Shown one piece after another: positions 1-64,000 of a stretch of 64,000 nt of DNA. A program made the position numbers and the translations under genes. Below the pieces are notes generated by a model, which saw nothing but the letters and a program-made list of their open reading frames with translations, did not search any database and was not told the DNA's origin. The stretch spans positions 1 to 64,000 of the forward strand of contig NZ_JARXIA010000029.1 in assembly GCF_031127875.1 (NCBI RefSeq), in the 5' to 3' direction. Source of the stretch: Pelagicoccus sp. SDUM812005 (GTDB lineage: Bacteria; Verrucomicrobiota; Verrucomicrobiia; Opitutales; Opitutaceae). The first letter of the stretch is position 1, and every line of letters starts with the position of its first letter.

Positions 1-10
1 CAATCATCTT

Positions 11-95
11 GCTCAGGTGGTGGAATTGGTAGACACGTACGCTTGAGGGGCGTATGGCGCAAGCCGTGGAGGTTCGAGTCCTCTTCTGAGCACCA
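11..95 (+). tRNA. tRNA-Leu (anticodon GAG)
   Basis: The 7-bp acceptor stem GCTCAGG pairs with TCTGAGC (one G-T pair), followed by discriminator A and an encoded CCA at 93-95. The anticodon stem TACGC/GCGTA closes the loop TTGAGGG, giving anticodon GAG, which reads CTC/CTT leucine codons. A long variable arm (TGGCGCAAGCCGT) marks it as a class II tRNA, and the T-loop TTCGAGT is standard. A terminator follows at once. Confidence 0.97.
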
Positions 96-97
96 TT

Positions 98-129
98 TAA
101 AAAAAGGCCGCATCAAGCGGCCTTTTTTT
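98..129 (+). terminator. Rho-independent terminator of tRNA-Leu
   Basis: Perfect 6-bp GC stem GGCCGC (106-111), loop ATCAA, GCGGCC (117-122), then seven T. It is preceded by an A-tract, so it could also work on the other strand. It starts three bases after the tRNA CCA end. Confidence 0.93.
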
Positions 130-541
130 GCGTCCTAACCTTTCGAGGACGAGAACCGATCGGCAGGTTCGACGAGAGAAGCGCAGCGACTAGAGAGCAG
201 CGATGCCAGGCGTCGCCTGATCCTCATTTTACGCTTACATGAGAACGTCCAGCGTCAAAACCAAGGAGCATTCGCGATTTTAGTCTGAGCTCGCCTGGCT
301 TCGTCGTGATTAGGGTAAGCCCCCCTTTCCTCCCATAGGATCCCCCTGCCAAGCGTAAACTGAGCGTAAAGACCCCCGTAAGGGTCGAGTTCCTCTAAGG
401 ATATAGGGCATCTGACCGAAGTCACCCCACTCAAGGTAAACCTACCTCGAAAACCTTCTTCAACGCTGCAACCGCAGAGCATTCCTACCGGATCAAGCAT
501 TTCCTCAACTTCTCCGTGCTCCGCAAATCCTAGTTTGACGT
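130..541. other. Intergenic region with little recognisable content
   Basis: A 412-bp stretch between the tRNA terminator and the giant Ig-repeat gene. A short palindrome CAGGCGTCGCCTG lies near 210. No tRNA-derived attachment repeat is visible. A weak reverse-strand reading frame (500-255) is listed separately. The promoter of the gene at 542 should lie here, but no convincing -35/-10 pair stands out. Confidence 0.5.
255..500 (-). CDS. Doubtful small hypothetical protein (81 aa)
   Basis: An open frame on the reverse strand. The longer version runs into the start of the gene at 542, so the internal ATG at 500 (protein begins MLDPVGML) is the largest non-overlapping choice. The composition is protein-like and mixed in charge. 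However, codon use (AGG, ATA, TTA, CTA; many A/T third positions) is unlike the strongly GC-ending genes around it. No signal peptide, motif or ribosome binding site is evident and I recognise no family. It could be a foreign or decaying gene fragment, or chance. Confidence 0.25.
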   Translation of the reverse strand: MLDPVGMLCGCSVEEGFRGRFTLSGVTSVRCPISLEELDPYGGLYAQFTLGRGILWEERGAYPNHDEARRAQTKIANAPWF

Positions 542-3500
542 ATGACCAAAACAGATTCTCGCCTCCCAACCTCCTCGCTCTGGCAAGCCCTGCTCGCAAC
601 GATCTTCCTGCTCGCCAGTAGCGTCACAGCATTCGCCCAAGACCCCAACGGCGAGGACCCTCATAACGACCTTCTAGTAAGAGCCATCGTCGGAGCGGAA
701 CTCAACTACGACCTGCAGATCCCCAGCGGAGTAAGCGACGCGCAGTTCCAAGCCCTGCCAGCAGGCCTCAGCTACGACGCGACTCAAGGCTTCCTAACTG
801 GAACTCCGACCGCTGCGGGCGTGCTCGAAACCCAAATCACCTTCACCGAAAACGGGCAGGCGCAATCGATGCCCGCTCGTTTCGAAGTTTATACGGCTGA
901 GGATTTCCCGGGCGATCCCAACAACCCCAACCCTGAGGAGCCGCATCATCACGAACCGATGCTCATCCCCGGAAAAGTGGGCGAACACCTCAACTGGCAG
1001 CTGAACTTCAACGCGAACGAAGTCGACGTCGACTTCGGCCCCCGTCCCGACGGCACCAGCCACCAGCTCCCAGCCGGAATCCAGCTTAACGTACAAGAGT
1101 CCTCCTTCGTCGGCACACCAGAGGCAGCCGGCGTATTCGACTTCGAACTACTGATCACCGACTCCGAAGACAGCTACACCGAGCATTACGTTTTCGACAT
1201 CGTTGGAGGCGATGCCCCGCACAATCCTGACGGATCGAACAACCCCGACGGCACCCACAACCCTGACGGCACGCACAACCCTGACGGATCGAACAACCCC
1301 GACGGCACCCACAATCCAGACGGATCCCACAACCCTGACGGATCCCATGACGAACACGGAATGCTCGTTCGCGGGGTCGTTGGATTTTCCCTACATTTTC
1401 CCATCCAAGTACCCGACGATGTCCAGCTGCACAGCATCTCCCCACTCCCAGCCGGCCTTTCCCTAGATACGACCGAACCCGCGATTATCGGCACGCCGAC
1501 GACCGCCGGCATGATCGACGCCAACATACAGATGACGGAAGGCGGACAAGCGGGAACCCACCCGATCAAATTCGAAATCTTCGCGGAAGCGGATTTTCCC
1601 GGCGACCCCAACAATCCCAACCAACCCCACGACCCCAATAGCCCAGACGGTCCGGACCAAAATCCAGGAGACCCCACTGACCCAGGTCCTGGCGACGGCA
1701 CAGACCAGAATCTAGGAGACCCCACTCACCCAGGTCCTGGCGACGGCTCCCACGATCCTCACGCTCCCATCACCGTATTCGGACAAGTCGGCACCCCACT
1801 GAATTTCCAGCTCGACTACAATCTCGGAAGCACCGGCTACGACTACGGAGCCCGCGACGACGGCACTTCCTACCAACTTCCTGCAGGTGTTGACCTGATC
1901 GCGGCAGAGTCCTCATTCTCAGGCGTTCCTACGCAACCCGGCCTCTTTGACTTCGTGCTGCTCCTTTCCACAACAGAGGGAATGAAAGAGGCACGCTACG
2001 TCTTCGACATCGCTCCTGACCAAGGTACAAACCAACCGCACCCCGACGACGACAAGCCGCTATTCATACGAGCAGTAGTGGGATACGAACTACACTTCCC
2101 GCTCGATATCCCTGAAGATATCGTACTAAAAACCTTCACCCCATTCCCAAGCGGCTTGTCCTACGACTCCACTTTGGAAGCGGTCGTCGGCACGCCCGGG
2201 ACTGAAGGCTTCCTAGATTCCCTTATCACTTACGAAGAAGGCGGAGTCGCTGGCGAAAAGCCCGTTATCTTCGAAGTCTACACCGAAACGAATTTCCCCG
2301 GCGACCCGAACAACCCGAATCCGCCGGAAGAACACCACGAGCACCCGATCAATATCGCGGGCGACGTCGGTTTCGATCTCGAATTCCACCTCGGCTTCGG
2401 CGACGACATTTCCGACCTAAGCTTCGACACCCTACCGGAAGGCATCTCCTTCGATGCCGATACCAACTTTGTATTCGGCATTCCAGTACACCCTGGATTC
2501 TTCGAAACGAGACTGCGTGGACAACGCGACGGCGAAGCCATCATCTTCCCAGTATTCTTCGATATCTTCGGCGACTGGGGCCCCGGCACCGGCGGCAATG
2601 GCCAACCCTCGGAAATGAAAATCTTCGGTTGGGTCGGCGAATTCATCTCCTTCCCGCTTCCTTTCGACCCAAGCTCGGAACAGATCAACCTCACCACCTA
2701 CGCCGACGGTAACGTGGCGTACCTGCCACTAGGCATCCAACTCGACGCTGCCAACGGCATGCTGGTTGGATTCCCACAGGAGCCCGGTTTTTTCCCTTCC
2801 TCCTTCACCGTCACATCAGGTGACAAGTCCGAAGAGGTACAAGTCTTCTTCGACATCCAATACCTCGGCCACCATAACCCAGGCGGCCCCGGCGATCCCG
2901 GCGACCCTTACTACGACCACGGCGAAGAGGATGACATCGTGCTCTTCGGCGAAGTCGGCGCCCGTTTCGCCTTCAAGTTCCCGCTTGGCGAAGACGAAAC
3001 TGCCGAGCTCCCCAGCGAGCGCGACGGCGAAACCTTCGGCCTACCGACCGGCTTGAGCTTCAACGCTGAAACGAACGCCATCACCGGTTCCCCAACTGAA
3101 GCCGGCCTCTTCGAAGTCCTCGTTCTCGTCGAAGGGCCAGGATACCTGAAGGAAAAGCTCATCGCCTTCCTCGTCAGCGACAACGGCGACGCGCCTCGTC
3201 TCGCCTTTTATTCAGAAAGCGAATACACGCCTGGCCAGGACTTTTCCTTCCAGATCAACGCCAGCGGATCTCCCACCCACTACGAAATCCTCGACCTTCC
3301 CGCCGAGCTCCAGCTCGACTCCAGCACCGGAATCGTGAGCGGCAAGATCGACTACTTCGAAGACTTCGACCTCCTAGTCGTAGCTAGCAACGAAGAAGGT
3401 AAAGCCTACGGTATCCATTACCTCGATTCTTACGAGGAGGATCATGAAGAGCCTCAGAATCCGGACGATCCGCACCACAATCCCGACCAGCCGGAAGGCG

Positions 3501-6500
3501 ATCGCGAAGATCCAGAGCCCTTCTTCGCCCGACTCGGCGTCCCCTTCCTCCTGGAAGCTCCCGCCGAATTCGCGACTGCCACTTTCGCCTTGGTCGACGG
3601 CGAAGCATTCCCAGCCGGCATCGGCTTCGACTCCGAGCGAAACGCCGTCATCTCCGGCACGCCAACCGAAGCCGGACTATTCCGTACCAAGATTTCAATT
3701 ACGCAGGACGACAAAGAAGAACGCTTCACGCTCTGGTTCTTCGTAGCCGACAGCGCCGCCGCGCCTCAGTTCATCGCGCCCGACTTCCTGCGCAGCCGCC
3801 CCGGCGAATCCTTCGAGCTTCGCCTCCCCATCGCCAATGGTCCCGCCACCATCAAAATCGAAAGCGGACCCGACGGCGTCAGCTACGATAGCGAAAGCAA
3901 GTCCCTGCGCGGCGTTATCAAGGACCCCGGCTTCTACACCCTACTCATCAGCGCCAGCAACGATGCAGGCATCGGCGTGCACGTGGTCGATATCGACGTC
4001 TTCGACGACGGCACCGGACAAAACCCAGGCGACAACTACTACGAGCCCATCCACGCCTTCGGCATCGTGGGCGAACCCTTCGACTTCCCGCTCCCAGCCA
4101 ATCCGCAAAACAGCGTGATCGCATTCGTGGACGGCGAAGACGGTTCCACCTCCGAAATCCCAGCTGGCCTCCAATACATTGAGACCTACGCCATCGTGCG
4201 TGGCATTCCCGAACAGGAAGGCGTCAGCAACCTCTACATGGAAATCACCGAGTTCGGCTTCACCCGTCGCGAACAAATCGTATTCGAAATATACAATAGG
4301 GACAATCTCCCCGACGATCCGAACTTCCCAAGCGGCCCCGGCTACGACGAGCCGGACGACGGACACGTCGAACCGATCCTCGGCAAGGTCGGAGAACGCC
4401 TCTACTTCGAGGCCCCCATCTCCGGCGACGGCATCTCCTTCGCGATGGTCGATGGCCCCGACGGTGAACCCTCGGAACTCCCTCCCGGAGTTGCCTTCGA
4501 CGCTGAGCTGGGCATCCTCTCAGGCATGCCAACCGCATCCGGCATCTACCCGCTTTGGATACAAGTCGACGAATTCGGCAGCATCCGCACCCACTTCGCA
4601 CCCGTTATCGTAAGCGGCGTAGAAGGCTCCCCCGTCATCACCAGCGACGAGTTCTTCACCACCATCCCAGGCGAGCACTTCAAGTTCGAGATCAAGGCCA
4701 GCAACGAACCGACCAAGGTAGAAGTCGACTTCTTCGACGTACCCGGCGTGCTCAGCTTCGACCAAGACAGCATGCTCCTCGAAGGCAAATTCGAGTTCGG
4801 CGGCTTCTTCACCCTCCTCGTATCCGCCACCAACGAAACCGGCACTGGCTACGGCTTGCTCAACATCGACGTCCTCGGCCTCAACCACGACGGCGGACCG
4901 ATCGACGGACCTCACGATATTCCTCTGCATATCAACGGCACCGTGAACCAAAAGGTAGACTTCCCGCTTCCTAGCTTCATCCGCGGGTCCAAGTTCGAAG
5001 TCACCGCCGATCCAGCCGGCTTCCAAACGCAGCTGCCGGAAGGCTTCACCATCGACGCCAAAACCGGCCGTATCAGCGGCACGCCTACCTACCCAGGCTT
5101 CACCTTCGTATGGGTAACCGTGGACGACGGCGACCTGCCTTCCCTCGCCATCAACATCGGTGTCGCGGAAGGCCAGCGCACTCCTGAAATCATCAGCCCG
5201 GAATTCTGGCTCGGCCATCAGGACTCTCCCTTCCACTACCAAATCCACGCCACGGACGGCCCCTTCAAATTCTACGCCGAAGGTCTCCCCACCGGGCTCT
5301 CCCTCGACGAATACACAGGCACCATACGTGGCACCACCAGCGAGTCGGGTGAATTCCAAGTTTCGATCAGCGCCGAAAACTCCGCTGGCAAGGGCAATGC
5401 CCGCACCCTCTACCTCGCCATCGAAGAAAAGCCACGCCTCCCGATTGTATCCGCTCCGTATTACAATGAAGGCCAAGTCGGCGATCCCTTCTCCCTCCAG
5501 GTCAACGCCACGGAAGATCCCAGCTTCTACCATGCAGGCGGACTCCCGGCCGGCCTCAGCATCGATCCGGACACCGGCTTGATCAGCGGCACCCCAATCC
5601 ACTTCGGATACTTCAACGTAAACCTCGAAGCGTCCAACGAGTGGGGTCGCGGCGGCCTCCAAGTCGCCATCTACATCAAGCGTGCCGCTCTCGCTCCGGT
5701 CTACACCGGTCCGAGCAACGTCGGCGGAAAAGTGGGCCGCGCCTTCTACTTCCACCCTCCCGTATCCGGAAACGCGAGCGCCTTCGCGATCGACGATAAC
5801 TCTCCCAACGCCCTGCCCGCAGGCTTGACGCTGAATCCAGACACCGGCGAAATCACCGGCACGCCGACCGAGACCATCAATGGCTTCGTAGACATTCTCG
5901 TCTCCGGCGCCGGCGGTTCCACCGTCGCTAGCGTCTACTTCAAGGTCGTAGCAGCCCTCGATGCCCCAGTCATCACCAGCGGCTCCTTCGCCAAGGGCAC
6001 CAGCGGCCAGCCACTCAACTTCGCACTCGCCGCTTCCAACAACCCGGTTGAATTCGCTGCCGCCAACCTCCCTGCAGGTTTGAGCATCGATACCGCCACC
6101 GGAGCGATCAGCGGCACGCCGCAGTCCGCAGGCTTCTACGACCTGATCGTCAGCGCCCGCAACGCATCCGGATGGGGACAGCCTCGCCTGCTCATCCTGG
6201 ACATCATCCCCGGACTCGAAGCCCCGGTCGTCACCAGCGCCCCATGGGCCAAGGGTGAAGTCGGCAAGGAATTCTCCTACCAAATCGTGGCCAACAACGC
6301 CCCGACCGCCTACACGCTCTCCGGTGATCTGCCCGCAGGGCTCACCCTCGACGAATCCACCGGCTTGATCTCCGGCACGCCGACCAAGGCCGGCTTCACC
6401 GAGGTCATCCTGTCCGCCTCCAATGCGAGCGGCCATGGAAACGGTCTTGTATTCATCTTCGCAATACGGGCTTCCCAGGAGATGCCGGTCATCACCTCCA

Positions 6501-8095
6501 GCGGCACCGCATTCGCTAAGGTAGGCGAACCTTTCGTCTACCAGATCAAGGCCAAGGCGAACCCAACAAGCTACGCAGCGGAAAACCTCCCTGACGGACT
6601 TTCCCTCAACGCCACCACCGGCTTCATCTCCGGCACGCCCACGGCTCCGACCACCGAACCGATCGTGGTCGTCATCACAGCCTCCAACGCGGCCGGCCAA
6701 AGCCTGCCACGGGCCGTGCTGCTCGAGATCCTGCCTGCAGCCGAAGCTCCGTTCATCCTCACCGGCGGCCACGCCATCGGCAAGGTAGGAGTCGAATTCG
6801 AATTCCAAGTCTTCGCTACCAACGAGCCGACTGCCTACAGCAGCCCAGACCTGCCTGCAGGACTCTCGATCGCAAGCGACACCGGCTTGATTTCCGGAAC
6901 ACCTGAAGCAGCGGGAGAATTCCAGGTCACCCTGCTCGCCTCCAACGACGCCGGCAAGGGAGACCCAGCCAAGCTCTTGCTCTTCATCATCCCCGGCGCC
7001 GAAATGCCTCGCGTGACCAGCGCTACGCACGCCATCGGCAAGGTCGGCGACGACTTCGAATACCAAATCCTAGCGTCCAGCGAGGACATCTCTAGCTACC
7101 AAGTGGAAGGTACCCTGCCACGCGGACTCGACTTCGACCCGACCACCGGCCTCATCTCCGGATCGCCCGTCGAACCGATCATCACCAGCGTCTACCTCTC
7201 CGTATCGAACGACGCCGGCACCAGCGCTCCGCAGCCCTTCACGATCAAGATCGATCCCTCCCTCGAGGCTCCGGTCATCACCTCTTCCCTCCGCATTAGC
7301 GGCACCGTGGGCGAGGAAATGAGCTACACCATCGACGCAACCAACATGCCGGACGAGCGCCCGCTACCGCCGAGCGCCGAGTTCGACGCCGTTGGACTGC
7401 CAAGTGGACTGGGCATCAACACCGCGACCGGCATCATCTCCGGCGTACCTGAAGAAGCCGGCACCTACATCGCCACCCTCGTTGCGACCAACGAAACCGG
7501 CGAAGGTGCCCCACGCTTCCTCAGCATCAAGGTCAAGCCGGCCCCGACCGCTCCCGTCGTCACCAGCGTATTCAGAGTAGGAGCGCAGGTCGGCAAGAGC
7601 TTCGCCTACCAGATCCTCGCGACCAATTCGCCGACCTCCTACGATGCCGACCACGCCATCTCTTGGCTCGTGGCTGACACCGAAACCGGCTCCCTCACAG
7701 GTACGCCTACCAAGCCGGGCGTCTACTACGCTTCGCTCTTCGCAATAAACGATGCAGGCGAATCGGATCCCGGACCACTGGAGATCACCGTGTATCCAGC
7801 AGCCAATACGCCGAAGGTCACCAACGTGCGCAGCGCGGAAGGCAAGGTCGGCACCGCCTTCGAATTCCAACTCGAAGCGTCGAACGAGCCTAGCTCCTTC
7901 GCCGTCAGCGGCCTCCCGGCCGGCCTCACCCTCAATCCTACCACCGGCGTAATCTCTGGCACTCCAACAGCGTCCGGAACCTTCGACATCGTGGTAGTGG
8001 GCAGCAACGACAACGGAGAAGGCACCCCCGCCATCCTCGTGCTCAAGATCAGCCCGAAGACTGAAATCACCATCATCGTACCAGGATCAGAGTGA
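542..8095 (+). CDS. Giant secreted protein with about 26 putative-Ig (He_PIG) repeats
   Basis: A 2517-residue protein with a Sec signal peptide (hydrophobic stretch about residues 13-28, cleavage likely after AFAQ). Nearly the whole length is built from about 26 copies of the putative-Ig/cadherin-like signature LPAGLsld..tG.isGTPt..G (He_PIG type). The first roughly 16 copies are divergent and separated by Asp/Pro/Asn-rich linkers such as FPGDPNNPN, which recurs three times. The last ten are much more uniform and follow each other every 90 or so residues. A tract of seven NPDG hexapeptide repeats lies near residues 227-268. No C-terminal anchor, sorting domain or enzyme domain is visible. A surface fibre, adhesin or polysaccharide-binding role is inferred. 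The similar repeat protein next door probably belongs to the same unit. Confidence 0.9.
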   Translation: MTKTDSRLPTSSLWQALLATIFLLASSVTAFAQDPNGEDPHNDLLVRAIVGAELNYDLQIPSGVSDAQFQALPAGLSYDATQGFLTGTPTAAGVLETQITFTENGQAQSMPARFEVYTAEDFPGDPNNPNPEEPHHHEPMLIPGKVGEHLNWQLNFNANEVDVDFGPRPDGTSHQLPAGIQLNVQESSFVGTPEAAGVFDFELLITDSEDSYTEHYVFDIVGGDAPHNPDGSNNPDGTHNPDGTHNPDGSNNPDGTHNPDGSHNPDGSHDEHGMLVRGVVGFSLHFPIQVPDDVQLHSISPLPAGLSLDTTEPAIIGTPTTAGMIDANIQMTEGGQAGTHPIKFEIFAEADFPGDPNNPNQPHDPNSPDGPDQNPGDPTDPGPGDGTDQNLGDPTHPGPGDGSHDPHAPITVFGQVGTPLNFQLDYNLGSTGYDYGARDDGTSYQLPAGVDLIAAESSFSGVPTQPGLFDFVLLLSTTEGMKEARYVFDIAPDQGTNQPHPDDDKPLFIRAVVGYELHFPLDIPEDIVLKTFTPFPSGLSYDSTLEAVVGTPGTEGFLDSLITYEEGGVAGEKPVIFEVYTETNFPGDPNNPNPPEEHHEHPINIAGDVGFDLEFHLGFGDDISDLSFDTLPEGISFDADTNFVFGIPVHPGFFETRLRGQRDGEAIIFPVFFDIFGDWGPGTGGNGQPSEMKIFGWVGEFISFPLPFDPSSEQINLTTYADGNVAYLPLGIQLDAANGMLVGFPQEPGFFPSSFTVTSGDKSEEVQVFFDIQYLGHHNPGGPGDPGDPYYDHGEEDDIVLFGEVGARFAFKFPLGEDETAELPSERDGETFGLPTGLSFNAETNAITGSPTEAGLFEVLVLVEGPGYLKEKLIAFLVSDNGDAPRLAFYSESEYTPGQDFSFQINASGSPTHYEILDLPAELQLDSSTGIVSGKIDYFEDFDLLVVASNEEGKAYGIHYLDSYEEDHEEPQNPDDPHHNPDQPEGDREDPEPFFARLGVPFLLEAPAEFATATFALVDGEAFPAGIGFDSERNAVISGTPTEAGLFRTKISITQDDKEERFTLWFFVADSAAAPQFIAPDFLRSRPGESFELRLPIANGPATIKIESGPDGVSYDSESKSLRGVIKDPGFYTLLISASNDAGIGVHVVDIDVFDDGTGQNPGDNYYEPIHAFGIVGEPFDFPLPANPQNSVIAFVDGEDGSTSEIPAGLQYIETYAIVRGIPEQEGVSNLYMEITEFGFTRREQIVFEIYNRDNLPDDPNFPSGPGYDEPDDGHVEPILGKVGERLYFEAPISGDGISFAMVDGPDGEPSELPPGVAFDAELGILSGMPTASGIYPLWIQVDEFGSIRTHFAPVIVSGVEGSPVITSDEFFTTIPGEHFKFEIKASNEPTKVEVDFFDVPGVLSFDQDSMLLEGKFEFGGFFTLLVSATNETGTGYGLLNIDVLGLNHDGGPIDGPHDIPLHINGTVNQKVDFPLPSFIRGSKFEVTADPAGFQTQLPEGFTIDAKTGRISGTPTYPGFTFVWVTVDDGDLPSLAINIGVAEGQRTPEIISPEFWLGHQDSPFHYQIHATDGPFKFYAEGLPTGLSLDEYTGTIRGTTSESGEFQVSISAENSAGKGNARTLYLAIEEKPRLPIVSAPYYNEGQVGDPFSLQVNATEDPSFYHAGGLPAGLSIDPDTGLISGTPIHFGYFNVNLEASNEWGRGGLQVAIYIKRAALAPVYTGPSNVGGKVGRAFYFHPPVSGNASAFAIDDNSPNALPAGLTLNPDTGEITGTPTETINGFVDILVSGAGGSTVASVYFKVVAALDAPVITSGSFAKGTSGQPLNFALAASNNPVEFAAANLPAGLSIDTATGAISGTPQSAGFYDLIVSARNASGWGQPRLLILDIIPGLEAPVVTSAPWAKGEVGKEFSYQIVANNAPTAYTLSGDLPAGLTLDESTGLISGTPTKAGFTEVILSASNASGHGNGLVFIFAIRASQEMPVITSSGTAFAKVGEPFVYQIKAKANPTSYAAENLPDGLSLNATTGFISGTPTAPTTEPIVVVITASNAAGQSLPRAVLLEILPAAEAPFILTGGHAIGKVGVEFEFQVFATNEPTAYSSPDLPAGLSIASDTGLISGTPEAAGEFQVTLLASNDAGKGDPAKLLLFIIPGAEMPRVTSATHAIGKVGDDFEYQILASSEDISSYQVEGTLPRGLDFDPTTGLISGSPVEPIITSVYLSVSNDAGTSAPQPFTIKIDPSLEAPVITSSLRISGTVGEEMSYTIDATNMPDERPLPPSAEFDAVGLPSGLGINTATGIISGVPEEAGTYIATLVATNETGEGAPRFLSIKVKPAPTAPVVTSVFRVGAQVGKSFAYQILATNSPTSYDADHAISWLVADTETGSLTGTPTKPGVYYASLFAINDAGESDPGPLEITVYPAANTPKVTNVRSAEGKVGTAFEFQLEASNEPSSFAVSGLPAGLTLNPTTGVISGTPTASGTFDIVVVGSNDNGEGTPAILVLKISPKTEITIIVPGSE
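1220..1345 (+). repeat. Seven tandem 18-bp units encoding (H/N)NPDG(S/T)
   Basis: Seven in-frame 18-bp units of the type CACAACCCTGACGGATCC, each encoding a hexapeptide around NPDG. The units differ only at a few third positions and the Ser/Thr and His/Asn codons, so recent slippage-type expansion is likely. The tract forms a linker between two Ig-like domains of the giant protein. Confidence 0.9.
1655..1750 (+). repeat. Two tandem 48-bp units encoding a Gly/Pro/Asp linker
   Basis: Two adjacent 48-bp copies encode DQNPGDPTDPGPGDGT and DQNLGDPTHPGPGDGS. They form a second flexible, acidic linker in the same giant protein. Confidence 0.85.
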
Positions 8096-8142
8096 TTCAT
8101 CTCCGCGTCCATTGACTCAATAACCCGAAGGAATTCCCACAG

Positions 8143-9555
8143 ATGAACATAGGAAGAACTACCCCATTCGCGACCCTACGCGCTCTCTGCAGTTTCGCTG
8201 CCGTAGTGCTTTTAGCAAAGCTAGGCTACTCCCAAACGGTCCTCACCGAGGGAGAAGTCGACGCCGCTTACTCCTACCAATGGGCCATCTCTCCGGCCCC
8301 GGAAGAAGGCTCCACTTGGGCAGCCGTCAACCTGCCGGACGGATTGAGCATCAACTCGACCACCGCTCTCATCAGCGGCGTACCGACCACCGTAGGAGTG
8401 TACGACCAAGGTCGCATCACCCTCACCCGACCGGATCTGACCACCGATAACTTCGATATATCGATCACCATCGTGGCAGCCTCGGGCACGCCGGAAATCA
8501 CGAGCGCCACCACCGCGAGCGGCACCGTCGGGGAAGCCTTCAACTACGTCATCACGGCCAACAACTCGCCGCAGAGCTTCAATGTGAGCGGCGACCTGCC
8601 AGCCGGGGTCACCTTCTCCTCCGAATCCCTGTCCGGCACTCCCACCGAAGCGGGAACTTTCACCATCGCCCTCAGCGCCAACAACGCCTCGGGCACCGGA
8701 GCCGAAACCACCCTCACCCTCACCATCGATCCCGCCGGCGCCGTGCCCGTCATCTCCAGCGCCTCCAGCCTATCGGGCGACGCCGACGAGCTCCTGTCCT
8801 ACCAGATCACCGCCAGCGAAAGCCCTACCAGCTACTCTGCCAGCGGACTGCCTCCAGGCATGACCATCAATACGGAAACCGGTTTCATCAACGGTAAGAC
8901 AAGTATCGAAAACGTCTACACCGTCGACCTCACCGCGACCAACGAGCACGGCACCAGCGCCGTATTCAAACTGACGATCGTCATCGGGGCCGTACCGCAA
9001 ATCAGCAGCAGCCTCGCGATCTCCGCGGAAGAGGACACCGAAATCGACGCCTACCAGCTGTCGGCCTCGAACTCCCCCACGTCCTTTACCGTATCCACGG
9101 ACTCCCTACCGGCCGGGTTGAGCTATAGCAGCTCCACCAAGAGGATCACCGGTACGCCCACGGAAGTCGGCACCTTCAACGTAGACGCCTACGCATCCAA
9201 TGCCATCGGCGACGGCCCCACCTCCACGATCGTAATCACCGTGGAAGCGAAGGTAGTCACTCCCGTCCTACGCTCCGCCAGCTTCAACGTAGAGCATCAG
9301 ACGGACGGTTCGCTTAAGCTCTTCCTCGTCTTCGAGCAAAGCGCTGACGATCTCACCAACTACGACTGGCTCATCGAGACCAGCACGGACTTGGAGACCT
9401 GGACACAGATCGACATCGACGATGCCGCCCTCTCCGTCACCATAACCGAGAACCAGGACGGTTCGAAGTCAGTCTCGGTTCTGTATCCGAATTTCGACTC
9501 CAGCACGACCCAGGCCTATTTCCGCTACCGCGTTCAGGCCAAGTCAGGACAATAA
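8143..9555 (+). CDS. Secreted Ig-repeat protein with four He_PIG repeats and a C-terminal extra domain
   Basis: A 470-residue exported protein with an N-terminal signal peptide (hydrophobic about residues 14-28, mature end after SQ near residue 31). Four repeats carry the LPaGl..ns.tg.isGtPt..G signature also found in the 2517-residue neighbour. The last 90 or so residues, from about 375, differ and include DYDWLIETSTDLETW and YFRYRVQ. Modules of that type sit at the C-terminus of verrucomicrobial surface proteins. The gene starts 47 bp after its neighbour with GGA upstream of the ATG, so co-transcription is likely. Its stop lies only 6 bp from the convergent fucosidase stop. A cell-surface or matrix role is inferred. 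Confidence 0.85.
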   Translation: MNIGRTTPFATLRALCSFAAVVLLAKLGYSQTVLTEGEVDAAYSYQWAISPAPEEGSTWAAVNLPDGLSINSTTALISGVPTTVGVYDQGRITLTRPDLTTDNFDISITIVAASGTPEITSATTASGTVGEAFNYVITANNSPQSFNVSGDLPAGVTFSSESLSGTPTEAGTFTIALSANNASGTGAETTLTLTIDPAGAVPVISSASSLSGDADELLSYQITASESPTSYSASGLPPGMTINTETGFINGKTSIENVYTVDLTATNEHGTSAVFKLTIVIGAVPQISSSLAISAEEDTEIDAYQLSASNSPTSFTVSTDSLPAGLSYSSSTKRITGTPTEVGTFNVDAYASNAIGDGPTSTIVITVEAKVVTPVLRSASFNVEHQTDGSLKLFLVFEQSADDLTNYDWLIETSTDLETWTQIDIDDAALSVTITENQDGSKSVSVLYPNFDSSTTQAYFRYRVQAKSGQ

Positions 9556-9561
9556 TCCGAA

Positions 9562-10746
9562 TCAACCCGCAGACGCGAGCCCGAGTCGTTTTCCAACTTC
9601 CGACAAGGTGCGCGCGTCATCGGGGTGGATCGATCCATCTGGCAAGGGCCCCGTATTGAGGAGCAGGTTTCCTCCACGGGCCCAAGCCGCGTCGAGCAGG
9701 GCCATGACCTGATCCGGCGTCTTGTGGCCTTCGTGGGCGCTTCTGTCATAGCCCCACGAATACGGCTGCAAAGTGTCGCAAATCTCAAGCGGAACCGACG
9801 ACTCCCCCTTCCAATGCCGCTCCGGGGCGATAAAGTCCTCCGTGCCGAGCAAACCTTGCTTGTAAGCGACCAAAACCTGCGGCTGCAAGGAATGGATATG
9901 GTCGTAAAGCTCCTGAGTCCTAAACTCGTGCAGACGCTCCGGCAGCGTCTTAGGCGTGCGAATGCCGTCCAGCCAGATCGAAGCAATCGGACCATAGTTC
10001 GTTAGCAACTCGGTCACCTGATTCTTCATAAACTCCACATAAAGCTGCAAGTCGTGCTCTTCGCCGTATTTGTAGAAGGGTTCCCTCTCCTCGTAGTCAG
10101 GCCGAGCCGACGAGGCCGCCGTCCACTCTTCGTTGTTCGGAGCATGCGGATGCCGCCAATCCCGACCGTGGGAATAATAAAGGTGAAGCCCCAGACCCTT
10201 TTTCTGGCACTGTTCCGAAAGCTCTCCCACCAGGTCGCGCTTCGCGGCGCTGTTCACGCTGTGGAAGTCCGTGTACTTAGACTCGAAAAGGCAAAAGCTG
10301 TCGTGGTGACGCGTCGTGATATTGACGTACTTCATGCCCGCCCCAAGAGCCATATCCGTAATATAGTCAGCATCGAACTTCTCCGCCGCAAATGCATCCG
10401 CCAACTCTGCGTACTCTGCCACCGGTATTTTACCGCGCAGCATCACCCACTCCGCCGGCCTAGAATGCTGCCCCTGGTGGAATCCTTCTTTCAGGCTGTA
10501 TAAACCGTAGTGCAGGAAGAGGCCGAATTTCGAATCCGCGAAACACTTCAAGGCCGCCTGTCGCGGATCGGTCACGTACAAGTCTTCGTATCCACTCAAG
10601 TACGACGGAACCCTCGCAGCTTTCTTTCCGCCCCCGCACCCCATAAAGGAAAAGGGAGCCAAGGCGGATGCTCCCGCGAGGGCCAATCCAGACTTAAGAA
10701 CGTCTCTTCGGCTGGGATTCGATTTCAATGCATTCTCTTTCTTCAT
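9562..10746 (-). CDS. Alpha-L-fucosidase, GH29, Tat-type signal
   Basis: Retaining exo-alpha-L-fucosidase of family GH29. The start at 10746 is chosen over 10815 because it places a twin-arginine motif (SRRDVLKSG, residues 12-20) at the N-terminus, followed by a hydrophobic stretch and FMGC (Cys37), a weak lipobox. GH29 signatures follow: KFGLFLHYG (residues 73-81), ITTRHHDSFCLFESKYTD (143-160), SIWLDG with the expected nucleophile Asp260, and GNLLLNTGPLPDGSI near the end. At 394 residues it holds little more than the catalytic barrel and lacks the usual C-terminal beta-sandwich. It is the last gene of the first block, 28 bp after the sulfatase stop, so the released fucose would come from sulfatase-treated substrate. 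Confidence 0.9.
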   Translation of the reverse strand: MKKENALKSNPSRRDVLKSGLALAGASALAPFSFMGCGGGKKAARVPSYLSGYEDLYVTDPRQAALKCFADSKFGLFLHYGLYSLKEGFHQGQHSRPAEWVMLRGKIPVAEYAELADAFAAEKFDADYITDMALGAGMKYVNITTRHHDSFCLFESKYTDFHSVNSAAKRDLVGELSEQCQKKGLGLHLYYSHGRDWRHPHAPNNEEWTAASSARPDYEEREPFYKYGEEHDLQLYVEFMKNQVTELLTNYGPIASIWLDGIRTPKTLPERLHEFRTQELYDHIHSLQPQVLVAYKQGLLGTEDFIAPERHWKGESSVPLEICDTLQPYSWGYDRSAHEGHKTPDQVMALLDAAWARGGNLLLNTGPLPDGSIHPDDARTLSEVGKRLGLASAG

Positions 10747-10774
10747 CTGTTTTTGGGGCTTGTTCTTTAGGAGA

Positions 10775-12637
10775 CTATCTCCCGGCTTCGATATCGCTAT
10801 AGGTCTGGTAACCATTGGTATCGATTAGAATAAAACCAACAGCAGGCACGCCTTCAGGAACCAAGGCGCTTACACTGTAGCCGTCGGGAGCAACTCGCGC
10901 TGCTTCCCTCATCCCAAACAGCAGGGCGGGGCCTTCAACAGCCCGATGCTTCACCTTCGCTGCCCCTGGGGCGCCCTGGAAAACAACGTAAGCTCGCTCG
11001 ATCGCAGGACCGGATTTCCGCGCCGTCAAGCTCGCCTTGCGGGACGACGCATCGAAGCGCAGCCCTTCGATCGACACCGCATCGTCCGCACGATAAGCGT
11101 AATAAGGGTTCAAGTACGGCAGCTCCGCTCGATTCGCTTGCAAGGAACGATCGAGCTGCGCCGCCAGTCGTTCGACAAGCGATCGGAATTCCGGCTTCTT
11201 CGCCAAATCGAACCGCTCCTCCAGGTCATGGCGATCTCCGTCCTTATAAAGTCGATACAGTTCGTAGTCATTCGTCGCGTAGCGCTTGTACAGCTTGAAG
11301 TCGCCACTGCGGATCGCTGACTTCATAGAGGCATCGCCATTGTGCGGAAAATGCCAAAAGAGGTGGTCCCGCTCCTGCCCTGCCGCATCGACGATAGACG
11401 CGCTCCTTCCGTGCAACACCGGCGAGATGTCCAAACCGCTAAGCTCCTCTCGCTCCTCGGCATCGATGCTTGAGTTCGTCAGGTCGAGCAAGGTCGGGAA
11501 AAAATCGAGCTGGTTCACCAATCCATCGAATTCGGATCCCGCAGGTATGCCTGGTCCCGCGACCACCAACGGAACGCGAATGCCGCCCTCTTCAGCATAC
11601 TTCTTCCCTTTTTTCAAAGGGTAGTTATCCGAGATGATTTCCGGTCCCCGAACCTCGGCCCCGCCATTGTCGGAAGTAAAAAAGATATAGGTCGTATCGA
11701 TCAGCTTCTTTCCAGGATGGCGCGGGTCGTCCGTTCGTTCCAGGAAGTCGACGACCCGCCCCAAGCTCCAATCCACGGTCGTCACCATGGCTGCAAAATA
11801 GGGATTCTGCTGGCCCGGCAAGGTCATGTCGCCCGGCTCGGGCGGAAACGGCTGCCCTAGTTTGTCGCAATAATATTCCAGCAACTCGCCATTGCGAGTC
11901 AGTACCGGCCAGTGAACCATCCAATGGCACAGATTGAGAAAGAAGGGCTGCTCGCCGCTTTCCTTCATAAAGGATAGCGCCGATTCGGTAACTTGGTCGT
12001 AAGGATAGGAAATGCCGTCGGGGAACTTGTCGCTAAAAGGTGGATACTTTTCCTCGCTCAACGGGTAGCGCTTGTCGTCCGCAGTCGCAAAGTCCTTGGT
12101 CCGGTCCTCCATCCCACGGTGTACCCCTCGGTCTTGGTCCACAACCTCGAAACCGTAGTTGGACGCGGTCAAGCCCACATGCCATTTGCCGGAATGGCCC
12201 GTCCGGTACCCGTTTCGCTTCAAGGCATCCGCCAAGGTCAAAGCGTCCAGATCGAGATGGGACTCCAGATAAGGAGCCACCAAACGTTGGCTTTTGGCCC
12301 CGTTTTGCATCGACCCGAGATGTACGTGGGTTAGGCCCAGCTTTGCCGGATGCTGACCGGTGATGATCCCTGCCCGCGAAGGAGAGCAGGTCGGCGCCGG
12401 AGCATAGCCTTGGGTGAAGTTCATCCCCGATGCCGCCAGGCGCTTGACGTTTGGCGTCTCGTAGGGACAGGGGTCATCGAGGTCGTTGAGCTCCAAGTCC
12501 TGCCAGCCAAGGTCGTCGACATAGAAGATGATGACGTTCGGCTTCGACACACCCTTCGTAGCAGGCGTTTCCTCTGCCGCAAAACCTGCCGAGAGAAGTC
12601 CGAGCAACACGATAATTGTAGTTAAAATTCGGTTCAT
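10775..12637 (-). CDS. S1 family sulfatase (formylglycine-dependent)
   Basis: Exported type I sulfatase of 620 residues. The ATG at 12637 is preferred to the one at 12808 because it gives a clean signal peptide (MNRILTTIIVLLGLLSAGFA). The metal-binding start FYVDDLGWQD (residues 38-47) and the formylglycine motif CSPSR at Cys84 are present, followed by GIITGQHPAKLGLTHVH. The later FTSDNGG motif of S1 enzymes is also seen. About 120 residues beyond the catalytic domain form an extra C-terminal part. Cys84 must be converted to formylglycine by a maturase that is not in this window. The substrate is inferred to be a sulfated fucose-containing glycan from the neighbouring fucosidases. Confidence 0.93.
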   Translation of the reverse strand: MNRILTTIIVLLGLLSAGFAAEETPATKGVSKPNVIIFYVDDLGWQDLELNDLDDPCPYETPNVKRLAASGMNFTQGYAPAPTCSPSRAGIITGQHPAKLGLTHVHLGSMQNGAKSQRLVAPYLESHLDLDALTLADALKRNGYRTGHSGKWHVGLTASNYGFEVVDQDRGVHRGMEDRTKDFATADDKRYPLSEEKYPPFSDKFPDGISYPYDQVTESALSFMKESGEQPFFLNLCHWMVHWPVLTRNGELLEYYCDKLGQPFPPEPGDMTLPGQQNPYFAAMVTTVDWSLGRVVDFLERTDDPRHPGKKLIDTTYIFFTSDNGGAEVRGPEIISDNYPLKKGKKYAEEGGIRVPLVVAGPGIPAGSEFDGLVNQLDFFPTLLDLTNSSIDAEEREELSGLDISPVLHGRSASIVDAAGQERDHLFWHFPHNGDASMKSAIRSGDFKLYKRYATNDYELYRLYKDGDRHDLEERFDLAKKPEFRSLVERLAAQLDRSLQANRAELPYLNPYYAYRADDAVSIEGLRFDASSRKASLTARKSGPAIERAYVVFQGAPGAAKVKHRAVEGPALLFGMREAARVAPDGYSVSALVPEGVPAVGFILIDTNGYQTYSDIEAGR

Positions 12638-12749
12638 ATTAAGTAATTCGTAATCCTCGGAACGTATTAACGGTGGGAATACAAGGACAAGGCACCCTCC
12701 TTGCCAGAGGGCCCTAAAACTAAAACTGCCTCGAGCAGACGAGTCCCAT

Positions 12750-13814
12750 CTACTCGCCTCTCCAGTTGTCGATCTTGACGAAGAACCCTGCCGTCGGATC
12801 CTTGTCATGGCAGGCTAGGAAAAGGTATTCGGGATGTCCGTCCTTCCAGAGGATATGAGGGCGCTCCGTGCGAGCTAGCTTTCGTCCGAAGTAAGCGGTA
12901 TTCGTCTGGTATCCAATCTCCGGGATTCCCCAGTCGATTCCGTCTTTCGACTTGTAGATCAAACCGGGACGATTTCCGCCATTTTTAACTTCCTTCCCCG
13001 GATACCAATTTCCCTCGAGCATTCCTCGAACATCGCGTCGATCTTCCACGATCATGTAATAATAGCCATTATAGTAAAACGCATAGGGATCCTCGATATC
13101 CAGTTCCTTGTCCGCATAGCTGATCAATGGGTTTCCTTCGTAGTTGACATAGGGTCCCTCGATCTTGTCGCTCACTGCCAAGGAAATCTCGCGATAGTTG
13201 TGCTTGGTCGTCATCGACTTGTAGTAGATCCTGTATTCGCCTTCTGGAGTCGCGACGAAAGTAGGGTTCGAAGCGTGCCGAATGTCGTAGCCACCCATTT
13301 TTCCTGCCGCTGGAATGATCGGGTTATGCGGACTCTCGGTCCAAGGCCCGTTGAGCGACTTCGCCGTCGCAATCCCGACTTCCTGCATCGAGCCATTGGC
13401 GTCGGTGTGCTTGTTCAGCAGGTAAACCAGCACATAAGTATCGCCGACCTTCGAAATCTGAGGATTATGATAGGATGTTTCCTCGCAAGCGAACAGATCG
13501 CCCTCGAGCGTATACGGTCCCTCCGGAGAGTCAGCCGTCCAGTGTACGATCTTGCTATTCTTAATCCAGTTTCCCTTGTTCGGTATGACCGAATTGAATA
13601 CGTGCAGCTTCCCCTTCTCGTCGTAGATCGGGGCCATCCCCCAAGTCCAGGACTCGCCATCAGACGGCAAGATGAATTTGCCCGGGATGTGCGACTTGCT
13701 AAACTCCGACTCCTCTACGGTAACGCTCTTCGCCCCCAAACCAGCCGCGAACACGGTGCCCGCTGCTCCTAAAATTGCTAATTTCTTCAAGATCATCTTT
13801 TTAACTGTATCCAT
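12750..13814 (-). CDS. Exported beta-propeller glycoside hydrolase (GH43/GH117-like)
   Basis: A 354-residue protein with a signal peptide (ILKKLAILGAAGTVFAAGLGA). The ATG at 13814 is chosen over a GTG at 13826. The order of motifs fits the five-bladed beta-propeller hydrolases of clan GH43/GH117. An early Trp/Met-Ala-Pro segment (SWTWGMAP) is followed by YHNPQISKVGDTYVLVYL, then RHASNPTFV, then LDIEDPYAFYYNGYYYMIVED with an acidic residue that may be catalytic. The bladed spacing of Trp and Tyr supports this. The exact family and substrate cannot be decided by eye. It sits between a sulfatase and a putative TIM-barrel glycosidase in the same operon. Confidence 0.75.
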   Translation of the reverse strand: MDTVKKMILKKLAILGAAGTVFAAGLGAKSVTVEESEFSKSHIPGKFILPSDGESWTWGMAPIYDEKGKLHVFNSVIPNKGNWIKNSKIVHWTADSPEGPYTLEGDLFACEETSYHNPQISKVGDTYVLVYLLNKHTDANGSMQEVGIATAKSLNGPWTESPHNPIIPAAGKMGGYDIRHASNPTFVATPEGEYRIYYKSMTTKHNYREISLAVSDKIEGPYVNYEGNPLISYADKELDIEDPYAFYYNGYYYMIVEDRRDVRGMLEGNWYPGKEVKNGGNRPGLIYKSKDGIDWGIPEIGYQTNTAYFGRKLARTERPHILWKDGHPEYLFLACHDKDPTAGFFVKIDNWRGE

Positions 13815-13829
13815 ATTTCTTAACACGTT

Positions 13830-14978
13830 CTAACGCCAATCGATTTTAGCTTCCTTGCTTTCGAGGTCTACCCATACCGAGGCGTGCTCATAGTCCCGGC
13901 TCAGCTTCCAACCATCGCGCGACATTTCGCCCAGAGGCTTGCCGAGCGGCTTGTCGAACTCCGGATACCACTCCAGGCAGCCCATCTCCATGCGGTAACC
14001 CCAATTGTAGATGAAGTAGCAGTTCTCCTGGGCGCCGGCCAAAAAGCAGGCCAAGGGGAAAAGTAGGTTATCCTTGGCCAACTTCCGCTTTTCCTTCAGC
14101 GGCTTCTGCATCATTTCCTTATCGATCCAAGCGAAGCCGGGCCAGGCCTTCATAACGACGATCTCCCCCGCCTTCCCGGCGCGTTCCATTTCCAGGATGT
14201 CCTGCAGCATCAGCTCCTTTGAGCGACTGTTGAAATAGCCGAAATGCTCGATCATGGCCGCATCCGTGTATTCGGTTTCCACCGTGCCCATGCTCCAGTT
14301 CGGAGTGGAGCGGATTCCGTTGTACACGATAAGCTTGTCGTCCCCGAGCTTCTCGCGGGTCTCGCGAATGATGTCCTTCAATCCCTGCTGGATCGCGTCG
14401 TATTTCTCTTGTCCCCACAGCTCGATGTTCCCCTTGTTTTCGACCTGCGGAAACGCGTCCATGAAAACCCCGTCCGTATTTCCTTGGTTGATCGCTTCGG
14501 CCGCTACATCCGTCCACCAATCCCGAAAGTCCGGATTCGAGAGATCGTAGCGCATCAGCCCCTTGCTCTTGAAGTCCAGCTCACCATCAGCCTTCCGCAG
14601 CCACCACTCCGGGCGCTGGGCGTACTCGTCATGCGCGTCGTACATCGCGTAATCCAAAAAGGTGTTCCAATAGAAGATCACCTTCATCTTCGGGTTCAGC
14701 TTCTTGAGCTGCACCGCCTCGGCCTCGATCCCCGCTTCGGTACTGCCATGCGTCCGAACGGCATGACCCTTTTCCAAGCAGATGAAGTTCGAGCGAGAGG
14801 CGACAAACTCCGCTTCCGCCGGCGTCATCAATCCAGCGTTCTTGCCGAAGTGGAAAGCAATGGGAACCGTATCCCAGCTAAACTCTGGGTAACGCTCATC
14901 CTTCCCCGAAGCCGCCGCTGCTGCCAAAAAGGCAAGCGAACCCATTATACAGGTTTTAATAGAAATAGTTTTTTTCAT
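13830..14978 (-). CDS. Putative exported glycosidase, GHL15-like TIM-barrel family (copy 1)
   Basis: A 382-residue protein with a signal peptide, start taken at the ATG 14978 (a GTG lies at 14987). It resembles the hypothetical glycosyl hydrolase families (GHL15-type) but no activity is known to me. Visible motifs are PEFSWDTVP after the signal, LEKGHAVRTHG and IFYWN, RDWWTD, TDGVFMDAF with Asp174, MIEHFG with Glu244, and a C-terminal YEHASVWVDLESKEAKIDW. The Asp at the end of DGxFxD and the Glu about 70 residues later are plausible catalytic carboxylates. Two relatives lie at 18693-22055 (fused) and 22103-23269. The short gaps to its neighbours (about 15-18 bp) indicate an operon. Confidence 0.7.
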   Translation of the reverse strand: MKKTISIKTCIMGSLAFLAAAAASGKDERYPEFSWDTVPIAFHFGKNAGLMTPAEAEFVASRSNFICLEKGHAVRTHGSTEAGIEAEAVQLKKLNPKMKVIFYWNTFLDYAMYDAHDEYAQRPEWWLRKADGELDFKSKGLMRYDLSNPDFRDWWTDVAAEAINQGNTDGVFMDAFPQVENKGNIELWGQEKYDAIQQGLKDIIRETREKLGDDKLIVYNGIRSTPNWSMGTVETEYTDAAMIEHFGYFNSRSKELMLQDILEMERAGKAGEIVVMKAWPGFAWIDKEMMQKPLKEKRKLAKDNLLFPLACFLAGAQENCYFIYNWGYRMEMGCLEWYPEFDKPLGKPLGEMSRDGWKLSRDYEHASVWVDLESKEAKIDWR

Positions 14979-14996
14979 AAAGCACACACAGATTTG

Positions 14997-16835
14997 CTAT
15001 TTTTCCGGGACGAGACGCACGGCCTTGAGATGAAAGTTATTGAACCAAGAAATCGTATCCTTGGGATAAGCGGTGATACGCACCACACCGGCCTGATCGA
15101 CTTTGATCGTCCCTTGCCGCTTCTTCGACATTTCGCCTTCTGGTCCGCCGGGGCGTACCACCACAGTTTCGGTCGGACTGCTTAGCTCGAAGCTGAGGTC
15201 TTCGTCGCCGTTGTCTTCCGTGAAGATCCGAAAGGTGCCGGGCTCCTTAACGTTTACGGTCCAAACCAAGCCTTGGTTCGTCTTCCCGCCCCAGTTGGCG
15301 GTCGCTTGCTCCTCGTAGTCGTAACTGATCCGCCTAACCGCGTATTCGCATTTCGCTACCGGCAGATCGATCGAACCATCCTTCGCTTGCTGTATCGTTT
15401 CGTCCACGACACGGGCCACCTGGTCCGCTATCTCCAGCACCACAACGGTCACCCTAGGCTGCTGCAGCGACTCTGGAACCCTCACGCTCAGGCGCGACTT
15501 CTTCTGCTTGAACTTCAAGGGCGTCTTCGATGTATCCGCGAGGCAATACGCATTCTTCACTTTCGACAGAAGCCCCTCCAGCTCGACTTTGCCCTTTTCT
15601 AGCTCCTCCAAGTGCAGATAAACCTTCCCTGGCTTGCTCGTGATGGCATAGGGCGGAAACTTGAGCGGACTCGGATCCGCGTCGTAGATCGCTTCTCCGT
15701 TCACCTTCAGCCAATCCCCAATGGCGGTAATGCTATTCACCTGCGATTCCGGAATGGTGCCATCGGGCCGTGGAGCCACGTTCAGCAAATAGACGCCACC
15801 ATACGCCACGATCCGACAAAGGCTGTATATAAATTCCGTATACTCGTCCGAACGGTCGTTCTCGCCTCCGTAAGACGTGTACCCCCAGCCGCGTTGGGTC
15901 ACCGATTCATGAGTCTGCCAGGGTACCTTCAAGTCAGGCAACCAAGTGGCCTTGCTCACACTCGGCGTCTTGCCGTTGTCGATCGACACGTCGAAGTGTC
16001 CATAGCCCTTGCCAAGGCGTGAGTTTACCAAGGCCCCCGGCTGGTTCTTCCTGACGAGATCCATCATCTCCTGGCACTTTTCATCGTCCATCTGCAAGGG
16101 CGTATCGAACCAGACCATGAAGATATCGCCATAGTTGCGGGTTAGCTCATCCACCTGCAGGATCGCCTTTTCCTCAAAGTAGGCGTCGAACTTGTCCTGC
16201 GGCTTGAGCACGCTGCCAAAGTCCCAGCTATTGCCAGCTCCACCCTCTTCGTGCCAATCTTGGCTTTGCGAGTAGTAGAAACCTAGATCCATGCCCCGCT
16301 GCGCGCACTCCTCCGACAGTTCCTTGAATACGTCGCGACCGAAACCGGCGAAATCTACGATATCGTAGGGATGCGCCGAATCGTACATGGCGAAGCCGTC
16401 GTGGTGCTTGGCCGTGAGCACGATAAAGCCCATGCCCGCCTGCTCGGCGATGTCTACCCACTCGCTCGCATCGAACTGATGCGGCATGAACTTGGCAGCC
16501 GCCTCCCGCTCGTAGTCGGCGACGGGGATCTCCCCGCGCCGCATGATCCATTCCGCGGATACTTCCTTGCCGTTCCAAATTCCCTCGAGCTGAGCGTAGG
16601 GTCCCCAGTGCACGAACAAGCCGAACTTATGCTTGTACAGGTCCCGCATATTCTCGCGAATCTCCGGAGTATAGACCGAAGTTCCAGCCGATCCGAACTC
16701 GTCGCTCCCTGTTATCTTCACCACGGAATCAACCGTGTTCCCCTCCCAACTCGCAGCGGGAGTCTCCTGAGCATTCAAGAGTAGAGGATACGCCGCGCAA
16801 CAAAGCGCGATACTCGAAAGTTTTAAGTTAGTCAT
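14997..16835 (-). CDS. Alpha-L-fucosidase, GH29, multidomain
   Basis: A 612-residue exported GH29 enzyme (signal peptide ending near LLLNAQ). The catalytic barrel shows KFGLFVHWGPYAQLEG (residues 70-85), VLTAKHHDGFAMYDS (139-153), DLGFYYSQSQDWHE, and MVWFDTP with Asp244 as expected nucleophile, then VYLLNVAPRPDGTIPESQ. After residue about 390 follow a beta-sandwich typical of the family and a further sandwich of about 130 residues near the end (AVRRISYDYEE... FNNFHLKAVRL), possibly carbohydrate-binding. It lies between copy 1 of the putative glycosidase family and a sulfatase in one transcription unit. Release of alpha-fucose from a desulfated glycan is the likely role. Confidence 0.92.
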   Translation of the reverse strand: MTNLKLSSIALCCAAYPLLLNAQETPAASWEGNTVDSVVKITGSDEFGSAGTSVYTPEIRENMRDLYKHKFGLFVHWGPYAQLEGIWNGKEVSAEWIMRRGEIPVADYEREAAAKFMPHQFDASEWVDIAEQAGMGFIVLTAKHHDGFAMYDSAHPYDIVDFAGFGRDVFKELSEECAQRGMDLGFYYSQSQDWHEEGGAGNSWDFGSVLKPQDKFDAYFEEKAILQVDELTRNYGDIFMVWFDTPLQMDDEKCQEMMDLVRKNQPGALVNSRLGKGYGHFDVSIDNGKTPSVSKATWLPDLKVPWQTHESVTQRGWGYTSYGGENDRSDEYTEFIYSLCRIVAYGGVYLLNVAPRPDGTIPESQVNSITAIGDWLKVNGEAIYDADPSPLKFPPYAITSKPGKVYLHLEELEKGKVELEGLLSKVKNAYCLADTSKTPLKFKQKKSRLSVRVPESLQQPRVTVVVLEIADQVARVVDETIQQAKDGSIDLPVAKCEYAVRRISYDYEEQATANWGGKTNQGLVWTVNVKEPGTFRIFTEDNGDEDLSFELSSPTETVVVRPGGPEGEMSKKRQGTIKVDQAGVVRITAYPKDTISWFNNFHLKAVRLVPEK

Positions 16836-16859
16836 CTTTGGTTCGTTTTTTGAATTCGT

Positions 16860-18662
16860 TTATAACTTCTCGATCTCGACATAGTAGGCGGGATAAACGC
16901 GACCCGCCGCATCGATCAATTGGGCCTCCATGTCGTAGCGACCGGCCGGCACGAAACCGGTATAGCTCACCGCCTCTTGCCCTTCCTGAATCTTCCGTTC
17001 GCCCGACAGGCCTGCAACATACAGGTAAGCCGCAGTAAAGTCGTCCTTCACGCTTGCCGGAAAAACGCGGTCCAGTTCCAGTCGCCGCTCTTCCTCGGGA
17101 AAAGTCGCGTTGATCGGCAAACCGCTCTCCACCGGGAAGCGACGCAAGCTGATCCGATACTCTCCGTCCTCCACGAATTCGACCTTCCAGCGCCCCGTCC
17201 CTTGCGAAGCGTTCGCAGCTCCATACTGATGCCAAACATGTAGGTGCTTGCCGGTCAGCATATCGTGGGCGGAGATGCGACTGGGGTTCTCGTACTGCGA
17301 ACCAACCTTTATATAGGCGTAGCGTTCATTCAGGCGCTCGCTTTCGAAGGACTGCCACCACCTTTCGTACCCCTCGGCCAGCCGAGCCGCTACTTCGGGG
17401 TGCGACTCGATGACGTTCTGCGTCTGGGCCAAGTCGGTCGTAACGTCGTAAAGCTCATTGCCGTTCACCAAGCGCCAGCGCTCGTCCATCACCGTATAGG
17501 TCTGGTACTTGAGCAGGTTTTGCTTCCGCTGCGTATCCATATACAGGATGCGATTCGGCCACTCGGCCTCTGCGTCGTGAAACAAGCGAGCGAAGCTCTT
17601 GCCATCCAGCGGCTTGACCGGAGTGAACTGCAGTCCCAGCAGATCAACGAAAGTCGGCAATACGTCGTAATGCGCAACCAATCGATCTACGTCGTAGCCC
17701 CCCTCGACGCCGCCAGCCGGCCAACGCACGAAAAAGGGGACGCGGTGACCGCCCTCATAAACGCTGCCCTTGCTTCCGCGCAAGCCGCCATCGTAAATGC
17801 GATTGCCGCCGGCGGTACCGTTGTCAGTCGTAAAAATGAGAATCGTATTTTCGCGCAGGCCCAGGGCGTCCAGCTTCTCTTCCAGGCGCTGCATGTTATC
17901 GTCGATGTTGGTGATCATCCCGTAGAAGCGCTTGAAGCGATCCGGCAGTTCCGGCACGTCCTTGTAGAGATTGTAGTACTCCTCCGGAACGTTGTAGGGA
18001 GCGTGCGGAGCATTGGTGGAGATGTAGGCGAAAAACGGCTGCTCCTTGTTCGCTTCGATAAACTCCATGGCTTCTTCGAAGAATACGTCCGTACAATACC
18101 CTTCGTAAGCCTCCAGCTCGCCGTTGTGCCAATAGGTATCGTCGAAATAGTCGTTGCGCCAGTAGTCCGGCCCCTGCGTGATGCCGCCTGCCCCGTGGCG
18201 AACGACCTCGTGAAAGCCCCGATCCTCCGGACGGAAGGGATAGTTATCCCCGAGATGCCACTTCCCGAACATGCCGTTAACGTATCCATTTTCCGCTAGC
18301 ACTTGAGGGAGAAGCCGTTCGTCCTCCCACAGCAGGGAACGCCCGGTAATCGTATGAAAAACGTTGAGTCGGTTGCAGTGACGGCCCGTCATCAAGGAAC
18401 CGCGGCTCGGAGCGCAGGTGGTGGAAACGTGGTAGTTGGTAAATCGTACGGACTCGTCGTGCAGCCGATCCAAGTTCGGCGTCTTAATGATCGGATTCCC
18501 CCGATTCCCCATGTCGCCATAGCCTTGGTCATCCGTTATCACCATAACGATGTTTGGTTTCGACGAGCTCACCAGGGGTGACTTTCTCGCTTTCTCGACA
18601 GCGGCTGAGCAACTCGCTCCCAAGGCCGCCGCAATAATCAATCCACTTAAAATTCGTTTCAT
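16860..18662 (-). CDS. S1 family sulfatase with C-terminal beta domain
   Basis: A 600-residue exported sulfatase. The start at ATG 18662 gives the signal peptide KRILSGLIIAAALGASCSA; the ATG at 18692 would add ten residues in front of it. Metal-site segment VITDDQGYGDMG (residues 41-52), formylglycine motif CAPSR at Cys83, LMTGRH, and FTTDNGT are all present. After the catalytic part, from about residue 490, lies an extra domain with GEYRISLRRFPVE. A related extra domain occurs in the sulfatase at 52683-54440 (GRYRITLRQWPAE). Both proteins end in similar residues (YVEIEKL versus FTEVEAL). The substrate is inferred from context to be a sulfated fucan. Confidence 0.93.
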   Translation of the reverse strand: MKRILSGLIIAAALGASCSAAVEKARKSPLVSSSKPNIVMVITDDQGYGDMGNRGNPIIKTPNLDRLHDESVRFTNYHVSTTCAPSRGSLMTGRHCNRLNVFHTITGRSLLWEDERLLPQVLAENGYVNGMFGKWHLGDNYPFRPEDRGFHEVVRHGAGGITQGPDYWRNDYFDDTYWHNGELEAYEGYCTDVFFEEAMEFIEANKEQPFFAYISTNAPHAPYNVPEEYYNLYKDVPELPDRFKRFYGMITNIDDNMQRLEEKLDALGLRENTILIFTTDNGTAGGNRIYDGGLRGSKGSVYEGGHRVPFFVRWPAGGVEGGYDVDRLVAHYDVLPTFVDLLGLQFTPVKPLDGKSFARLFHDAEAEWPNRILYMDTQRKQNLLKYQTYTVMDERWRLVNGNELYDVTTDLAQTQNVIESHPEVAARLAEGYERWWQSFESERLNERYAYIKVGSQYENPSRISAHDMLTGKHLHVWHQYGAANASQGTGRWKVEFVEDGEYRISLRRFPVESGLPINATFPEEERRLELDRVFPASVKDDFTAAYLYVAGLSGERKIQEGQEAVSYTGFVPAGRYDMEAQLIDAAGRVYPAYYVEIEKL

Positions 18663-18692
18663 AGTCTTAAAGTCCTTCATGTAACCGTTCAT

Positions 18693-21600
18693 TCAACGCC
18701 AGGTGATCTTCGCCTCCCCCTTCTCCGTATCCACCCACACGCTCGCATACTCGAATTCGCGGGTGAACTCCCAAGCGTCGGGAGCGACACGGGTGTACGC
18801 TCCCTTGGGAGGGCCAAGCCGTTTCCTCAACATAGGAAAGTCGTGCAGGGATCCAGAATTCAGCGTCCATCCCCAACCATATTGAAAATACGAATACGGC
18901 TGGGCCCCGATCAGGAAGCAGGCCAAGTGGTACTCGATTCGATCCTTCGCCAAGGCAGCCATCGCTTGCTCTCTCGACTGGGCCTCGCCTGACAGGCTTT
19001 CCTTCCCTTCCACATGCGGATCGTTTTCGACGCCGATGCGGAAGATCGACATCTTCCCGTCCTTTGCGAGACGCAACATATCGTCCCAATCCTTGAGCAG
19101 CTTCTCCTTGCTAAGGAGCTCTTCGCTATAGTGCTCGAACATGTTGGCATCGATTGCCGGATAGGCGTAGCGGGCAATCTCATCGGTGGTATTATTGCCG
19201 AGCACGATCTTTTCCGGCCCCAGTCTCTTCTTCAGCTCCGATATCAATTCGCCTTGAGCGATATGGACTTCTTCCTTCCGATCTTCGCGCAAAAAGAAAA
19301 AGGCATGCATCTGATCGATGAAGGCTCCATCGCAACCGGATGCTTCAACCCCTTTGGCCACCGTATCCACCCACCACTTACGAAACTCAGGGTTTAGTAC
19401 ATCGAACCCGTAGACGTTGCGGCGGTGGTGAAGCTTGCCCGTTTCCGGATTCACCACGAGAAACTTCTTGAGCTCTGGATGGGCGTCGATCCGTTCCGGC
19501 GTAATATTCTTGCTGTAGGACGTAAACGGCCACGCCCAGGCCGCATTGAAATAGAAGAGCGCCTTAATGCCAGGCTTCGCCTCCTTGAAAGCGGCAGCTT
19601 CATGCTTGGCTCCCAGTTCTGCAGCGCCGAGAGGCTTGAGGCCGTGCGATTTTTCTATGGTTAAGAAATCCGTCCGCTCCGCGATAAACGCGACTTCCTC
19701 GGGACTCAGCAAGCGATTCGAGTCGCCAAACATATAATACATGGGAGTCGAGTCCCAACTGAATTTCGGATAATGGTCCTGAGGCACGAATTCAGTTCCA
19801 TCGCTGATACGCAAGGAAGGCTCCTTGATCCGCCCCATCTTCGAAACATCCAACGGTTCGATCCCTAGGGCCACGGCCGGGCTACCGGGCCGGAAGCGAA
19901 AGTCGCGTCCTTCCGGATCCACGAACAAGGGATCCCCGAACACGCTCTTCGTTTCCAATCCAACCGCCTGCAGACGCCGCAGGTGCTCTTCCATCCACCC
20001 GGAATCGCTGGGGTGGAAGTACAGGTTGGAATCCATCTGCGTTTCCTCCAAATTCGGGAGTCCGTCGTAAGGTTCCCCTCTTCCTTTTGGCCTTTCGCCA
20101 TGCGCTTTGCCACCATCGGGATGGGATACGATGATATTGTTGAAAACCTTCGAACCCTTCACGCTAACCCACTCGTAGCTGATATAGCCTGACTTGGGAC
20201 TCGTGCGAGGAGCTACGATGAAATTGTTCGTAATATCGTTCACTCCCTTGGAAGCGATCCCCGCGCTGAAGCCGTAGTTGTTATACAATACATTGCCATG
20301 GATCGTCGTCTCATGCTGGTCGTCATCGCAACGTATGGCCGCTGGAAGGGTGTGCTCCAAGTTGTCGTGCAAAAAGTTATAACGCACGATGTTACCCGTA
20401 CCCGCTCCCGATACGTAGATGCCATTCCCATCCGATAGCTTTTGCACGGAATGAGTGATTTCGTTGTATTCGAAAAGGTTATGCCTGGAGTGGTTGTACG
20501 TCTCTCGTGCCTTCCAGCTTTCATAGGTTTCTTCAGTGCTCTCGACAACCTCGGCTGGGATCTCGTGGCGCCGAACTGTCCTTCCCCCTTCTCCATCTAA
20601 GCGTCTGTCCGGCTCCACTCGATTGGTGATTAACACCGCTGCGTATCCACTATGCGAAACATGATTGTGGGCCATGTAGTTGTGGCCGCTCTGCCACGCC
20701 CAGATTCCGGGAGAATGCCAGGTAATTTCGCTGAAGTGATGTATGTAGTTGTTAACGACCTCGTTGTGGTGATTCGCATCCTTGGTGCCGGGACCGTAAC
20801 CGGCCATGATGATTCCCGCCTCGCCGAGGTGGGCAAATTCGCAATTCTCGATGCGGTTTCGCTGGGCGTGCAGGTCCAAGCGTACCCCCGTCCCTCCGGA
20901 ATCCAAGAAATCGCAATCGATTACCTGGCACTCCTCAGCGCCGCGAAACCTCAGCATCGCGGAGGGACTGTCGAAAAGGTCCCAGTCGTGCTGCAAGCCC
21001 CAGCCCAATCGGGCTTCGTCACTCGTCCACGCCAGGCGATCCCCATGGGTAAAGGTCAAGCCCTCGAAAGCGATTCCTCTCACGGCCTCGTCCAACGGCC
21101 CCTCGTAGTCGATGGCGCCCTCTACGCGAACGAGCTCGCTCGTCGACGGCGCCAGTATGCCGCGCGGCGATCCATCGGCAGCTGGATCGGAAGGCCATAG
21201 ATAGATCTTTCGCGTCTTGGTATTCACCACCCATTCGCCGGGCTCGTCCAAGGACTCGAGAACGTTCTCGACCCACACCGTTGCTCCGAAGGGATCGTGA
21301 ACCCACTCCGGCAGATTCCCCATTTCGTACGTGGCCGAAACTGCCGTTCTCGCGATGCCGCGCTCTTCGTCGACGGAGCGAAGCGGAAGCATATTGATCA
21401 CCCAAGGGCGGTAAGGCCTAACCTGGATTTCGACATCCTCAAGGTTATCCCAATCCTTCAAATGGCCTTTCGGAAAGTAGAGGGTCGTTCGGTCGCCCGT
21501 CTTGCTTGGGTAGAAACCTTTGTCCCTAGCCCGGCTTAGGCGACCCTTGGCATCGAACAGCGTATGGAAACGCTCAATACCCGCTGGCATATCAGCCACC

Positions 21601-22055
21601 CATACCTTGCCCCTCGCTTTGCGCGGCAGCGAAGGCGGAGCCGACTTCAATCGCTCCCAGTCTTCTACCGGAACCCCAGCGCTCACCACCGGCGCTTCGC
21701 CCGGGTACGCGGTAAAGCTCAGAAATGGAGCGTCGATCCATTCCCCCGCTCCGTACTTTGGAAGCGCCAGCTCTTGCGAACGGGCCGGAGCACCATCTCC
21801 GAGGCCTAAAACCAACGTCTCGTTCAGTTGATGGCGACCCTCTCGCAGGATAATCTTAACGGGCTCGGAATACCCGTTCGCCCGCAATTCACGCACCGCC
21901 GCCACCGCATCCGGAAGCGATCCGTACGGACGCTCCACGCTGCCGTCGGCCATAGCCCCAGCTTGGGGGGCTACGTAGAGCTCTTTGGCAATGCCTCGCT
22001 GCTGTCCCAGCAAAGCCAGAGCAGCGACCAACAAAAACAATGTTCCCCTAATCAT
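18693..22055 (-). CDS. Fusion of a parallel beta-helix enzyme (GH141-like) and a GHL15-like putative glycosidase
   Basis: A 1120-residue exported protein (signal peptide MIRGTLFLLVAALALLG). Residues 25-750 form a right-handed parallel beta-helix: N-terminal ELYVAPQAGAMADGSVERPYGSL, then many NxI/NxF rungs (NRIENCEF, NEVVNNYIHH, NIVRYNFLHD), ending in FGDPLFVDPEGRDFRFRPGSPA. This pattern is shared by GH141-type and related beta-helix enzymes. From residue 762 the second module begins (YPKFSWDSTPMYYMFG). It matches the two stand-alone neighbours, with IEKSHG, RKWWVD, DGAFID (Asp914), MFEHY (Glu974), HLACFLIGAQPYSYF and YASVWVDTEKGEAKITW. Fusion in one polypeptide suggests two cuts on the same glycan. 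I cannot name the activity of either module with certainty. Confidence 0.8.
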   Translation of the reverse strand: MIRGTLFLLVAALALLGQQRGIAKELYVAPQAGAMADGSVERPYGSLPDAVAAVRELRANGYSEPVKIILREGRHQLNETLVLGLGDGAPARSQELALPKYGAGEWIDAPFLSFTAYPGEAPVVSAGVPVEDWERLKSAPPSLPRKARGKVWVADMPAGIERFHTLFDAKGRLSRARDKGFYPSKTGDRTTLYFPKGHLKDWDNLEDVEIQVRPYRPWVINMLPLRSVDEERGIARTAVSATYEMGNLPEWVHDPFGATVWVENVLESLDEPGEWVVNTKTRKIYLWPSDPAADGSPRGILAPSTSELVRVEGAIDYEGPLDEAVRGIAFEGLTFTHGDRLAWTSDEARLGWGLQHDWDLFDSPSAMLRFRGAEECQVIDCDFLDSGGTGVRLDLHAQRNRIENCEFAHLGEAGIIMAGYGPGTKDANHHNEVVNNYIHHFSEITWHSPGIWAWQSGHNYMAHNHVSHSGYAAVLITNRVEPDRRLDGEGGRTVRRHEIPAEVVESTEETYESWKARETYNHSRHNLFEYNEITHSVQKLSDGNGIYVSGAGTGNIVRYNFLHDNLEHTLPAAIRCDDDQHETTIHGNVLYNNYGFSAGIASKGVNDITNNFIVAPRTSPKSGYISYEWVSVKGSKVFNNIIVSHPDGGKAHGERPKGRGEPYDGLPNLEETQMDSNLYFHPSDSGWMEEHLRRLQAVGLETKSVFGDPLFVDPEGRDFRFRPGSPAVALGIEPLDVSKMGRIKEPSLRISDGTEFVPQDHYPKFSWDSTPMYYMFGDSNRLLSPEEVAFIAERTDFLTIEKSHGLKPLGAAELGAKHEAAAFKEAKPGIKALFYFNAAWAWPFTSYSKNITPERIDAHPELKKFLVVNPETGKLHHRRNVYGFDVLNPEFRKWWVDTVAKGVEASGCDGAFIDQMHAFFFLREDRKEEVHIAQGELISELKKRLGPEKIVLGNNTTDEIARYAYPAIDANMFEHYSEELLSKEKLLKDWDDMLRLAKDGKMSIFRIGVENDPHVEGKESLSGEAQSREQAMAALAKDRIEYHLACFLIGAQPYSYFQYGWGWTLNSGSLHDFPMLRKRLGPPKGAYTRVAPDAWEFTREFEYASVWVDTEKGEAKITWR

Positions 22056-22102
22056 TTCCCTATTTTCCTAATCTATACAACCAACGCATCCGATGCTATG
22101 GG

Positions 22103-23269
22103 CTACTTCCAAATGACCTCGCCCGTTTCGTTTTCGATATCGAGCCGCACCGAGGCATGCTTGTACTCTCGCGAATAGGTGTATCCAGATTTCACAGCCG
22201 GTCCCAAGGGTGGCCCTAAAGCACGGTCGTAGTCTGCCGGACGCGTCATCCAGGTTTTGCTTTTCTTAGCATCGTAACTATCCTTCAGGTCGAAATAGCT
22301 GTACTTCTCGGCGCAAATGAGGAACAGGGCCAACTGGTAGTTGAAACGGCTCTCGGCATCACGGATCGCGGAAGAAGCGTTTCCTCCCTTCGCTCGCGGA
22401 GCTTCATCCGCGTCCTGCAAGTTCCGGCCTATCCCGCAGGTATAGGCAATAATCTTTCCCTGCTGGGCCGCTTTCTGGAAGGCTTCCATGCCCTTCGCTA
22501 CATAGTCCTTGCGAGACATGTTCACGGCGCCTTCGAAGCCTTCGATATAGGATCCATCCAGCGTATCCATATAACTGAGACCCGAGTCAGGAAAACGCGC
22601 TCGCAAGATATTCGCCAGCATGAGCTTGTTCGGCCCCAGCATCTGGCGCGTATCCTCCATCATGGTAAGGTAACCCGACAGTTCCGCTGCCTTCTTCTCC
22701 GGGCTGATTACGTTTTTCAGGAAAACCGGTTCTACGATCTTGACCACCCCGTCGAGGAAGATGCCGTCGATGGAGGGATCCGAACAAACCGCTTCCGCGC
22801 TATCGATCCACCAGTCCCGCAAAGACTCGCTCGACAAGTCGTAAGCTTCGATGCGGTCGCGGATCAGCTTGTCGTTCCCCTCGCGATCGAGCAGAAAGGC
22901 GCCGGAAACGTCCTTCAACGCTTCGTTGGCAGCGTATCCACCGTAATGCACGATCACGTTGCGATAATACAAAATCTTGGTGTCCGGATTGATTTTCTTT
23001 ACCGCTCGTGCGGCCTTCAGCGTTCCGGCTTCGATCGAGCCCGAGTCCTTATGCCCATTGGCCTTCTCGAAAGTGATAAGCGGAAAGCTCGCCAAGTACC
23101 GGATCTCTTCGTCGGTGTAGGCAGTATCTTTCCGGATGTGCACATAGAGGGGAACCGTATCCCAAGAAAAGTCCGGCATTCGATCCGGTACGGGAACCTC
23201 AGCGCCCTTCAAAGAGCTCACCGACACGAAGGCCGCTGCAGCGAGCGCGAACAATTTTTCAAGTTTCAT
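22103..23269 (-). CDS. Putative exported glycosidase, GHL15-like family (copy 3)
   Basis: A 388-residue exported protein. The ATG at 23269 gives a signal peptide (MKLEKLFALAAAAFVSV); the ATG at 23320 would add 17 unrelated residues. It is a relative of 13830-14978 and of the C-terminal half of 18693-22055, with PDFSWDTVPLYVH, FEKANGHKDSGSIEAGT, ILYYRN, RDWWID, DGIFLD (Asp173), YIEGFEG (Glu243), QLALFLICAEKYSYF and YKHASVRLDIENETGEVIW. The two carboxylates have almost the same positions as in copy 1 (174 and 244). It is the first gene after the TonB receptor, separated by 325 bp. Confidence 0.7.
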   Translation of the reverse strand: MKLEKLFALAAAAFVSVSSLKGAEVPVPDRMPDFSWDTVPLYVHIRKDTAYTDEEIRYLASFPLITFEKANGHKDSGSIEAGTLKAARAVKKINPDTKILYYRNVIVHYGGYAANEALKDVSGAFLLDREGNDKLIRDRIEAYDLSSESLRDWWIDSAEAVCSDPSIDGIFLDGVVKIVEPVFLKNVISPEKKAAELSGYLTMMEDTRQMLGPNKLMLANILRARFPDSGLSYMDTLDGSYIEGFEGAVNMSRKDYVAKGMEAFQKAAQQGKIIAYTCGIGRNLQDADEAPRAKGGNASSAIRDAESRFNYQLALFLICAEKYSYFDLKDSYDAKKSKTWMTRPADYDRALGPPLGPAVKSGYTYSREYKHASVRLDIENETGEVIWK

Positions 23270-23594
23270 AAATAACTCAGTTTTTGGGGAACGGGGATCT
23301 GGCGGCGTAGCCGACGCCACAGGGCAGACGCGAGCTCGCGGTTTCGCGAATCGACTGTACCTGGGGCAGGCCTCGACAAGCCATCTACACTATCAACTGC
23401 GACCGAATCTGCCCATCCTCCTTTTAGAGGGGTCGGTCGAGATACCCCGACAAGACTCACGCGAGGCGGACTTAACCGACCTCGCGTGACTTTCAACCCG
23501 CTAGCTGCAACCTAGCTACCGACCGCTAGCGGATATAAGGTCCCGACGCTTTGAACGCGCCAGGACCCGATTTTTCGAACCAAGATTTCGAATC
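23270..23594. other. Receptor-to-operon intergenic region with hairpins
   Basis: This 325-bp gap lies downstream of the TonB receptor stop and upstream of the nine-gene downstream run, both on the minus strand. It contains a perfect 10-bp stem at 23457-23489, a small GGGGT/ACCCC hairpin near 23440, the palindrome CCGCTAGCGG near 23525, and a REP-like GGCGTCGGCTACGCC hairpin near 23305. No open frame of interest is seen. A promoter for the downstream genes may lie here. Confidence 0.5.
23457..23489 (-). terminator. Possible terminator or attenuator hairpin after the TonB receptor gene
   Basis: Perfect 10-bp inverted repeat TCACGCGAGG / CCTCGCGTGA with a 13-nt loop, 106 bp past the receptor stop. 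There is no T-tract on either side, so intrinsic termination is uncertain. An mRNA-processing or partial read-through hairpin that sets receptor against downstream enzyme levels is equally possible. Confidence 0.45.
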
Positions 23595-26500
23595 CTAGAA
23601 ACTGATGGAGTTCGAAAGCACGAACTGGCGAGCCGCCGGAATCGCAACGCGATTCGGAGTTCCGTCAGGCTGACGTTGTACAACGATAGGATCGGAATCG
23701 GCGAAAAGGTTGCGGATGTTCAACTGCACGTTCCATTTCGCTCGGTCCCCGAAGATCTTCCGGTTATAACCGAACCAAATATCGGTGCTGCCTTTCGCTT
23801 CGTTATAAAACGGATTCTCGACATCTACCACGTTCATTTCCAGGTCGAGCTCGCCGGGCAAATAGGTCATGGTGGTTCTGCCGTATCCAATCGCAGTTGG
23901 GTCGCGCCAACGGTGAGCGGCACCCATCTTAACTCCCTTCAGGAAGCCGTCGCGGAAGGTGTAGTTGCCCAGGACGCGGAAGCTGTGCTCCGCCAATTCC
24001 GGACTGGTCGAGCCTTCCAGGGCCTTCGCCTTGAAAAGGGCCTGGCCTTGGGCGCCACTAGCCAAGGGCGTGCGGATGGAAGTCCCTCCCGCAAACGGAT
24101 CCCTCAAGCTGAGCGTCATGGCGTTCGCGCCGTTGCCGCGGTAACGCGTTCCGTTTTCCACCGCGGACATAGCGAGGACGAACTCCTCCAACATGCGCTC
24201 GAAACGGGGAGCGACATTGGTACGGGTAACCGATTGCTGGCTGGCGCTCACCGACAAGCGGAGTTGCTTCGTGGGATTCCACGTCAAGGTGAGTTCGGTA
24301 CCTTCCGCGGCGAGGTCCGCCGTGTCGGCGAGTAGTCCGTTCACAACTACGTTTCTCGTAAACGAGGGGCTGATGCCAGCGTCGGCATCTCCGGCGCTCA
24401 GCTTCCAGTCTTCCGTTTCCTTCACGAAGTCGGACCAGAAGTTATCATACGCATTCCAAATGTCGTGGTACTGCTGCAAGGTAAGGTATTCGCCCGCTGC
24501 AAGGTTGTTGGAATCCACGATACCATCGCCCGCGATCCCTTGCGGTTCTCCGTTCGCAGGGTTGATCCCGTCGTCGAAGGTCGGGTCGTCGAACTGGCCG
24601 TCCAAGTCGCGGTCGTACTCCATCAGCTCATCCCAGTAGCGACCGTAGAAGCGGCCCTGCTGGTTCACGAAGCTTCCGGCGTTCGCGTTCACGTCGTTGA
24701 ACGAACCGTTGATCATGGCAGCCTCGTACCGGTTGATGCGGGCCACCAGCTTGTTGCCGGCGAGGTTGATGGTCACGCCGTAGTCCTTGGTTTCGCCGCT
24801 CGCGCCCGGGACGGAATTGCCCCAGAAATCGAACTTGCCCACGTTCGGGCTGAAGTTGGAGGACTCGCCGTAGTGGGCCGTGAGCCCGAGCCATTCCGGC
24901 AACCATTTCTTGGGCGCCTTCAAGACGAGTCCGTATCCAAAGGTGCTGGTCTTGGGGGCCGCTTCGACCTCCCCGTCTTCCAGCCTAAACATGTCAGGCG
25001 AAAGGATGGCCACGTTGTCCAACTCCGCAGGGCCTGGCACGTCCCCTTCGTCGGTTCCGTAGCGCGGCGGCTCGTTGTTGCGAATTTGCGTCACCTGGTC
25101 CTCGCGATAGCCGAGGTTAGCGACGAGGTGCCCACCGAGGTAGTAGCTCTGCAAGTTTGCGGCCTGGGAAGAAACTTCGGTTCGGGTCAGTACCCCGCCC
25201 AGATCCAGGAACTGAGGCGTATAGTAACCTTGCTTGGTTTGCTGGAGCGCTCCGCTCACCTCGCCCGTCTCCGGATTCCCTCTACTGATATAAGTCAGCG
25301 GAATTTCATAGTCGCTCGGATAATCGAGAATCGTTTCCGCAGGCGCGCCTGTAGTATAGAAATCCGTGGCCCTGAAATTCGGATCCTCGAATGCGTTCAG
25401 GTAAGGATCCGATATATAGAAGATCGCCGAAGCGTTGCGCTGGAAAATCGTCGCATCCGTCGCCAAGTGGAAATTCGCGTTGTTTCCGAATGTCATTGGC
25501 TTCTGGTTGAAACGCTGCGTATCCACCGTGGACTCGTCGAGCAGCACCGAGAGATTGTGACGGCCTAGCTTGGAGAGGAAGCTGTCTTCGCCAAAGGTGT
25601 CGGCGAAGTCATACTTCGCGAAAGCCGTAGCGCGCATCGCTTCGCGCTGGTCCGCGTTGCGCGTGTTGGAGGAGGCTTCCGCGAAAAAGTAGAGGCGTCC
25701 GAAATTCGGGTTGGGCACGCCCAAGCTCGTATTGTCGTTCGGATCCTGGGCCGGCCCTGCCGGATTCGTATAGTTCACATCGATATCGATGCTCGGCGAC
25801 CCGTTGACCACGAAACTGTGGCGGGACGAATTCTCCCTGTTATAAGCGATCTCTATACCGAACCTCCCGTCCTTGGTCGTCGCATCGATAAAGGCCATTT
25901 TTCGGTCGAACTCAGTGCTATAGTTGTCGATCGAGCCGGAATAGAGATGCTTCCGAAAATCGAATATCTCGTAGTCCAGAAGCCCTTGGGCCCGGTAGCC
26001 TTCGTACTCCGGGAAAAGCCCCGTGTCGATGTTGCCCATGTGCAGGTTGCGCACGAGCACGTTTTCGTTGCGACTGTAGTTGTGGTTCGTGGGATTGTAA
26101 TAGGGATTGTTGAGCTCCGCCACCGTATTGAGCCACCCCGTATCGACTCCGTAATCCGCCAAGCCGTCCGTGCGGCCGGTCGAGCCGTCGAAGACCGCCA
26201 TCCAGCCTGTACGATGCAGGTGCTGGTTCTGGTAGTAGGAGAGCGGGATATCCTCGCCGTTCGCATCCAGCCCCAACCAGGTGCTCGATTGCCCGGCGCG
26301 CCAGTTGTTGAAGGGATCGTTGATACGGCGCCCTGCCGCATTCGTCACCTCGCCATCCACCGTGCTGCCCCACTGCGTCCCATAGGGATCGTCGACAAAG
26401 GTGGTCAAGGTCTCGAGCGGCCCCAATCGGTCAACCGGTACCGCATTGGTATGCCCGATCTCGTAGTTGGCGCTGATATTGATATTATGCTCCGCCAGCG

Positions 26501-27278
26501 GCTTGAACTTTACGGCGAAATAGCGACGGGCCTCGTCCTTGTAGGCAGGCTTCTGCATGAATTCGTCCTCTGCCTCCAAGGCGGCGAAACGAACCGCGAG
26601 CTTATCCTCGATGAGGACCTTGTTCATGTTGACCGAAAACTGCTGCGAGTAGTTGCTCTCGAAATTTTCCGTTGAAACGCGATGGCTGAGCTTCATGGAG
26701 TCGTCGGACAATACCGCCGACTGCAAGGAGGTGTTCACGATCCCGCCGGGCGAGCCCAAGCCGAAGAGGAAGGAGTTAGCCCCGCGGTTGATGTCCACGC
26801 GACTCGATACGTAGCTGTTGAACGGAATGGCCGACTCGAAATAGTTCGTCGTCCTCGTCGGGGCCGCCAGGCCACGCACGCGCAGGGCCGCGTCCGGGTT
26901 CTGTCGCGTTTCGGACTGGTTCAAGTCGCCGTTTTCACCGGCCACTTGCAGGTAGTCGCTCATGGAACCTGCCGCCTCGGTGCCCGTGGTGTAAGCGAGA
27001 ATCTCGTCGATGCTGGTCGCGCCGACGTCTTCGATGAATTGCTCGGTCACTACCTGCACGGAAGTGGCCACGTCCTTGAGTTCGGTCCGGAGGCGACCGC
27101 CGGCCATGGTCTGGGAGGAGTAGTAGCCTTGATCTTCAGCGCCCTCTACCGTGAACGGCGATAGCTCGAAGATCTCCTCCTCGTCTTCCTGTGCCAGCAT
27201 GACGGCAGGCACAAGGGGGACGCTGGCAAAAAGCGCCAGTTTCCGCAAGGGGATCAGATATGAATGGGGATTCTTCAT
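23595..27278 (-). CDS. TonB-dependent outer-membrane receptor
   Basis: A 1227-residue outer-membrane receptor. The start at ATG 27278 gives a signal peptide (LRKLALFASVPLVPAVMLAQ); an upstream ATG at 27404 would place 42 unlikely residues first. The mature protein begins with the acidic EDEEEIFELSPFTVEG, a TonB-box-like start typical of Verrucomicrobia receptors. A plug domain follows (DVATSVQVVTEQFIEDVGATSIDEIL..., ALRVRG, VDINRGANSFLFG, GGIVN), then a long barrel ending in the aromatic ...VLSNSISF expected for BAM recognition. No SusD-like gene accompanies it. It heads the first catabolic block and faces the sensor kinase across a 247-bp divergent region, so oligosaccharide import is the likely role. 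Confidence 0.93.
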   Translation of the reverse strand: MKNPHSYLIPLRKLALFASVPLVPAVMLAQEDEEEIFELSPFTVEGAEDQGYYSSQTMAGGRLRTELKDVATSVQVVTEQFIEDVGATSIDEILAYTTGTEAAGSMSDYLQVAGENGDLNQSETRQNPDAALRVRGLAAPTRTTNYFESAIPFNSYVSSRVDINRGANSFLFGLGSPGGIVNTSLQSAVLSDDSMKLSHRVSTENFESNYSQQFSVNMNKVLIEDKLAVRFAALEAEDEFMQKPAYKDEARRYFAVKFKPLAEHNINISANYEIGHTNAVPVDRLGPLETLTTFVDDPYGTQWGSTVDGEVTNAAGRRINDPFNNWRAGQSSTWLGLDANGEDIPLSYYQNQHLHRTGWMAVFDGSTGRTDGLADYGVDTGWLNTVAELNNPYYNPTNHNYSRNENVLVRNLHMGNIDTGLFPEYEGYRAQGLLDYEIFDFRKHLYSGSIDNYSTEFDRKMAFIDATTKDGRFGIEIAYNRENSSRHSFVVNGSPSIDIDVNYTNPAGPAQDPNDNTSLGVPNPNFGRLYFFAEASSNTRNADQREAMRATAFAKYDFADTFGEDSFLSKLGRHNLSVLLDESTVDTQRFNQKPMTFGNNANFHLATDATIFQRNASAIFYISDPYLNAFEDPNFRATDFYTTGAPAETILDYPSDYEIPLTYISRGNPETGEVSGALQQTKQGYYTPQFLDLGGVLTRTEVSSQAANLQSYYLGGHLVANLGYREDQVTQIRNNEPPRYGTDEGDVPGPAELDNVAILSPDMFRLEDGEVEAAPKTSTFGYGLVLKAPKKWLPEWLGLTAHYGESSNFSPNVGKFDFWGNSVPGASGETKDYGVTINLAGNKLVARINRYEAAMINGSFNDVNANAGSFVNQQGRFYGRYWDELMEYDRDLDGQFDDPTFDDGINPANGEPQGIAGDGIVDSNNLAAGEYLTLQQYHDIWNAYDNFWSDFVKETEDWKLSAGDADAGISPSFTRNVVVNGLLADTADLAAEGTELTLTWNPTKQLRLSVSASQQSVTRTNVAPRFERMLEEFVLAMSAVENGTRYRGNGANAMTLSLRDPFAGGTSIRTPLASGAQGQALFKAKALEGSTSPELAEHSFRVLGNYTFRDGFLKGVKMGAAHRWRDPTAIGYGRTTMTYLPGELDLEMNVVDVENPFYNEAKGSTDIWFGYNRKIFGDRAKWNVQLNIRNLFADSDPIVVQRQPDGTPNRVAIPAARQFVLSNSISF

Positions 27279-27525
27279 AGGGGGGGTATATGGAGTTGAG
27301 GTTTGCTTTGATTCAGAGACAAGCCAAGGCAGGCCAATCCGGGACGGCAGGGACAGGGGTCCGATGGCCGAGAAAGGAGGGGTACGAAAGAGGGGGTTCC
27401 CCACGTTACGCCTAGATCCTGATATTGCCTACCCCCCGTTTAAGGGGTACTTTCAATCTTTTACAAAGCCGCCAATCCATTACGCCTTGAACAACCTCCT
27501 TTCCCGCCTGCCCCTTTTCGACACT
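27279..27525. promoter_or_regulatory. Divergent promoter region with repeated GGGGTA boxes
   Basis: This 247-bp region separates the TonB receptor (-) from the kinase/response regulator genes (+). GGGGTA occurs at 27283-27288, 27379-27384 and 27444-27449. The last copy is part of an inverted repeat (TACCCC...GGGGTA, 27430-27449). Such boxes could be binding sites for the response regulator encoded downstream, which is inference only. Confidence 0.35.
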
Positions 27526-29517
27526 ATGAACCCCTCCCAAGGGAACATCGCTAAATGCCTCCTGCTGCTCGCCGCCGCGCTCGCTAGCGTTTCCCTAGCA
27601 GCTGGTACCGAAGACCTTAGCGAACTGAACATCACCCAGCTCGAAACCAAGCTCGCCTCCATCGACGCTGAGCTTAAGCAGATTTCCCAATACAGCCTAC
27701 GCAGCGGCATCGGAGCCATAGGCCACCGCTCCGACGGGCACCGGACCAGCGATGCGAGAGAGTGGATCGAAATCGACCTCGGCGCGGAAACGCCTATCGA
27801 CGAAATCGTTCTCGTACCCACAATCTGGCGACACACCAACGAGGGATTCCGCGCCGACGCCTTCCCTGCTGAATTCAAAATCTACGCCGGTAACGAAGGC
27901 GATAGCGACGGCACGTTGATCGCCGACTCGAAAAAGCTCAGCATATCCCACCCCGGAATCGCCCCCTTGCACGTCGAAACGCCGGGCGCCTCAGGATCTT
28001 GGATACGGATCGAAGCAACCGAGCTTTCCCAACGGGCCTTCGACGGGCTCTACGTCTTCCAGCTCGCGGAAATCCTCGTCTTCAACGGACAGGAGAACGT
28101 GGCCCTCAAACGTCCCCTGAAAACCAGCTCGAAGGTTTACGACCTGGCCCGGGCCTGGGATTCCTCCTTCGTGGTCGACGGCTTCCTGCCCTACCTGATG
28201 GACGCTGCCATCGGAGAAAAGAGCCTCGCCTACGTCAGCGCCCTCGGTACCTCGCCCACCCTCGTGATCGACCTGGGAGCTCCGTATCCAATTAATCGCA
28301 TACACCTGCACGCGGTCGACCAGAGCGACACCGTTCCCCAAGCCTACGCCGGCGACCTGGGGATTCCCAACCAGCTGACAGTCGAGGGCGCCCTAAATCC
28401 CGACTTTTCCGACGCCCGCCTCCTGCTCGAATACAAGCAAAGAGGAATCAACGACACCGGCCCCATCATCATGCGAAACGTTCCGGTGCAGCTCTGCCGC
28501 TACATCAGGCTGGTGCCGGAAAACAAAGCGTCCGCCTTCGAGCCGGGGTCCGACAAGTTTCGCGTCGGCTTCGCTGAAATCGAACTTTTCTCGGAGGGGG
28601 TAAACGTCGCCCTAAACAAGGAGGCGAGCTCCATCCCCCCTTCCACCCCCTCCAATTCGATTCGTTCCCTTGCCGCCCTGACCGACGGAAACAACCTCTA
28701 CGGCAAGGTCCTGCCCATCCGGGACTGGCTCGTGGAGCTCTCGCGACGCCACGCCCTCGAGACCGAACGCCCCCTCGTCGTCGCAGAACTCAACCAACGC
28801 TACGGCAAGCAAAAGAAGATCCTGGAGCGTACCAGCTGGCTCGCCATCGCCCTCGCCGTAGGGATCGCCTTCACCATCCTCTTCGACCGCAACCTCCGCA
28901 TGCGCCAGGCCAGCCGTATGCGCCAGCGCTTCGCAGCCGACCTTCACGACGAGCTCGGCGCCAATCTGCACGCCATCGGCCTCCTCTGCGATCTCGCCAT
29001 CGAATCCGTCGACTCCCGCGAAGAACTCATCGAGCTGCTCGAACGCACCCGCGTCTTCACCGAGCGCAGCGGCATGGCGGCCCGCTACTGTACCAACATG
29101 CTGGAAGCCCGCGGCATTTGCGAAGACCTCCTAGACGAAATGGACCGCACCAGCCGCCGCCTCCTCGCCGACCTCGACCACAGCTTCGAAATCGAGGGGG
29201 AAGAGACCTTGGAGACGCTGTCGCCCCGCAAGCGCATCGACCTCTTTCTCTTCTACAAGGAATCGCTCACCAACATCATTCGTCACTCGGGAGCAAAAAG
29301 AGTCCACACTCACCTCAAGGCGAGCAAACGCTCGGTCCAACTGTCGATCACGGACGACGGTATCGGCATTCCTGATACGATTCCCAATCGCGTCCCGCCC
29401 TCCCTCAAACGCAGAGCCCGCCTTTTGCACGCTCAGGTTTCCACCGACTGCCCCGCCAGCGGCGGAACAAAAATCACGCTAAAAGTTAAACGAAGAAGAT
29501 TCCGCATATTTAAATGA
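27526..29517 (+). CDS. Sensor histidine kinase (HisKA_3/NarL type) with periplasmic discoidin-like domains
   Basis: A 663-residue kinase. The ATG at 27526 is chosen because a signal peptide follows (CLLLLAAALASVSLAA); earlier starts only add untypical sequence. A periplasmic part of about 400 residues has one F5/8C-like (discoidin) segment (about 50-190, REWIEIDLG...IDEIVLVPTIW) and a second starting NVALKRPLKTSS at residue 191 (LVIDLGAPYPINRIHLH, CRYIRLVPEN). A third start, NVALNKEASS, is truncated. A membrane helix lies at about 436-452 (WLAIALAVGIAFTILF). The H-box is DLHDELGANLHAIGLL with His474, the N-box is YKESLTNIIRHS, and the G-box is DDGIGIP. Discoidin domains often bind sugars, so sensing of a glycan fragment is inferred. 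It overlaps the response regulator gene by ATGA. Confidence 0.88.
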   Translation: MNPSQGNIAKCLLLLAAALASVSLAAGTEDLSELNITQLETKLASIDAELKQISQYSLRSGIGAIGHRSDGHRTSDAREWIEIDLGAETPIDEIVLVPTIWRHTNEGFRADAFPAEFKIYAGNEGDSDGTLIADSKKLSISHPGIAPLHVETPGASGSWIRIEATELSQRAFDGLYVFQLAEILVFNGQENVALKRPLKTSSKVYDLARAWDSSFVVDGFLPYLMDAAIGEKSLAYVSALGTSPTLVIDLGAPYPINRIHLHAVDQSDTVPQAYAGDLGIPNQLTVEGALNPDFSDARLLLEYKQRGINDTGPIIMRNVPVQLCRYIRLVPENKASAFEPGSDKFRVGFAEIELFSEGVNVALNKEASSIPPSTPSNSIRSLAALTDGNNLYGKVLPIRDWLVELSRRHALETERPLVVAELNQRYGKQKKILERTSWLAIALAVGIAFTILFDRNLRMRQASRMRQRFAADLHDELGANLHAIGLLCDLAIESVDSREELIELLERTRVFTERSGMAARYCTNMLEARGICEDLLDEMDRTSRRLLADLDHSFEIEGEETLETLSPRKRIDLFLFYKESLTNIIRHSGAKRVHTHLKASKRSVQLSITDDGIGIPDTIPNRVPPSLKRRARLLHAQVSTDCPASGGTKITLKVKRRRFRIFK

Positions 29518-30179
29518 AAGACCCCATCCGCATCATGCTCGTCGAAGATCATCCCGCTTACCGCGAGGTCATCGAGCGAGCCATAAAACGAGCCACCAAC
29601 CTGAACCTCGTCAGCCAATTCGGTACCGCCGAGATCGCCCTGCGCAACGCCCAGGAGCTACGCCCGGAAAGCGTGCCCGACGTCATCCTGCTCGACCTGC
29701 ACCTGCCGGGCATGTCTGGCCTCGAATCCATCCCTTGGTTCAAGAAATACATTCCCAAGTCCGAAATCCTGGTCCTGACCCAGTCCGATAACGAATCGGA
29801 CATCCATGCCGCCATCTCCTCAGGCGCCTCCGGCTACCTGCTGAAGTCCGCCACCGTGACCCAAATCAAGGAGGCCATCCAAACCGTAGCCGACGGCGGA
29901 GCCTCCCTAGATCCGAACGTCGCCCGCTTCATTCTCGACAAGCTGAAAACGCTTCCGACCATCGAGAAGCCCGAACGCTCCCTCTCGGAACGGGAACTCG
30001 AAATCCTCACCTTGCTCGGGGACGGACTCGTGAAGAAGGAAATCGCCGACAAGCTCAACATCAGCATCACCACCGTCGCCTACCACGTGAAGCACATCTA
30101 CGAAAAGCTCAACGTCATGAACGCCCCGGCCGCGATCGCCAAAGCCTTCAAAACAGGAATCCTCTCCGCCGACGAGTAA
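29514..30179 (+). CDS. Response regulator, NarL/FixJ (LuxR-HTH) family
   Basis: A 221-residue regulator. The receiver domain (residues 1-125) starts with IRIMLVEDHPAYREVIERA and has the phosphoacceptor Asp61 in VILLDLHLPGMSG, the Thr/Ser and Lys positions in VLTQSDNES and YLLKSATVTQ. The C-terminal LuxR-type helix-turn-helix (about 155-215) contains LSEREEL-like LSERELEILTLLGDGLVKKE and ISITTVAYHVKHIYEKLNV. Its start codon overlaps the kinase stop (ATGA), so the two are translationally coupled partners. The natural target is the divergent TonB receptor operon, but this is not shown by the sequence. Confidence 0.95.
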   Translation: MKDPIRIMLVEDHPAYREVIERAIKRATNLNLVSQFGTAEIALRNAQELRPESVPDVILLDLHLPGMSGLESIPWFKKYIPKSEILVLTQSDNESDIHAAISSGASGYLLKSATVTQIKEAIQTVADGGASLDPNVARFILDKLKTLPTIEKPERSLSERELEILTLLGDGLVKKEIADKLNISITTVAYHVKHIYEKLNVMNAPAAIAKAFKTGILSADE

Positions 30180-30229
30180 CGGGGTCCAGCCCCAACCGCG
30201 CTTCAACCACGGCCTCCGGGACCAATCCT

Positions 30230-31144
30230 TCAGCGAAACTGCGACGGACTGTAGCCGACCCACCGCTTGAAGAGGGACGAAAACGTATAGACGCTGTCAT
30301 AGCTGACCGCCCGCGCCACCGATTCGATCTTCTCGTCGGTGGTGCTCAGCAATTGCTTGGCCCGCTGCATGCGCAGGAAGGTCAAATGCTGCATCGGACT
30401 GCGCCCGTAGTGCTGGCGACAGAGGCGACGCAAATGCTCTTCGCTCATATGGGCGATACCCGCCAACTCGGAGAGAGTCCACTTGCGCGACAAGCTCTGG
30501 TCCACCTTCTGCCAAGTTCGCCACAGCCGGTCGTCGTAGTCCTGAGGCTGGGCAAAGCGCATCACGTAATGCTGCACCAGCTCGATCCACTGATCGAGAG
30601 CCGCCGGATTGTTCATGCCACGACATTCTGAATACAGTCCCTGGATCGCCGCGAACAAGGGGGAGCAATCGTACTTTCCCAACACTGGGGAATGATGCGT
30701 CACGATTGGCTTCGTCTCCGGCGACTCCAAATAGCGCACCCAACAAAACTCCCAACTGACGCCCTCGATACACTTGAAGGTGTTGAGCACGAAGGGCGGC
30801 AGCAAGCAGGCTTCCCCAGCGCGAAGACGCTTCCACTGCCCGTCCACCAAAACCGTTCCCTCTCCCTCCAAACAGGCCATCATGAAGGACCCCGATTGAA
30901 ACTTGCGCTTGATCTCGAAGGGATACGTCGCCCGCAGCACCCCCACATGGGCGATATGCCGCTGCTTCAGCAGAGAACAAACCGGAGTTCCAGCCAACCA
31001 CTCCCGCGGATCCGAGTCGTCGCAACGTACCACGCTGTAACGCGACGTCCCCAGATTCTGGATATCCTCCACCCCTCTCTCAATTTCGCTAGCCACGTCC
31101 ACGCCCCTTTCGCCACATAAACATGACGAAAAGAAAATGTGCAT
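30230..31144 (-). CDS. AraC family transcriptional regulator
   Basis: A 304-residue regulator. The ATG at 31144 (MHIFF) is preceded by GGA five bases upstream and is taken as start. The much longer reading frame beyond it is antisense to the next gene and is not used. The N-terminal half resembles a cupin-type sensing domain (GVLRATYPFEIKRKF, GEGTVLVDGQWKRLRAGEACLLPP). The C-terminal 100 residues hold two helix-turn-helix motifs (WTLSELAGIAHMSEEHLRRLCRQ and KIESVARAVSYDSVYTFSSLFKRWVGYSPSQFR). It is divergent from the six-gene operon starting at 31337 and is the likely regulator of that operon, with a sugar or sugar derivative as ligand. Confidence 0.9.
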   Translation of the reverse strand: MHIFFSSCLCGERGVDVASEIERGVEDIQNLGTSRYSVVRCDDSDPREWLAGTPVCSLLKQRHIAHVGVLRATYPFEIKRKFQSGSFMMACLEGEGTVLVDGQWKRLRAGEACLLPPFVLNTFKCIEGVSWEFCWVRYLESPETKPIVTHHSPVLGKYDCSPLFAAIQGLYSECRGMNNPAALDQWIELVQHYVMRFAQPQDYDDRLWRTWQKVDQSLSRKWTLSELAGIAHMSEEHLRRLCRQHYGRSPMQHLTFLRMQRAKQLLSTTDEKIESVARAVSYDSVYTFSSLFKRWVGYSPSQFR

Positions 31145-31336
31145 TTTCCAGAATGCACAAGTCGATTCAAGCAACGCGGAAAGAAGCGGAAGCATCCGCT
31201 CCCCCAGCTGCCAGGGCTTCCATGCCCTGCCCCCTTCCTTCTCGCTCCCCCAGTTGGTAGCGATGTGGAAATCCAATAAATCCTTGTTGAGCAAATGAAA
31301 TTGCTCCGACACCGCTTGCAGCCTGTGATCGCCCCT
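31145..31336. promoter_or_regulatory. Divergent control region of the AraC gene and the 31337 operon
   Basis: A 192-bp intergenic space between oppositely directed starts. A small inverted repeat AGGGC...GCCCT lies near 31215-31230. No convincing -35/-10 pair is recognisable. Control of both units from here is inferred. Confidence 0.35.
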
Positions 31337-32212
31337 ATGCCAAATCAATGGACCGGAATCGGAAACCCCTACACCAGAACCGAGGTACTGGAGCGCTTGC
31401 ACGACACGCTCAGCAAAGGCGAACCCATTATCGCCGCCGGAGCTGGCACCGGGATCAGCGCCAAATTCATCGAAAAGGGAGGCGCCGACCTTCTCATCAT
31501 CTACAACTCCGGACGCTTCCGCATGGCGGGCCATGGCTCCACCGCCGGCCTCATGTCCTACGGCGACGCCAATGCGATCGCCATGGAGATCGGCGAGTTC
31601 GAAGTTTTGCCAGTTGTGGAAGAGATCCCCGTCATCTGCGGAGTCCATGCCACCGACCCGCGCCGGCGCATGTGGCATTGGCTGCTGAAGGTTAAGGACA
31701 TGGGTTTCAGCGGTATCAACAATTTCCCTACGCACACCATCATCGACGGCCAATACCGCCAAACCCTCGAAGAGACAGGCATGAGCGTGCAAAAGGAAAT
31801 CGATTGCGTCGCCCTCGCCCGCAGGATGGACATGTTCTCCATCGTCTACGTCGCCAAGCCGGAAGAAGCGAAAGCCATGGCCGAAGCGGGAGCGGATGTC
31901 ATCATCGCCCACGTGGGCTGCACGGTCGGCGGCTCCATCGGCGTCGTCGACGCTGCCGTCTCCCTCGAAGACGCCGCCGCTCAAACTCAGGCTATCATCG
32001 ATGCCGGCAAGTCCGTGCGGGACGACATCATATACCTCAGCCACGGCGGCCCCATCTTGAGTCCCGCCGACGCTGCCTACATCAACGAACGCACCGATGC
32101 GGTCGGCTTCGTAGGGGCCTCCAGCCTTGAGCGCATGGCGGTCGAATCCTCGCTCGTCAATCTCACCAAGGAGTTCAAGTCTATCCCCGTTAAGAAAACA
32201 GGTGGCCGCTAA
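31337..32212 (+). CDS. PEP-hydrolase-like TIM-barrel protein (Tm-1 C-domain family)
   Basis: A 291-residue soluble protein. The start at ATG 31337 (MPNQWTG) is chosen; an earlier ATG at 31295 has no support. Sequence from GKxIIAAGAGTGISAKFIEKGGADLLIIYNSGRFR through PVICGVHATDP, GFSGINNFPT, ADVIIAHVGCTVGGSIG and YLSHGGPI to VGFVGASSLERM fits the TIM-barrel family annotated as phosphoenolpyruvate hydrolase-like. In plants this domain is the C-terminal half of the Tm-1 protein, and the N-terminal half is encoded by the next gene here. Biochemical function in bacteria is unknown to me. First gene of a six-gene operon. Confidence 0.85.
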   Translation: MPNQWTGIGNPYTRTEVLERLHDTLSKGEPIIAAGAGTGISAKFIEKGGADLLIIYNSGRFRMAGHGSTAGLMSYGDANAIAMEIGEFEVLPVVEEIPVICGVHATDPRRRMWHWLLKVKDMGFSGINNFPTHTIIDGQYRQTLEETGMSVQKEIDCVALARRMDMFSIVYVAKPEEAKAMAEAGADVIIAHVGCTVGGSIGVVDAAVSLEDAAAQTQAIIDAGKSVRDDIIYLSHGGPILSPADAAYINERTDAVGFVGASSLERMAVESSLVNLTKEFKSIPVKKTGGR

Positions 32213-32244
32213 GCAGCGCCGCGATCCCCCGCCCCCCAAAAAAC

Positions 32245-33450
32245 ATGCCCACCATCGCAATTCTCGGAACGCTCGATTCGAAAGGCGAAGAACACGCATT
32301 CCTCGCCGATCGCGTTCACGAACGGGGACACACTCCCCTCCTCATCGACGTCGGCACCGGAAGCGAACCGCCCTTCAAGCCGGACTACTCGCGCTTCGAC
32401 GTCGCCGCCGCTGCCGGACTCGACCTCGCTCCGCTCCTGCAACGCCACGATCGCGGCGAATGCGTTATCGCCATGTCCCAAGCCGCCCCGCTCTTTATCG
32501 CCCAGCTCGCGGAAGCGGGAACGATCGACGGCGTCATTTCCCTCGGCGGCGGAGGCGGCACCGCCATCGCCACCGCAGCCATGCGAGCCCTTCCCATCGG
32601 CTTCCCCAAGCTCATGGTCTCCACCCTCGCCAGCGGCAACACCGCCCACTACATGGGCTGCAAGGACATCGTGATGATGCCCAGCATCGTCGACGTCTGC
32701 GGATTGAACCGCCTTTCCAGAAACCTCTTCACCCGAGCCGCCGGCGCCATCTGCGGCATGGTCGAAGCCAAGGTCGACGCCGACGCTGGCAAGCCCTTGA
32801 TCGTCGCCAGCATGTTCGGCAACACCACCACCTGCATCAACGAAGCGAAAGCCGTCCTCGAAAACGCCGGCTACGAAGTCCTCGTCTTCCACGCGACCGG
32901 CTCCGGCGGCCGCGCCATGGAGAGCCTCATCGAAAGCGGCCTCGTCACCGGCGTGCTCGACCTAACCACCACCGAATGGGCCGACGAAATCGTGGGGGCA
33001 ACCCTATCCGCAGGGCCAAGCCGCATGGACGCCATGAGCAAAGCCCGCATCCCTGCCGTCATCGCACCGGGCTGCGTGGACATGGCCAACTTCGGGGCCC
33101 GCGAAACCGTGCCCGACACCTTCGCGGAACGTACCTTCTACCAGCACAATCCGCAGGTCACCCTCATGCGTACCAACGCTCAAGAGTGCGCCGCAATCGG
33201 AGAAACCATCGCTCGCAAAGCCAACGCCAATCCCGCCCCGGTCGCCATACTCAACCCGTTACAGGCCGTCAGCGAAATCAACGGCCAGGGACAGCCCTTC
33301 TACGATCCCGAGGCGGACCAAGCCTTGTTCGAAGCCATCCACGCCCACGCCAAGGTCGAAGTCATCGACTTGGACGAAACCATCAACAGCCAACGCTTCG
33401 CCCGAGCCTGCGCGGAAAAACTGCTCGAGCTCATCGAGCGCCATCGCTGA
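32245..33450 (+). CDS. Tm-1-like ATP-binding protein (UPF0261)
   Basis: A 401-residue cytoplasmic protein starting 32 bp after its partner. The opening IAILGTLDSKGEEHAFLADRV and LIDVGTG, the SLGGGGGTAIATAAMRALPIG loop, KLMVSTLASGNT, MFGNTTTCI and VFHATGSGGRAMESLI are hallmarks of the UPF0261/Tm-1-like family, whose members bind ATP in a two-lobe fold. The pair with the preceding TIM-barrel gene matches the two halves of plant Tm-1. The reaction is not established. Operon context with sugar-catabolic proteins suggests a metabolic enzyme role. Confidence 0.9.
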   Translation: MPTIAILGTLDSKGEEHAFLADRVHERGHTPLLIDVGTGSEPPFKPDYSRFDVAAAAGLDLAPLLQRHDRGECVIAMSQAAPLFIAQLAEAGTIDGVISLGGGGGTAIATAAMRALPIGFPKLMVSTLASGNTAHYMGCKDIVMMPSIVDVCGLNRLSRNLFTRAAGAICGMVEAKVDADAGKPLIVASMFGNTTTCINEAKAVLENAGYEVLVFHATGSGGRAMESLIESGLVTGVLDLTTTEWADEIVGATLSAGPSRMDAMSKARIPAVIAPGCVDMANFGARETVPDTFAERTFYQHNPQVTLMRTNAQECAAIGETIARKANANPAPVAILNPLQAVSEINGQGQPFYDPEADQALFEAIHAHAKVEVIDLDETINSQRFARACAEKLLELIERHR

Positions 33451-33494
33451 AAATCCCAACGAATTACAAACCCAATATCCAAATCCTAAATACA

Positions 33495-33791
33495 ATGGTC
33501 AGACACTACGGCGTATTCAAATTCCACGACAACGTTAGCCCCAGCGAAATAGACGAATGCTTCGCCGCCATGAAGGACATGGTCGGCAAGATTCCCGGAC
33601 TGCAAGACATGGAGCACGGCCCCTACCAGAGCGACGAAGGCCTAAACGAAGGTTTCACCCATGGCTTCCTCATGACCTTCGATTCCGTCGAGTCCCGCGA
33701 CGCCTACCTGCCCCACCCCATCCACGAAGCGGTCAAGGACATCGTAGTACCGCGTCTCAAGGAAGTCATCGTCTTCGATTTCGTCGTCTAG
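33495..33791 (+). CDS. Dabb (stress-responsive A/B barrel) family protein
   Basis: A 98-residue protein starting at ATG 33495. The larger reading frame that ends here starts antisense-like within the previous gene and is not real. Features are VRHYGVFKFHDNVSPSEIDECFAAMKDMVGKIPGLQDMEHGP, FMTFDSVESRDAYLPHPIHEAV and a terminal VVPRLKEVIVFDFVV, the normal order of the dimeric alpha+beta barrel Dabb fold. The typical length of about 100 residues agrees. Function in the operon is unknown; family members include small isomerase- or cyclase-like enzymes and stress proteins. Confidence 0.85.
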   Translation: MVRHYGVFKFHDNVSPSEIDECFAAMKDMVGKIPGLQDMEHGPYQSDEGLNEGFTHGFLMTFDSVESRDAYLPHPIHEAVKDIVVPRLKEVIVFDFVV

Positions 33792-33822
33792 TACCCTTCA
33801 ACTCCTCTTTAACATCGTCGTC

Positions 33823-34455
33823 ATGCTAGTTCCACTACGCTTCGCCTTCCTCGCCCTTCTCTCGCCCCTCGCACTTTTCGCAGGCGAGCCAGTCAGCCTC
33901 TTCGACGGCGAAACGCTCGCGGGCTGGCAAGCGACCAACGAAGCCGACGCCCATTACTGGTCCGTGGTCGACGGCGTCATCACCGGAGGCGACGGCCAGC
34001 AGCGCATCCCCCGCAACACCTTCCTGAGAACCGAGCGCCCATACGAAGATTTCGAGTTCCGCTGCCTATTCCGCCTCACCGGCGACCCTGCGACCGGCCT
34101 CATCAATAGCGGAATCCAATACCGATCCTCTCTGCATGGAGCCCACATGGTCGGCTACCAAGCGGATATCGGCAACAAATACTGGGGCGATATCTACGAC
34201 GAAAAACGCAGAAAGAAAGCCCTCGTCAAAGGCGACCTGTCAGTCCTTCCCAAGCTGCTCGACCCCTTCGGCTGGAACAGCTACATCATCCGCTGCCAAG
34301 GAAACCGACACCAAACCTACATCAACGGCATCAAAGTCGCGGATTACCTCGAAGAAGATCCCAGCATCCCATCGAAAGGATACATCGGTATCCAGCTCCA
34401 CAAAGGCGGAAACGCCAAGATCGAGATCAGCGACGTCACCTTGGACGAACTTTAA
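33823..34455 (+). CDS. Exported DUF1080 protein (3-keto-disaccharide hydrolase family)
   Basis: A 210-residue protein with a signal peptide (FAFLALLSPLALFAGEP). It shows the classic DUF1080 order: SLFDGETLAGWQ, YWSVVDGVITGGDG, TERPYEDFEFRCLFRLT, NSGIQYRS, GYQADIG, GDIYDE and GNRHQTYINGIKVADY, ending in IGIQLHKGGNAKIEISDVTL. The fold is a concanavalin-like sandwich, and some members hydrolyse 3-keto-glycosides. It precedes a large PVC dehydrogenase by 74 bp, which fits an oxidise-then-cleave route, but the substrate is not shown. Confidence 0.9.
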   Translation: MLVPLRFAFLALLSPLALFAGEPVSLFDGETLAGWQATNEADAHYWSVVDGVITGGDGQQRIPRNTFLRTERPYEDFEFRCLFRLTGDPATGLINSGIQYRSSLHGAHMVGYQADIGNKYWGDIYDEKRRKKALVKGDLSVLPKLLDPFGWNSYIIRCQGNRHQTYINGIKVADYLEEDPSIPSKGYIGIQLHKGGNAKIEISDVTLDEL

Positions 34456-34529
34456 CAAGCGCGAACAATTCCGCTAGCCCCGGTCGCCACGATCGCCAAA
34501 CTCCCCGAACTCCCAATTTCACACCGGCA

Positions 34530-37500
34530 ATGAAACACTACGCAGCACTTGCAGTCGCGCTCCCCTTGATGGCAGGCGGGATCCTTCACGCTAAAAAAAC
34601 CCATTCCTACCGGGCAGACGTTTGGACGCCTGAAAACGAACAAGCGGGTTTCATCGTCCCCGAAGGCTTCGTGGTGGAACTGGTAGCCAGCGAGCGCGAC
34701 GGAATCGTCAACCCCATCGACCTCGCCTTCGACGACGCGGGACGCCTCTGGACGCAAACCGCCAGCATGTATCCGCTCGATCCCTTCTCAGAACAGTCCT
34801 TCGGCGAAATCCGCAAGCTGATGGAAGATCCGGACATCATGGAAAAGAACCCGGAGTTCAAACGGATCCGCGATCTCTACGAAGGCAAAACGAAAGGAGA
34901 CGACAAGATACTGGTCATAGACGATCCCTGGTCACCTACGCCCTCTCAGCCGCGCGTCTGGGCCGACGGGCTCGCCATCCCCCAGAGCATACTGCCCTAC
35001 CGCGACGGAGCCTACGTCGCCCACGGCTCCGAACTGATCTACCTCGAGGACAGCGACGGCGACGGAACCGCCGATAAGCGCTCAACCTTGCTCACCGGAT
35101 TCGGCTTCGTGGATACCCACACCATGTCCCACCTCCTAGTGCGCGCCCCCGGAAATTGGATACACTTCAGCCATGGCGCCCTTAACAAAGGGCTCGTCAA
35201 ATCCATGGTAAGCGGGGCCACCGCTCCTATCGAATACAGCAAGATCGTTCGCATGTCCATGGACGGAGCCCGCTTCAACGTCGTCTCCGCCGGCCTCAAC
35301 AACATTTGGGGATTCCAACTGCGAGCCAACGGCCAATGGTACGGCACCGAAGCCAACGACATGAGCTGGTCCGTCGTCCCCATGGAACCGGGCACCGGCC
35401 TCAAGGGAATCGGCGACGACCGAATCCGCCCCTACCAGCCCTGGATCCCGCAGCTGCACGACTTTCGCGTCGGAGGCACCGGCATCTCGGGACTGGAATT
35501 TTCCGAAGATGGAAACAGCGGATTTCCGGCGGAATGGAAGGACGTCGCCTTCCTCGCCAATCCGATTACCAATACCATCAACAGCGTCCGCATCGTACGC
35601 AATCCCGATGGTAGCGTATCCGCTGAACACCTACCGGACTTTCTCGAGTCCCAAGACGACTGGTTCCGTCCCGTCAACTTGGAGTTTGGCCCGGATGGCT
35701 GCCTCTACGTAGCGGATTGGTACAACAAGATCGTATCCCACAACGAAGTCTCCCGCAGCCACCCGGATCGCGACAAGTCCCACGGCCGCATTTGGCGCAT
35801 ACGCCACGAAAGCCAAACGCCCCGTCCCATCCCCAACCTCTACGAAGCGCCCACCGCCCAACTCGCGACCCACCTCAAGGCTCCCACCCTCTGGGAAAAA
35901 CGTGCCGCATGGCATCAGATCGCAGACCGAAAAGCCCTCGAACTCGCGCCGCAACTGGTTGCCCTCGCCGCAGACGACAAACAAGATCCCATCACCCGCA
36001 TCCACGCCCTCTGGTCGCTCGAAAGTCTCCAATATTTCGATACGAAGCTCATGGACGCCCTGGTCGGCACCGAAGACGGAGACCTGCGCCGCGAAGCCAT
36101 CCGCTCCCTCGCCAGCTTCGACCTAACAGCCTCCCAGCTCGCTCGCTACCTCACCGGCGCCGTCCAGGACCCCAACGCCATGGTGCGCTCCCAAGCCCTG
36201 CGAACCGTAATCGACGCCGGCAAAGCCAACCAAGAAATCATAGACATCGTCGTCAGCCTCTGCCGTCCGCTGCTGCCGGGCGACGAAATGGGCGGCCCCT
36301 ACGAACGCAAATTCGAACGCTACCTCGCCCGCATGGCGCTCGAGCAATACGAAGCGGAACTCGTAAGCTACCTCGACTCGCCGCTCGCCGCAAAGCAGCC
36401 CGCCGAAAATCGTTTCTGGGCCATCCAAGCCTTGTCCAAAGAAAACCACCAAAAGTACTTCCTCGCCCTCTACGACTCCATCAGCAAGAAGACGTGGGAC
36501 GTATCCACCTTCATCGAAGTCGCCAACAGCCTCGACGATCCAAGCATCAAGAAGGCCGTCGCCCCCTACTTTTCCCAGCCGCAGCACGCGAGCAATCTGC
36601 TATCCCTAGCGAACGAGGTCCTCGGACAAGTCGATTCCCGATCCCTCAAGCCGCTCCTCGTTCCAGCCGTGACGCAGCTCCTCGAATCCTCCGATCCCGC
36701 CCTCTGGGAAACTGGTCTGCAAGCGATTATTGGATACCGGCTACCCGGATTCGAGAAAACGAGCATCAAGCTCCTGCATGAGTCCAATGCCAGCCAAACT
36801 CTCAAAACCAAAGCCGTATCCGCTCTGCAATACGCAGGGACCGCAAGCGCTCACTCCGCTCTCCAGAACGCCTTCGCGAACGGAAGCTTAAACTTCAACG
36901 CACGACTCGCCGCCTTCGAAACCTTGGTGAAAGCCCAACAGAGCGTGCCGCGCGCCGCCCTCAAGGCCTTCCTCGACTCGCTCGGCAACAGTCAACGCGA
37001 CGAGTTCATCCGCGCCCTATCCATGTCCAAGCCCGGTTCCCAAGTCGTCCTGGACCTACTGGGTAAGAACCTCCTCTCCGCAGAGCAGATCGCCACCCCA
37101 GAGCTGAGCCGCATCGCTAGGAACACCGAAAAACAAGACCGCTTCGCCTCCCTTATCGCTCAACGCGAAACGAAAAAGGCGGAAGCCTTCCAAAAAACCT
37201 ACCATGCCTTCCTAGAGATAGCCGAATCGGGCGCCGGTAACGCCAGCCTGGGCGAGCCGCTCTTCAAAGGCCTCTGCCTTTCCTGCCACAGCGTCGGCTC
37301 CGAAGGAGTCGGCTGGGCACCGTCCCTAGACGGTTCCGCCTACCGCGACAACGAGGCCTTGCTCACCGCCATCCTCGACCCCAATGCCGCCGCGGAGGGT
37401 GCCTATCGACTCCGCCGCATTCGCAAGACCGACGGCAGCATGATCGAGGGCTTCCTCGAAAAACAGACCGCTCGCGGCGTCACCCTTCGCTTCATGGGCG

Positions 37501-37643
37501 GCGCTTCCTTGTTCATTCCCGCAGCCGAGATCGAAGGAACGCCGCAAGTCCTCCCCCAATCCGCCATGCTCGAAGGCTTGATCGACAATCTCCCCCACGA
37601 ACAAGTGGCCAACCTGCTCGCCTATATCCGAACCCTCAAATAA
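34530..37643 (+). CDS. PVC-type membrane-bound dehydrogenase with HEAT-like repeats and CxxCH heme site
   Basis: A 1037-residue exported protein (signal peptide ending near GGILHA). Residues about 30-430 form a beta-propeller dehydrogenase-like domain (GFVVELVASERDGIVNPIDLAFDDAGRLW, ISGLEFSEDG, LEFGPDGCLYVADWYNKIVSH). Residues about 450-850 are alpha-helical HEAT-like repeats (RIHALWSLESLQ, LRREAIRSLASFD, MVRSQALRTV). The C-terminal part has a cytochrome c motif CLSCH (Cys916, Cys919, His920), typical of PVC heme-binding domains, with a possible Met ligand further on. The order propeller-HEAT-heme is characteristic of Planctomycetes/Verrucomicrobia. Sugar oxidation feeding electrons to a cytochrome is inferred from the DUF1080 neighbour. 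Confidence 0.9.
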   Translation: MKHYAALAVALPLMAGGILHAKKTHSYRADVWTPENEQAGFIVPEGFVVELVASERDGIVNPIDLAFDDAGRLWTQTASMYPLDPFSEQSFGEIRKLMEDPDIMEKNPEFKRIRDLYEGKTKGDDKILVIDDPWSPTPSQPRVWADGLAIPQSILPYRDGAYVAHGSELIYLEDSDGDGTADKRSTLLTGFGFVDTHTMSHLLVRAPGNWIHFSHGALNKGLVKSMVSGATAPIEYSKIVRMSMDGARFNVVSAGLNNIWGFQLRANGQWYGTEANDMSWSVVPMEPGTGLKGIGDDRIRPYQPWIPQLHDFRVGGTGISGLEFSEDGNSGFPAEWKDVAFLANPITNTINSVRIVRNPDGSVSAEHLPDFLESQDDWFRPVNLEFGPDGCLYVADWYNKIVSHNEVSRSHPDRDKSHGRIWRIRHESQTPRPIPNLYEAPTAQLATHLKAPTLWEKRAAWHQIADRKALELAPQLVALAADDKQDPITRIHALWSLESLQYFDTKLMDALVGTEDGDLRREAIRSLASFDLTASQLARYLTGAVQDPNAMVRSQALRTVIDAGKANQEIIDIVVSLCRPLLPGDEMGGPYERKFERYLARMALEQYEAELVSYLDSPLAAKQPAENRFWAIQALSKENHQKYFLALYDSISKKTWDVSTFIEVANSLDDPSIKKAVAPYFSQPQHASNLLSLANEVLGQVDSRSLKPLLVPAVTQLLESSDPALWETGLQAIIGYRLPGFEKTSIKLLHESNASQTLKTKAVSALQYAGTASAHSALQNAFANGSLNFNARLAAFETLVKAQQSVPRAALKAFLDSLGNSQRDEFIRALSMSKPGSQVVLDLLGKNLLSAEQIATPELSRIARNTEKQDRFASLIAQRETKKAEAFQKTYHAFLEIAESGAGNASLGEPLFKGLCLSCHSVGSEGVGWAPSLDGSAYRDNEALLTAILDPNAAAEGAYRLRRIRKTDGSMIEGFLEKQTARGVTLRFMGGASLFIPAAEIEGTPQVLPQSAMLEGLIDNLPHEQVANLLAYIRTLK

Positions 37644-37656
37644 CGGTCCAGCTGTC

Positions 37657-38577
37657 ATGGCCAAAACGATACAAAGCCACAAACGCGCGAAGGCCCTCCT
37701 CGCTGGAATAGCCCTGTATTCGCTTTCAGGATGCGCTCCTAGCCTCATCCAAGACGGACTCGTTTTGGACCTCGACGCCGACAAAGGCCTCACGCTCGAG
37801 GATGGCGACAAGGTTGCCATCTGGACCAACCAAGCTCCGAATCCTCGGGCCATCGACTTCAAAAACACCGAAGAAGGTCGGACCCTAACAATCATCACCC
37901 AAGAAGAGCCGGGCACCGGTCGTCCAACCCTCGTGAAAAGTTCGAGCGAGATCAAGGGACACAACAGCCTCGTCTTCCGGGAGGACGAATTGATCAACGA
38001 CAACGACGAAGCCTTCCACGGCATGATGACCGGCAGCGGCTACACGTGGTTCGCCGTCATAAAACCCTACGAACAGGCCGGTCCCGGCAAGCTGAACTCC
38101 AAGTATCCCAACGCCTTCTTCGGAAACCTTCGCAACACCGCTAAACCTCAGCTGGAAGGCGGACAATACGCCGGCTTTTGGGGCTCCTTCTACCCCGACG
38201 GACGCGTCTACATGGGCTCCCGCAATGGACTCAGCGAAAAGGTCCGCGACGCAATCAATACGCCCGAAGTCGCCGCTCCGCCGCCCGCCGTGGGCCAGTG
38301 GCACATCATCATGGGTCGACAAGGCTCCGGCCAAGGCACAGTCAAATTAGATCTTTTCGTCAACGACCCTGTGACTCCCGCCAACTCGAGCGACTTTCCC
38401 GTCGGCAACGTAGAGCCAAGCCGCATGGCGATCGGCACCGAACGCAATGCCATCAACCACCAGGGCAAGGAATCCTTCGACGGAGAGCTCGCCCGTCTCC
38501 TGATGTACGAACGAGACCTCAGCCAAGACGAAATGCAGCAAGTCTACGACGTCCTAAAACGACGCTATTTCAAATAG
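37657..38577 (+). CDS. Lipoprotein with LamG/concanavalin-like domain
   Basis: A 306-residue predicted lipoprotein: basic start, hydrophobic segment and lipobox LSGC with Cys26. The rest resembles a LamG-type jelly roll: DGLVLDLDADKGLTLEDGDKVAIWTNQ near the start, YTWFAVIKP, ARLLMYERDLSQDEMQQVYDVLKRRYF at the end, which is a common closing pattern of such domains. No catalytic motif is visible. It ends the six-gene operon, 13 bp after the dehydrogenase, and may bind or hold a glycan at the envelope. Its stop is 2 bp from the convergent Bat operon end. Confidence 0.75.
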   Translation: MAKTIQSHKRAKALLAGIALYSLSGCAPSLIQDGLVLDLDADKGLTLEDGDKVAIWTNQAPNPRAIDFKNTEEGRTLTIITQEEPGTGRPTLVKSSSEIKGHNSLVFREDELINDNDEAFHGMMTGSGYTWFAVIKPYEQAGPGKLNSKYPNAFFGNLRNTAKPQLEGGQYAGFWGSFYPDGRVYMGSRNGLSEKVRDAINTPEVAAPPPAVGQWHIIMGRQGSGQGTVKLDLFVNDPVTPANSSDFPVGNVEPSRMAIGTERNAINHQGKESFDGELARLLMYERDLSQDEMQQVYDVLKRRYFK

Positions 38578-38579
38578 CC

Positions 38580-41102
38580 CTAAAGCGTTTCTACGCTTGC
38601 CCGCGGCAGCCAGCACTCCTCACCCGCACCGAAGGACACCCGCAACCAATCGCCTCGGACCTCCTTCACCCGCAGCTCCAAGCCGCTGTGCAAGGGACCG
38701 TTGAAGGCCGATTGGTACGCATAACTCGGTCCTTTGCGGCCGTAGGCTTCCGCCGCGATCAGCACGGCTTCATCCTCTCCCCCATAGCGATGCCTGAGCT
38801 CCCCTAGGGCGAGTCCGCCGGACAAAGCCAGCCCCAAGGCTGCCATCATGAAGACGCCGCGAACCCGGTAGCGCTGCCAGCAGAGCAGCAATGCCCAGCT
38901 CGCCAACCAAAGCACGGAAAGGAACGCGAGGATCCAGCGCGTCGGCCAACGCGTATCCGTTTCCGCCGACAATTCGTCCAAGCGCAAGGCCCGCGCCGAC
39001 GCCAGAGCTTGCTCGATCCGTTCATCCCAGGGCTGAAAAGCGCGCGCTTTCCGGTAGGCGACGATCGAACGGCCAATCTCCCCGGCTTCGAACCAAGCGT
39101 TGCCTGAATTGTACCACGAGGCCCCCGGGCGAATCCCCTCCCGAGCGCAGGACTCGAACGCCAGCGCCGCCTCCACGAAAGCGGCCTCGATCTCGCTGGA
39201 CGCCGCTCCGGAACCGGCTTTCTGCAATGCCGCCTCAAACACGGCTTCCGCCTCGGACCAATCCGCCGCGTCCAACTGCGGCCCCATCCCCAAGCCGACC
39301 AGCAACAGCCCCACGCCGGCGACCCTGACCAAGGAACGATAAATCCGCTCTCCCACCGCTCGACTGCGTTCGCCGCTCGCTTCCGCGACAGCGCCCGACT
39401 TGCTTTGCTTCGAATACATCAAGTCCTCCGGCGTCCTCAGCAAGGTCACCGCTTCCTCCACGAGCTCCCGCTCGCAACCAGCTTTCCGCAAAAGCTCGCC
39501 CATCTCGCTAGCCGTCAAGGCAGGCCCCGAACGCTCGAAGCATTCAGCAATCAAGCGCCGCAAGGCGGTCGGACCTTCCTGCGATACCCGAGCCCGAAAA
39601 GCCAAGACCGCAGCCCTCCTTTTTCCATACAGGGCATCCACTAGGCGACGCCGTCTTTCGCGTACCCAAGGCCTCAATACAAAAAAGAGCAAGGGCCCCA
39701 GCAAAAGGAAAAACCAAAACCCGTCCGCTAGGACGGAAACCACTACATGCGTCAGATCACTCATCGTATTCCCTTTTTCGTTATGCCAAATTCCTGCAGC
39801 GGACTTCTCCACCGGACGCATCGCTCCGGGCAAGCCCGTCAGCGGGAAGTGCGTCTCCCCGTCCTTGGCCTGCACTTCCATGGGTATCGAAGCGGTCTCT
39901 ATCGTCCGATACTCCCCATTCTCAATGTCGAAAACCTGGAAGGTCAAACTGGGGAAGTAGGCGAGGCTCCCAACCAAAGGCCGTCCCCGAACCGTGAAAA
40001 GCCGTCCATCCGCCTGCCAGCGCTCCCCCATCTCTTCCGCCACCCAGAAGCGATGGCGTAAGTTGCGCTGCAAGGTAAGCGGCGACATTTCCAGCATCTC
40101 CGAACAAACCTCCGATCGAACGAAGACTTCGATATCGAACAACTGGCCGAGCTCCAACTCCGTAGGCGATACCGAAACCTCGATCGATTCTGGCGAAAAC
40201 AAACCGCTGAACGACTCCTTGCGTCCGCTCTCCGGAAGCGGAAGCACCTCCAGCGACAGGGCTCCAGAAGTAGCGCGCAGCTTTTGGTAAGCCTTGCTGC
40301 GATCAACCGGCTCGAAGAGGCTGTTATTGAAATAGGACGCGTATTGGTGGGCGCCATAACCGCCCTCCTCCAAGAGCGAACAGGCAAGCTCCATCTCCGG
40401 AATTTCATAGCGACCTGCCGCTTCGAAGCGTACCCAAATCGAAAACCGAACCTCTCCAAGGCTACCTTCCGACTCCCCTTGATTCTGTATTCGATGGGCA
40501 ATCACACGTCTGCCTCCCACCGGCAAGCCAAACTGAGCCTCTGGCGGCACTTGGCTTCGCGGCACGAAGACCTTTACGCTGGGATCGCTAAAAAAGCTGG
40601 GGACCAAGCGAAACGCTCGCAAGCGGGACACCGGCAAATCGCTTTTCCAAACGAAATCGATCCGCAGCGGTTCTCCCGCATAAACCTGCCGACGCTGCAC
40701 ATCGACCGCTAGTTCCATCCGATCGCTAGTCACAGTTTCACTCGCTTGAAACTGTTTCGGACGGGTTTTCCACACCGACTCGCCCACCTGAAAACGAAGC
40801 GAAGGGAAGGTACGGATTCCCACTCGACGCGGTACGAATTCGATCACCGCAAGGTGGGAGCCCCGCTCGTCGTCCTTCAACTCGATGACCTGACTACTGT
40901 AAAAGCGAACTTCCTCGCTCGCGTCCGGCAGCTCCAAAACGGGCTCCTCCTCGCTCTCCAGGAAGACAAACGCTGTCCCCAGTTCGTCGACAAACCAACT
41001 CGCTTCCTTGAACTGGACCTCCAAGTCCTCGCCGGCCAAAAGGCTCATGCAAGCGATTGCCCAAACCAGTGTGATACTTTTTCGGATACAAAACATACGC
41101 AT
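38580..41102 (-). CDS. batD: BatD-BatE fusion protein
   Basis: An 840-residue envelope protein. The start at 41102 overlaps the previous stop by one base (TGATG), so translation is coupled; longer frames upstream are antisense or shadow sequence. After a signal peptide (ITLVWAIACMSLLAG) come beta-rich BatD domains (about residues 20-450; ELAVDVQRRQVYAGEPLRIDFVWKSD, SPTELELGQLFDIEVFVRSE). A membrane helix follows (FWFFLLLGPLLFFVLRPW), then a helical cytoplasmic region, another helix (GVGLLLVGLGMG), a TPR-like part (SWYNSGNAWFEAGEIGRSIVAYRKARAFQPWD), two more helices and a terminal SH3-like end (VRGDWLRVSFG). The last part corresponds to BatE, which is a separate gene in Bacteroides/Leptospira-type operons. 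Aerotolerance/envelope stress role is inferred from the family. Confidence 0.8.
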   Translation of the reverse strand: MRMFCIRKSITLVWAIACMSLLAGEDLEVQFKEASWFVDELGTAFVFLESEEEPVLELPDASEEVRFYSSQVIELKDDERGSHLAVIEFVPRRVGIRTFPSLRFQVGESVWKTRPKQFQASETVTSDRMELAVDVQRRQVYAGEPLRIDFVWKSDLPVSRLRAFRLVPSFFSDPSVKVFVPRSQVPPEAQFGLPVGGRRVIAHRIQNQGESEGSLGEVRFSIWVRFEAAGRYEIPEMELACSLLEEGGYGAHQYASYFNNSLFEPVDRSKAYQKLRATSGALSLEVLPLPESGRKESFSGLFSPESIEVSVSPTELELGQLFDIEVFVRSEVCSEMLEMSPLTLQRNLRHRFWVAEEMGERWQADGRLFTVRGRPLVGSLAYFPSLTFQVFDIENGEYRTIETASIPMEVQAKDGETHFPLTGLPGAMRPVEKSAAGIWHNEKGNTMSDLTHVVVSVLADGFWFFLLLGPLLFFVLRPWVRERRRRLVDALYGKRRAAVLAFRARVSQEGPTALRRLIAECFERSGPALTASEMGELLRKAGCERELVEEAVTLLRTPEDLMYSKQSKSGAVAEASGERSRAVGERIYRSLVRVAGVGLLLVGLGMGPQLDAADWSEAEAVFEAALQKAGSGAASSEIEAAFVEAALAFESCAREGIRPGASWYNSGNAWFEAGEIGRSIVAYRKARAFQPWDERIEQALASARALRLDELSAETDTRWPTRWILAFLSVLWLASWALLLCWQRYRVRGVFMMAALGLALSGGLALGELRHRYGGEDEAVLIAAEAYGRKGPSYAYQSAFNGPLHSGLELRVKEVRGDWLRVSFGAGEECWLPRASVETL

Positions 41103-43207
41103 CACCAATCTTTCTCGACCTCCCCGGCATTCGCCTTCGCTCGCTGCTCCTGCCGGAACTGCTGGCTGCCCATTTCTTCGGAAAGGATTTCTTCCGGCGA
41201 ATAGTTCGGCAACGGCAAGGCTTGCATATGGGCATCCGCCCGAAACTCGCCTTCCATTCCCATGGAAGAAGGCATGCCTTCGCCTTCTTCGCCCATCTCG
41301 AAATCCTCGTAGTCCTCCCAATCCCCGTCTTCGCCCTCTTCCGATTCGGACGAAGCAAAAAGATCCAGAATCTCCTGCAAGCGCTGCTCCACCGTGACTT
41401 GACGCTCCCTTGCCTCCGGCCAGTTCTTCCACTCTGCAAACAGCGCCTCCGCCGTTTCCTGTCCATCGATGGCTTGTTGCATCAACACGAGCGGTCGCGA
41501 CAAGAGTGTTTCCGCTGCGGTCGCGGTTGGGTCGGAGTTCGCTCGCTCGAGCAACAGCGCATTGAGCTCGCGCATCAGTTTTTGGATACGCTCTCCCTCC
41601 TCCCGCGAGGCCCCCTGCGCTTCGGAAAGTTCCCTCGACCGCTGCTTCCCATTGGCCGGCTCCATAGCGGCCTCCGCTGACGCTCCCTTGCGGCTCCGGG
41701 CTCCCGCCCCCCGCAAAGGGTCTTCCGCCGCATTGGCGGAACGCAACTCCTGCTGGGCAACCAACAGCGCCTCGATCCGCTCCAGCAGCGCTTCGAGAGC
41801 ATCGTTTTCCTGTCGCTCCTTTTCCGCTTCCTCGGCCACGATTGCCTCCAGCTCTCCGATGACCTCCACCAGCTGCCCGAGTCGCTGCTTCGCGCGCAAC
41901 AGCTGCGGATTCTCGCGAGCCGCTTGCAAAAAGGACTCGCGAGCCTCCAACGCGTACGCCAACGCATCCCGCGGCGCCGCGTCCCTCAGGCCTTCCGCAT
42001 ACTTCAGCTGGCTCAAGCCAAGATTGAAGGACAGCGCCGCCCGCGCCGGAAGCTTGCTCTCTGCGGGAAGCAAGCCCGCAAAGGCCATCGCCGCGTCCTC
42101 GTAGCGTCCTTCCGCGTAGCTCGCCGCGGCCGCCTCGTAGCTGAACTCCTGATCCTCCCCCGACAAATCGTTCCCCGCGCTCCCGAGCCCGAAAAGCAAG
42201 GCCAGACCGAGATTGCGGAACGCTCCCCTCCCAAAGGTCGGGTGAGCGAGAACGACTAAAACGAAAGCCAAAGGCATGAGAAAAAAGGCTCCCTCCCGGT
42301 AAACGGTATAACCGGCATCTCCATCCAAGGCGGAACTGGCTTTCCCTTGGGCAAAATCTTGGTAGATCTCTCCCAACTGGTACGGATCGGTGCCGACATT
42401 GACGTATTCACCTCCTGGACACGCTTTCGCCAAGCCTTGCAGCGCCTCTTGCTCCTGGGTGGTGTAAACCGTTTCTCCCTCGTGGCGAAGCGACGCCGGG
42501 CTTCCGTCTTCGCTTTCGACCGGGATCGTCGCCCCAAGCTGAGGATCGCCGATCCCGACCACCAATAGCTCTACGCCGCTCTCGCGCACCCGCTCCACCA
42601 CCTGGTCCAAGCTAGGAGCATGGTCCTCGCCATCCGTCAAAACCACCACGTCCTGAAAGCCCGCCCGCTCCGCAGCGAGAACTTGATCCGTCACCTTTTC
42701 GACGGCCGATAGCAAAAAGCTCCCTCCGAACTCGACGCTGCGCGGCTGCACTTGGGAAAGCATATAGCGAACAAAGTCATAGTCCGCCGTCAAGGGACAG
42801 GAGATGGAGGCGCTACCGGCATAGATCACCAAGCCGACCTGCTCGCTCTCGAACCGATCGAGGCAATCCGCGATTCCCTGCTTCGCCGACTCGAGCCGCG
42901 ACGGATAAGCGTCCTGAGCCAACATGCTCCGCGAAACGTCCAAAACGAAAACGACATCCCTTCCTGTATTCGAAATGGAATGACGAACCGGATCGTAGCT
43001 GGGACGAGCCAAAGCGATTACGAGAATCGCAAAGCTCGCGATCCACAGGAACTCCCGCTTTTCTCCAACAGGTCGCGACTCCGCTTGCCCCCACTGCTGG
43101 CGCGCGAGGCGACGCTTGATCCGCGCCCTGCGGAGCAGCCAAAACAGTGCCGGCACTCCCAGGAGGAGCCCCAACATACCCGGCCATTGAAACGTGAATT
43201 CGCTCAT
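41102..43207 (-). CDS. batB: BatB-BatC fusion: VWA domain plus TPR region
   Basis: A 701-residue protein starting at ATG 43207, which overlaps the preceding stop by ATGA. N-terminal membrane helices (MLGLLLGVPALFWLL, FLWIASFAILVIALA) precede a von Willebrand A domain with the metal site DVSRS (Asp90, Ser92, Ser94) and VVLTDGED. A helix (FFLMPLAFVLVVLAHP) follows, then a TPR segment (EAAAASYAEGRYEDAAMAFAGLL, LSFNLGLSQLKYAEG) and long charged coiled-coil stretches (AIVAEEAEKERQENDALEALLERIEAL). The acidic tail contains EDGDWEDYEDFEMGEEGEG. In other bacteria the VWA part is BatB and the TPR part BatC, so this is a fusion. Confidence 0.85.
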   Translation of the reverse strand: MSEFTFQWPGMLGLLLGVPALFWLLRRARIKRRLARQQWGQAESRPVGEKREFLWIASFAILVIALARPSYDPVRHSISNTGRDVVFVLDVSRSMLAQDAYPSRLESAKQGIADCLDRFESEQVGLVIYAGSASISCPLTADYDFVRYMLSQVQPRSVEFGGSFLLSAVEKVTDQVLAAERAGFQDVVVLTDGEDHAPSLDQVVERVRESGVELLVVGIGDPQLGATIPVESEDGSPASLRHEGETVYTTQEQEALQGLAKACPGGEYVNVGTDPYQLGEIYQDFAQGKASSALDGDAGYTVYREGAFFLMPLAFVLVVLAHPTFGRGAFRNLGLALLFGLGSAGNDLSGEDQEFSYEAAAASYAEGRYEDAAMAFAGLLPAESKLPARAALSFNLGLSQLKYAEGLRDAAPRDALAYALEARESFLQAARENPQLLRAKQRLGQLVEVIGELEAIVAEEAEKERQENDALEALLERIEALLVAQQELRSANAAEDPLRGAGARSRKGASAEAAMEPANGKQRSRELSEAQGASREEGERIQKLMRELNALLLERANSDPTATAAETLLSRPLVLMQQAIDGQETAEALFAEWKNWPEARERQVTVEQRLQEILDLFASSESEEGEDGDWEDYEDFEMGEEGEGMPSSMGMEGEFRADAHMQALPLPNYSPEEILSEEMGSQQFRQEQRAKANAGEVEKDW

Positions 43208-44235
43208 GACGTGACCCTCAACCACGTTGTCGACAGGATCAGGCGCAGGATCAAGCAGACCAAAGCCAGCGACAGGGGAAACCAGAACACTTCGCTCACC
43301 ACAGCGAAACTCTTAGTCTCGATTGTAGTTCGTTCCAGCTCGTCGATCTCCGCGTACACCGATTTCAACGATTCAAAGTCGCTGGCCCGCCGAAACAGCC
43401 CGCCCGTCTCCTCGCTGATCCGCGAAAGCACCTGCTCCGCATTGCTCAAGGGCAACTCATGCGGCAGGCGATCTCCCGCAAATCCGCCATCCGGCTCCCC
43501 GAGACTGATCGCGTAGATGCGGCAGCCCCATTCCTTGGCCAAACCGGCTGCCTCCAGCGGCAAGTGGTTGCCGGAATTGTTTTCGCCATCCGTCAGCAAC
43601 ACCACCACCCGGCTCTCGATATCGGCCAATTTGCGAGAGGAACTCGCTGCCTTCAACTCGTCCAAATGCTTCAATCGAGCGCAGGCCAAAGCCAGGGCAT
43701 CGCCATAAGCCGTGCCGTCTTCATTGGGCCGGTCTTGTATTTCCAGATCCCTTACAATCTGAACCAAGGCCTTATGCCCGAAGGTCAAGGGACTGCGCGT
43801 ATCCGCATAGCGAGCAAAGCTGATCAAGCCAATCAAGTCGTTCGGCCGCCCATTCAGCAGCTCCCCATCGCCCGCGATGAACTGCTCGACCAAAACCTTG
43901 GCAACGTCCATGCGCGATCGCTTTCCCTCGCCGGGCACGATCAAAGTCTGGTCCATGCTGCTCGATACGTCTACCAGCATCTCGATGGCGATCCCCTCCG
44001 CTTCGTCTACGAACTCCTCCGAAACGCGTTGTGGACGCGCCAGAGCGCCAAGCAGCAAAACGAAAAAGCCCAACTCAAGGGCCCGCAGCATCCAAAGGTA
44101 ACCGGCCCTGCCCTTCCCCAAGGAACTCCACTGCCGCAGCGACGCCACCTTCACTCCGCGCCGGGCCCCTGCTCGCAGGAAGGGAACAACCGCTAGCGCC
44201 AAAAAGAGAAAGACCCACGGATACAAAAAGCTCAT
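43204..44235 (-). CDS. batA: BatA-like VWA-domain membrane protein
   Basis: A 343-residue protein with two N-terminal hydrophobic segments (YPWVFLFLALAVVPFL; LELGFFVLLLGALA) and a C-terminal one (FWFPLSLALVCLILRLIL). Between them is a von Willebrand A domain with metal-binding DVSSS (Asp89), LIGLISFARYA, a TAYGDAL segment containing the third MIDAS Thr, and VVVLLTDGENNSG. The size and order match BatA. It overlaps genes on both sides (ATGA), so it is translated with the rest of the MoxR-Bat unit. Substrate or partner is unknown; family members take part in chaperone-like complex assembly with MoxR. Confidence 0.9.
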   Translation of the reverse strand: MSFLYPWVFLFLALAVVPFLRAGARRGVKVASLRQWSSLGKGRAGYLWMLRALELGFFVLLLGALARPQRVSEEFVDEAEGIAIEMLVDVSSSMDQTLIVPGEGKRSRMDVAKVLVEQFIAGDGELLNGRPNDLIGLISFARYADTRSPLTFGHKALVQIVRDLEIQDRPNEDGTAYGDALALACARLKHLDELKAASSSRKLADIESRVVVLLTDGENNSGNHLPLEAAGLAKEWGCRIYAISLGEPDGGFAGDRLPHELPLSNAEQVLSRISEETGGLFRRASDFESLKSVYAEIDELERTTIETKSFAVVSEVFWFPLSLALVCLILRLILSTTWLRVTS

Positions 44236-45008
44236 CGCTCGACCTCCTTCCGCATGGCGGCCAAAAGCTCGGACGTATCCTCGCTTTTTGAATACGCATA
44301 ACGCTCAAGAGCCGCACGCGACTCCTCCGAGAACTGGTCTCCATATTCGGAATACAAGACTCCGGCCTTCCGCTTGCTCAGGCTCCCTTCCGCCAAAACC
44401 TGCTTCAGACAGAGAGCAAGCTCACTCTCGGCATCCACCGAAAGCGTTTCCCGTTTACCCAATCTCCGTGAATACACCTTCCATCCGACAATCAAGCCCA
44501 CCAGGACAACGAAACCTGCCAAAAGCCCTGCGATCAGCCAACCGCTCTTCGCATCTTTCGTATCCTCGGTTTGCGGCAGCGGCTCCAGACGATCCGCATC
44601 CGCGAGCTCCTCGAAACCAAGGACCTGGACCTCCCTCGCCTCGATCGCCACTTCTCGTCTCGCACCTTCGGGCCCCGTAAAGAAAGAGCCACCTTCGAGA
44701 GCGGCGCGCCCTGGCTCGATTGCTTGGTAGGACAAATCCCAATACACGAGGTAGCCACCTTCTGCTCCCCGTTGCACGGGAAAGGCCTGCGAGGAGAGCA
44801 AGCGGAGATGGGGATGCTGCGGCGGCTCCAGTTCCCAGCGCTGGAAGGCTTGCATCTCCAGGCCAAGCCTCAGCTGGAAAACGTCGCCGGGGTGCAGCGC
44901 TCCCTCCCTCTCGGATTCCATCCGCACTCGCTCGAGCTCTTGGGAGTTCGAGCGAACACCCGCCGACAACAGCGCCGCAAGGCAAAGGATTCGAAGCAGC
45001 CAATTCAT
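44232..45008 (-). CDS. Membrane protein of the Bat operon, function unknown (DUF4381-like)
   Basis: A 258-residue protein with a signal peptide (LLRILCLAALLSAGVRS), a beta-rich extracytoplasmic part of about 110 residues (DVFQLRLGLEMQAFQRWELEPPQHP; YLVYWDLSYQAIEPG) and a membrane helix (GWLIAGLLAGFVVLVGLIVGW) at about 155-175. A cytoplasmic helical tail of about 80 residues completes it. The gene takes the place of the small DUF4381-type protein found between DUF58 and BatA genes elsewhere. The outer part resembles a single BatD-like beta domain, but that is only a resemblance. Confidence 0.65.
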   Translation of the reverse strand: MNWLLRILCLAALLSAGVRSNSQELERVRMESEREGALHPGDVFQLRLGLEMQAFQRWELEPPQHPHLRLLSSQAFPVQRGAEGGYLVYWDLSYQAIEPGRAALEGGSFFTGPEGARREVAIEAREVQVLGFEELADADRLEPLPQTEDTKDAKSGWLIAGLLAGFVVLVGLIVGWKVYSRRLGKRETLSVDAESELALCLKQVLAEGSLSKRKAGVLYSEYGDQFSEESRAALERYAYSKSEDTSELLAAMRKEVER

Positions 45009-45017
45009 TACGATTCG

Positions 45018-45884
45018 CTAACCTCCCGTCTCATCTGCGACCAGACGTTGCCGCGAACGGAAAAACTGGGACAGTGCTGCAACGCAATCTTCCCCTGCCA
45101 CGATTTCCACCAAATCTACCGAGCAATCGAGCATCAGCCTCCGAAGCGCCTCCGACCGGGAACTGCCTGCCTCTCCGCTCGAAAAGTCCAGCACCCGAAC
45201 CTCCTCTGTCTCCGCATCTTCGATACGTACCAAACCGCAATCCGGCACCTTCAATTCCTGAGGCTCCAGCAAGCTAACCGCAATCAAGTCGTGTAAATAC
45301 GCAACCGAGCGCAGCTCGTCCTCGAAGCCGTCTCCCAGAAAATCCGACATCAGAAATGCCACCGAGCGCTTGCGGGCCAAGTGCCCCAACGCGTTCAGAG
45401 CAGCGCTCAAATTCGTTCCCTTGCCCTTCGGTTGAAAGGTCGCCACCGCATCCATGATTCGGATACCATGCAGTCGCCCTTTGCCGGGAGGCACGACGAG
45501 CTCCACTTCCTCGCTAAACAGGATAAGTCCAACGCGATCGTTGTTCTTAAGCGCCGCCAAGGTCAGCAAGGAACAGAGTTCGACCAAGGTGTTGCGCTTC
45601 GTTCCTCCGCTATCGCTCAGTGCGGAAGCCGACAGGTCCACCAGCAAGAAAAAGTACTGCTCTCGCTCCTCGACATAGCGCTTAACGTGCGGCACGCCCG
45701 TGCGAGCCGTGACCTTCCAGTCCATAGCCCGCACGTCGTCGCCCGGAGCGTAAGGACGCACGTCCTCGAACTCGATCCCCCGTCCCTTGAACACGCTGCG
45801 GTACTCGCCCGCGAGCAAGTGCTCGACCGGGCGACGGCATTTCAGCTCCAGCAAGTTGAGCCGACTGTCGCTATCGGGCGTCAT
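45018..45884 (-). CDS. DUF58 domain protein
   Basis: A 288-residue soluble protein. The DUF58 hallmarks are GEYRSVFKGRGIEFEDVRPYAPGDDVRAMDWKVTARTG (about residues 27-65) and VKRYVEEREQYFFLLVDLSASAL, with a VWA-like fold (DLSAS metal motif degenerate but present). LLSTVALKNNDRVGLILFSEEVELVVPPGKG-like text follows. The gene overlaps the MoxR stop by 4 bp and leads into the Bat genes with a 9-bp gap. DUF58 proteins accompany MoxR ATPases. Confidence 0.92.
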   Translation of the reverse strand: MTPDSDSRLNLLELKCRRPVEHLLAGEYRSVFKGRGIEFEDVRPYAPGDDVRAMDWKVTARTGVPHVKRYVEEREQYFFLLVDLSASALSDSGGTKRNTLVELCSLLTLAALKNNDRVGLILFSEEVELVVPPGKGRLHGIRIMDAVATFQPKGKGTNLSAALNALGHLARKRSVAFLMSDFLGDGFEDELRSVAYLHDLIAVSLLEPQELKVPDCGLVRIEDAETEEVRVLDFSSGEAGSSRSEALRRLMLDCSVDLVEIVAGEDCVAALSQFFRSRQRLVADETGG

Positions 45885-46855
45885 GCTTCGACGATCGGTA
45901 CTTCAGCTAAAATGCGATCGATCAAGTCGTCGGAGCTAAGCCCTTCCGCTTCCGCTCGGTAGGAAATGGCCATGCGGTGGCGCAGCACGTCGTGAGCGAT
46001 TTCCTTTACGTCTTCCGGAGTGGCGAAATCCCGATGCTTGAGCATCGCCACCCCGCGTGCCGCCAAGGAGAGGTTAATGGTCGCCCGCGGCGAAGCCCCA
46101 AATCGCAAGTAGCGGTCGAGCTTCAGCCCGTAACGGCTCGGATTGCGAGTCGCGTCCACCAATCTCAAAATATAGCGTTCCACCTTGTCGTCGATATACA
46201 GCTCGTCCAGCAGGCCGCGCATCTCCACGATCTCCTGCAGCGACATCACCGGCTCGACCGAAGTCTTAGGCGCCGCTCGAGCCATACGCTTCATCACCAA
46301 GTGCTCGTCCTCCATACTTGGATACCCGACCTTCAGCTTGAACATGAAGCGGTCCACCTGGGCCTCGGGAAGCGCATAGGTCCCCTCTTGCTCGATCGGA
46401 TTCTGGGTCGCCAGCACCAAGAACGGATACGGCAGCTTAAAGGTTTCCTTGCCCAGCGTCACTTGCTTCTCCTGCATCGCTTCCAGCAAAGCGCTCTGCA
46501 CCTTGGCCGGAGCGCGGTTGATTTCGTCGGCCAGCACGATATTCGCGAATACCGGCCCTTTCTCCGCCGAAAACTCGTGCTGCTTCGGATCATAGACCAA
46601 ACTGCCAACCAAGTCGCTGGGCAACAGGTCCGGAGTGAACTGCACGCGGTTGAAGTCCGCCTTCAGCGATTTCGCCAAGGTGGTCGCCACCAAGGTCTTG
46701 GCCACGCCCGGCACGCCTTCCATCAGCACGTGCCCATTGCACAGGAACGCCAGCAGCAGCCGGTCAACCAAGGCCTCTTGGCCAACCACGACCTCGGAGA
46801 GGCAACGCCTCACTTCGTCCAGTTTCGAACAAGCATTTTCAATCAAGTCTTTCAT
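45881..46855 (-). CDS. moxR: MoxR family AAA+ ATPase
   Basis: A 324-residue ATPase. The ATG at 46855 (MKDLIENAC) is chosen as start; upstream sequence lacks family similarity. Walker A is GVPGVAKT (residues 47-54), Walker B VLADEINRAPAK (from residue 107), sensor region LVLATQNPIEQEGTYALPEAQVDRFMFKL, and an arginine-rich GASPRATI segment (from about 245). These are standard for MoxR. It is the first gene of a six-gene unit with translational overlaps downstream and probably serves as the ATP-driven chaperone acting with the VWA proteins. The upstream 284 bp are shared with the divergent MFS gene. Confidence 0.95.
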   Translation of the reverse strand: MKDLIENACSKLDEVRRCLSEVVVGQEALVDRLLLAFLCNGHVLMEGVPGVAKTLVATTLAKSLKADFNRVQFTPDLLPSDLVGSLVYDPKQHEFSAEKGPVFANIVLADEINRAPAKVQSALLEAMQEKQVTLGKETFKLPYPFLVLATQNPIEQEGTYALPEAQVDRFMFKLKVGYPSMEDEHLVMKRMARAAPKTSVEPVMSLQEIVEMRGLLDELYIDDKVERYILRLVDATRNPSRYGLKLDRYLRFGASPRATINLSLAARGVAMLKHRDFATPEDVKEIAHDVLRHRMAISYRAEAEGLSSDDLIDRILAEVPIVEA

Positions 46856-47139
46856 TTGTGGGGGGACGCGAATCCTTTTGGCTAGAGCCCAACATGGCGA
46901 GTCACAAAATGGCAACGTTTCGCTTTTCTTTCCCGCTCCTCAACCGCTCTCCCACAGCCAGCGGACAATACCTCCATGTGGATTTCCGATAAACGTAGGT
47001 TGGACAATTCGCATTGCCCCGCCACCGTCCAGACAGTAGCTACCCCCATGCCCCCGCGGCCGCGAAAAATCCCGCCTACCAAGGGACTCGACGCCGCCGC
47101 TTCCCTGAACCCCACGTAGTGGATGCCTAAATACACGAT

Positions 47140-48690
47140 ATGATTAGCGAGCACGACAAAAAGGTCCTCTTCTGGGCCAGTTTCCTAGCCCTTTTAGCCG
47201 CCGGCGTCGGATTCGCCTACCGGGTCATGGTGCTCGGACAGTGGCAAAGCGAGTTCAACCTGACCGGAGCCGAGGTTGGACGCATCTTCGGAGCCTCCCT
47301 CTGGCCGATCGCCGTTACCATGATTCTTTTCAGTCTCATCGTGGACAAGGTCGGACACAAGCCCTCCATCTACTGCGCCTTCGTCCTGCAAGCCGTATCC
47401 GGAATCCTGAGCTTTCTCGCCGACAGCCCCAACGCCCTCTTCTGGGCCGCCTTCTGCGCCGGCCTCGGACACGGCATCATCGAAGCCGTTATCAACCCGG
47501 TCTGCGCCAGCATCTACAGCGACCAGAAAAGCAAGATGCTGAACTTCCTGCACGCCGCCTGGCCGGCTGGACTGGTGGCGGGCGGAGTCGTAATGCTCAC
47601 TCCCGGCCTATCCGACCTAGGCTGGCACATCCAAGGCCTCTGGATCTTGGTGCCGACCTTGATTTATGGATACCTCTTCATCAAACCGAAGTTTCCAGTA
47701 GACGAACGGGTAAAAGCGAACGTGCCCTACGCCGACATGCTCAAGGAAGTCGGATTCCTCGGCGCCTTCATCGCCTCCTTCCTGCTCACCTACGAGATCT
47801 ACCGCGTGATCTGCGACTACCTGCTCAAGGTTCCGCCTCCAGAAAACCTGATCTATATCAGCCTGGGAATCGGAGCCCTTATCGGCGCCGTCTTCGGAAT
47901 CTTCACAAAATCCATGGGCAAGGTGCTCTACTTCATCCTCTGCGTCCTGATGATCCCCCTCGCCACCACCGAACTCGGAACCGATGCGTGGATCAAGGAA
48001 CTGATGACGCCTACCATGGGCGCCGCCGCCGGCTGGGCAATCGTAGCTTCGGCATTCATCATGATGGTCCTACGCTTCCAGGCAGGCCATCTCACCACCC
48101 GCTTCTCGCCGCCTACCATCCTCGTGATCAGCAGCATCTTCTCCTTCGCCGGGCTGATGGCCCTGTCCGTATCCACCGGAGCTCTGGTCTGGTTCGCCTT
48201 CATCCTCTACGCCGTGGGACAAACCTTCTACTGGCCAACAGTGCTGGGCCTCGCTTCCGAACAATACCCACGCGGCGGCGCCTTGAGCCTCAATACCGTA
48301 TCCGCAATCGGACTACTGTCGGTCGGCATCATCGGCACCCCTATCATGGGAGCGTTCAGCGACAACCATACCGTCAACAACGTACGCGAAATATCGACCT
48401 CCGTCTACGAAGCGTCGAAGACGGAAGCATCCTTCTTCGGCGTGGCCTACGATTCCATCGACCGCGGAAAAGCGAAAGCGGCCGCGGAAACTGCAAACCT
48501 AGGCAGCGAATACAGCGAAGCAATCAACACTGCCTCTCGCCAATCCCTCCGAACCACCGCCCTTAGCTTCCCCCTCCTCATGCTGGTGGCCTTCGCCTTG
48601 ATCGGGCTCTATTTCCGTTCCAAAGGTGGATACAAGCCCATCACCCTGCAAGCAGCCGACCAAGCGGCCGAGTCGGACCCCGGAGTCTAG
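47140..48690 (+). CDS. MFS transporter
   Basis: A 516-residue inner-membrane protein with about twelve hydrophobic segments (for example WASFLALLAAGVGFAYRVMVL, LWPIAVTMILFSLIV, LFWAAFCAGLGHGIIEAVI, LGIGALIGAVFGIF, WAIVASAFIMMVL, LVWFAFILYAVGQTFYW). The first-half loop LIVDKVGHKPSIYCAF resembles the MFS signature between helices 2 and 3. A soluble insertion of about 60 residues precedes the last helix (STSVYEASKTEASFFGVAYDSIDRGKAKAA). Import of sugars released by the nearby enzymes is inferred. The TAG stop lies inside an inverted-repeat element. Confidence 0.88.
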   Translation: MISEHDKKVLFWASFLALLAAGVGFAYRVMVLGQWQSEFNLTGAEVGRIFGASLWPIAVTMILFSLIVDKVGHKPSIYCAFVLQAVSGILSFLADSPNALFWAAFCAGLGHGIIEAVINPVCASIYSDQKSKMLNFLHAAWPAGLVAGGVVMLTPGLSDLGWHIQGLWILVPTLIYGYLFIKPKFPVDERVKANVPYADMLKEVGFLGAFIASFLLTYEIYRVICDYLLKVPPPENLIYISLGIGALIGAVFGIFTKSMGKVLYFILCVLMIPLATTELGTDAWIKELMTPTMGAAAGWAIVASAFIMMVLRFQAGHLTTRFSPPTILVISSIFSFAGLMALSVSTGALVWFAFILYAVGQTFYWPTVLGLASEQYPRGGALSLNTVSAIGLLSVGIIGTPIMGAFSDNHTVNNVREISTSVYEASKTEASFFGVAYDSIDRGKAKAAAETANLGSEYSEAINTASRQSLRTTALSFPLLMLVAFALIGLYFRSKGGYKPITLQAADQAAESDPGV

Positions 48691-48780
48691 AGCATTTATC
48701 GTTTGATCATTCGCATAAGGTAGGGCGGGACCGCCGGGCACGCCGCGTTTCCCTCATCACACAAAACGAAAAACGCTCTA
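48688..48780. repeat. 93-bp inverted-repeat element at the MFS stop codon
   Basis: The left arm TAGAGCATTTATCGTTTG (48688-48705) is the approximate reverse complement of CAAAACGAAAAACGCTCTA (48762-48780). The arm begins with the TAG stop codon of the transporter gene. The inner part holds the GTAGGGC...CACGCCGC core described separately. It could be a REP/MITE-like element or a large bidirectional terminator. Confidence 0.6.
48720..48747. repeat. REP-like core, copy A
   Basis: A 28-bp segment starting GTAGGGC and ending CACGCCGCG. It is 20/28 identical, without gaps, to 49898-49925, and contains a GGCGG/CCGCC palindrome. It lies at the centre of the 93-bp inverted repeat. Confidence 0.55.
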
Positions 48781-48793
48781 CTGGAATGCAACC

Positions 48794-48825
48794 GGAGTTG
48801 CCCCCATACGGATTCGGGCAACTCC
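48794..48825. terminator. Hairpin between convergent MFS and ThuA genes
   Basis: Perfect 10-bp stem GGAGTTGCCC (48794-48803) / GGGCAACTCC (48816-48825) with a 12-nt loop. It lies 26 bp from the ThuA stop and about 100 bp from the MFS stop, so it could terminate both. The T-tracts are poor (CATTGTTC), hence moderate certainty. Confidence 0.6.
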
Positions 48826-48850
48826 CATTGTTCTTCGCGACCATCGATGC

Positions 48851-49774
48851 CTACTTCGCCTTCGGCGCGGAGTGGTTCAAGTTCAACTGCTCTTCCGTAA
48901 GCTCAAGCGCATCGAAGCCTTCCTCCGGGACGTCCAATCCCGAGATCCAAGCCACGCTGTTTACCATCTGCTTGCGAATGTCTTCGTTCGTCCAAAAGTT
49001 CCGATGGATGTGCCCGAGCGTCGTCCCCAGGCTCCTGCCGCCGCCTGCCCGTTCGTAGCTCCAGAAAATCGTTCGCTCCCGCTCGCTCTCGAAGCTTGCT
49101 ACCAGCGAATGGTCCTTCTCGAAGCGCTTTTGCTCGATCAGATTATGAAACGTCGGCACCTCGTCCAAAGGCTCGGCCACGACCACCGGTACGATATCCT
49201 TTACGAACTCCATGCGATAATAGATTTCGTCAAAGATTCGATACGGCTCCACGCCTCGGTTGACCGGATGCGCGGCAAGCTTGCCTTCGATATGGCTATA
49301 CTTGGTAAGCGTCTTGCTTTTGCTGTCGCCCGCATAAAAACCTCCGATCCATTTATTGAAGTAGGTTCCCTTGAAATCAGGCTCCTTCCGACCGAAAGGC
49401 ACCGTCGCATAATGCACGAAAAGCAGACCTAAATCGCTGTTCCTTTCCTGGAGAGCGTCAAACTCATCCATGCGATCCTTCAAGAGGTGATTCGCGTCGC
49501 CATCGCATATGATAACAATCGCATCCGCCTCCTCCAATTGCGACGGCTCCGGCCACGCCCCGTCGAGAAACAACTGGGTATCGAAGCGCGCCTTGCTCTG
49601 CCGCTGTAGCAAATTCTCGAGTACGGAAATATCGGAATTGCACTCGTGGTGCCCGTACCCATGGGTCTTTTTCCCGGAGAGCAATAAAACATTCTTGGTT
49701 TCCGGATCGGCTTGCAGGTGCAGTGCCGCAAAGCAAAAAAGGAGAGAAAGCAAAAAGGCGTAAATTCGTTTCAT
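48851..49774 (-). CDS. Exported ThuA-domain protein
   Basis: A 307-residue protein. The ATG at 49774 gives a signal peptide (YAFLLSLLFCFAALHLQA). ThuA-like features are KNVLLLSGKKTHGYGHHECNSDISVLENLLQ, ADAIVIICDGDANHLL, DLGLLFVHYATVPFG, EGKLAAHPVNRGVEPYRIFDEIYYR and ERTIFWSYERAGGGRSLGTTLGHIHRNFWTNED. The fold is glutamine-amidotransferase-like, without the nucleophilic Cys of those enzymes. ThuA proteins accompany 3-keto-disaccharide metabolism in some bacteria. It is the last gene of the second block but follows a strong terminator, so it may have its own promoter. Confidence 0.9.
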   Translation of the reverse strand: MKRIYAFLLSLLFCFAALHLQADPETKNVLLLSGKKTHGYGHHECNSDISVLENLLQRQSKARFDTQLFLDGAWPEPSQLEEADAIVIICDGDANHLLKDRMDEFDALQERNSDLGLLFVHYATVPFGRKEPDFKGTYFNKWIGGFYAGDSKSKTLTKYSHIEGKLAAHPVNRGVEPYRIFDEIYYRMEFVKDIVPVVVAEPLDEVPTFHNLIEQKRFEKDHSLVASFESERERTIFWSYERAGGGRSLGTTLGHIHRNFWTNEDIRKQMVNSVAWISGLDVPEEGFDALELTEEQLNLNHSAPKAK

Positions 49775-49897
49775 AATCGTGTCGCCAACCATAGCGGTTC
49801 CCCGCTCACCGGCAACCTCCATTCGAACTCGTTTCGGAGATTCCTCGATATCTATAAAAAAAGTTCATCACCCTTTTGCGGGGAGACGCTCTCGCGC

Positions 49898-49925
49898 GTA
49901 GGGCTGGCGCTCGCGCCACGCCGCA
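49898..49925. repeat. REP-like core, copy B
   Basis: A 28-bp segment starting GTAGGGC and ending CACGCCGCA, 20/28 identical to 48720-48747. Its centre TGGCGCTCGCGCCA is a perfect short hairpin, while copy A has a different hairpin in the same place. Confidence 0.55.
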
Positions 49926-50047
49926 ATGCAGGATATTAGTGCAGGGATCTGCGGCACGTCGCAAGCAACCTTCGCTCTTTAAGCTTCGTCTCCCACAGCG
50001 ACGGCCCTGCAGGTAAACTGTTATCCCAATGCTTTTGGCGATGAACC

Positions 50048-50076
50048 AAAAAAAAGGGCAACGCATCGCGTTGCCC
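50048..50076 (-). terminator. Rho-independent terminator of the beta-helix/PDZ gene
   Basis: Read on the minus strand: stem GGGCAACGC, loop GAT, GCGTTGCCC, then an unbroken run of eight T. It lies 12 bp downstream of the gene's stop at 50088, a textbook position. Confidence 0.93.
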
Positions 50077-50087
50077 TTCTCGTCGCG

Positions 50088-52466
50088 CTATAAGTTAATC
50101 GACAACTCTATCAACTCCTGGTTGCGCACCACCTTGAACACCACCTCGCCCTTGGCACCGGCGATAGCCCGCTTGAACTGATTTACGTTCTTGGTCTTGC
50201 GCCCGTCGACCGCCTGGATCAGGTCGCCGTTGCGCAAGCCCGCGTTCTTCGCAGGACCGATGGGACCAATTCCCGAAACGGCCAAGCCGCCATCGGCTTT
50301 GCTCACCCCATAGGCGGAAAATTCCTCGCCGGTGAGTTCCGTTAAGACCGCCCCCATCCAAGCCGTGCTGGCGCCTGCCATTTCACCCTGGGACTTCCGA
50401 ATCTGCGGGATGACCGGGGTGCGAGCGATGGCCTTGAGGGAGGGCTTCTTCACGCCGAACTGATCCATTGGGAAATTCTTGAAGCCAATTGCCAAGGCGG
50501 GCGAACCGTCCTTCACGCGGAAGTCCCCAGCCGCCGGATCGACGAACATCGGGTCCCCGTAGATAGAATTCTTATCCCAGTTTCGGACCTTGGACACCTT
50601 CATCACCTGCGCTTCGCTCGCAGCATAGAGGTTGCGGTCCACCTGGGTTCCGCCCTTCGTGAAATCCTCCGCCATACGAGCAGGCTTGTGGGGAGTCATA
50701 AATATATTGGAAAAAACTTGGTCGCCGCTGGCGTGATACCAAACGTGCGGATGCAGGCCATTGTTTACCGTAATGTTATTCCAAGCGTAGCGACGGAAGC
50801 CTTCGCGAAGCTTAAGGCCATTGTTCAACATCAAGTTATTATAGATCTCGTAGTTTGTAGAACCGTCGTCGAGGTCGATATCCCAACCGTGGTCACAACG
50901 CCAGCGACTGTCGCGTATCACCGTAGTATCCCCCGCGTCCAAAAACGGAAAATTCGGCTCTTCGTCGATCACGGACTGGGAATAGTCGCGATCCTTGTGC
51001 CAGAAACGGTCCCGACCCCACGAGTTGAAAGAACCGTGGTCATGCGTTTCCAATACCGTATCGAACACGTCGCAGCGCTCGATCAAGTGACCGCCCCAAG
51101 TGCCCTCGCTAATATTGATGCCCGCCCGGGCCGTGTCGTAAATGGAAACGTCCCGCACCGTAATGCCCTTCGCCATGGAGATCTGCACTCCGGCAGGCTG
51201 ACGCTCCACGCGACCAATGCCATGGATCAAGCAATCCTCTACTGCAGAGTTCGCCGGATAATTGTTCGTCTTCGGTCCGGGCTCCCGGGAAACCTTCATC
51301 AAGTCGTTGGTCTCGTGATACTCGAAAAGCGGGTCTCGCACCGCATTGGGATCGCCTACGAAACACACGCCGCTCGCGCCTGCATCATGGATGTGGCAAC
51401 CCTTGACCAAAACGTTTCGGTTGTAGTTGTTCACGAAGATCGCGTTTCCACCCACCTGGTCGAACTCCGTATCGAGGATTTGGATATCCTCGGTTCCCGT
51501 TAGAAAGAACGCACCGCCACGATAGATAGCCCAGTCCGAACGCAAGAGCGGTTCCTTGCTATCCATGAAGGTACGGGCCGCATGCCGCACCACGAAACCC
51601 TGCAGGGTGATGTGCTTGACGGGATGCATCTCCGAACCCTGGAACTCTACCAGATGTCGAAGCCGTACCACTTCAAACTTCGCGTACTTCAAGTCCACGC
51701 CGGACGCTGGCTTGTAGTAGAGCGTATTGCTCCTAGAGTTGTGATACCATTCTCCCTCAGCATCCAGCTCTTCGAAGATGTTTTCCACCATGCGAAAATC
51801 CTTATGCATCCCCATCTTTCGGTTGTTCTGCCAACCGCCTTCGTAGATCACTTCTCCGGATTCGTCCTTGCCAGTAATCAGGTAGTGGTACCCGCCCCAG
51901 CGCTTGGTATGCATCGCATGAATGTATCCACCTTCTGGGTTCGCCCAATTAGCGGCCCGTTCCTTCGAAAACGCATCGGCTGCGTAGCCTTGGTAAGGTT
52001 CGGCTTTCTTCACCGGATCATAGTTCGGATACCGGGCCATCCTTTGGTTAACTCCGTCTACGAACAGTTGATCGACTCGCAAACCTGCAGGCGTATCCGC
52101 CTGGTAGATTCCATCTCGATACGGCTTCCAGCTTAGCTCCAGCTCGGAACCGCCACTCAGGATAGCGCCCCCTTCGTTCACCGCTCGATAAGTTACCGGA
52201 TACATCTTGGTTCCGGAATCCTCCGGAGTGAAAACCAACGTTTCCGGCAAGTAGTAGATCCCATCGGCCACGTGAACCGTCACCGATTCTTCTCCCGCAT
52301 AGCTCCGCGCCTTTTGCTGAGCAGCAGCCAAGGAAGCCAAAGGCTTGCCGCGCTGTCCGCTATTGGAGTCAGCCCCGTCGGGACTCACGTAGATATCGGC
52401 CGCCTGCCCCGTAGAAAAGACGGCACCGATTAAAACACTCAACAAGAGAGACTTGGGTTTCTTCAT
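50088..52466 (-). CDS. Exported parallel beta-helix protein with C-terminal PDZ domain (copy 1)
   Basis: A 792-residue protein with a signal peptide (LLLSVLIGAVFSTGQAA). It starts ADIYVSPDGADSNSGQRGKPLASLAAAQQKARS, the N-terminal pattern of GH141-like and related right-handed beta-helix enzymes. Rungs such as ILDTEFDQVGGNAIFVNNYNRNVLVKGCHIHDAGASGVCFVG follow, with a closing segment DPMFVDPAAGDFRVKDGSPA. From about residue 710 a PDZ domain follows (AKNAGLRNGDLIQAVDGRKTKNVNQFKRAI). PDZ domains bind protein C-termini or act as docking units, so binding to a partner or to itself is possible. It is the last gene before a strong terminator. A close relative lies at 54446-56959. Exact enzyme activity is unknown. 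Confidence 0.85.
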   Translation of the reverse strand: MKKPKSLLLSVLIGAVFSTGQAADIYVSPDGADSNSGQRGKPLASLAAAQQKARSYAGEESVTVHVADGIYYLPETLVFTPEDSGTKMYPVTYRAVNEGGAILSGGSELELSWKPYRDGIYQADTPAGLRVDQLFVDGVNQRMARYPNYDPVKKAEPYQGYAADAFSKERAANWANPEGGYIHAMHTKRWGGYHYLITGKDESGEVIYEGGWQNNRKMGMHKDFRMVENIFEELDAEGEWYHNSRSNTLYYKPASGVDLKYAKFEVVRLRHLVEFQGSEMHPVKHITLQGFVVRHAARTFMDSKEPLLRSDWAIYRGGAFFLTGTEDIQILDTEFDQVGGNAIFVNNYNRNVLVKGCHIHDAGASGVCFVGDPNAVRDPLFEYHETNDLMKVSREPGPKTNNYPANSAVEDCLIHGIGRVERQPAGVQISMAKGITVRDVSIYDTARAGINISEGTWGGHLIERCDVFDTVLETHDHGSFNSWGRDRFWHKDRDYSQSVIDEEPNFPFLDAGDTTVIRDSRWRCDHGWDIDLDDGSTNYEIYNNLMLNNGLKLREGFRRYAWNNITVNNGLHPHVWYHASGDQVFSNIFMTPHKPARMAEDFTKGGTQVDRNLYAASEAQVMKVSKVRNWDKNSIYGDPMFVDPAAGDFRVKDGSPALAIGFKNFPMDQFGVKKPSLKAIARTPVIPQIRKSQGEMAGASTAWMGAVLTELTGEEFSAYGVSKADGGLAVSGIGPIGPAKNAGLRNGDLIQAVDGRKTKNVNQFKRAIAGAKGEVVFKVVRNQELIELSINL

Positions 52467-52505
52467 AACACACTAATAGATAAATCAATCGTTTCGATAA
52501 GGGGC

Positions 52506-52685
52506 TAGCCTGGATTATTCATGAGATTCGTAGCGAGCGTTCGCGAGCCCAGTACGGAAGTGGGTTTGACGCTGGTTCGCGGGCTAGGCTGGGTTGAAAC
52601 CCGCTTCGGTCGCGAAACAAGGCAACCCCACTTCCGGGCGGGATTCGTGGTCGCGCAGCAGAATTGTCATGAATAATTTAGGCTA
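52506..52685. repeat. 180-bp inverted-repeat element at the sulfatase stop codon
   Basis: The terminal 19-bp arms TAGCCTGGATTATTCATGA (52506-52524) and TCATGAATAATTTAGGCTA (52667-52685) pair with two mismatches. A second inverted pair lies inside, around GGAAGTGGGTTTG and CAACCCCACTTCC. The right arm includes the TAG stop of the sulfatase gene that ends at 52683. It has the form of a MITE- or REP-like element between two minus-strand genes. Confidence 0.65.
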
Positions 52686-54440
52686 AAGTGCTTCCACTTC
52701 CGTAAAGTAGGCCCCGCCCGCTTCGCCATTCTCGTCGTAGAGGTAGGTCCACAGTTCCGTCGGTCCTGAGGGTAGGTTTAATTCGAATACAACTCCCTTA
52801 CTGCCGGGGCTTACCGGAAGCTCCATTTCCTTGCCTGAAACCTTCACCTTCGCCCTTACCGCCACTACTGGTTTATTCGCTTCGGCTGGCCATTGCCGCA
52901 GGGTGATCCGATAGCGACCCGAGCTCTTAACATCGACCATCCAGGGGCCCGTCACTTTGGGAAGTTTCCTGATAGAACCGAAATTCCACGGCGGATTGCC
53001 GCTTTCCATACGCCAATCCTGAGAGCTTAGCGAAACCGGATTCTCCGCAGGGTTGCCGATATCGATGCGCACCGGCGTCATTCGCGGCGACACTCTTTCC
53101 CAGAACGGATAATATAAAGCGCGCAGGCTCTCCACCTGTTCCGGTCGCTCCGCAGCCAGATTGCGCTGCTGCGCGGGATCCGACTCCATGTCGAAGAGAT
53201 ACTCTCCGTCGGAATTCACCAAACGCCAGCGATCCTTCAATACGACCGAGTAAGCCAAAGGCCCCGGCGGCATGGCTTTACCGTAGGCGCCGCCATGATA
53301 CTGGATTACATGGTGAGTCCGCTCCCAGGAGTCATCCTCTCCGTAGAGCAACGGCTTAATGGAAACGCCATCCAGATCGAACGCATCCGGTACTTGGATA
53401 CCGCACAACTCCGCCAAGGTCGGAAGCACGTCGATGTGGGCAGCCAAGGTGTCCACATCCTTTCCGCCGGTCAAACCGCCCTCCGGCCAATAGATGAAGA
53501 AGGGAACTCTGTGTCCGCCCTCGAAGACCGACGACTTCTTGCCGCGCATCCCTGCATTATAGCCCACCAAAGGCTCGGAATCCAAGCCACGGAACTTCCC
53601 GCCGGCAGAGGTTCCGTTATCCGTCATAAAAATCAAGATCGTGTCGTCCGCCAGTCCCAGCACTTCCAAGCGCCCGCGCAGGATTCCCATGTTATGATCG
53701 ATATTGGCGATCATCCCGTAAAAGTTAGGATTCGCTACTGCCTTATTCCCCTCGTAAGGCTTCGCCCATTCCGGCGGAACATGGTAAGGGCCGTGCGGAG
53801 CGTTCAGAGCCAAGTAGAGAAAGAAAGGCTGTTCCCGGTTTCGTTCGATGAAGCGGATTCCCTCCCGAAACCAGACATCCGTGCAGTACCCCTCGAATTT
53901 CTCGAAAGTCCCCTTCTTGTTATCAGTCGAAGCGCGTTCATAGGTATCGTCGAAATAGTCGTTGCCCCAGTAATCCGGAGCTTGGCCGACTCCGCCCGCG
54001 CGGTGCCAAAGCACCTCCTGAAAACCGCGGTCCTGCGGGCGGTGAGGAGCGTTATCGCCAAGATGCCACTTGCCGACCATCCCAGTCGCGTATCCATTTT
54101 CTGAAAACAGGTGCGCAACGGTCTTCTCGTCCGGATGCATCAGGGTCCGACCCGAGCTGGTGCGAAACGCTCCGGTATAGGCGGGATGGTTCCCGGTCAT
54201 CAAGGCCGCCCGCGTAGGCGTGCAGAATGGGCTCACATGGAAATCGGTAAACCGCACCGATTCGGAGTGCAGCTTATCCAATTCAGGCGTCTTAAGAATC
54301 GGATTCCCATGACACCCCAGATCTCCGTACCCTTGGTCATCGGTCATGACCAGGATGACGTTGGGACGCGTTTTCGTCTCCGCTGATACCAGCGTCGCTG
54401 CCAGCGTTATCGCTGCGTATAGAAACAAATTCATTTTCAT
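52683..54440 (-). CDS. S1 family sulfatase with C-terminal beta domain
   Basis: A 585-residue exported sulfatase (signal peptide NLFLYAAITLAATLVSA). Metal site VMTDDQGYGDLGCHGNP (residues 31-47), formylglycine motif CTPTR at Cys73 (Thr instead of the commoner Ser), ALMTGNH, FMTDNGTSAGG. Beyond about residue 480 is an extra beta domain (GRYRITLRQWPAEANKP) similar to the end of the sulfatase at 16860-18662. Only 5 bp separate it from the preceding beta-helix gene. The TAG stop lies in an inverted-repeat arm, but the C-terminus still matches its relative, so the gene seems intact. Confidence 0.93.
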   Translation of the reverse strand: MKMNLFLYAAITLAATLVSAETKTRPNVILVMTDDQGYGDLGCHGNPILKTPELDKLHSESVRFTDFHVSPFCTPTRAALMTGNHPAYTGAFRTSSGRTLMHPDEKTVAHLFSENGYATGMVGKWHLGDNAPHRPQDRGFQEVLWHRAGGVGQAPDYWGNDYFDDTYERASTDNKKGTFEKFEGYCTDVWFREGIRFIERNREQPFFLYLALNAPHGPYHVPPEWAKPYEGNKAVANPNFYGMIANIDHNMGILRGRLEVLGLADDTILIFMTDNGTSAGGKFRGLDSEPLVGYNAGMRGKKSSVFEGGHRVPFFIYWPEGGLTGGKDVDTLAAHIDVLPTLAELCGIQVPDAFDLDGVSIKPLLYGEDDSWERTHHVIQYHGGAYGKAMPPGPLAYSVVLKDRWRLVNSDGEYLFDMESDPAQQRNLAAERPEQVESLRALYYPFWERVSPRMTPVRIDIGNPAENPVSLSSQDWRMESGNPPWNFGSIRKLPKVTGPWMVDVKSSGRYRITLRQWPAEANKPVVAVRAKVKVSGKEMELPVSPGSKGVVFELNLPSGPTELWTYLYDENGEAGGAYFTEVEAL

Positions 54441-54445
54441 ATTTT

Positions 54446-56959
54446 CTATTTTCCGGTTTCGAATTCAAAGCGATGCAACTGCTGCCCCCGCCAGACGGAT
54501 GCTCGATGGTGGCCTGGATTCAATCCGTTCATCACCTTAATAAAGCTCTTCGAATCGACGTTCGCCCCGTCGACTTCCAGCACGACATCGTCGCTCTCAA
54601 AGCCGTAATTAGCCATGGGAGAGAACTTGGGCACTGCGAGAAGCAAGACTCCCCTGAGAGAATCCATGCCTGTCGCGGTCAGCTCCGCCTCCGTATCCAA
54701 AGCCTTGAACTGGGCGCCTAGCACCTTGGCATGCTTCACTTTGGTAACCGTATTGGGCTCCACATAGATCGGCAGAAGTAGCGGCGGCTCTTCCGCCAAC
54801 GCCTTCAACCGCTCGGAGACCACACCGAATCCCTCCATCGGGAAATTCTTGAAGCCGACCAAAAGAGTCGGCGAATCATCGGCCACCGTAAAGTCTCCCG
54901 CACTGGGATCCATGAAGCCTGCGTTCCCGTATAGGCTATCCGCATCGTCCCCCGTTTTCGCTTGCCCAGCAACCCAGGGCTCCGCGCCTTCGCTGGAAGG
55001 ATTGTGCATGAAATTCCTATTTCGCGCCCCGCCCCAAAGTCGGGGCTTAGAAGCCGAATACCCGCCTCCCCACATTATATTGGACTCGAAGACGTCCTGG
55101 GTGGGCTTGGGGTACGGCACGTTGCAAGTGTACCCTTCTCTCAGAACAATATTATTGCGTACGATCCGCTTGTAGCCTTCCCGGGTCTTCAAGCCACCGG
55201 ACAAGCAAAGGTTATTATAGATTTCGTAGTTGGTCGACCCGTCGTCCAAATCGATATCCCAACCATGATCGCACTGCATGCGGTTGTGGCGCAGCGTAGT
55301 CGTTTGATAGGCGTCCCAGAACGGCGCGTACGGGGCCTCCTCGATCCAATAGCTGATCAAAGGCTTCCCGTCATCGTCCTTGTCCTTCGGCCCAGATGGA
55401 CCGGCCCGGTGCCAATAGCGATCGCGGCCCCAGGAATTGAAAGCTCCATGATCGTGGGTCTCCAACACGGTCTCAAAGCAATCGTTCCACTCGATCAAAT
55501 GACCACCCCAAGTGCCGTCGCAAATATTAATGGCCGCCCGCGGCGTATCGAAAATGGTATTATGCCGCACCGTAATGCGGGAAGACATCGAAATATTCAC
55601 TCCGGAACTCTGCTTTTCAACCCGTCCGCAACGCGTCATGAGATTGTCTTCCACCAGACAGTCCGCCGGATACTCCTCCGTCTTCGGACCGATCTCCCGA
55701 TCCACGCTTTCCAGTGGATGCGGCATCGTGAGATAACCGAAGCGCGGCGAACGCACGGCAGCGAACGAACCCACGAAATTCACGTCGCTGGCGCCGTTGT
55801 CCTTAAACAAGTTGCCGCGAATGACAGCGTTTCGGTTGTATGCATCCACAAAGACCGCATTCCCGCCTAGCTCCACGAAATCGCAATCTTCAATAAGGAT
55901 ATGCTCCGTCCCGCGCAAATGAACCGCACCGCCGCGATAAATCGCCCAATCGCTCTGCAGCAAAGGCTCTCGCGTATCCATAAAGGTGCGACGCGCGCCG
56001 GCGAAGCGAATTCCCTTGAACTGAATCCAGCGTACCGGCTTCGCCGTTTCCGGCGTTTCCAAAGTCAAACCGGCAATTTCGTTGCCCGGATCTAGAATCG
56101 TCATCGAAGCTACGGGCTGCTTCAGATCCCCATAAATCTCCACCAAGTGCCGCAAGCGCACGACTTCGACCACCGCCTTGGATAAGTCCGTCGAAGCTTC
56201 AGGCATATAATAAAGGGTGCCCGCATCGGCATCATGAAACCACTCCCCCGGCGCATCCAGCTCTTCGAAGATATTCTCCACCATGCGCTGGCTCGCGTGC
56301 ATCCCCATTTGACGATTGTTCTGCCAACCGCCTTCATAGCGCACCTCGCCCTCGGCATCCTTCCCCGTAATCTGATAATGGTAACCGCCCCAACGGGATC
56401 GGTGCATCGCATGAATATAGCCGCCCGCAGGTTCGCTCCAATTCGCTGCCCGCTCCCTAGAAAAGGCGTCCGCAGCGTAGCCCTGATAGGCGTCCGTCTT
56501 CTTGTTGGCGTCATAGTTCGGGTAACGGGCCATGCGCTGATTCGAGCCATCGACGAACAGCTGGTCGATCTCCAGCCCCGCCGGCGTCTCCGCCTGAAAG
56601 ATGCCATCCCGATACGGACGCCATTGCAATTCCAGGCGAAGCCCCCCGCTCAGGACCGCCTTGCCTCGATTCTGAGCCTTGTACACGACCGGATAGCGCG
56701 AAGAGCCGGAATCGTCCGGAGTAAAAACCAAGGTTTCCGACAAGTAGTAGGTACCATCGGCCAAATGAACCGTTACCGCTTCCTTCCCCGCATAGCTTCG
56801 CGCCTTTTGCTGGGCCGCCGCCAAGGAGGCGAGCGGCTCTCCACTTTGTCCGCTATAGGAGTCCGCCCCATCGGGACTGACGTATATATCGGCCGCCTGC
56901 CCTGTAGCCAAGACGCCGCCTAACAAAATGCCCAATAAGAGAGGTCGCGGTTTCAACAT
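54446..56959 (-). CDS. Exported parallel beta-helix protein with C-terminal PDZ-like domain (copy 2)
   Basis: An 837-residue protein whose first 100 residues almost repeat those of the 792-residue protein at 50088-52466 (shared AADIYVSPDGADSxSGQ; LASLAAAQQKARSYAG). A signal peptide (LLLGILLGGVLATGQAA) is present. Beta-helix rungs include IEDCDFVELGGNAVFVDAYNRNAVIRGNLFKDNGAS and GFMDPSAGDFTVADDSPTLLVGF. Near residue 740 onward a PDZ-like fold follows (YGFESDDVVLEVDGANVDSKSFIKVMNGLNPG). It is longer than copy 1 because of inserts in the middle. Tandem origin by duplication is likely. The gene lies between a fucosidase and a sulfatase. Confidence 0.83.
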   Translation of the reverse strand: MLKPRPLLLGILLGGVLATGQAADIYVSPDGADSYSGQSGEPLASLAAAQQKARSYAGKEAVTVHLADGTYYLSETLVFTPDDSGSSRYPVVYKAQNRGKAVLSGGLRLELQWRPYRDGIFQAETPAGLEIDQLFVDGSNQRMARYPNYDANKKTDAYQGYAADAFSRERAANWSEPAGGYIHAMHRSRWGGYHYQITGKDAEGEVRYEGGWQNNRQMGMHASQRMVENIFEELDAPGEWFHDADAGTLYYMPEASTDLSKAVVEVVRLRHLVEIYGDLKQPVASMTILDPGNEIAGLTLETPETAKPVRWIQFKGIRFAGARRTFMDTREPLLQSDWAIYRGGAVHLRGTEHILIEDCDFVELGGNAVFVDAYNRNAVIRGNLFKDNGASDVNFVGSFAAVRSPRFGYLTMPHPLESVDREIGPKTEEYPADCLVEDNLMTRCGRVEKQSSGVNISMSSRITVRHNTIFDTPRAAINICDGTWGGHLIEWNDCFETVLETHDHGAFNSWGRDRYWHRAGPSGPKDKDDDGKPLISYWIEEAPYAPFWDAYQTTTLRHNRMQCDHGWDIDLDDGSTNYEIYNNLCLSGGLKTREGYKRIVRNNIVLREGYTCNVPYPKPTQDVFESNIMWGGGYSASKPRLWGGARNRNFMHNPSSEGAEPWVAGQAKTGDDADSLYGNAGFMDPSAGDFTVADDSPTLLVGFKNFPMEGFGVVSERLKALAEEPPLLLPIYVEPNTVTKVKHAKVLGAQFKALDTEAELTATGMDSLRGVLLLAVPKFSPMANYGFESDDVVLEVDGANVDSKSFIKVMNGLNPGHHRASVWRGQQLHRFEFETGK

Positions 56960-56996
56960 AATACAAACGATACGCTTTCTACGCCTTAGGAACTTA

Positions 56997-58586
56997 CTAA
57001 AGCTTCCCGTCCAAATGAACCTTGCGCGTTCCCTTCAGGGCCTTCTCCGCGTCCGTTTCGATCACGGCGGGGTGGTGCTGTTCGGCATCGGTTAAGATTT
57101 CGAAGGACCAGGCATACTGGCTTTCTCCAAGTTTCGAAGGCGGCGTGATTCGCAGACCCTCGTCGGTCATCTTCCACTTCACCTTGGCCTTGGAGCCTAG
57201 CAAGCGCACGCCTTTGACCTGCTGCGGCTTCCAGCCAGCCGTTCCCTTTATCGTAAACTCAGCCTCCGGCTTCTCCAGCTTGATCGCGTAGAGCTTCTTG
57301 CCATTGGTCGTAAAGGCCAAGCGCTCGTCGAGCTGCTCGCTCTCTTTCCAATAGCGACTGCCGTAGATCGCGTCGGCATTGGTCCGGAGCCAATCGCCCA
57401 TAGCCTGCAGGCGCTCCACCTGAGGTTCCGGAATCGTTCCGTCCGCCCGCGGTCCAATGTTAATCAGGAAATTTCCGTTACGGCTAATCACCTCGATCAT
57501 CTCGTGGATTACGCTCTCGACCGACTTGTAGGTATCGTTCTCCAAATATCCGAACGAAGTGCCAAAGGTCGTGCAGCTCTGCCATTTCGGACCGATGACT
57601 TTCAGCTTGAGGTTGTCCTTCTCCAAGTTCCCTACTCCGTCCGGCCAGTTTCGGTTCGCGCCCTTGTTGTTGACATAAACCGCGGCGCCGCGAGCTGCCC
57701 CGTCGTTCATGAAGTCGGTAATCATCTGGCGCACCTGGTCGTCGAAGTACTTTACCTCCGGCTTCGCGATACCCGCCCGAACATTGTTGCCATCCCGAGT
57801 GTAGAGCGGGAAGTCGTCCATCCACAGAAAATCGGGTTTATACTTTTCTTGGATCTCCTTCCAACGGGCAACGTAGTCGTCGACGAATTCCTTAGTCGTT
57901 CCAAAGGGTCCGTACAACGAAGCCGCCTCCGGGACGCGCTTGATTTCCTCTACGATATCGTCAAGCGGCTCGGCATTCACCACGTAGAGCTTCTTGGCGA
58001 AAAAGCTTTGGTGACGCTCCCGGTGATAAGAGGGAGCGAACTTGAGGCCTTCCCTCTTCAGAGCCTCCCCGAGATCGCCGACCAGATCGCGCTTAGGCCC
58101 CTTGTCCACCGCGTTCCACGGCGTCAGGTCCGAATCCCAATTGGCCCAGCCATCATGGTGCTCGGCCGTCATCACGACATAGTGAGCCCCAACCTCCTTG
58201 AACAGCTTTGCCCAGCCCTCCGGGTCCCATTTCTCCGCCTTGAATTCCGGAATGATATCCTTGTATCCAAATTCCGGAGGCGTGGCGCCCCAGCGTTCCT
58301 GCATATAGGGATAATAATGCTTCGGGTCGCGATAGATCATCTTTGGAACGTGCTCCGCATAACCGCGCCCGCCCTTGCGATAGCCGATCGCGCTGTAAGG
58401 TCCCCAGTGAATGAAGATGCCGATTTTCCCGTCGTCGAACCAAGCCGGCACCGGCATCCGCTGCAAGGATTCCCAGCTTCCATCGTAAGGCGCCTTCGCA
58501 TCGCTCGTTTCCGCGCCCAGCGCCGCCTGACCAAGCATCAGGGAAGCGCACAGGAACGACTTAAAACCATTTGTATCAACTCGCAT
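56997..58586 (-). CDS. Alpha-L-fucosidase, GH29
   Basis: A 529-residue exported GH29 enzyme (signal peptide SFLCASLMLGQAALGAE). The barrel shows KIGIFIHWGPYSAIGYR (residues 54-70), VVMTAEHHDGWANWDSDLTPWNAVD (137-161), the likely nucleophile Asp257 in DFLWMDDFP, and FLINIGPRADGTIPEPQVERLQAMGDWL. A C-terminal beta-sandwich follows. It differs from the other two GH29 proteins in the HHDG surroundings and in a longer loop before the nucleophile, suggesting a different linkage or acceptor. It lies 37 bp ahead of the beta-helix gene and 26 bp after a sulfatase. Confidence 0.92.
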   Translation of the reverse strand: MRVDTNGFKSFLCASLMLGQAALGAETSDAKAPYDGSWESLQRMPVPAWFDDGKIGIFIHWGPYSAIGYRKGGRGYAEHVPKMIYRDPKHYYPYMQERWGATPPEFGYKDIIPEFKAEKWDPEGWAKLFKEVGAHYVVMTAEHHDGWANWDSDLTPWNAVDKGPKRDLVGDLGEALKREGLKFAPSYHRERHQSFFAKKLYVVNAEPLDDIVEEIKRVPEAASLYGPFGTTKEFVDDYVARWKEIQEKYKPDFLWMDDFPLYTRDGNNVRAGIAKPEVKYFDDQVRQMITDFMNDGAARGAAVYVNNKGANRNWPDGVGNLEKDNLKLKVIGPKWQSCTTFGTSFGYLENDTYKSVESVIHEMIEVISRNGNFLINIGPRADGTIPEPQVERLQAMGDWLRTNADAIYGSRYWKESEQLDERLAFTTNGKKLYAIKLEKPEAEFTIKGTAGWKPQQVKGVRLLGSKAKVKWKMTDEGLRITPPSKLGESQYAWSFEILTDAEQHHPAVIETDAEKALKGTRKVHLDGKL

Positions 58587-58612
58587 ATATCTAATTGTTT
58601 TTGAAATGCCGC

Positions 58613-60121
58613 TTATCGCCTTTCGGGAGCGCAGCGCTCCCCGTCCTTGTATCGCTGCAGAAGAGCCCGCATGGCCGAGGCTTTTTCCGGATACTTCGCA
58701 TAAAGATTCTCAGACTGGCGTGGATCTTCCTGCAGATTGAAAAGCAGCCCGGGCGCGTCTTCTGGATAGGTCGTCAGGCCAAAGCGCTCGAGGTAGGCTT
58801 CCGGCTCTTTCTGGCTGGCGCCCGAATGATGGTCGACCAGCACCCAATCCCCCTGTCGCAAGGCATAACTTCCCGGATTCGTATTCTGCACCGTAGCCGT
58901 TCGTAGCGGACTCGAATAATCCGCACCCTTCAGAACGGGCAAAAGATTGTAGCTATCAATCGCAACGTCATTGCTCAGTGGATACTCGATAATCTCCGCA
59001 AACGTCGCTGCCAGGTCCACTTGGCTCACCACCTCGTTCGAACGCGATCCGGCTGCAATCCGCCCTGGCCAACTGACGATAAAGGGCACGCGGTGCCCGC
59101 CCTCGTACAGATCGCGCTTCAATCCCCTAAACTCCCCCGAGCTCCATTGGTCGAATTCCTCCAAGCGCTGGAAGGCGTGCTTCTCAGCTCCATTATCCGC
59201 CGTAAAGATCACGATGGTATTCTCCGCCAAGCCCTTTCTCTCCAAGGCCGCCAACACCTTCCCTACCATGGCGTCGGTTTCGACGACGAAGTCGCCGTAG
59301 TAGCCGGCCTCCGACGTTCCGTGAAATTCCTCGTTCGGCACGATCGGGTAATGCGGCGAATTGAACGCGAGATAGGCGAAGAAGGGCGTTTCTCCATCTT
59401 GCTGCTCGATCCATTCGACGGTCTTCTCCGTTATCGTCGGCAAGATGTCGTACGGATTCCAGCCCTCCGCCATGGGCCCCGGCCGAAATCCACCTCCACC
59501 GGCGAGCGGCTTCGACTTGATTACTGGCTTGCTCGGGATCGTGAGAAAACGATCCCCCTCGATCCAGCAGTACGGCGGGAAGTTGATCGTTCCATCTCCG
59601 AAGTAGTGGTCGAAGCCTTGATCCAAGGGCCCGCCGCGAAAGGACTTGGACCAGTCGTAGGATTCCGCCTTCACGATATCTGCTTTCTTCACACCGGGCT
59701 TGCGGATGGAATCCCAATCCCAGCCGAGATGCCACTTGCCGAAGGCCCCGGTATTGTAGCCTTGCTCCTTGAACATACGGGCAATCGTGAACTCGCCCGG
59801 CTTGAAAACCGATTCCCCGAAGGCTTTGACGATGTCATGAAAGCGCCTCCAATGGTGCTGTCCGGTAAGCATCGCATAACGGCTCGGCGTGCAGATACCG
59901 GAGGAGCTATGCCCATCGGAAAAGGTCATGCCTTGGCTTGCCAGACGATCAATATGCGGCGTCTGGATCTTCGCCGCGGGATCGCCATAGGATACATCCG
60001 CAACTCCCATGTCGTCGGCATAAAGGATCACGACGTTTGGCCGGTCCGGTACCTTCGCCTGAGCGAATGATAGAGATCCTGCGAGCGCTGCAACAGCGCA
60101 CAATGTTAGTTTCATACTCAT
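58613..60121 (-). CDS. S1 family sulfatase
   Basis: A 502-residue exported sulfatase. The ATG at 60121 is chosen because GAGGAG lies 7 bases upstream (60129-60134) and the signal peptide begins there ([19 protein letters not shown]). Metal site [15 protein letters not shown] (residues 33-47), formylglycine motif CTPSR at Cys77, [11 protein letters not shown], and [12 protein letters not shown] support an S1 enzyme. No extra C-terminal domain is visible. It is the third of three sulfatases in a row. Its specificity is probably different from its neighbours since the residues around the active site diverge, but the target position on the sugar is unknown. Confidence 0.94.
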
Positions 60122-60128
60122 AAAATAT

Positions 60129-60134
60129 CTCCTC
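60129..60134 (-). promoter_or_regulatory. Ribosome binding site deciding the start at 60121
   Basis: GAGGAG read on the minus strand, 7 bases before ATG 60121. This excludes the in-frame ATG at 60142, which has no such site and overlaps the preceding stop. Confidence 0.75.
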
Positions 60135-60138
60135 ATTT

Positions 60139-61692
60139 TCACTTCCTAGCTTTCCTTTTCACCCACCCCGTCGGACCGCCGGTATAGGACTCCTCCCACT
60201 TTAGATCAGGGGCCCGCCAATCGGGAATGCCGGAGCTGCTCTCCTGAGCGTAGTAATCAACGTGGAACGGTTTCTCCTCCGCCAACGGCGCATTCTCGTT
60301 GATCATCAGCGGACGCGATTCATCCCAGAATCTCTCGTACGCCTGCTTCATCTCCGACACGACCTCCGGAAACTGAGCCGTCGCATCAACGTTCTGCTCA
60401 GGATCGTTCTCCATGTCGTAGAGCACGCCTTCGACGAGTCTGAAACGCTGATTGCGTACCGAGTACCTCTTCCACTTCCAATTGTCAGGATTGTCCCCAT
60501 GATTCCAACGGGTAACATGCTGGAATAGATAGCGATCCTCCCAAGCCGGATTATTCTCCAGCATCAAGGGCTTAAGGCTTCTGCCTTCGAATGCCTGCGT
60601 CGTCGGAAGTTCCGCTCCAGCAAGGTCCGCCAAGGTCGGCAGAATATCCAGATAGCTGACCACCGTATCCACAGTTCGCCCTTCTTTGATCACGCCATCC
60701 CAACGCACGAAGAAAGGCACGCGCACGCCGCCTTCGTCGACACTGCTTTTCAGGCCTTTCATTCCCGCGTTGTAGGACATCATCAGATTGCCTTCACTAT
60801 CTTTGCCGAGCTCCACCGGGGGACGTTCGCCACCCTTCTTCAATCCACTGCCGCCACTTGTCATCCCGTTGTCAGAGGTGAAGATGACGATCGTATTCTC
60901 CAACAAGCCCCACGCTTCCAGTTGCTCAAACATCTGTCCCATGCAATCGTCGACATGCTCGATCATCCCATAGAAACCGGCAGTCCCTTTTGATAACCCC
61001 AGATCCTCGAAGCGCTTCTGATACTCCGGCGGAGCGATAAAGGGAGCATGCGGCGCAGTGGTGGACAAATAGGCGAAGAACGGCTGGCCAGAATCCTTGA
61101 CCGACTCGATCCAGCCCAAAGTCGCCTTGAACTTAACGTCCGTGCAAAAGCCCTTCGTCTTCACAAAGGTGCCATTGTGCTTGAACACCGGATCGAAGTA
61201 AGTGTTGCCAGGCACGTCCGCGCACGACCCCGGATACGCTTGCCCGATACCGCCGGCACCATGGATGAACACTTCGTCGAATCCGCGATTTTCAGGCTGG
61301 TAAGCCTCCTCATCGCCCAGATGCCATTTCCCAAAGTAGCCAGACGTGTAACCGGCAGACTTCAATACCTCCGGTATAGTCGTCGCCTTCAGATCGAGTC
61401 GTTCGCGTTCATAAATGGTATGGGTAACCCCGTTTCGAATCGAGTGAACTCCCGTCATAATGCCCGCCCGACTCGGAGCGCAGGTCGAGCCCATCATAAA
61501 ACGGTCAAACCGAACGGACTGCGCGTGCATCTTGTCCAACTCTGGCGTCCGAACCCAAGGGTGGCCATGCGCCCCAACCGGGGCATAGCCCTGATCATCG
61601 GTCATGATAAAGATGATATTAGGCTTCGACGCCGCATTCAGAGCAACACCTAGCAGGCCGAGGACCACGACCAAAATCTGCTTAAGCTTCAT
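60139..61692 (-). CDS. S1 family sulfatase
   Basis: A 517-residue exported sulfatase (signal peptide [19 protein letters not shown]). It has [20 protein letters not shown] (residues 26-45), formylglycine motif CAPSR at Cys71, IMTGVHS, and [13 protein letters not shown]. An unusual feature is the active-site loop around [29 protein letters not shown], also seen in the sulfatase at 52683-54440 ([21 protein letters not shown]). It is about 25 bp after the sulfatase ending at 61717. The substrate is inferred from the fucosidases in the same block. Confidence 0.94.
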
Positions 61693-61716
61693 AAGGCTTC
61701 TTGATAAGATTATCGT

Positions 61717-63231
61717 TCACTCAATAGCCGCAGCATGGAGGGCGGCCGTCTTCTCGCGCAGCTCCGACAGGAGCGACGCGTATTCAGGATTGGATACAAG
61801 ATTGTTCTGCTCGTGCGGGTCCTTCTCCAGGTCGTAGAGTTCTTCGATCACCGGATCGTGCTCGAAGTAACTGAAATACTTGTAGCGCTCCGTACGCAGC
61901 CCACGGCTGCGATAGGAACGGTTGTCCGCGATAAGTTCGTCGTTGAGCCCCGGAATATCGGGGTGCTTGGTCACGCTGGCCCGATGCAGCTCCTGAATGA
62001 AGAAGTTTTCCATCAGCACCGCGTCGCGCCACTGCGCTAAATTCTGGGTGCCAGCCAACAAGCCCGACAGATCCCGTCCCTTCATGACCTCCGGCGCTTC
62101 GAGCCCTGCAAGGGCCAGGATGCTTGGAGCAATGTCCACGGACGAAACCATGGCGTCGATGCGGCGACCGCGAAGTTCTTTAGCGGCCCTGCCGTCGAAG
62201 ACGACCAGCGGCTGCTTCATCGCTTCCTCGTAAAGGATCGCCTTGTCGTAAAGCCCCTGCGAACCGTGGAAACGTCCATTGTCGCTGGTATAGATCACGA
62301 TCGTATTATCCAGGACCCCCATCTCCTCCAGCTTCGACATCAAACGTCCGACCTGCTGGTCCACCGTGTAAGCCTGCGTCGCAAACCGGCGAGCCAGCTT
62401 TTGGTAGAGCTCGGGCGTCGAGGTGCGGGCCACATGCAGGTAGGTGCCGCGGCAGTGGTCCAGGACCTCCGGCAAACGAGCGCTCTTGCCTTCCACCCAG
62501 TTTTCGGGAACCCACATCTCCTTGTCCTCAAACAGCTCCACGTGAGGGCCATACATATCGCTGTCGCGATCGTTCTTCACCGCATCGAAACTAACGGACA
62601 GGCAAAACGGCTCGTCCACCGGCTGAGTATTCAAAAAGTGGATCATGGCATCACCCTTGATCAAGGTACGCTCCTTGGGATCACGGTCCTTGCGGTAGAT
62701 GTAGTTCAAGGCCTCGTCGTCCGCCGGAAAATGCGGCCCCTTCTTGCTGGTGGTTGATATCCCCGCGTAAAGGTCGAAGTGTTCCGCCACCGTGCTCGGA
62801 AGATCCTCGAGTCGCACGCCAAACTTTCCGATAAATCCGGTCCGATATCCAGCATCCTTAAGCAGCGCCGGATAGCTCTGGGCGAACTCCTCTTTCGGCA
62901 GCGTTCGATTGTGCGGATACGTAAAACCCACCTGATGGTCCGAAAAGTTGCGTCCCGTAAATACGGTGGCGCGGCTGGGCATGCAGATCGCTACCGCGTA
63001 AAAAGCATTGTCGAAAACCACCCCTTCGTCGGCAAGCCGATCGATATGCGGCGTCACCACATCCGTGCGACCGTAACAACCGAGCGTATCCCAACGCTGG
63101 TCGTCGGTCATCAGAAATACGATATTCGGACGCGGCGCCGGCTCCGCCCCCTCCTCCGCCACGATCGCGGCAGAGAAGGCCATAGAGAGGAACGCCAGCA
63201 GGGCGCTGCGCTTGAAGCGATTGCGAATCAT
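61717..63231 (-). CDS. S1 family sulfatase
   Basis: A 504-residue exported sulfatase with a signal peptide (SALLAFLSMAFSAAIVAEE). Metal site LMTDDQRWDTLGCYG (residues 40-54), formylglycine motif CMPSR at Cys83, VFTGRNFSDHQVGF, and YTSDNGRFHGSQG. The TDDQRWD start and the DHQVGFT stretch place it in a different S1 group from the five other sulfatases here, closer to choline-sulfatase or iduronate-2-sulfatase-like enzymes in style. It lies 8 bp after the partial beta-propeller gene, so the two are co-transcribed. Confidence 0.94.
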   Translation of the reverse strand: MIRNRFKRSALLAFLSMAFSAAIVAEEGAEPAPRPNIVFLMTDDQRWDTLGCYGRTDVVTPHIDRLADEGVVFDNAFYAVAICMPSRATVFTGRNFSDHQVGFTYPHNRTLPKEEFAQSYPALLKDAGYRTGFIGKFGVRLEDLPSTVAEHFDLYAGISTTSKKGPHFPADDEALNYIYRKDRDPKERTLIKGDAMIHFLNTQPVDEPFCLSVSFDAVKNDRDSDMYGPHVELFEDKEMWVPENWVEGKSARLPEVLDHCRGTYLHVARTSTPELYQKLARRFATQAYTVDQQVGRLMSKLEEMGVLDNTIVIYTSDNGRFHGSQGLYDKAILYEEAMKQPLVVFDGRAAKELRGRRIDAMVSSVDIAPSILALAGLEAPEVMKGRDLSGLLAGTQNLAQWRDAVLMENFFIQELHRASVTKHPDIPGLNDELIADNRSYRSRGLRTERYKYFSYFEHDPVIEELYDLEKDPHEQNNLVSNPEYASLLSELREKTAALHAAAIE

Positions 63232-63239
63232 AGCTTCAG

Positions 63240-64000
63240 CTAGTCCTGGAACTGCAGCTCAAGCCTATCCAATATCGGCTTGGACTTGTTTTCCGTCGTA
63301 TCCGTCAGACGGATTTCAAACTGGAATCCGTAACCCGCCGGCAAGGAGCTCAAGTCGAGTTGGGCCGGCGTTTTCGCCACCTGCTTCGCGAAGCCGGGAA
63401 TGTGGTCGTAGCTCTCTTTCACGCGTTGCCAACTCGTCCATTCATCAACCTTCCCGTCCTTGTCCGTATCCACTCCCACGCGCGCGTCCACGCCGTCCAC
63501 CCAAGGACCGGGGCTCACGTAGTCGGTCTTCATTTGCGTCGCCAAGTAGAATTGGCCCTCGGCAAACATGATATCCGGATCCGGATGGCCGCTGCCGATA
63601 TTTCCACAGAACGCAAAAGGCTCGTTGATACTTGATGAAGTGAACCAGGCGACGCTCATGCTCTCACGCCCATGGCCCCCTGCGGGATCGAAGTCTCCAA
63701 AAATGTAATACTGTCCGCCGATCGCGATCGAAGCCCAGTCTCCGTAGGCGTTTTGCTCGGGCTCGTGGATTTCGTAGGTTCCGAACGCCCGGGTCTGCCC
63801 CGCTTTGATACGGTGCTGCGGCACATCCACCGGTGCCGTCTTTCCCGGATAATTCTCAGGATCGTCCGCATGCCAATGCGGGTGCGGGTATTCCGCGAAC
63901 TTGCCGGTTGGCTTCGTGCGCTCGTCGACTGCCGGCTTTAGGATTTTGAAATTCCCCTTCCCGTCCGGGCTGACCGCGTGCCCGGCAAGCGGCGAATCCC
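63240..64000 (-). CDS. Beta-propeller glycoside hydrolase, 5'-truncated by the window end
   Basis: The C-terminal 253 or so residues of a protein whose frame stays open to 64000, so the true start lies outside. It runs ...PHPHWHADDPENYPG..., GDWASIAIGGQYYIFGDFDPAGGHG, VAWFTSSSINEPFAFCGNIGSGHPDPDIMFAEGQFYLATQM and ARVGVDTDKDGKVDEW. Repeated Trp/Tyr-rich blades and HPDPDI fit a five-bladed propeller hydrolase (GH43/GH117-like), a second one besides 12750-13814. VDTDKDGKVDEW looks like a dockerin or calcium loop. The last part (FQFEIRLTDTTEN) suggests a final blade or appended sandwich. The family is not certain by eye. Confidence 0.7.
   Translation of the reverse strand, partial: DSPLAGHAVSPDGKGNFKILKPAVDERTKPTGKFAEYPHPHWHADDPENYPGKTAPVDVPQHRIKAGQTRAFGTYEIHEPEQNAYGDWASIAIGGQYYIFGDFDPAGGHGRESMSVAWFTSSSINEPFAFCGNIGSGHPDPDIMFAEGQFYLATQMKTDYVSPGPWVDGVDARVGVDTDKDGKVDEWTSWQRVKESYDHIPGFAKQVAKTPAQLDLSSLPAGYGFQFEIRLTDTTENKSKPILDRLELQFQD

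What the first reader, a model, noticed from the sequence alone, without database searches (positions are those of the whole stretch)
18693..22055. Fusion of a beta-helix carbohydrate enzyme with the uncharacterised glycosidase-like module
Residues 25-750 read as a right-handed beta-helix, and residues 762-1120 are a complete copy of the family found as separate genes directly downstream (13830) and upstream (22103). The module boundary is clean, at the end of the FGDPLFVDPE...GSPA cap typical of such helices. Such fusions hint that the two activities act on adjacent bonds of one substrate and give a Rosetta-stone link for the whole family.
Basis: partly seen in the sequence, partly recalled or inferred. 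Interest (0 to 1): 0.62.

Follow-up and report, generated by a model that had tools for sequence, protein, structure and literature searches.

The report
Two fucan-cutting enzymes in one protein
A bacterium equipped to digest the sulfated seaweed sugar fucoidan encodes one secreted protein that joins two enzyme types, each known singly from fucoidan breakdown; I found no description of the joined form in the papers I could search.

Summary
The 1120-residue ORF is one continuous, probably secreted protein: an N-terminal GH141-type beta-helix (about 23-742) and a complete C-terminal GH168 TIM barrel (about 759-1120), a known endo-fucanase family. Closest solved relatives: 9rx2 and BT_1002 (N-half); GH168 endo-1,3-fucanases 9jos and Fun168A 8ya6 (C-half). 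Catalytic acids known for GH168 (D914/E974) and proposed for GH141 (D542/D577) are kept. An assembly error is unlikely: the same architecture is a single frame in Rhodopirellula rubra and two Pontiellaceae, and the parts lie in tandem in this genome's second cluster and in Allomuricauda. It was seen in 3 of 387 sampled genomes of its phylum (own included), 1 of 392 Planctomycetota and 0 of 397 of Allomuricauda's family. The joint removes the GH168 signal peptide. Related fusions pair the same families: GH141-GH29, GH29-GH168, GH141-sulfatase. The GH168 halves do not form one clade (AU p 2e-6), so the pairing arose twice or one half was replaced. Best reading: a two-headed fucanase attacking different bonds of a sulfated fucan; which bond the GH141 half cuts is inferred. 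New variant of a known kind, moderate interest.

The parts
18693..22055 (-). GH141-GH168 fusion ORF, 1120 aa
21990..22055 (-). probable signal peptide, residues 1-22
   Evidence: hydrophobic N-terminus read by eye; helix at residues 2-17 in the model; no signal-peptide predictor was run
19830..21989 (-). GH141-type right-handed beta-helix module, residues 23-742
   Evidence: 9rx2 E 1.3e-151; profile of 28 relatives against 5mqp BT_1002 E 1.6e-44; structural match to 5mqp Z 33.5 over 433 residues
20430..20432 (-). D542, proposed catalytic acid of the GH141 module
   Evidence: invariant in the 28 rows of A2 and in the rows printed; aligned with construct position 528 of BT_1002 (weak second stretch)
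20325..20327 (-). D577, proposed second catalytic acid of the GH141 module (in IRCDD)
   Evidence: invariant in the 28 rows of A2 and in the rows printed
19782..19829 (-). inter-module linker, residues 743-758
   Evidence: between the GH141 cap motif and the mature start of GH168; pLDDT under 50 over residues 744-775; junction comparison
18696..19781 (-). GH168 TIM-barrel module, residues 759-1120
   Evidence: 9jos E 2.6e-176, 8ya6 E 6.2e-142; Z about 28
19314..19316 (-). D914, predicted nucleophile (FunA D206)
   Evidence: alignment to 8ya6 with the 15-residue numbering offset seen on comparing; the 9jp3 chain has Ala at this place and is titled mutant D171A
19134..19136 (-). E974, predicted acid/base (FunA E264)
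22103..23320 (-). separate GH168 of another branch, best relatives Fun168D 9joc/9jof
16860..18692 (-). sulfatase, begins directly after the fusion's stop codon
14997..16835 (-). GH29 alpha-L-fucosidase family protein
13830..14987 (-). separate GH168 of a third branch, best relatives PbFucA 8rg3, MeGH168 9nhf, Fun168E 9jom
12750..13826 (-). GH43-like protein
   Evidence: 33.7 bits, cut-off 32.2
10775..12808 (-). sulfatase
9562..10815 (-). GH29 alpha-L-fucosidase family protein
23595..27404 (-). TonB-dependent receptor-like protein upstream of the gene run
   Evidence: Plug domain

Best explanation
The ORF encodes one secreted, two-headed enzyme for a sulfated fucan. Shown: one continuous open frame; a GH141-type beta-helix followed by a complete GH168 barrel; the acids known (GH168) or proposed (GH141) to be catalytic are kept; the gene sits in a closely packed run with other GH168s, sulfatases and GH29 family genes next to a TonB-dependent receptor. 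Inferred: the GH168 head cuts alpha-1,3 bonds inside the chain by a retaining mechanism (D914 nucleophile, E974 acid/base), with a non-sulfated fucose favoured after the cut because the three +1-subsite residues named for Fun168A are kept (R878, Q915, Y976). The GH141 head cuts another bond of the same or an adjoining stretch, most likely alpha-1,4, with D542/D577. The two heads work at the same place on one chain, each exposing ends or sites for the other, and the fragments go on to the sulfatases, GH29 enzymes and the receptor. The fusion arose by joining tandem genes near the GH168 signal-peptide cleavage site.
For: Sequence and structure. Catalytic residues; FunA D206/E264 mutants were inactive (PMC7401878, passages); Fun168A +1 residues R170/Q207/Y266 (PMC12210190, parts 1 and 2 of 3 of the text). 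GH141 enzymes of W. fucanilytica are endo-fucanases, two shown to cut alpha-1,4 bonds (PMC12786026: abstract, introduction, sections 2.1 and 2.4.5, further passages). Same fusion in three more genomes; tandem GH141-GH168 in this genome's contig C31 and in Allomuricauda. Of the 15 closest GH141 modules, 12 lie where the surroundings can be judged; 9 of those 12 have a close GH168 fused or within 5.5 kb. Fusions among the same families: GH141-GH29 (L035), GH29-GH168 (L074), GH141-sulfatase (L079, a more distant GH141).
Against: No activity data for this protein. Two of the three printed signatures of the GH141*6 fucanase branch are not met, so this module is a sister or separate branch and alpha-1,4 cleavage is not shown. 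GH168 itself is not only alpha-1,3: FWf5 of this family is an endo-1,4-fucanase (PMC10778895, title and passages), and eight tested FunA homologues showed no activity on the fucan used (PMC7401878, passage), so the alpha-1,3 call rests on similarity to Fun168A and 9jos. [quoted passage not shown] The fusion is rare: 3 of 387, 1 of 392 and 0 of 397 sampled genomes, with at most two candidates scored per genome. 3 of 12 judged GH141 loci have no close GH168 nearby (G217, G429, K14). The model is of middling quality (mean pLDDT 67.6, pTM 0.58); the relative placement of the two active sites is unknown.
Confidence: 0.6

Rival explanations
1. Debrancher plus endo-cutter: the GH141 head is an exo-acting alpha-L-fucosidase (as BT_1002 is on rhamnogalacturonan II) that strips side fucoses or end residues so that the GH168 head can reach the backbone.
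For: The closest solved fold with an activity known to me is BT_1002. The slot before GH168 holds a GH29 (an exo-fucosidase family) in L074, and the slot after GH141 holds a GH29 in L035.
Against: The four W. fucanilytica GH141 enzymes tested lacked fucosidase activity and were endo-fucanases (PMC12786026, introduction). BT_1002 is a distant relative (phmmer with the module alone only E 6.2e-06), while 9rx2, of unknown activity to me, is close.
Confidence: 0.23
2. The GH141 half is mainly a binding or positioning platform, with little catalysis, that holds the substrate for GH168.
For: GH141-like modules of more distant relatives are also joined to non-catalytic domains (Fn3-associated, chitobiase C-terminal-like, F5/8C).
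Against: D542 and D577 are invariant in the 28 rows of A2, which a platform would not need.
Confidence: 0.08
3. Assembly or sequencing artefact joining two neighbouring genes.
For: In this genome's own C31 cluster the two genes lie in tandem in the same frame, so an error could in principle merge such a pair. No reads could be examined.
Against: Same fusion in three other genomes, two of them with the joint at the same place; the GH168 part here has no signal-peptide remnant before it, unlike the C31 copy; the C31 pair is 67% and 60% identical to it, not the same locus.
Confidence: 0.02

Closest known systems
GH168 endo-1,3-fucanases (Fun168A/FunA 8ya6; Poly41_55130 9jos)
   Same: whole module, 54-68% identical in the alignments; both catalytic acids and the three +1-subsite residues named for Fun168A
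   Different: the solved GH168 constructs have 354-423 residues, one domain; here the module is the C-terminal half of an 1120-residue protein without a signal peptide of its own
GH141 (BT_1002 5mqp; Wf141 endo-fucanases; 9rx2)
   Same: beta-helix fold, two invariant acids D542/D577, weak GH141_M insertion-domain signal (E 3e-05, below the Pfam cut-off)
   Different: own branch: tree clade of 15 rows at 100/100; two of three printed GH141*6 signatures not met; fused to GH168
   Same: the same enzyme families joined end to end in single frames
   Different: other pairings; I saw no published description in the searches named in the full report
Polysaccharidases with two catalytic domains, such as CelA and the CelAly-like cellulase-alginate lyases (PMC13235733, passages seen)
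   Same: two catalytic domains in one chain acting on one wall matrix
   Different: other substrates; those carry binding modules, this one a linker of about 16 residues and no recognised binding module

Membership tests
GH168 | sequence similarity over the whole catalytic domain | tested here: met
   8ya6 E 6.2e-142 over module residues 1-362, 9jos E 2.6e-176 over 2-362; PF14885 positions 1-270 of 271
GH168 | (beta/alpha)8 fold | tested here: met
   model residues 747-1120 to 9jp3, Z 28.5, rmsd 3.7 over 339 residues
GH168 | catalytic Asp and Glu (FunA D206, E264) | tested here: met
   D914 and E974, invariant in the 21 rows of A3, aligned to 8ya6
GH168 | endo-fucanase activity | not testable with these tools
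   needs protein
GH141 | sequence similarity to characterised members | tested here: met
   profile of 28 relatives finds 5mqp BT_1002 at E 1.6e-44; single-sequence phmmer only E 6.2e-06
GH141 | parallel beta-helix fold like BT_1002 | tested here: met
   top row, Z 33.5, rmsd 6.1 over 433 of 601 residues; the rmsd is high
GH141 | two catalytic Asp (BT_1002 D523, D564) | tested here: inconclusive
   D542 aligns with construct position 528 of BT_1002 (weak stretch, numbering not verified); D577 is invariant but lies outside the aligned part
GH141 | Pfam GH141 insertion domain PF21231 | tested here: inconclusive
   24.4 bits against a cut-off of 27
GH141*6 fucanase branch | three printed signatures xHQxWxxxD, xDG(x24)NxxxxNx, xRxDx (PMC12786026) | tested here: inconclusive
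   first two not met as printed, third met at 574-578; the module has LQHDWDLFD, QH in place of HQ, as have close relatives in Mariniflexile AS56, a strain the paper names as a carrier; a transposed print is possible but unverified, and the second signature fails in any case
GH141*6 fucanase branch | endo-1,4-fucanase activity | not testable with these tools
   needs protein

The most novel reading that the evidence does not exclude
Verrucomicrobiota and Planctomycetota have repeatedly built single-chain fucan-degrading machines by shuffling a small set of modules (GH141, GH168, GH29, sulfatase), and this member cuts both the alpha-1,3 and the alpha-1,4 backbone bonds of one sulfated fucan, so that the fusion pattern itself reads out which activities are needed side by side on a given fucoidan.
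Probability: 0.33. Interest if true: 0.62.

Novelty: new variant of a known kind. Interest (0 to 1): 0.42.

Why it matters
Fucoidan is degraded slowly and stores algal carbon (PMC12786026, introduction); which enzymes must work together is poorly known. Two fucanase families in one chain, with other pairings of the same families in relatives, give a short list of directly testable pairs and a likely role for a GH141 branch whose activity I could not find measured. The gene is also a candidate tool for making fucoidan oligosaccharides.

Tried and rejected
Artefact joint: judged very unlikely; not tested on reads. Single origin of all four fusions: the GH168 halves reject one clade (p 2.1e-06; with L074 added, a group chosen after seeing the tree, p 4.5e-04), the GH141 halves do not (p 0.208). 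Two independent fusions, or replacement of one half, both remain; the equal linker length (8 residues between MGR and SDG in the window, R. rubra and B12227) speaks for one fusion and a later replacement. L083/L033 has a shorter joint; it looks like the L059/L031 joint with the stretch between two GSP repeats missing. One uniform family for the three GH168s: rejected. Promoter and terminator scans gave no more than shuffles. NCBIfam gave nothing useful for the fusion or the two neighbouring GH168s. 9rx2 is not among the Foldseek or VIA rows shown (that library ends in April 2026), so its title, organism and activity are unknown to me.

Literature limits: searches (22 of 23 listed; 8 of 9 listed; 19; 16; 15 of 85 listed) showed no title or abstract start about a GH141-GH168 fusion; one search was swamped (90,354 hits, 25 listed, none of them holding GH168); (PbFucA) found none. 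I opened nine papers, none of them in full. Open-licence papers only are held; Sichert 2020 was seen only in a reference list.

Rows dropped: trees use one row per distinct module; truncated modules (GH141 span under 600, GH168 span under 330) and low scorers were left out. The AU tests use 31 GH168 rows (over 430 bits) and 15 GH141 rows (over 900 bits). In the neighbourhood count 3 of 15 (L034, L038, L039) were left out: L034's contig ends at the module; L038 and L039 are not fused to GH168 but their contigs are too short to see 5.5 kb on both sides.

Full report
WHAT IS THERE. ORF 18693-22055 on the minus strand encodes 1120 residues from an ATG. Pfam finds Beta_helix (best stretch 370-478, E 3.9e-15), a weak GH141 insertion-domain match (149-288, E 3e-05, below cut-off) and GHL15/PF14885 (824-1104, E 4.9e-37, profile 1-270 of 271). 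Against solved structures, residues 40-742 match 9rx2 'parallel beta-helix repeat protein' (E 4.9e-151), residues 750-1120 match 9jos (E 1.6e-179) and 747-1120 match 8ya6 endo-1,3-fucanase (E 2.7e-145). Foldseek titles 9jos 'structure of endo-1,3-fucanase from GH168 family'. The C-terminal family is therefore not uncharacterised: it is GH168.

THE N-TERMINAL HALF. A profile of 28 relatives reaches BT_1002, the GH141 alpha-L-fucosidase, at E 1.6e-44; the single sequence only reaches E 6.2e-06. AlphaFold on a 23-row alignment gave mean pLDDT 67.6 and pTM 0.58. The beta-helix half aligns best with BT_1002 (Z 33.5, 433 residues, rmsd 6.1), ahead of mannuronan epimerases and alginate lyases. D542 and D577 are invariant in the 28 rows and kept in the more distant rows printed. 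D542 falls on construct position 528 of BT_1002, which would be the reported D523 if the construct is offset by five; I did not verify this. PMC12786026 (abstract, introduction, sections 2.1 and 2.4.5 and further passages read) reports that four GH141 enzymes of Wenyingzhuangia fucanilytica lack fucosidase activity and are endo-fucanases, two of them shown to cut alpha-1,4 bonds. Its printed signatures are only partly met here: LQHDWDLFD has QH for HQ, the second signature fails, the third is met. Among the ORFs over 600 residues that I printed from Mariniflexile AS56 loci (some cut by the locus ends), a strain the paper lists as a carrier, none has the printed HQ form and three (L115, L117, L120) have HDW. 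Activity on a fucan is thus likely, the exact linkage open.

THE C-TERMINAL HALF. D914 and E974 align with 8ya6 chain positions that, with the 15-residue offset, are FunA D206 and E264 (counted by me from the printed alignment), whose mutants were inactive (PMC7401878, passages). They are invariant in the 21 rows of A3. The 9jp3 chain has Ala in place of this Asp and is titled mutant D171A with fucotetraose. The Fun168A +1 residues R170, Q207 and Y266 (PMC12210190, parts 1 and 2 of 3) correspond by my reading of the alignment to R878, Q915 and Y976; N267 is Ser here. The two neighbouring GH168 genes differ around these places and have other closest structures: 13830-14987 is nearest PbFucA 8rg3, then MeGH168 9nhf; 22103-23320 is nearest Fun168D 9joc. 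The cluster thus holds three GH168 types, probably with three specificities (inference). Against a firm linkage call: GH168 also holds an endo-1,4-fucanase, FWf5 (PMC10778895, title and passages), and eight FunA homologues were inactive on the fucan tested (PMC7401878, passage).

IS THE FUSION REAL AND WHERE ELSE. In 58 loci, four different single frames hold both modules: the window, L031 Pontiellaceae B12227, L032 Rhodopirellula rubra and L033 Pontiellaceae B12219. The phylum samples, with at most two candidates scored per genome, found it in 3 of 387 genomes of the window's phylum, its own included (G272 and G292 are the same two Pontiellaceae), in 1 of 392 of R. rubra's phylum (R. rubra itself) and in 0 of 397 of Allomuricauda's family. 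These are lower bounds. In a deeper look at 57 relatives (own included) 6 had a match at E 1e-20 and only the window's genome had the fusion. The genome's own C31 cluster carries GH141 and GH168 as tandem genes with a stop and a signal peptide between, as does Allomuricauda L040. That the window is Verrucomicrobiota follows from K14 (Puniceicoccaceae), whose genome lies in the window's family (G015 and G427 give the same places).

THE JOINT. Nine unfused GH141s of this branch end 3-10 residues after the MGR (or MGL, MGI) motif, and in eight of nine unfused close GH168s printed an N-terminal stretch that looks like a signal peptide precedes SDG (L076 lacks SDG). In the window, R. rubra and B12227 exactly eight residues join MGR to SDG. 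The fusion therefore removed the GH141 stop and the GH168 signal peptide. B12219 lacks the stretch between two GSP repeats.

FUSION NETWORK. K14 (L035) has GH141-GH29 in 1339 residues; G205 (L074, L175) GH29-GH168 in a frame of 861 residues (857 from the ATG); G403 (L079) GH141-sulfatase, with a more distant GH141. PF14885 was found 49 times at E 1e-30 or better in 26 of 387 genomes (up to six candidates scored per genome); 10 of 49 frames exceed 600 residues. Of these ten, three are this fusion, one is GH29-GHL15, two carry an esterase-like domain, one an Ig-like domain, one FG-GAP/BACON, one papain and CBM domains; one (G058:C20) was not examined. Of 15 close GH141 modules, 12 can be judged: 4 fused to GH168; 3 next to a close GH168 (own C31, Allomuricauda, G205); 2 within 5.5 kb (G430, G1203); 1 with a copy about 245 kb away (G217); 1 fused to GH29 without a close GH168 in the genome (K14); 1 without (G429).

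HISTORY. In the GH168 tree of 31 rows the window's module is sister to the Allomuricauda tandem copy (99/96), while the three other fused modules group with the GH29-fused one (96/93). One clade of the four is rejected (p 2.1e-06; with L074 p 4.5e-04). In the GH141 tree of 15 rows it is not (p 0.208). Either the same two families fused twice or one half was replaced later.

CONTEXT. Order of transcription on the minus strand: GH168, the fusion, sulfatase, GH29, GH168, GH43-like, sulfatase, GH29, with gaps of 47 bases or less or overlaps between the listed ORFs (starts as listed mechanically); a TonB-dependent receptor-like gene lies upstream, then, on the other strand, a sensor kinase and a response regulator. 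Four more sulfatases, a GH29 and two beta-helix proteins lie between 50 and 63.3 kb. This fits a fucoidan-use cluster.

LITERATURE. No title or abstract start about this fusion was listed; one search was too broad to count. [quoted passage not shown] Passages of PMC11943901, PMC12872454, PMC10778895, PMC8857213, PMC10880615 and PMC13235733 were seen; none of those passages describes the fusion.

VERDICT. A real, recurrent but rare bimodular enzyme built from two known fucan-active families. A new variant of a known kind; the two-linkage mechanism is likely but unproven.

Noticed in passing
L174:497-4288 and 4452-7418: Two adjacent Pontiellaceae B12227 ORFs (1263 and 988 aa) end in a GHL15 domain but have long N-terminal parts without a Pfam match; residues 1-800 of the first have no PDB sequence match at E 0.1 either.
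   Followed up: partly
   Followed up: partly
L035:5311-9327: GH141-GH29 fusion of 1339 aa in Puniceicoccaceae K14; its GH29 half is nearest PDB 9rzx, whose code is close to 9rx2, perhaps one deposition project.
   Followed up: partly
L033 junction (L083): The joint lacks the stretch that lies between two GSP repeats in the L031 joint, as a simple deletion would give.
   Followed up: partly
window 50088-52466: Beta-helix protein with a C-terminal PDZ domain, an unusual pair for a carbohydrate cluster.
   Followed up: no
L018 (own genome C39:14259): GHL15 domain inside a very long protein with bacterial Ig and hexapeptide repeats.
   Followed up: no
window 27151-29517: Sensor kinase with F5/8C-like matches, on the other strand from the TonB receptor and followed by a LuxR-type regulator; perhaps a sugar sensor of the cluster.
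   Followed up: no
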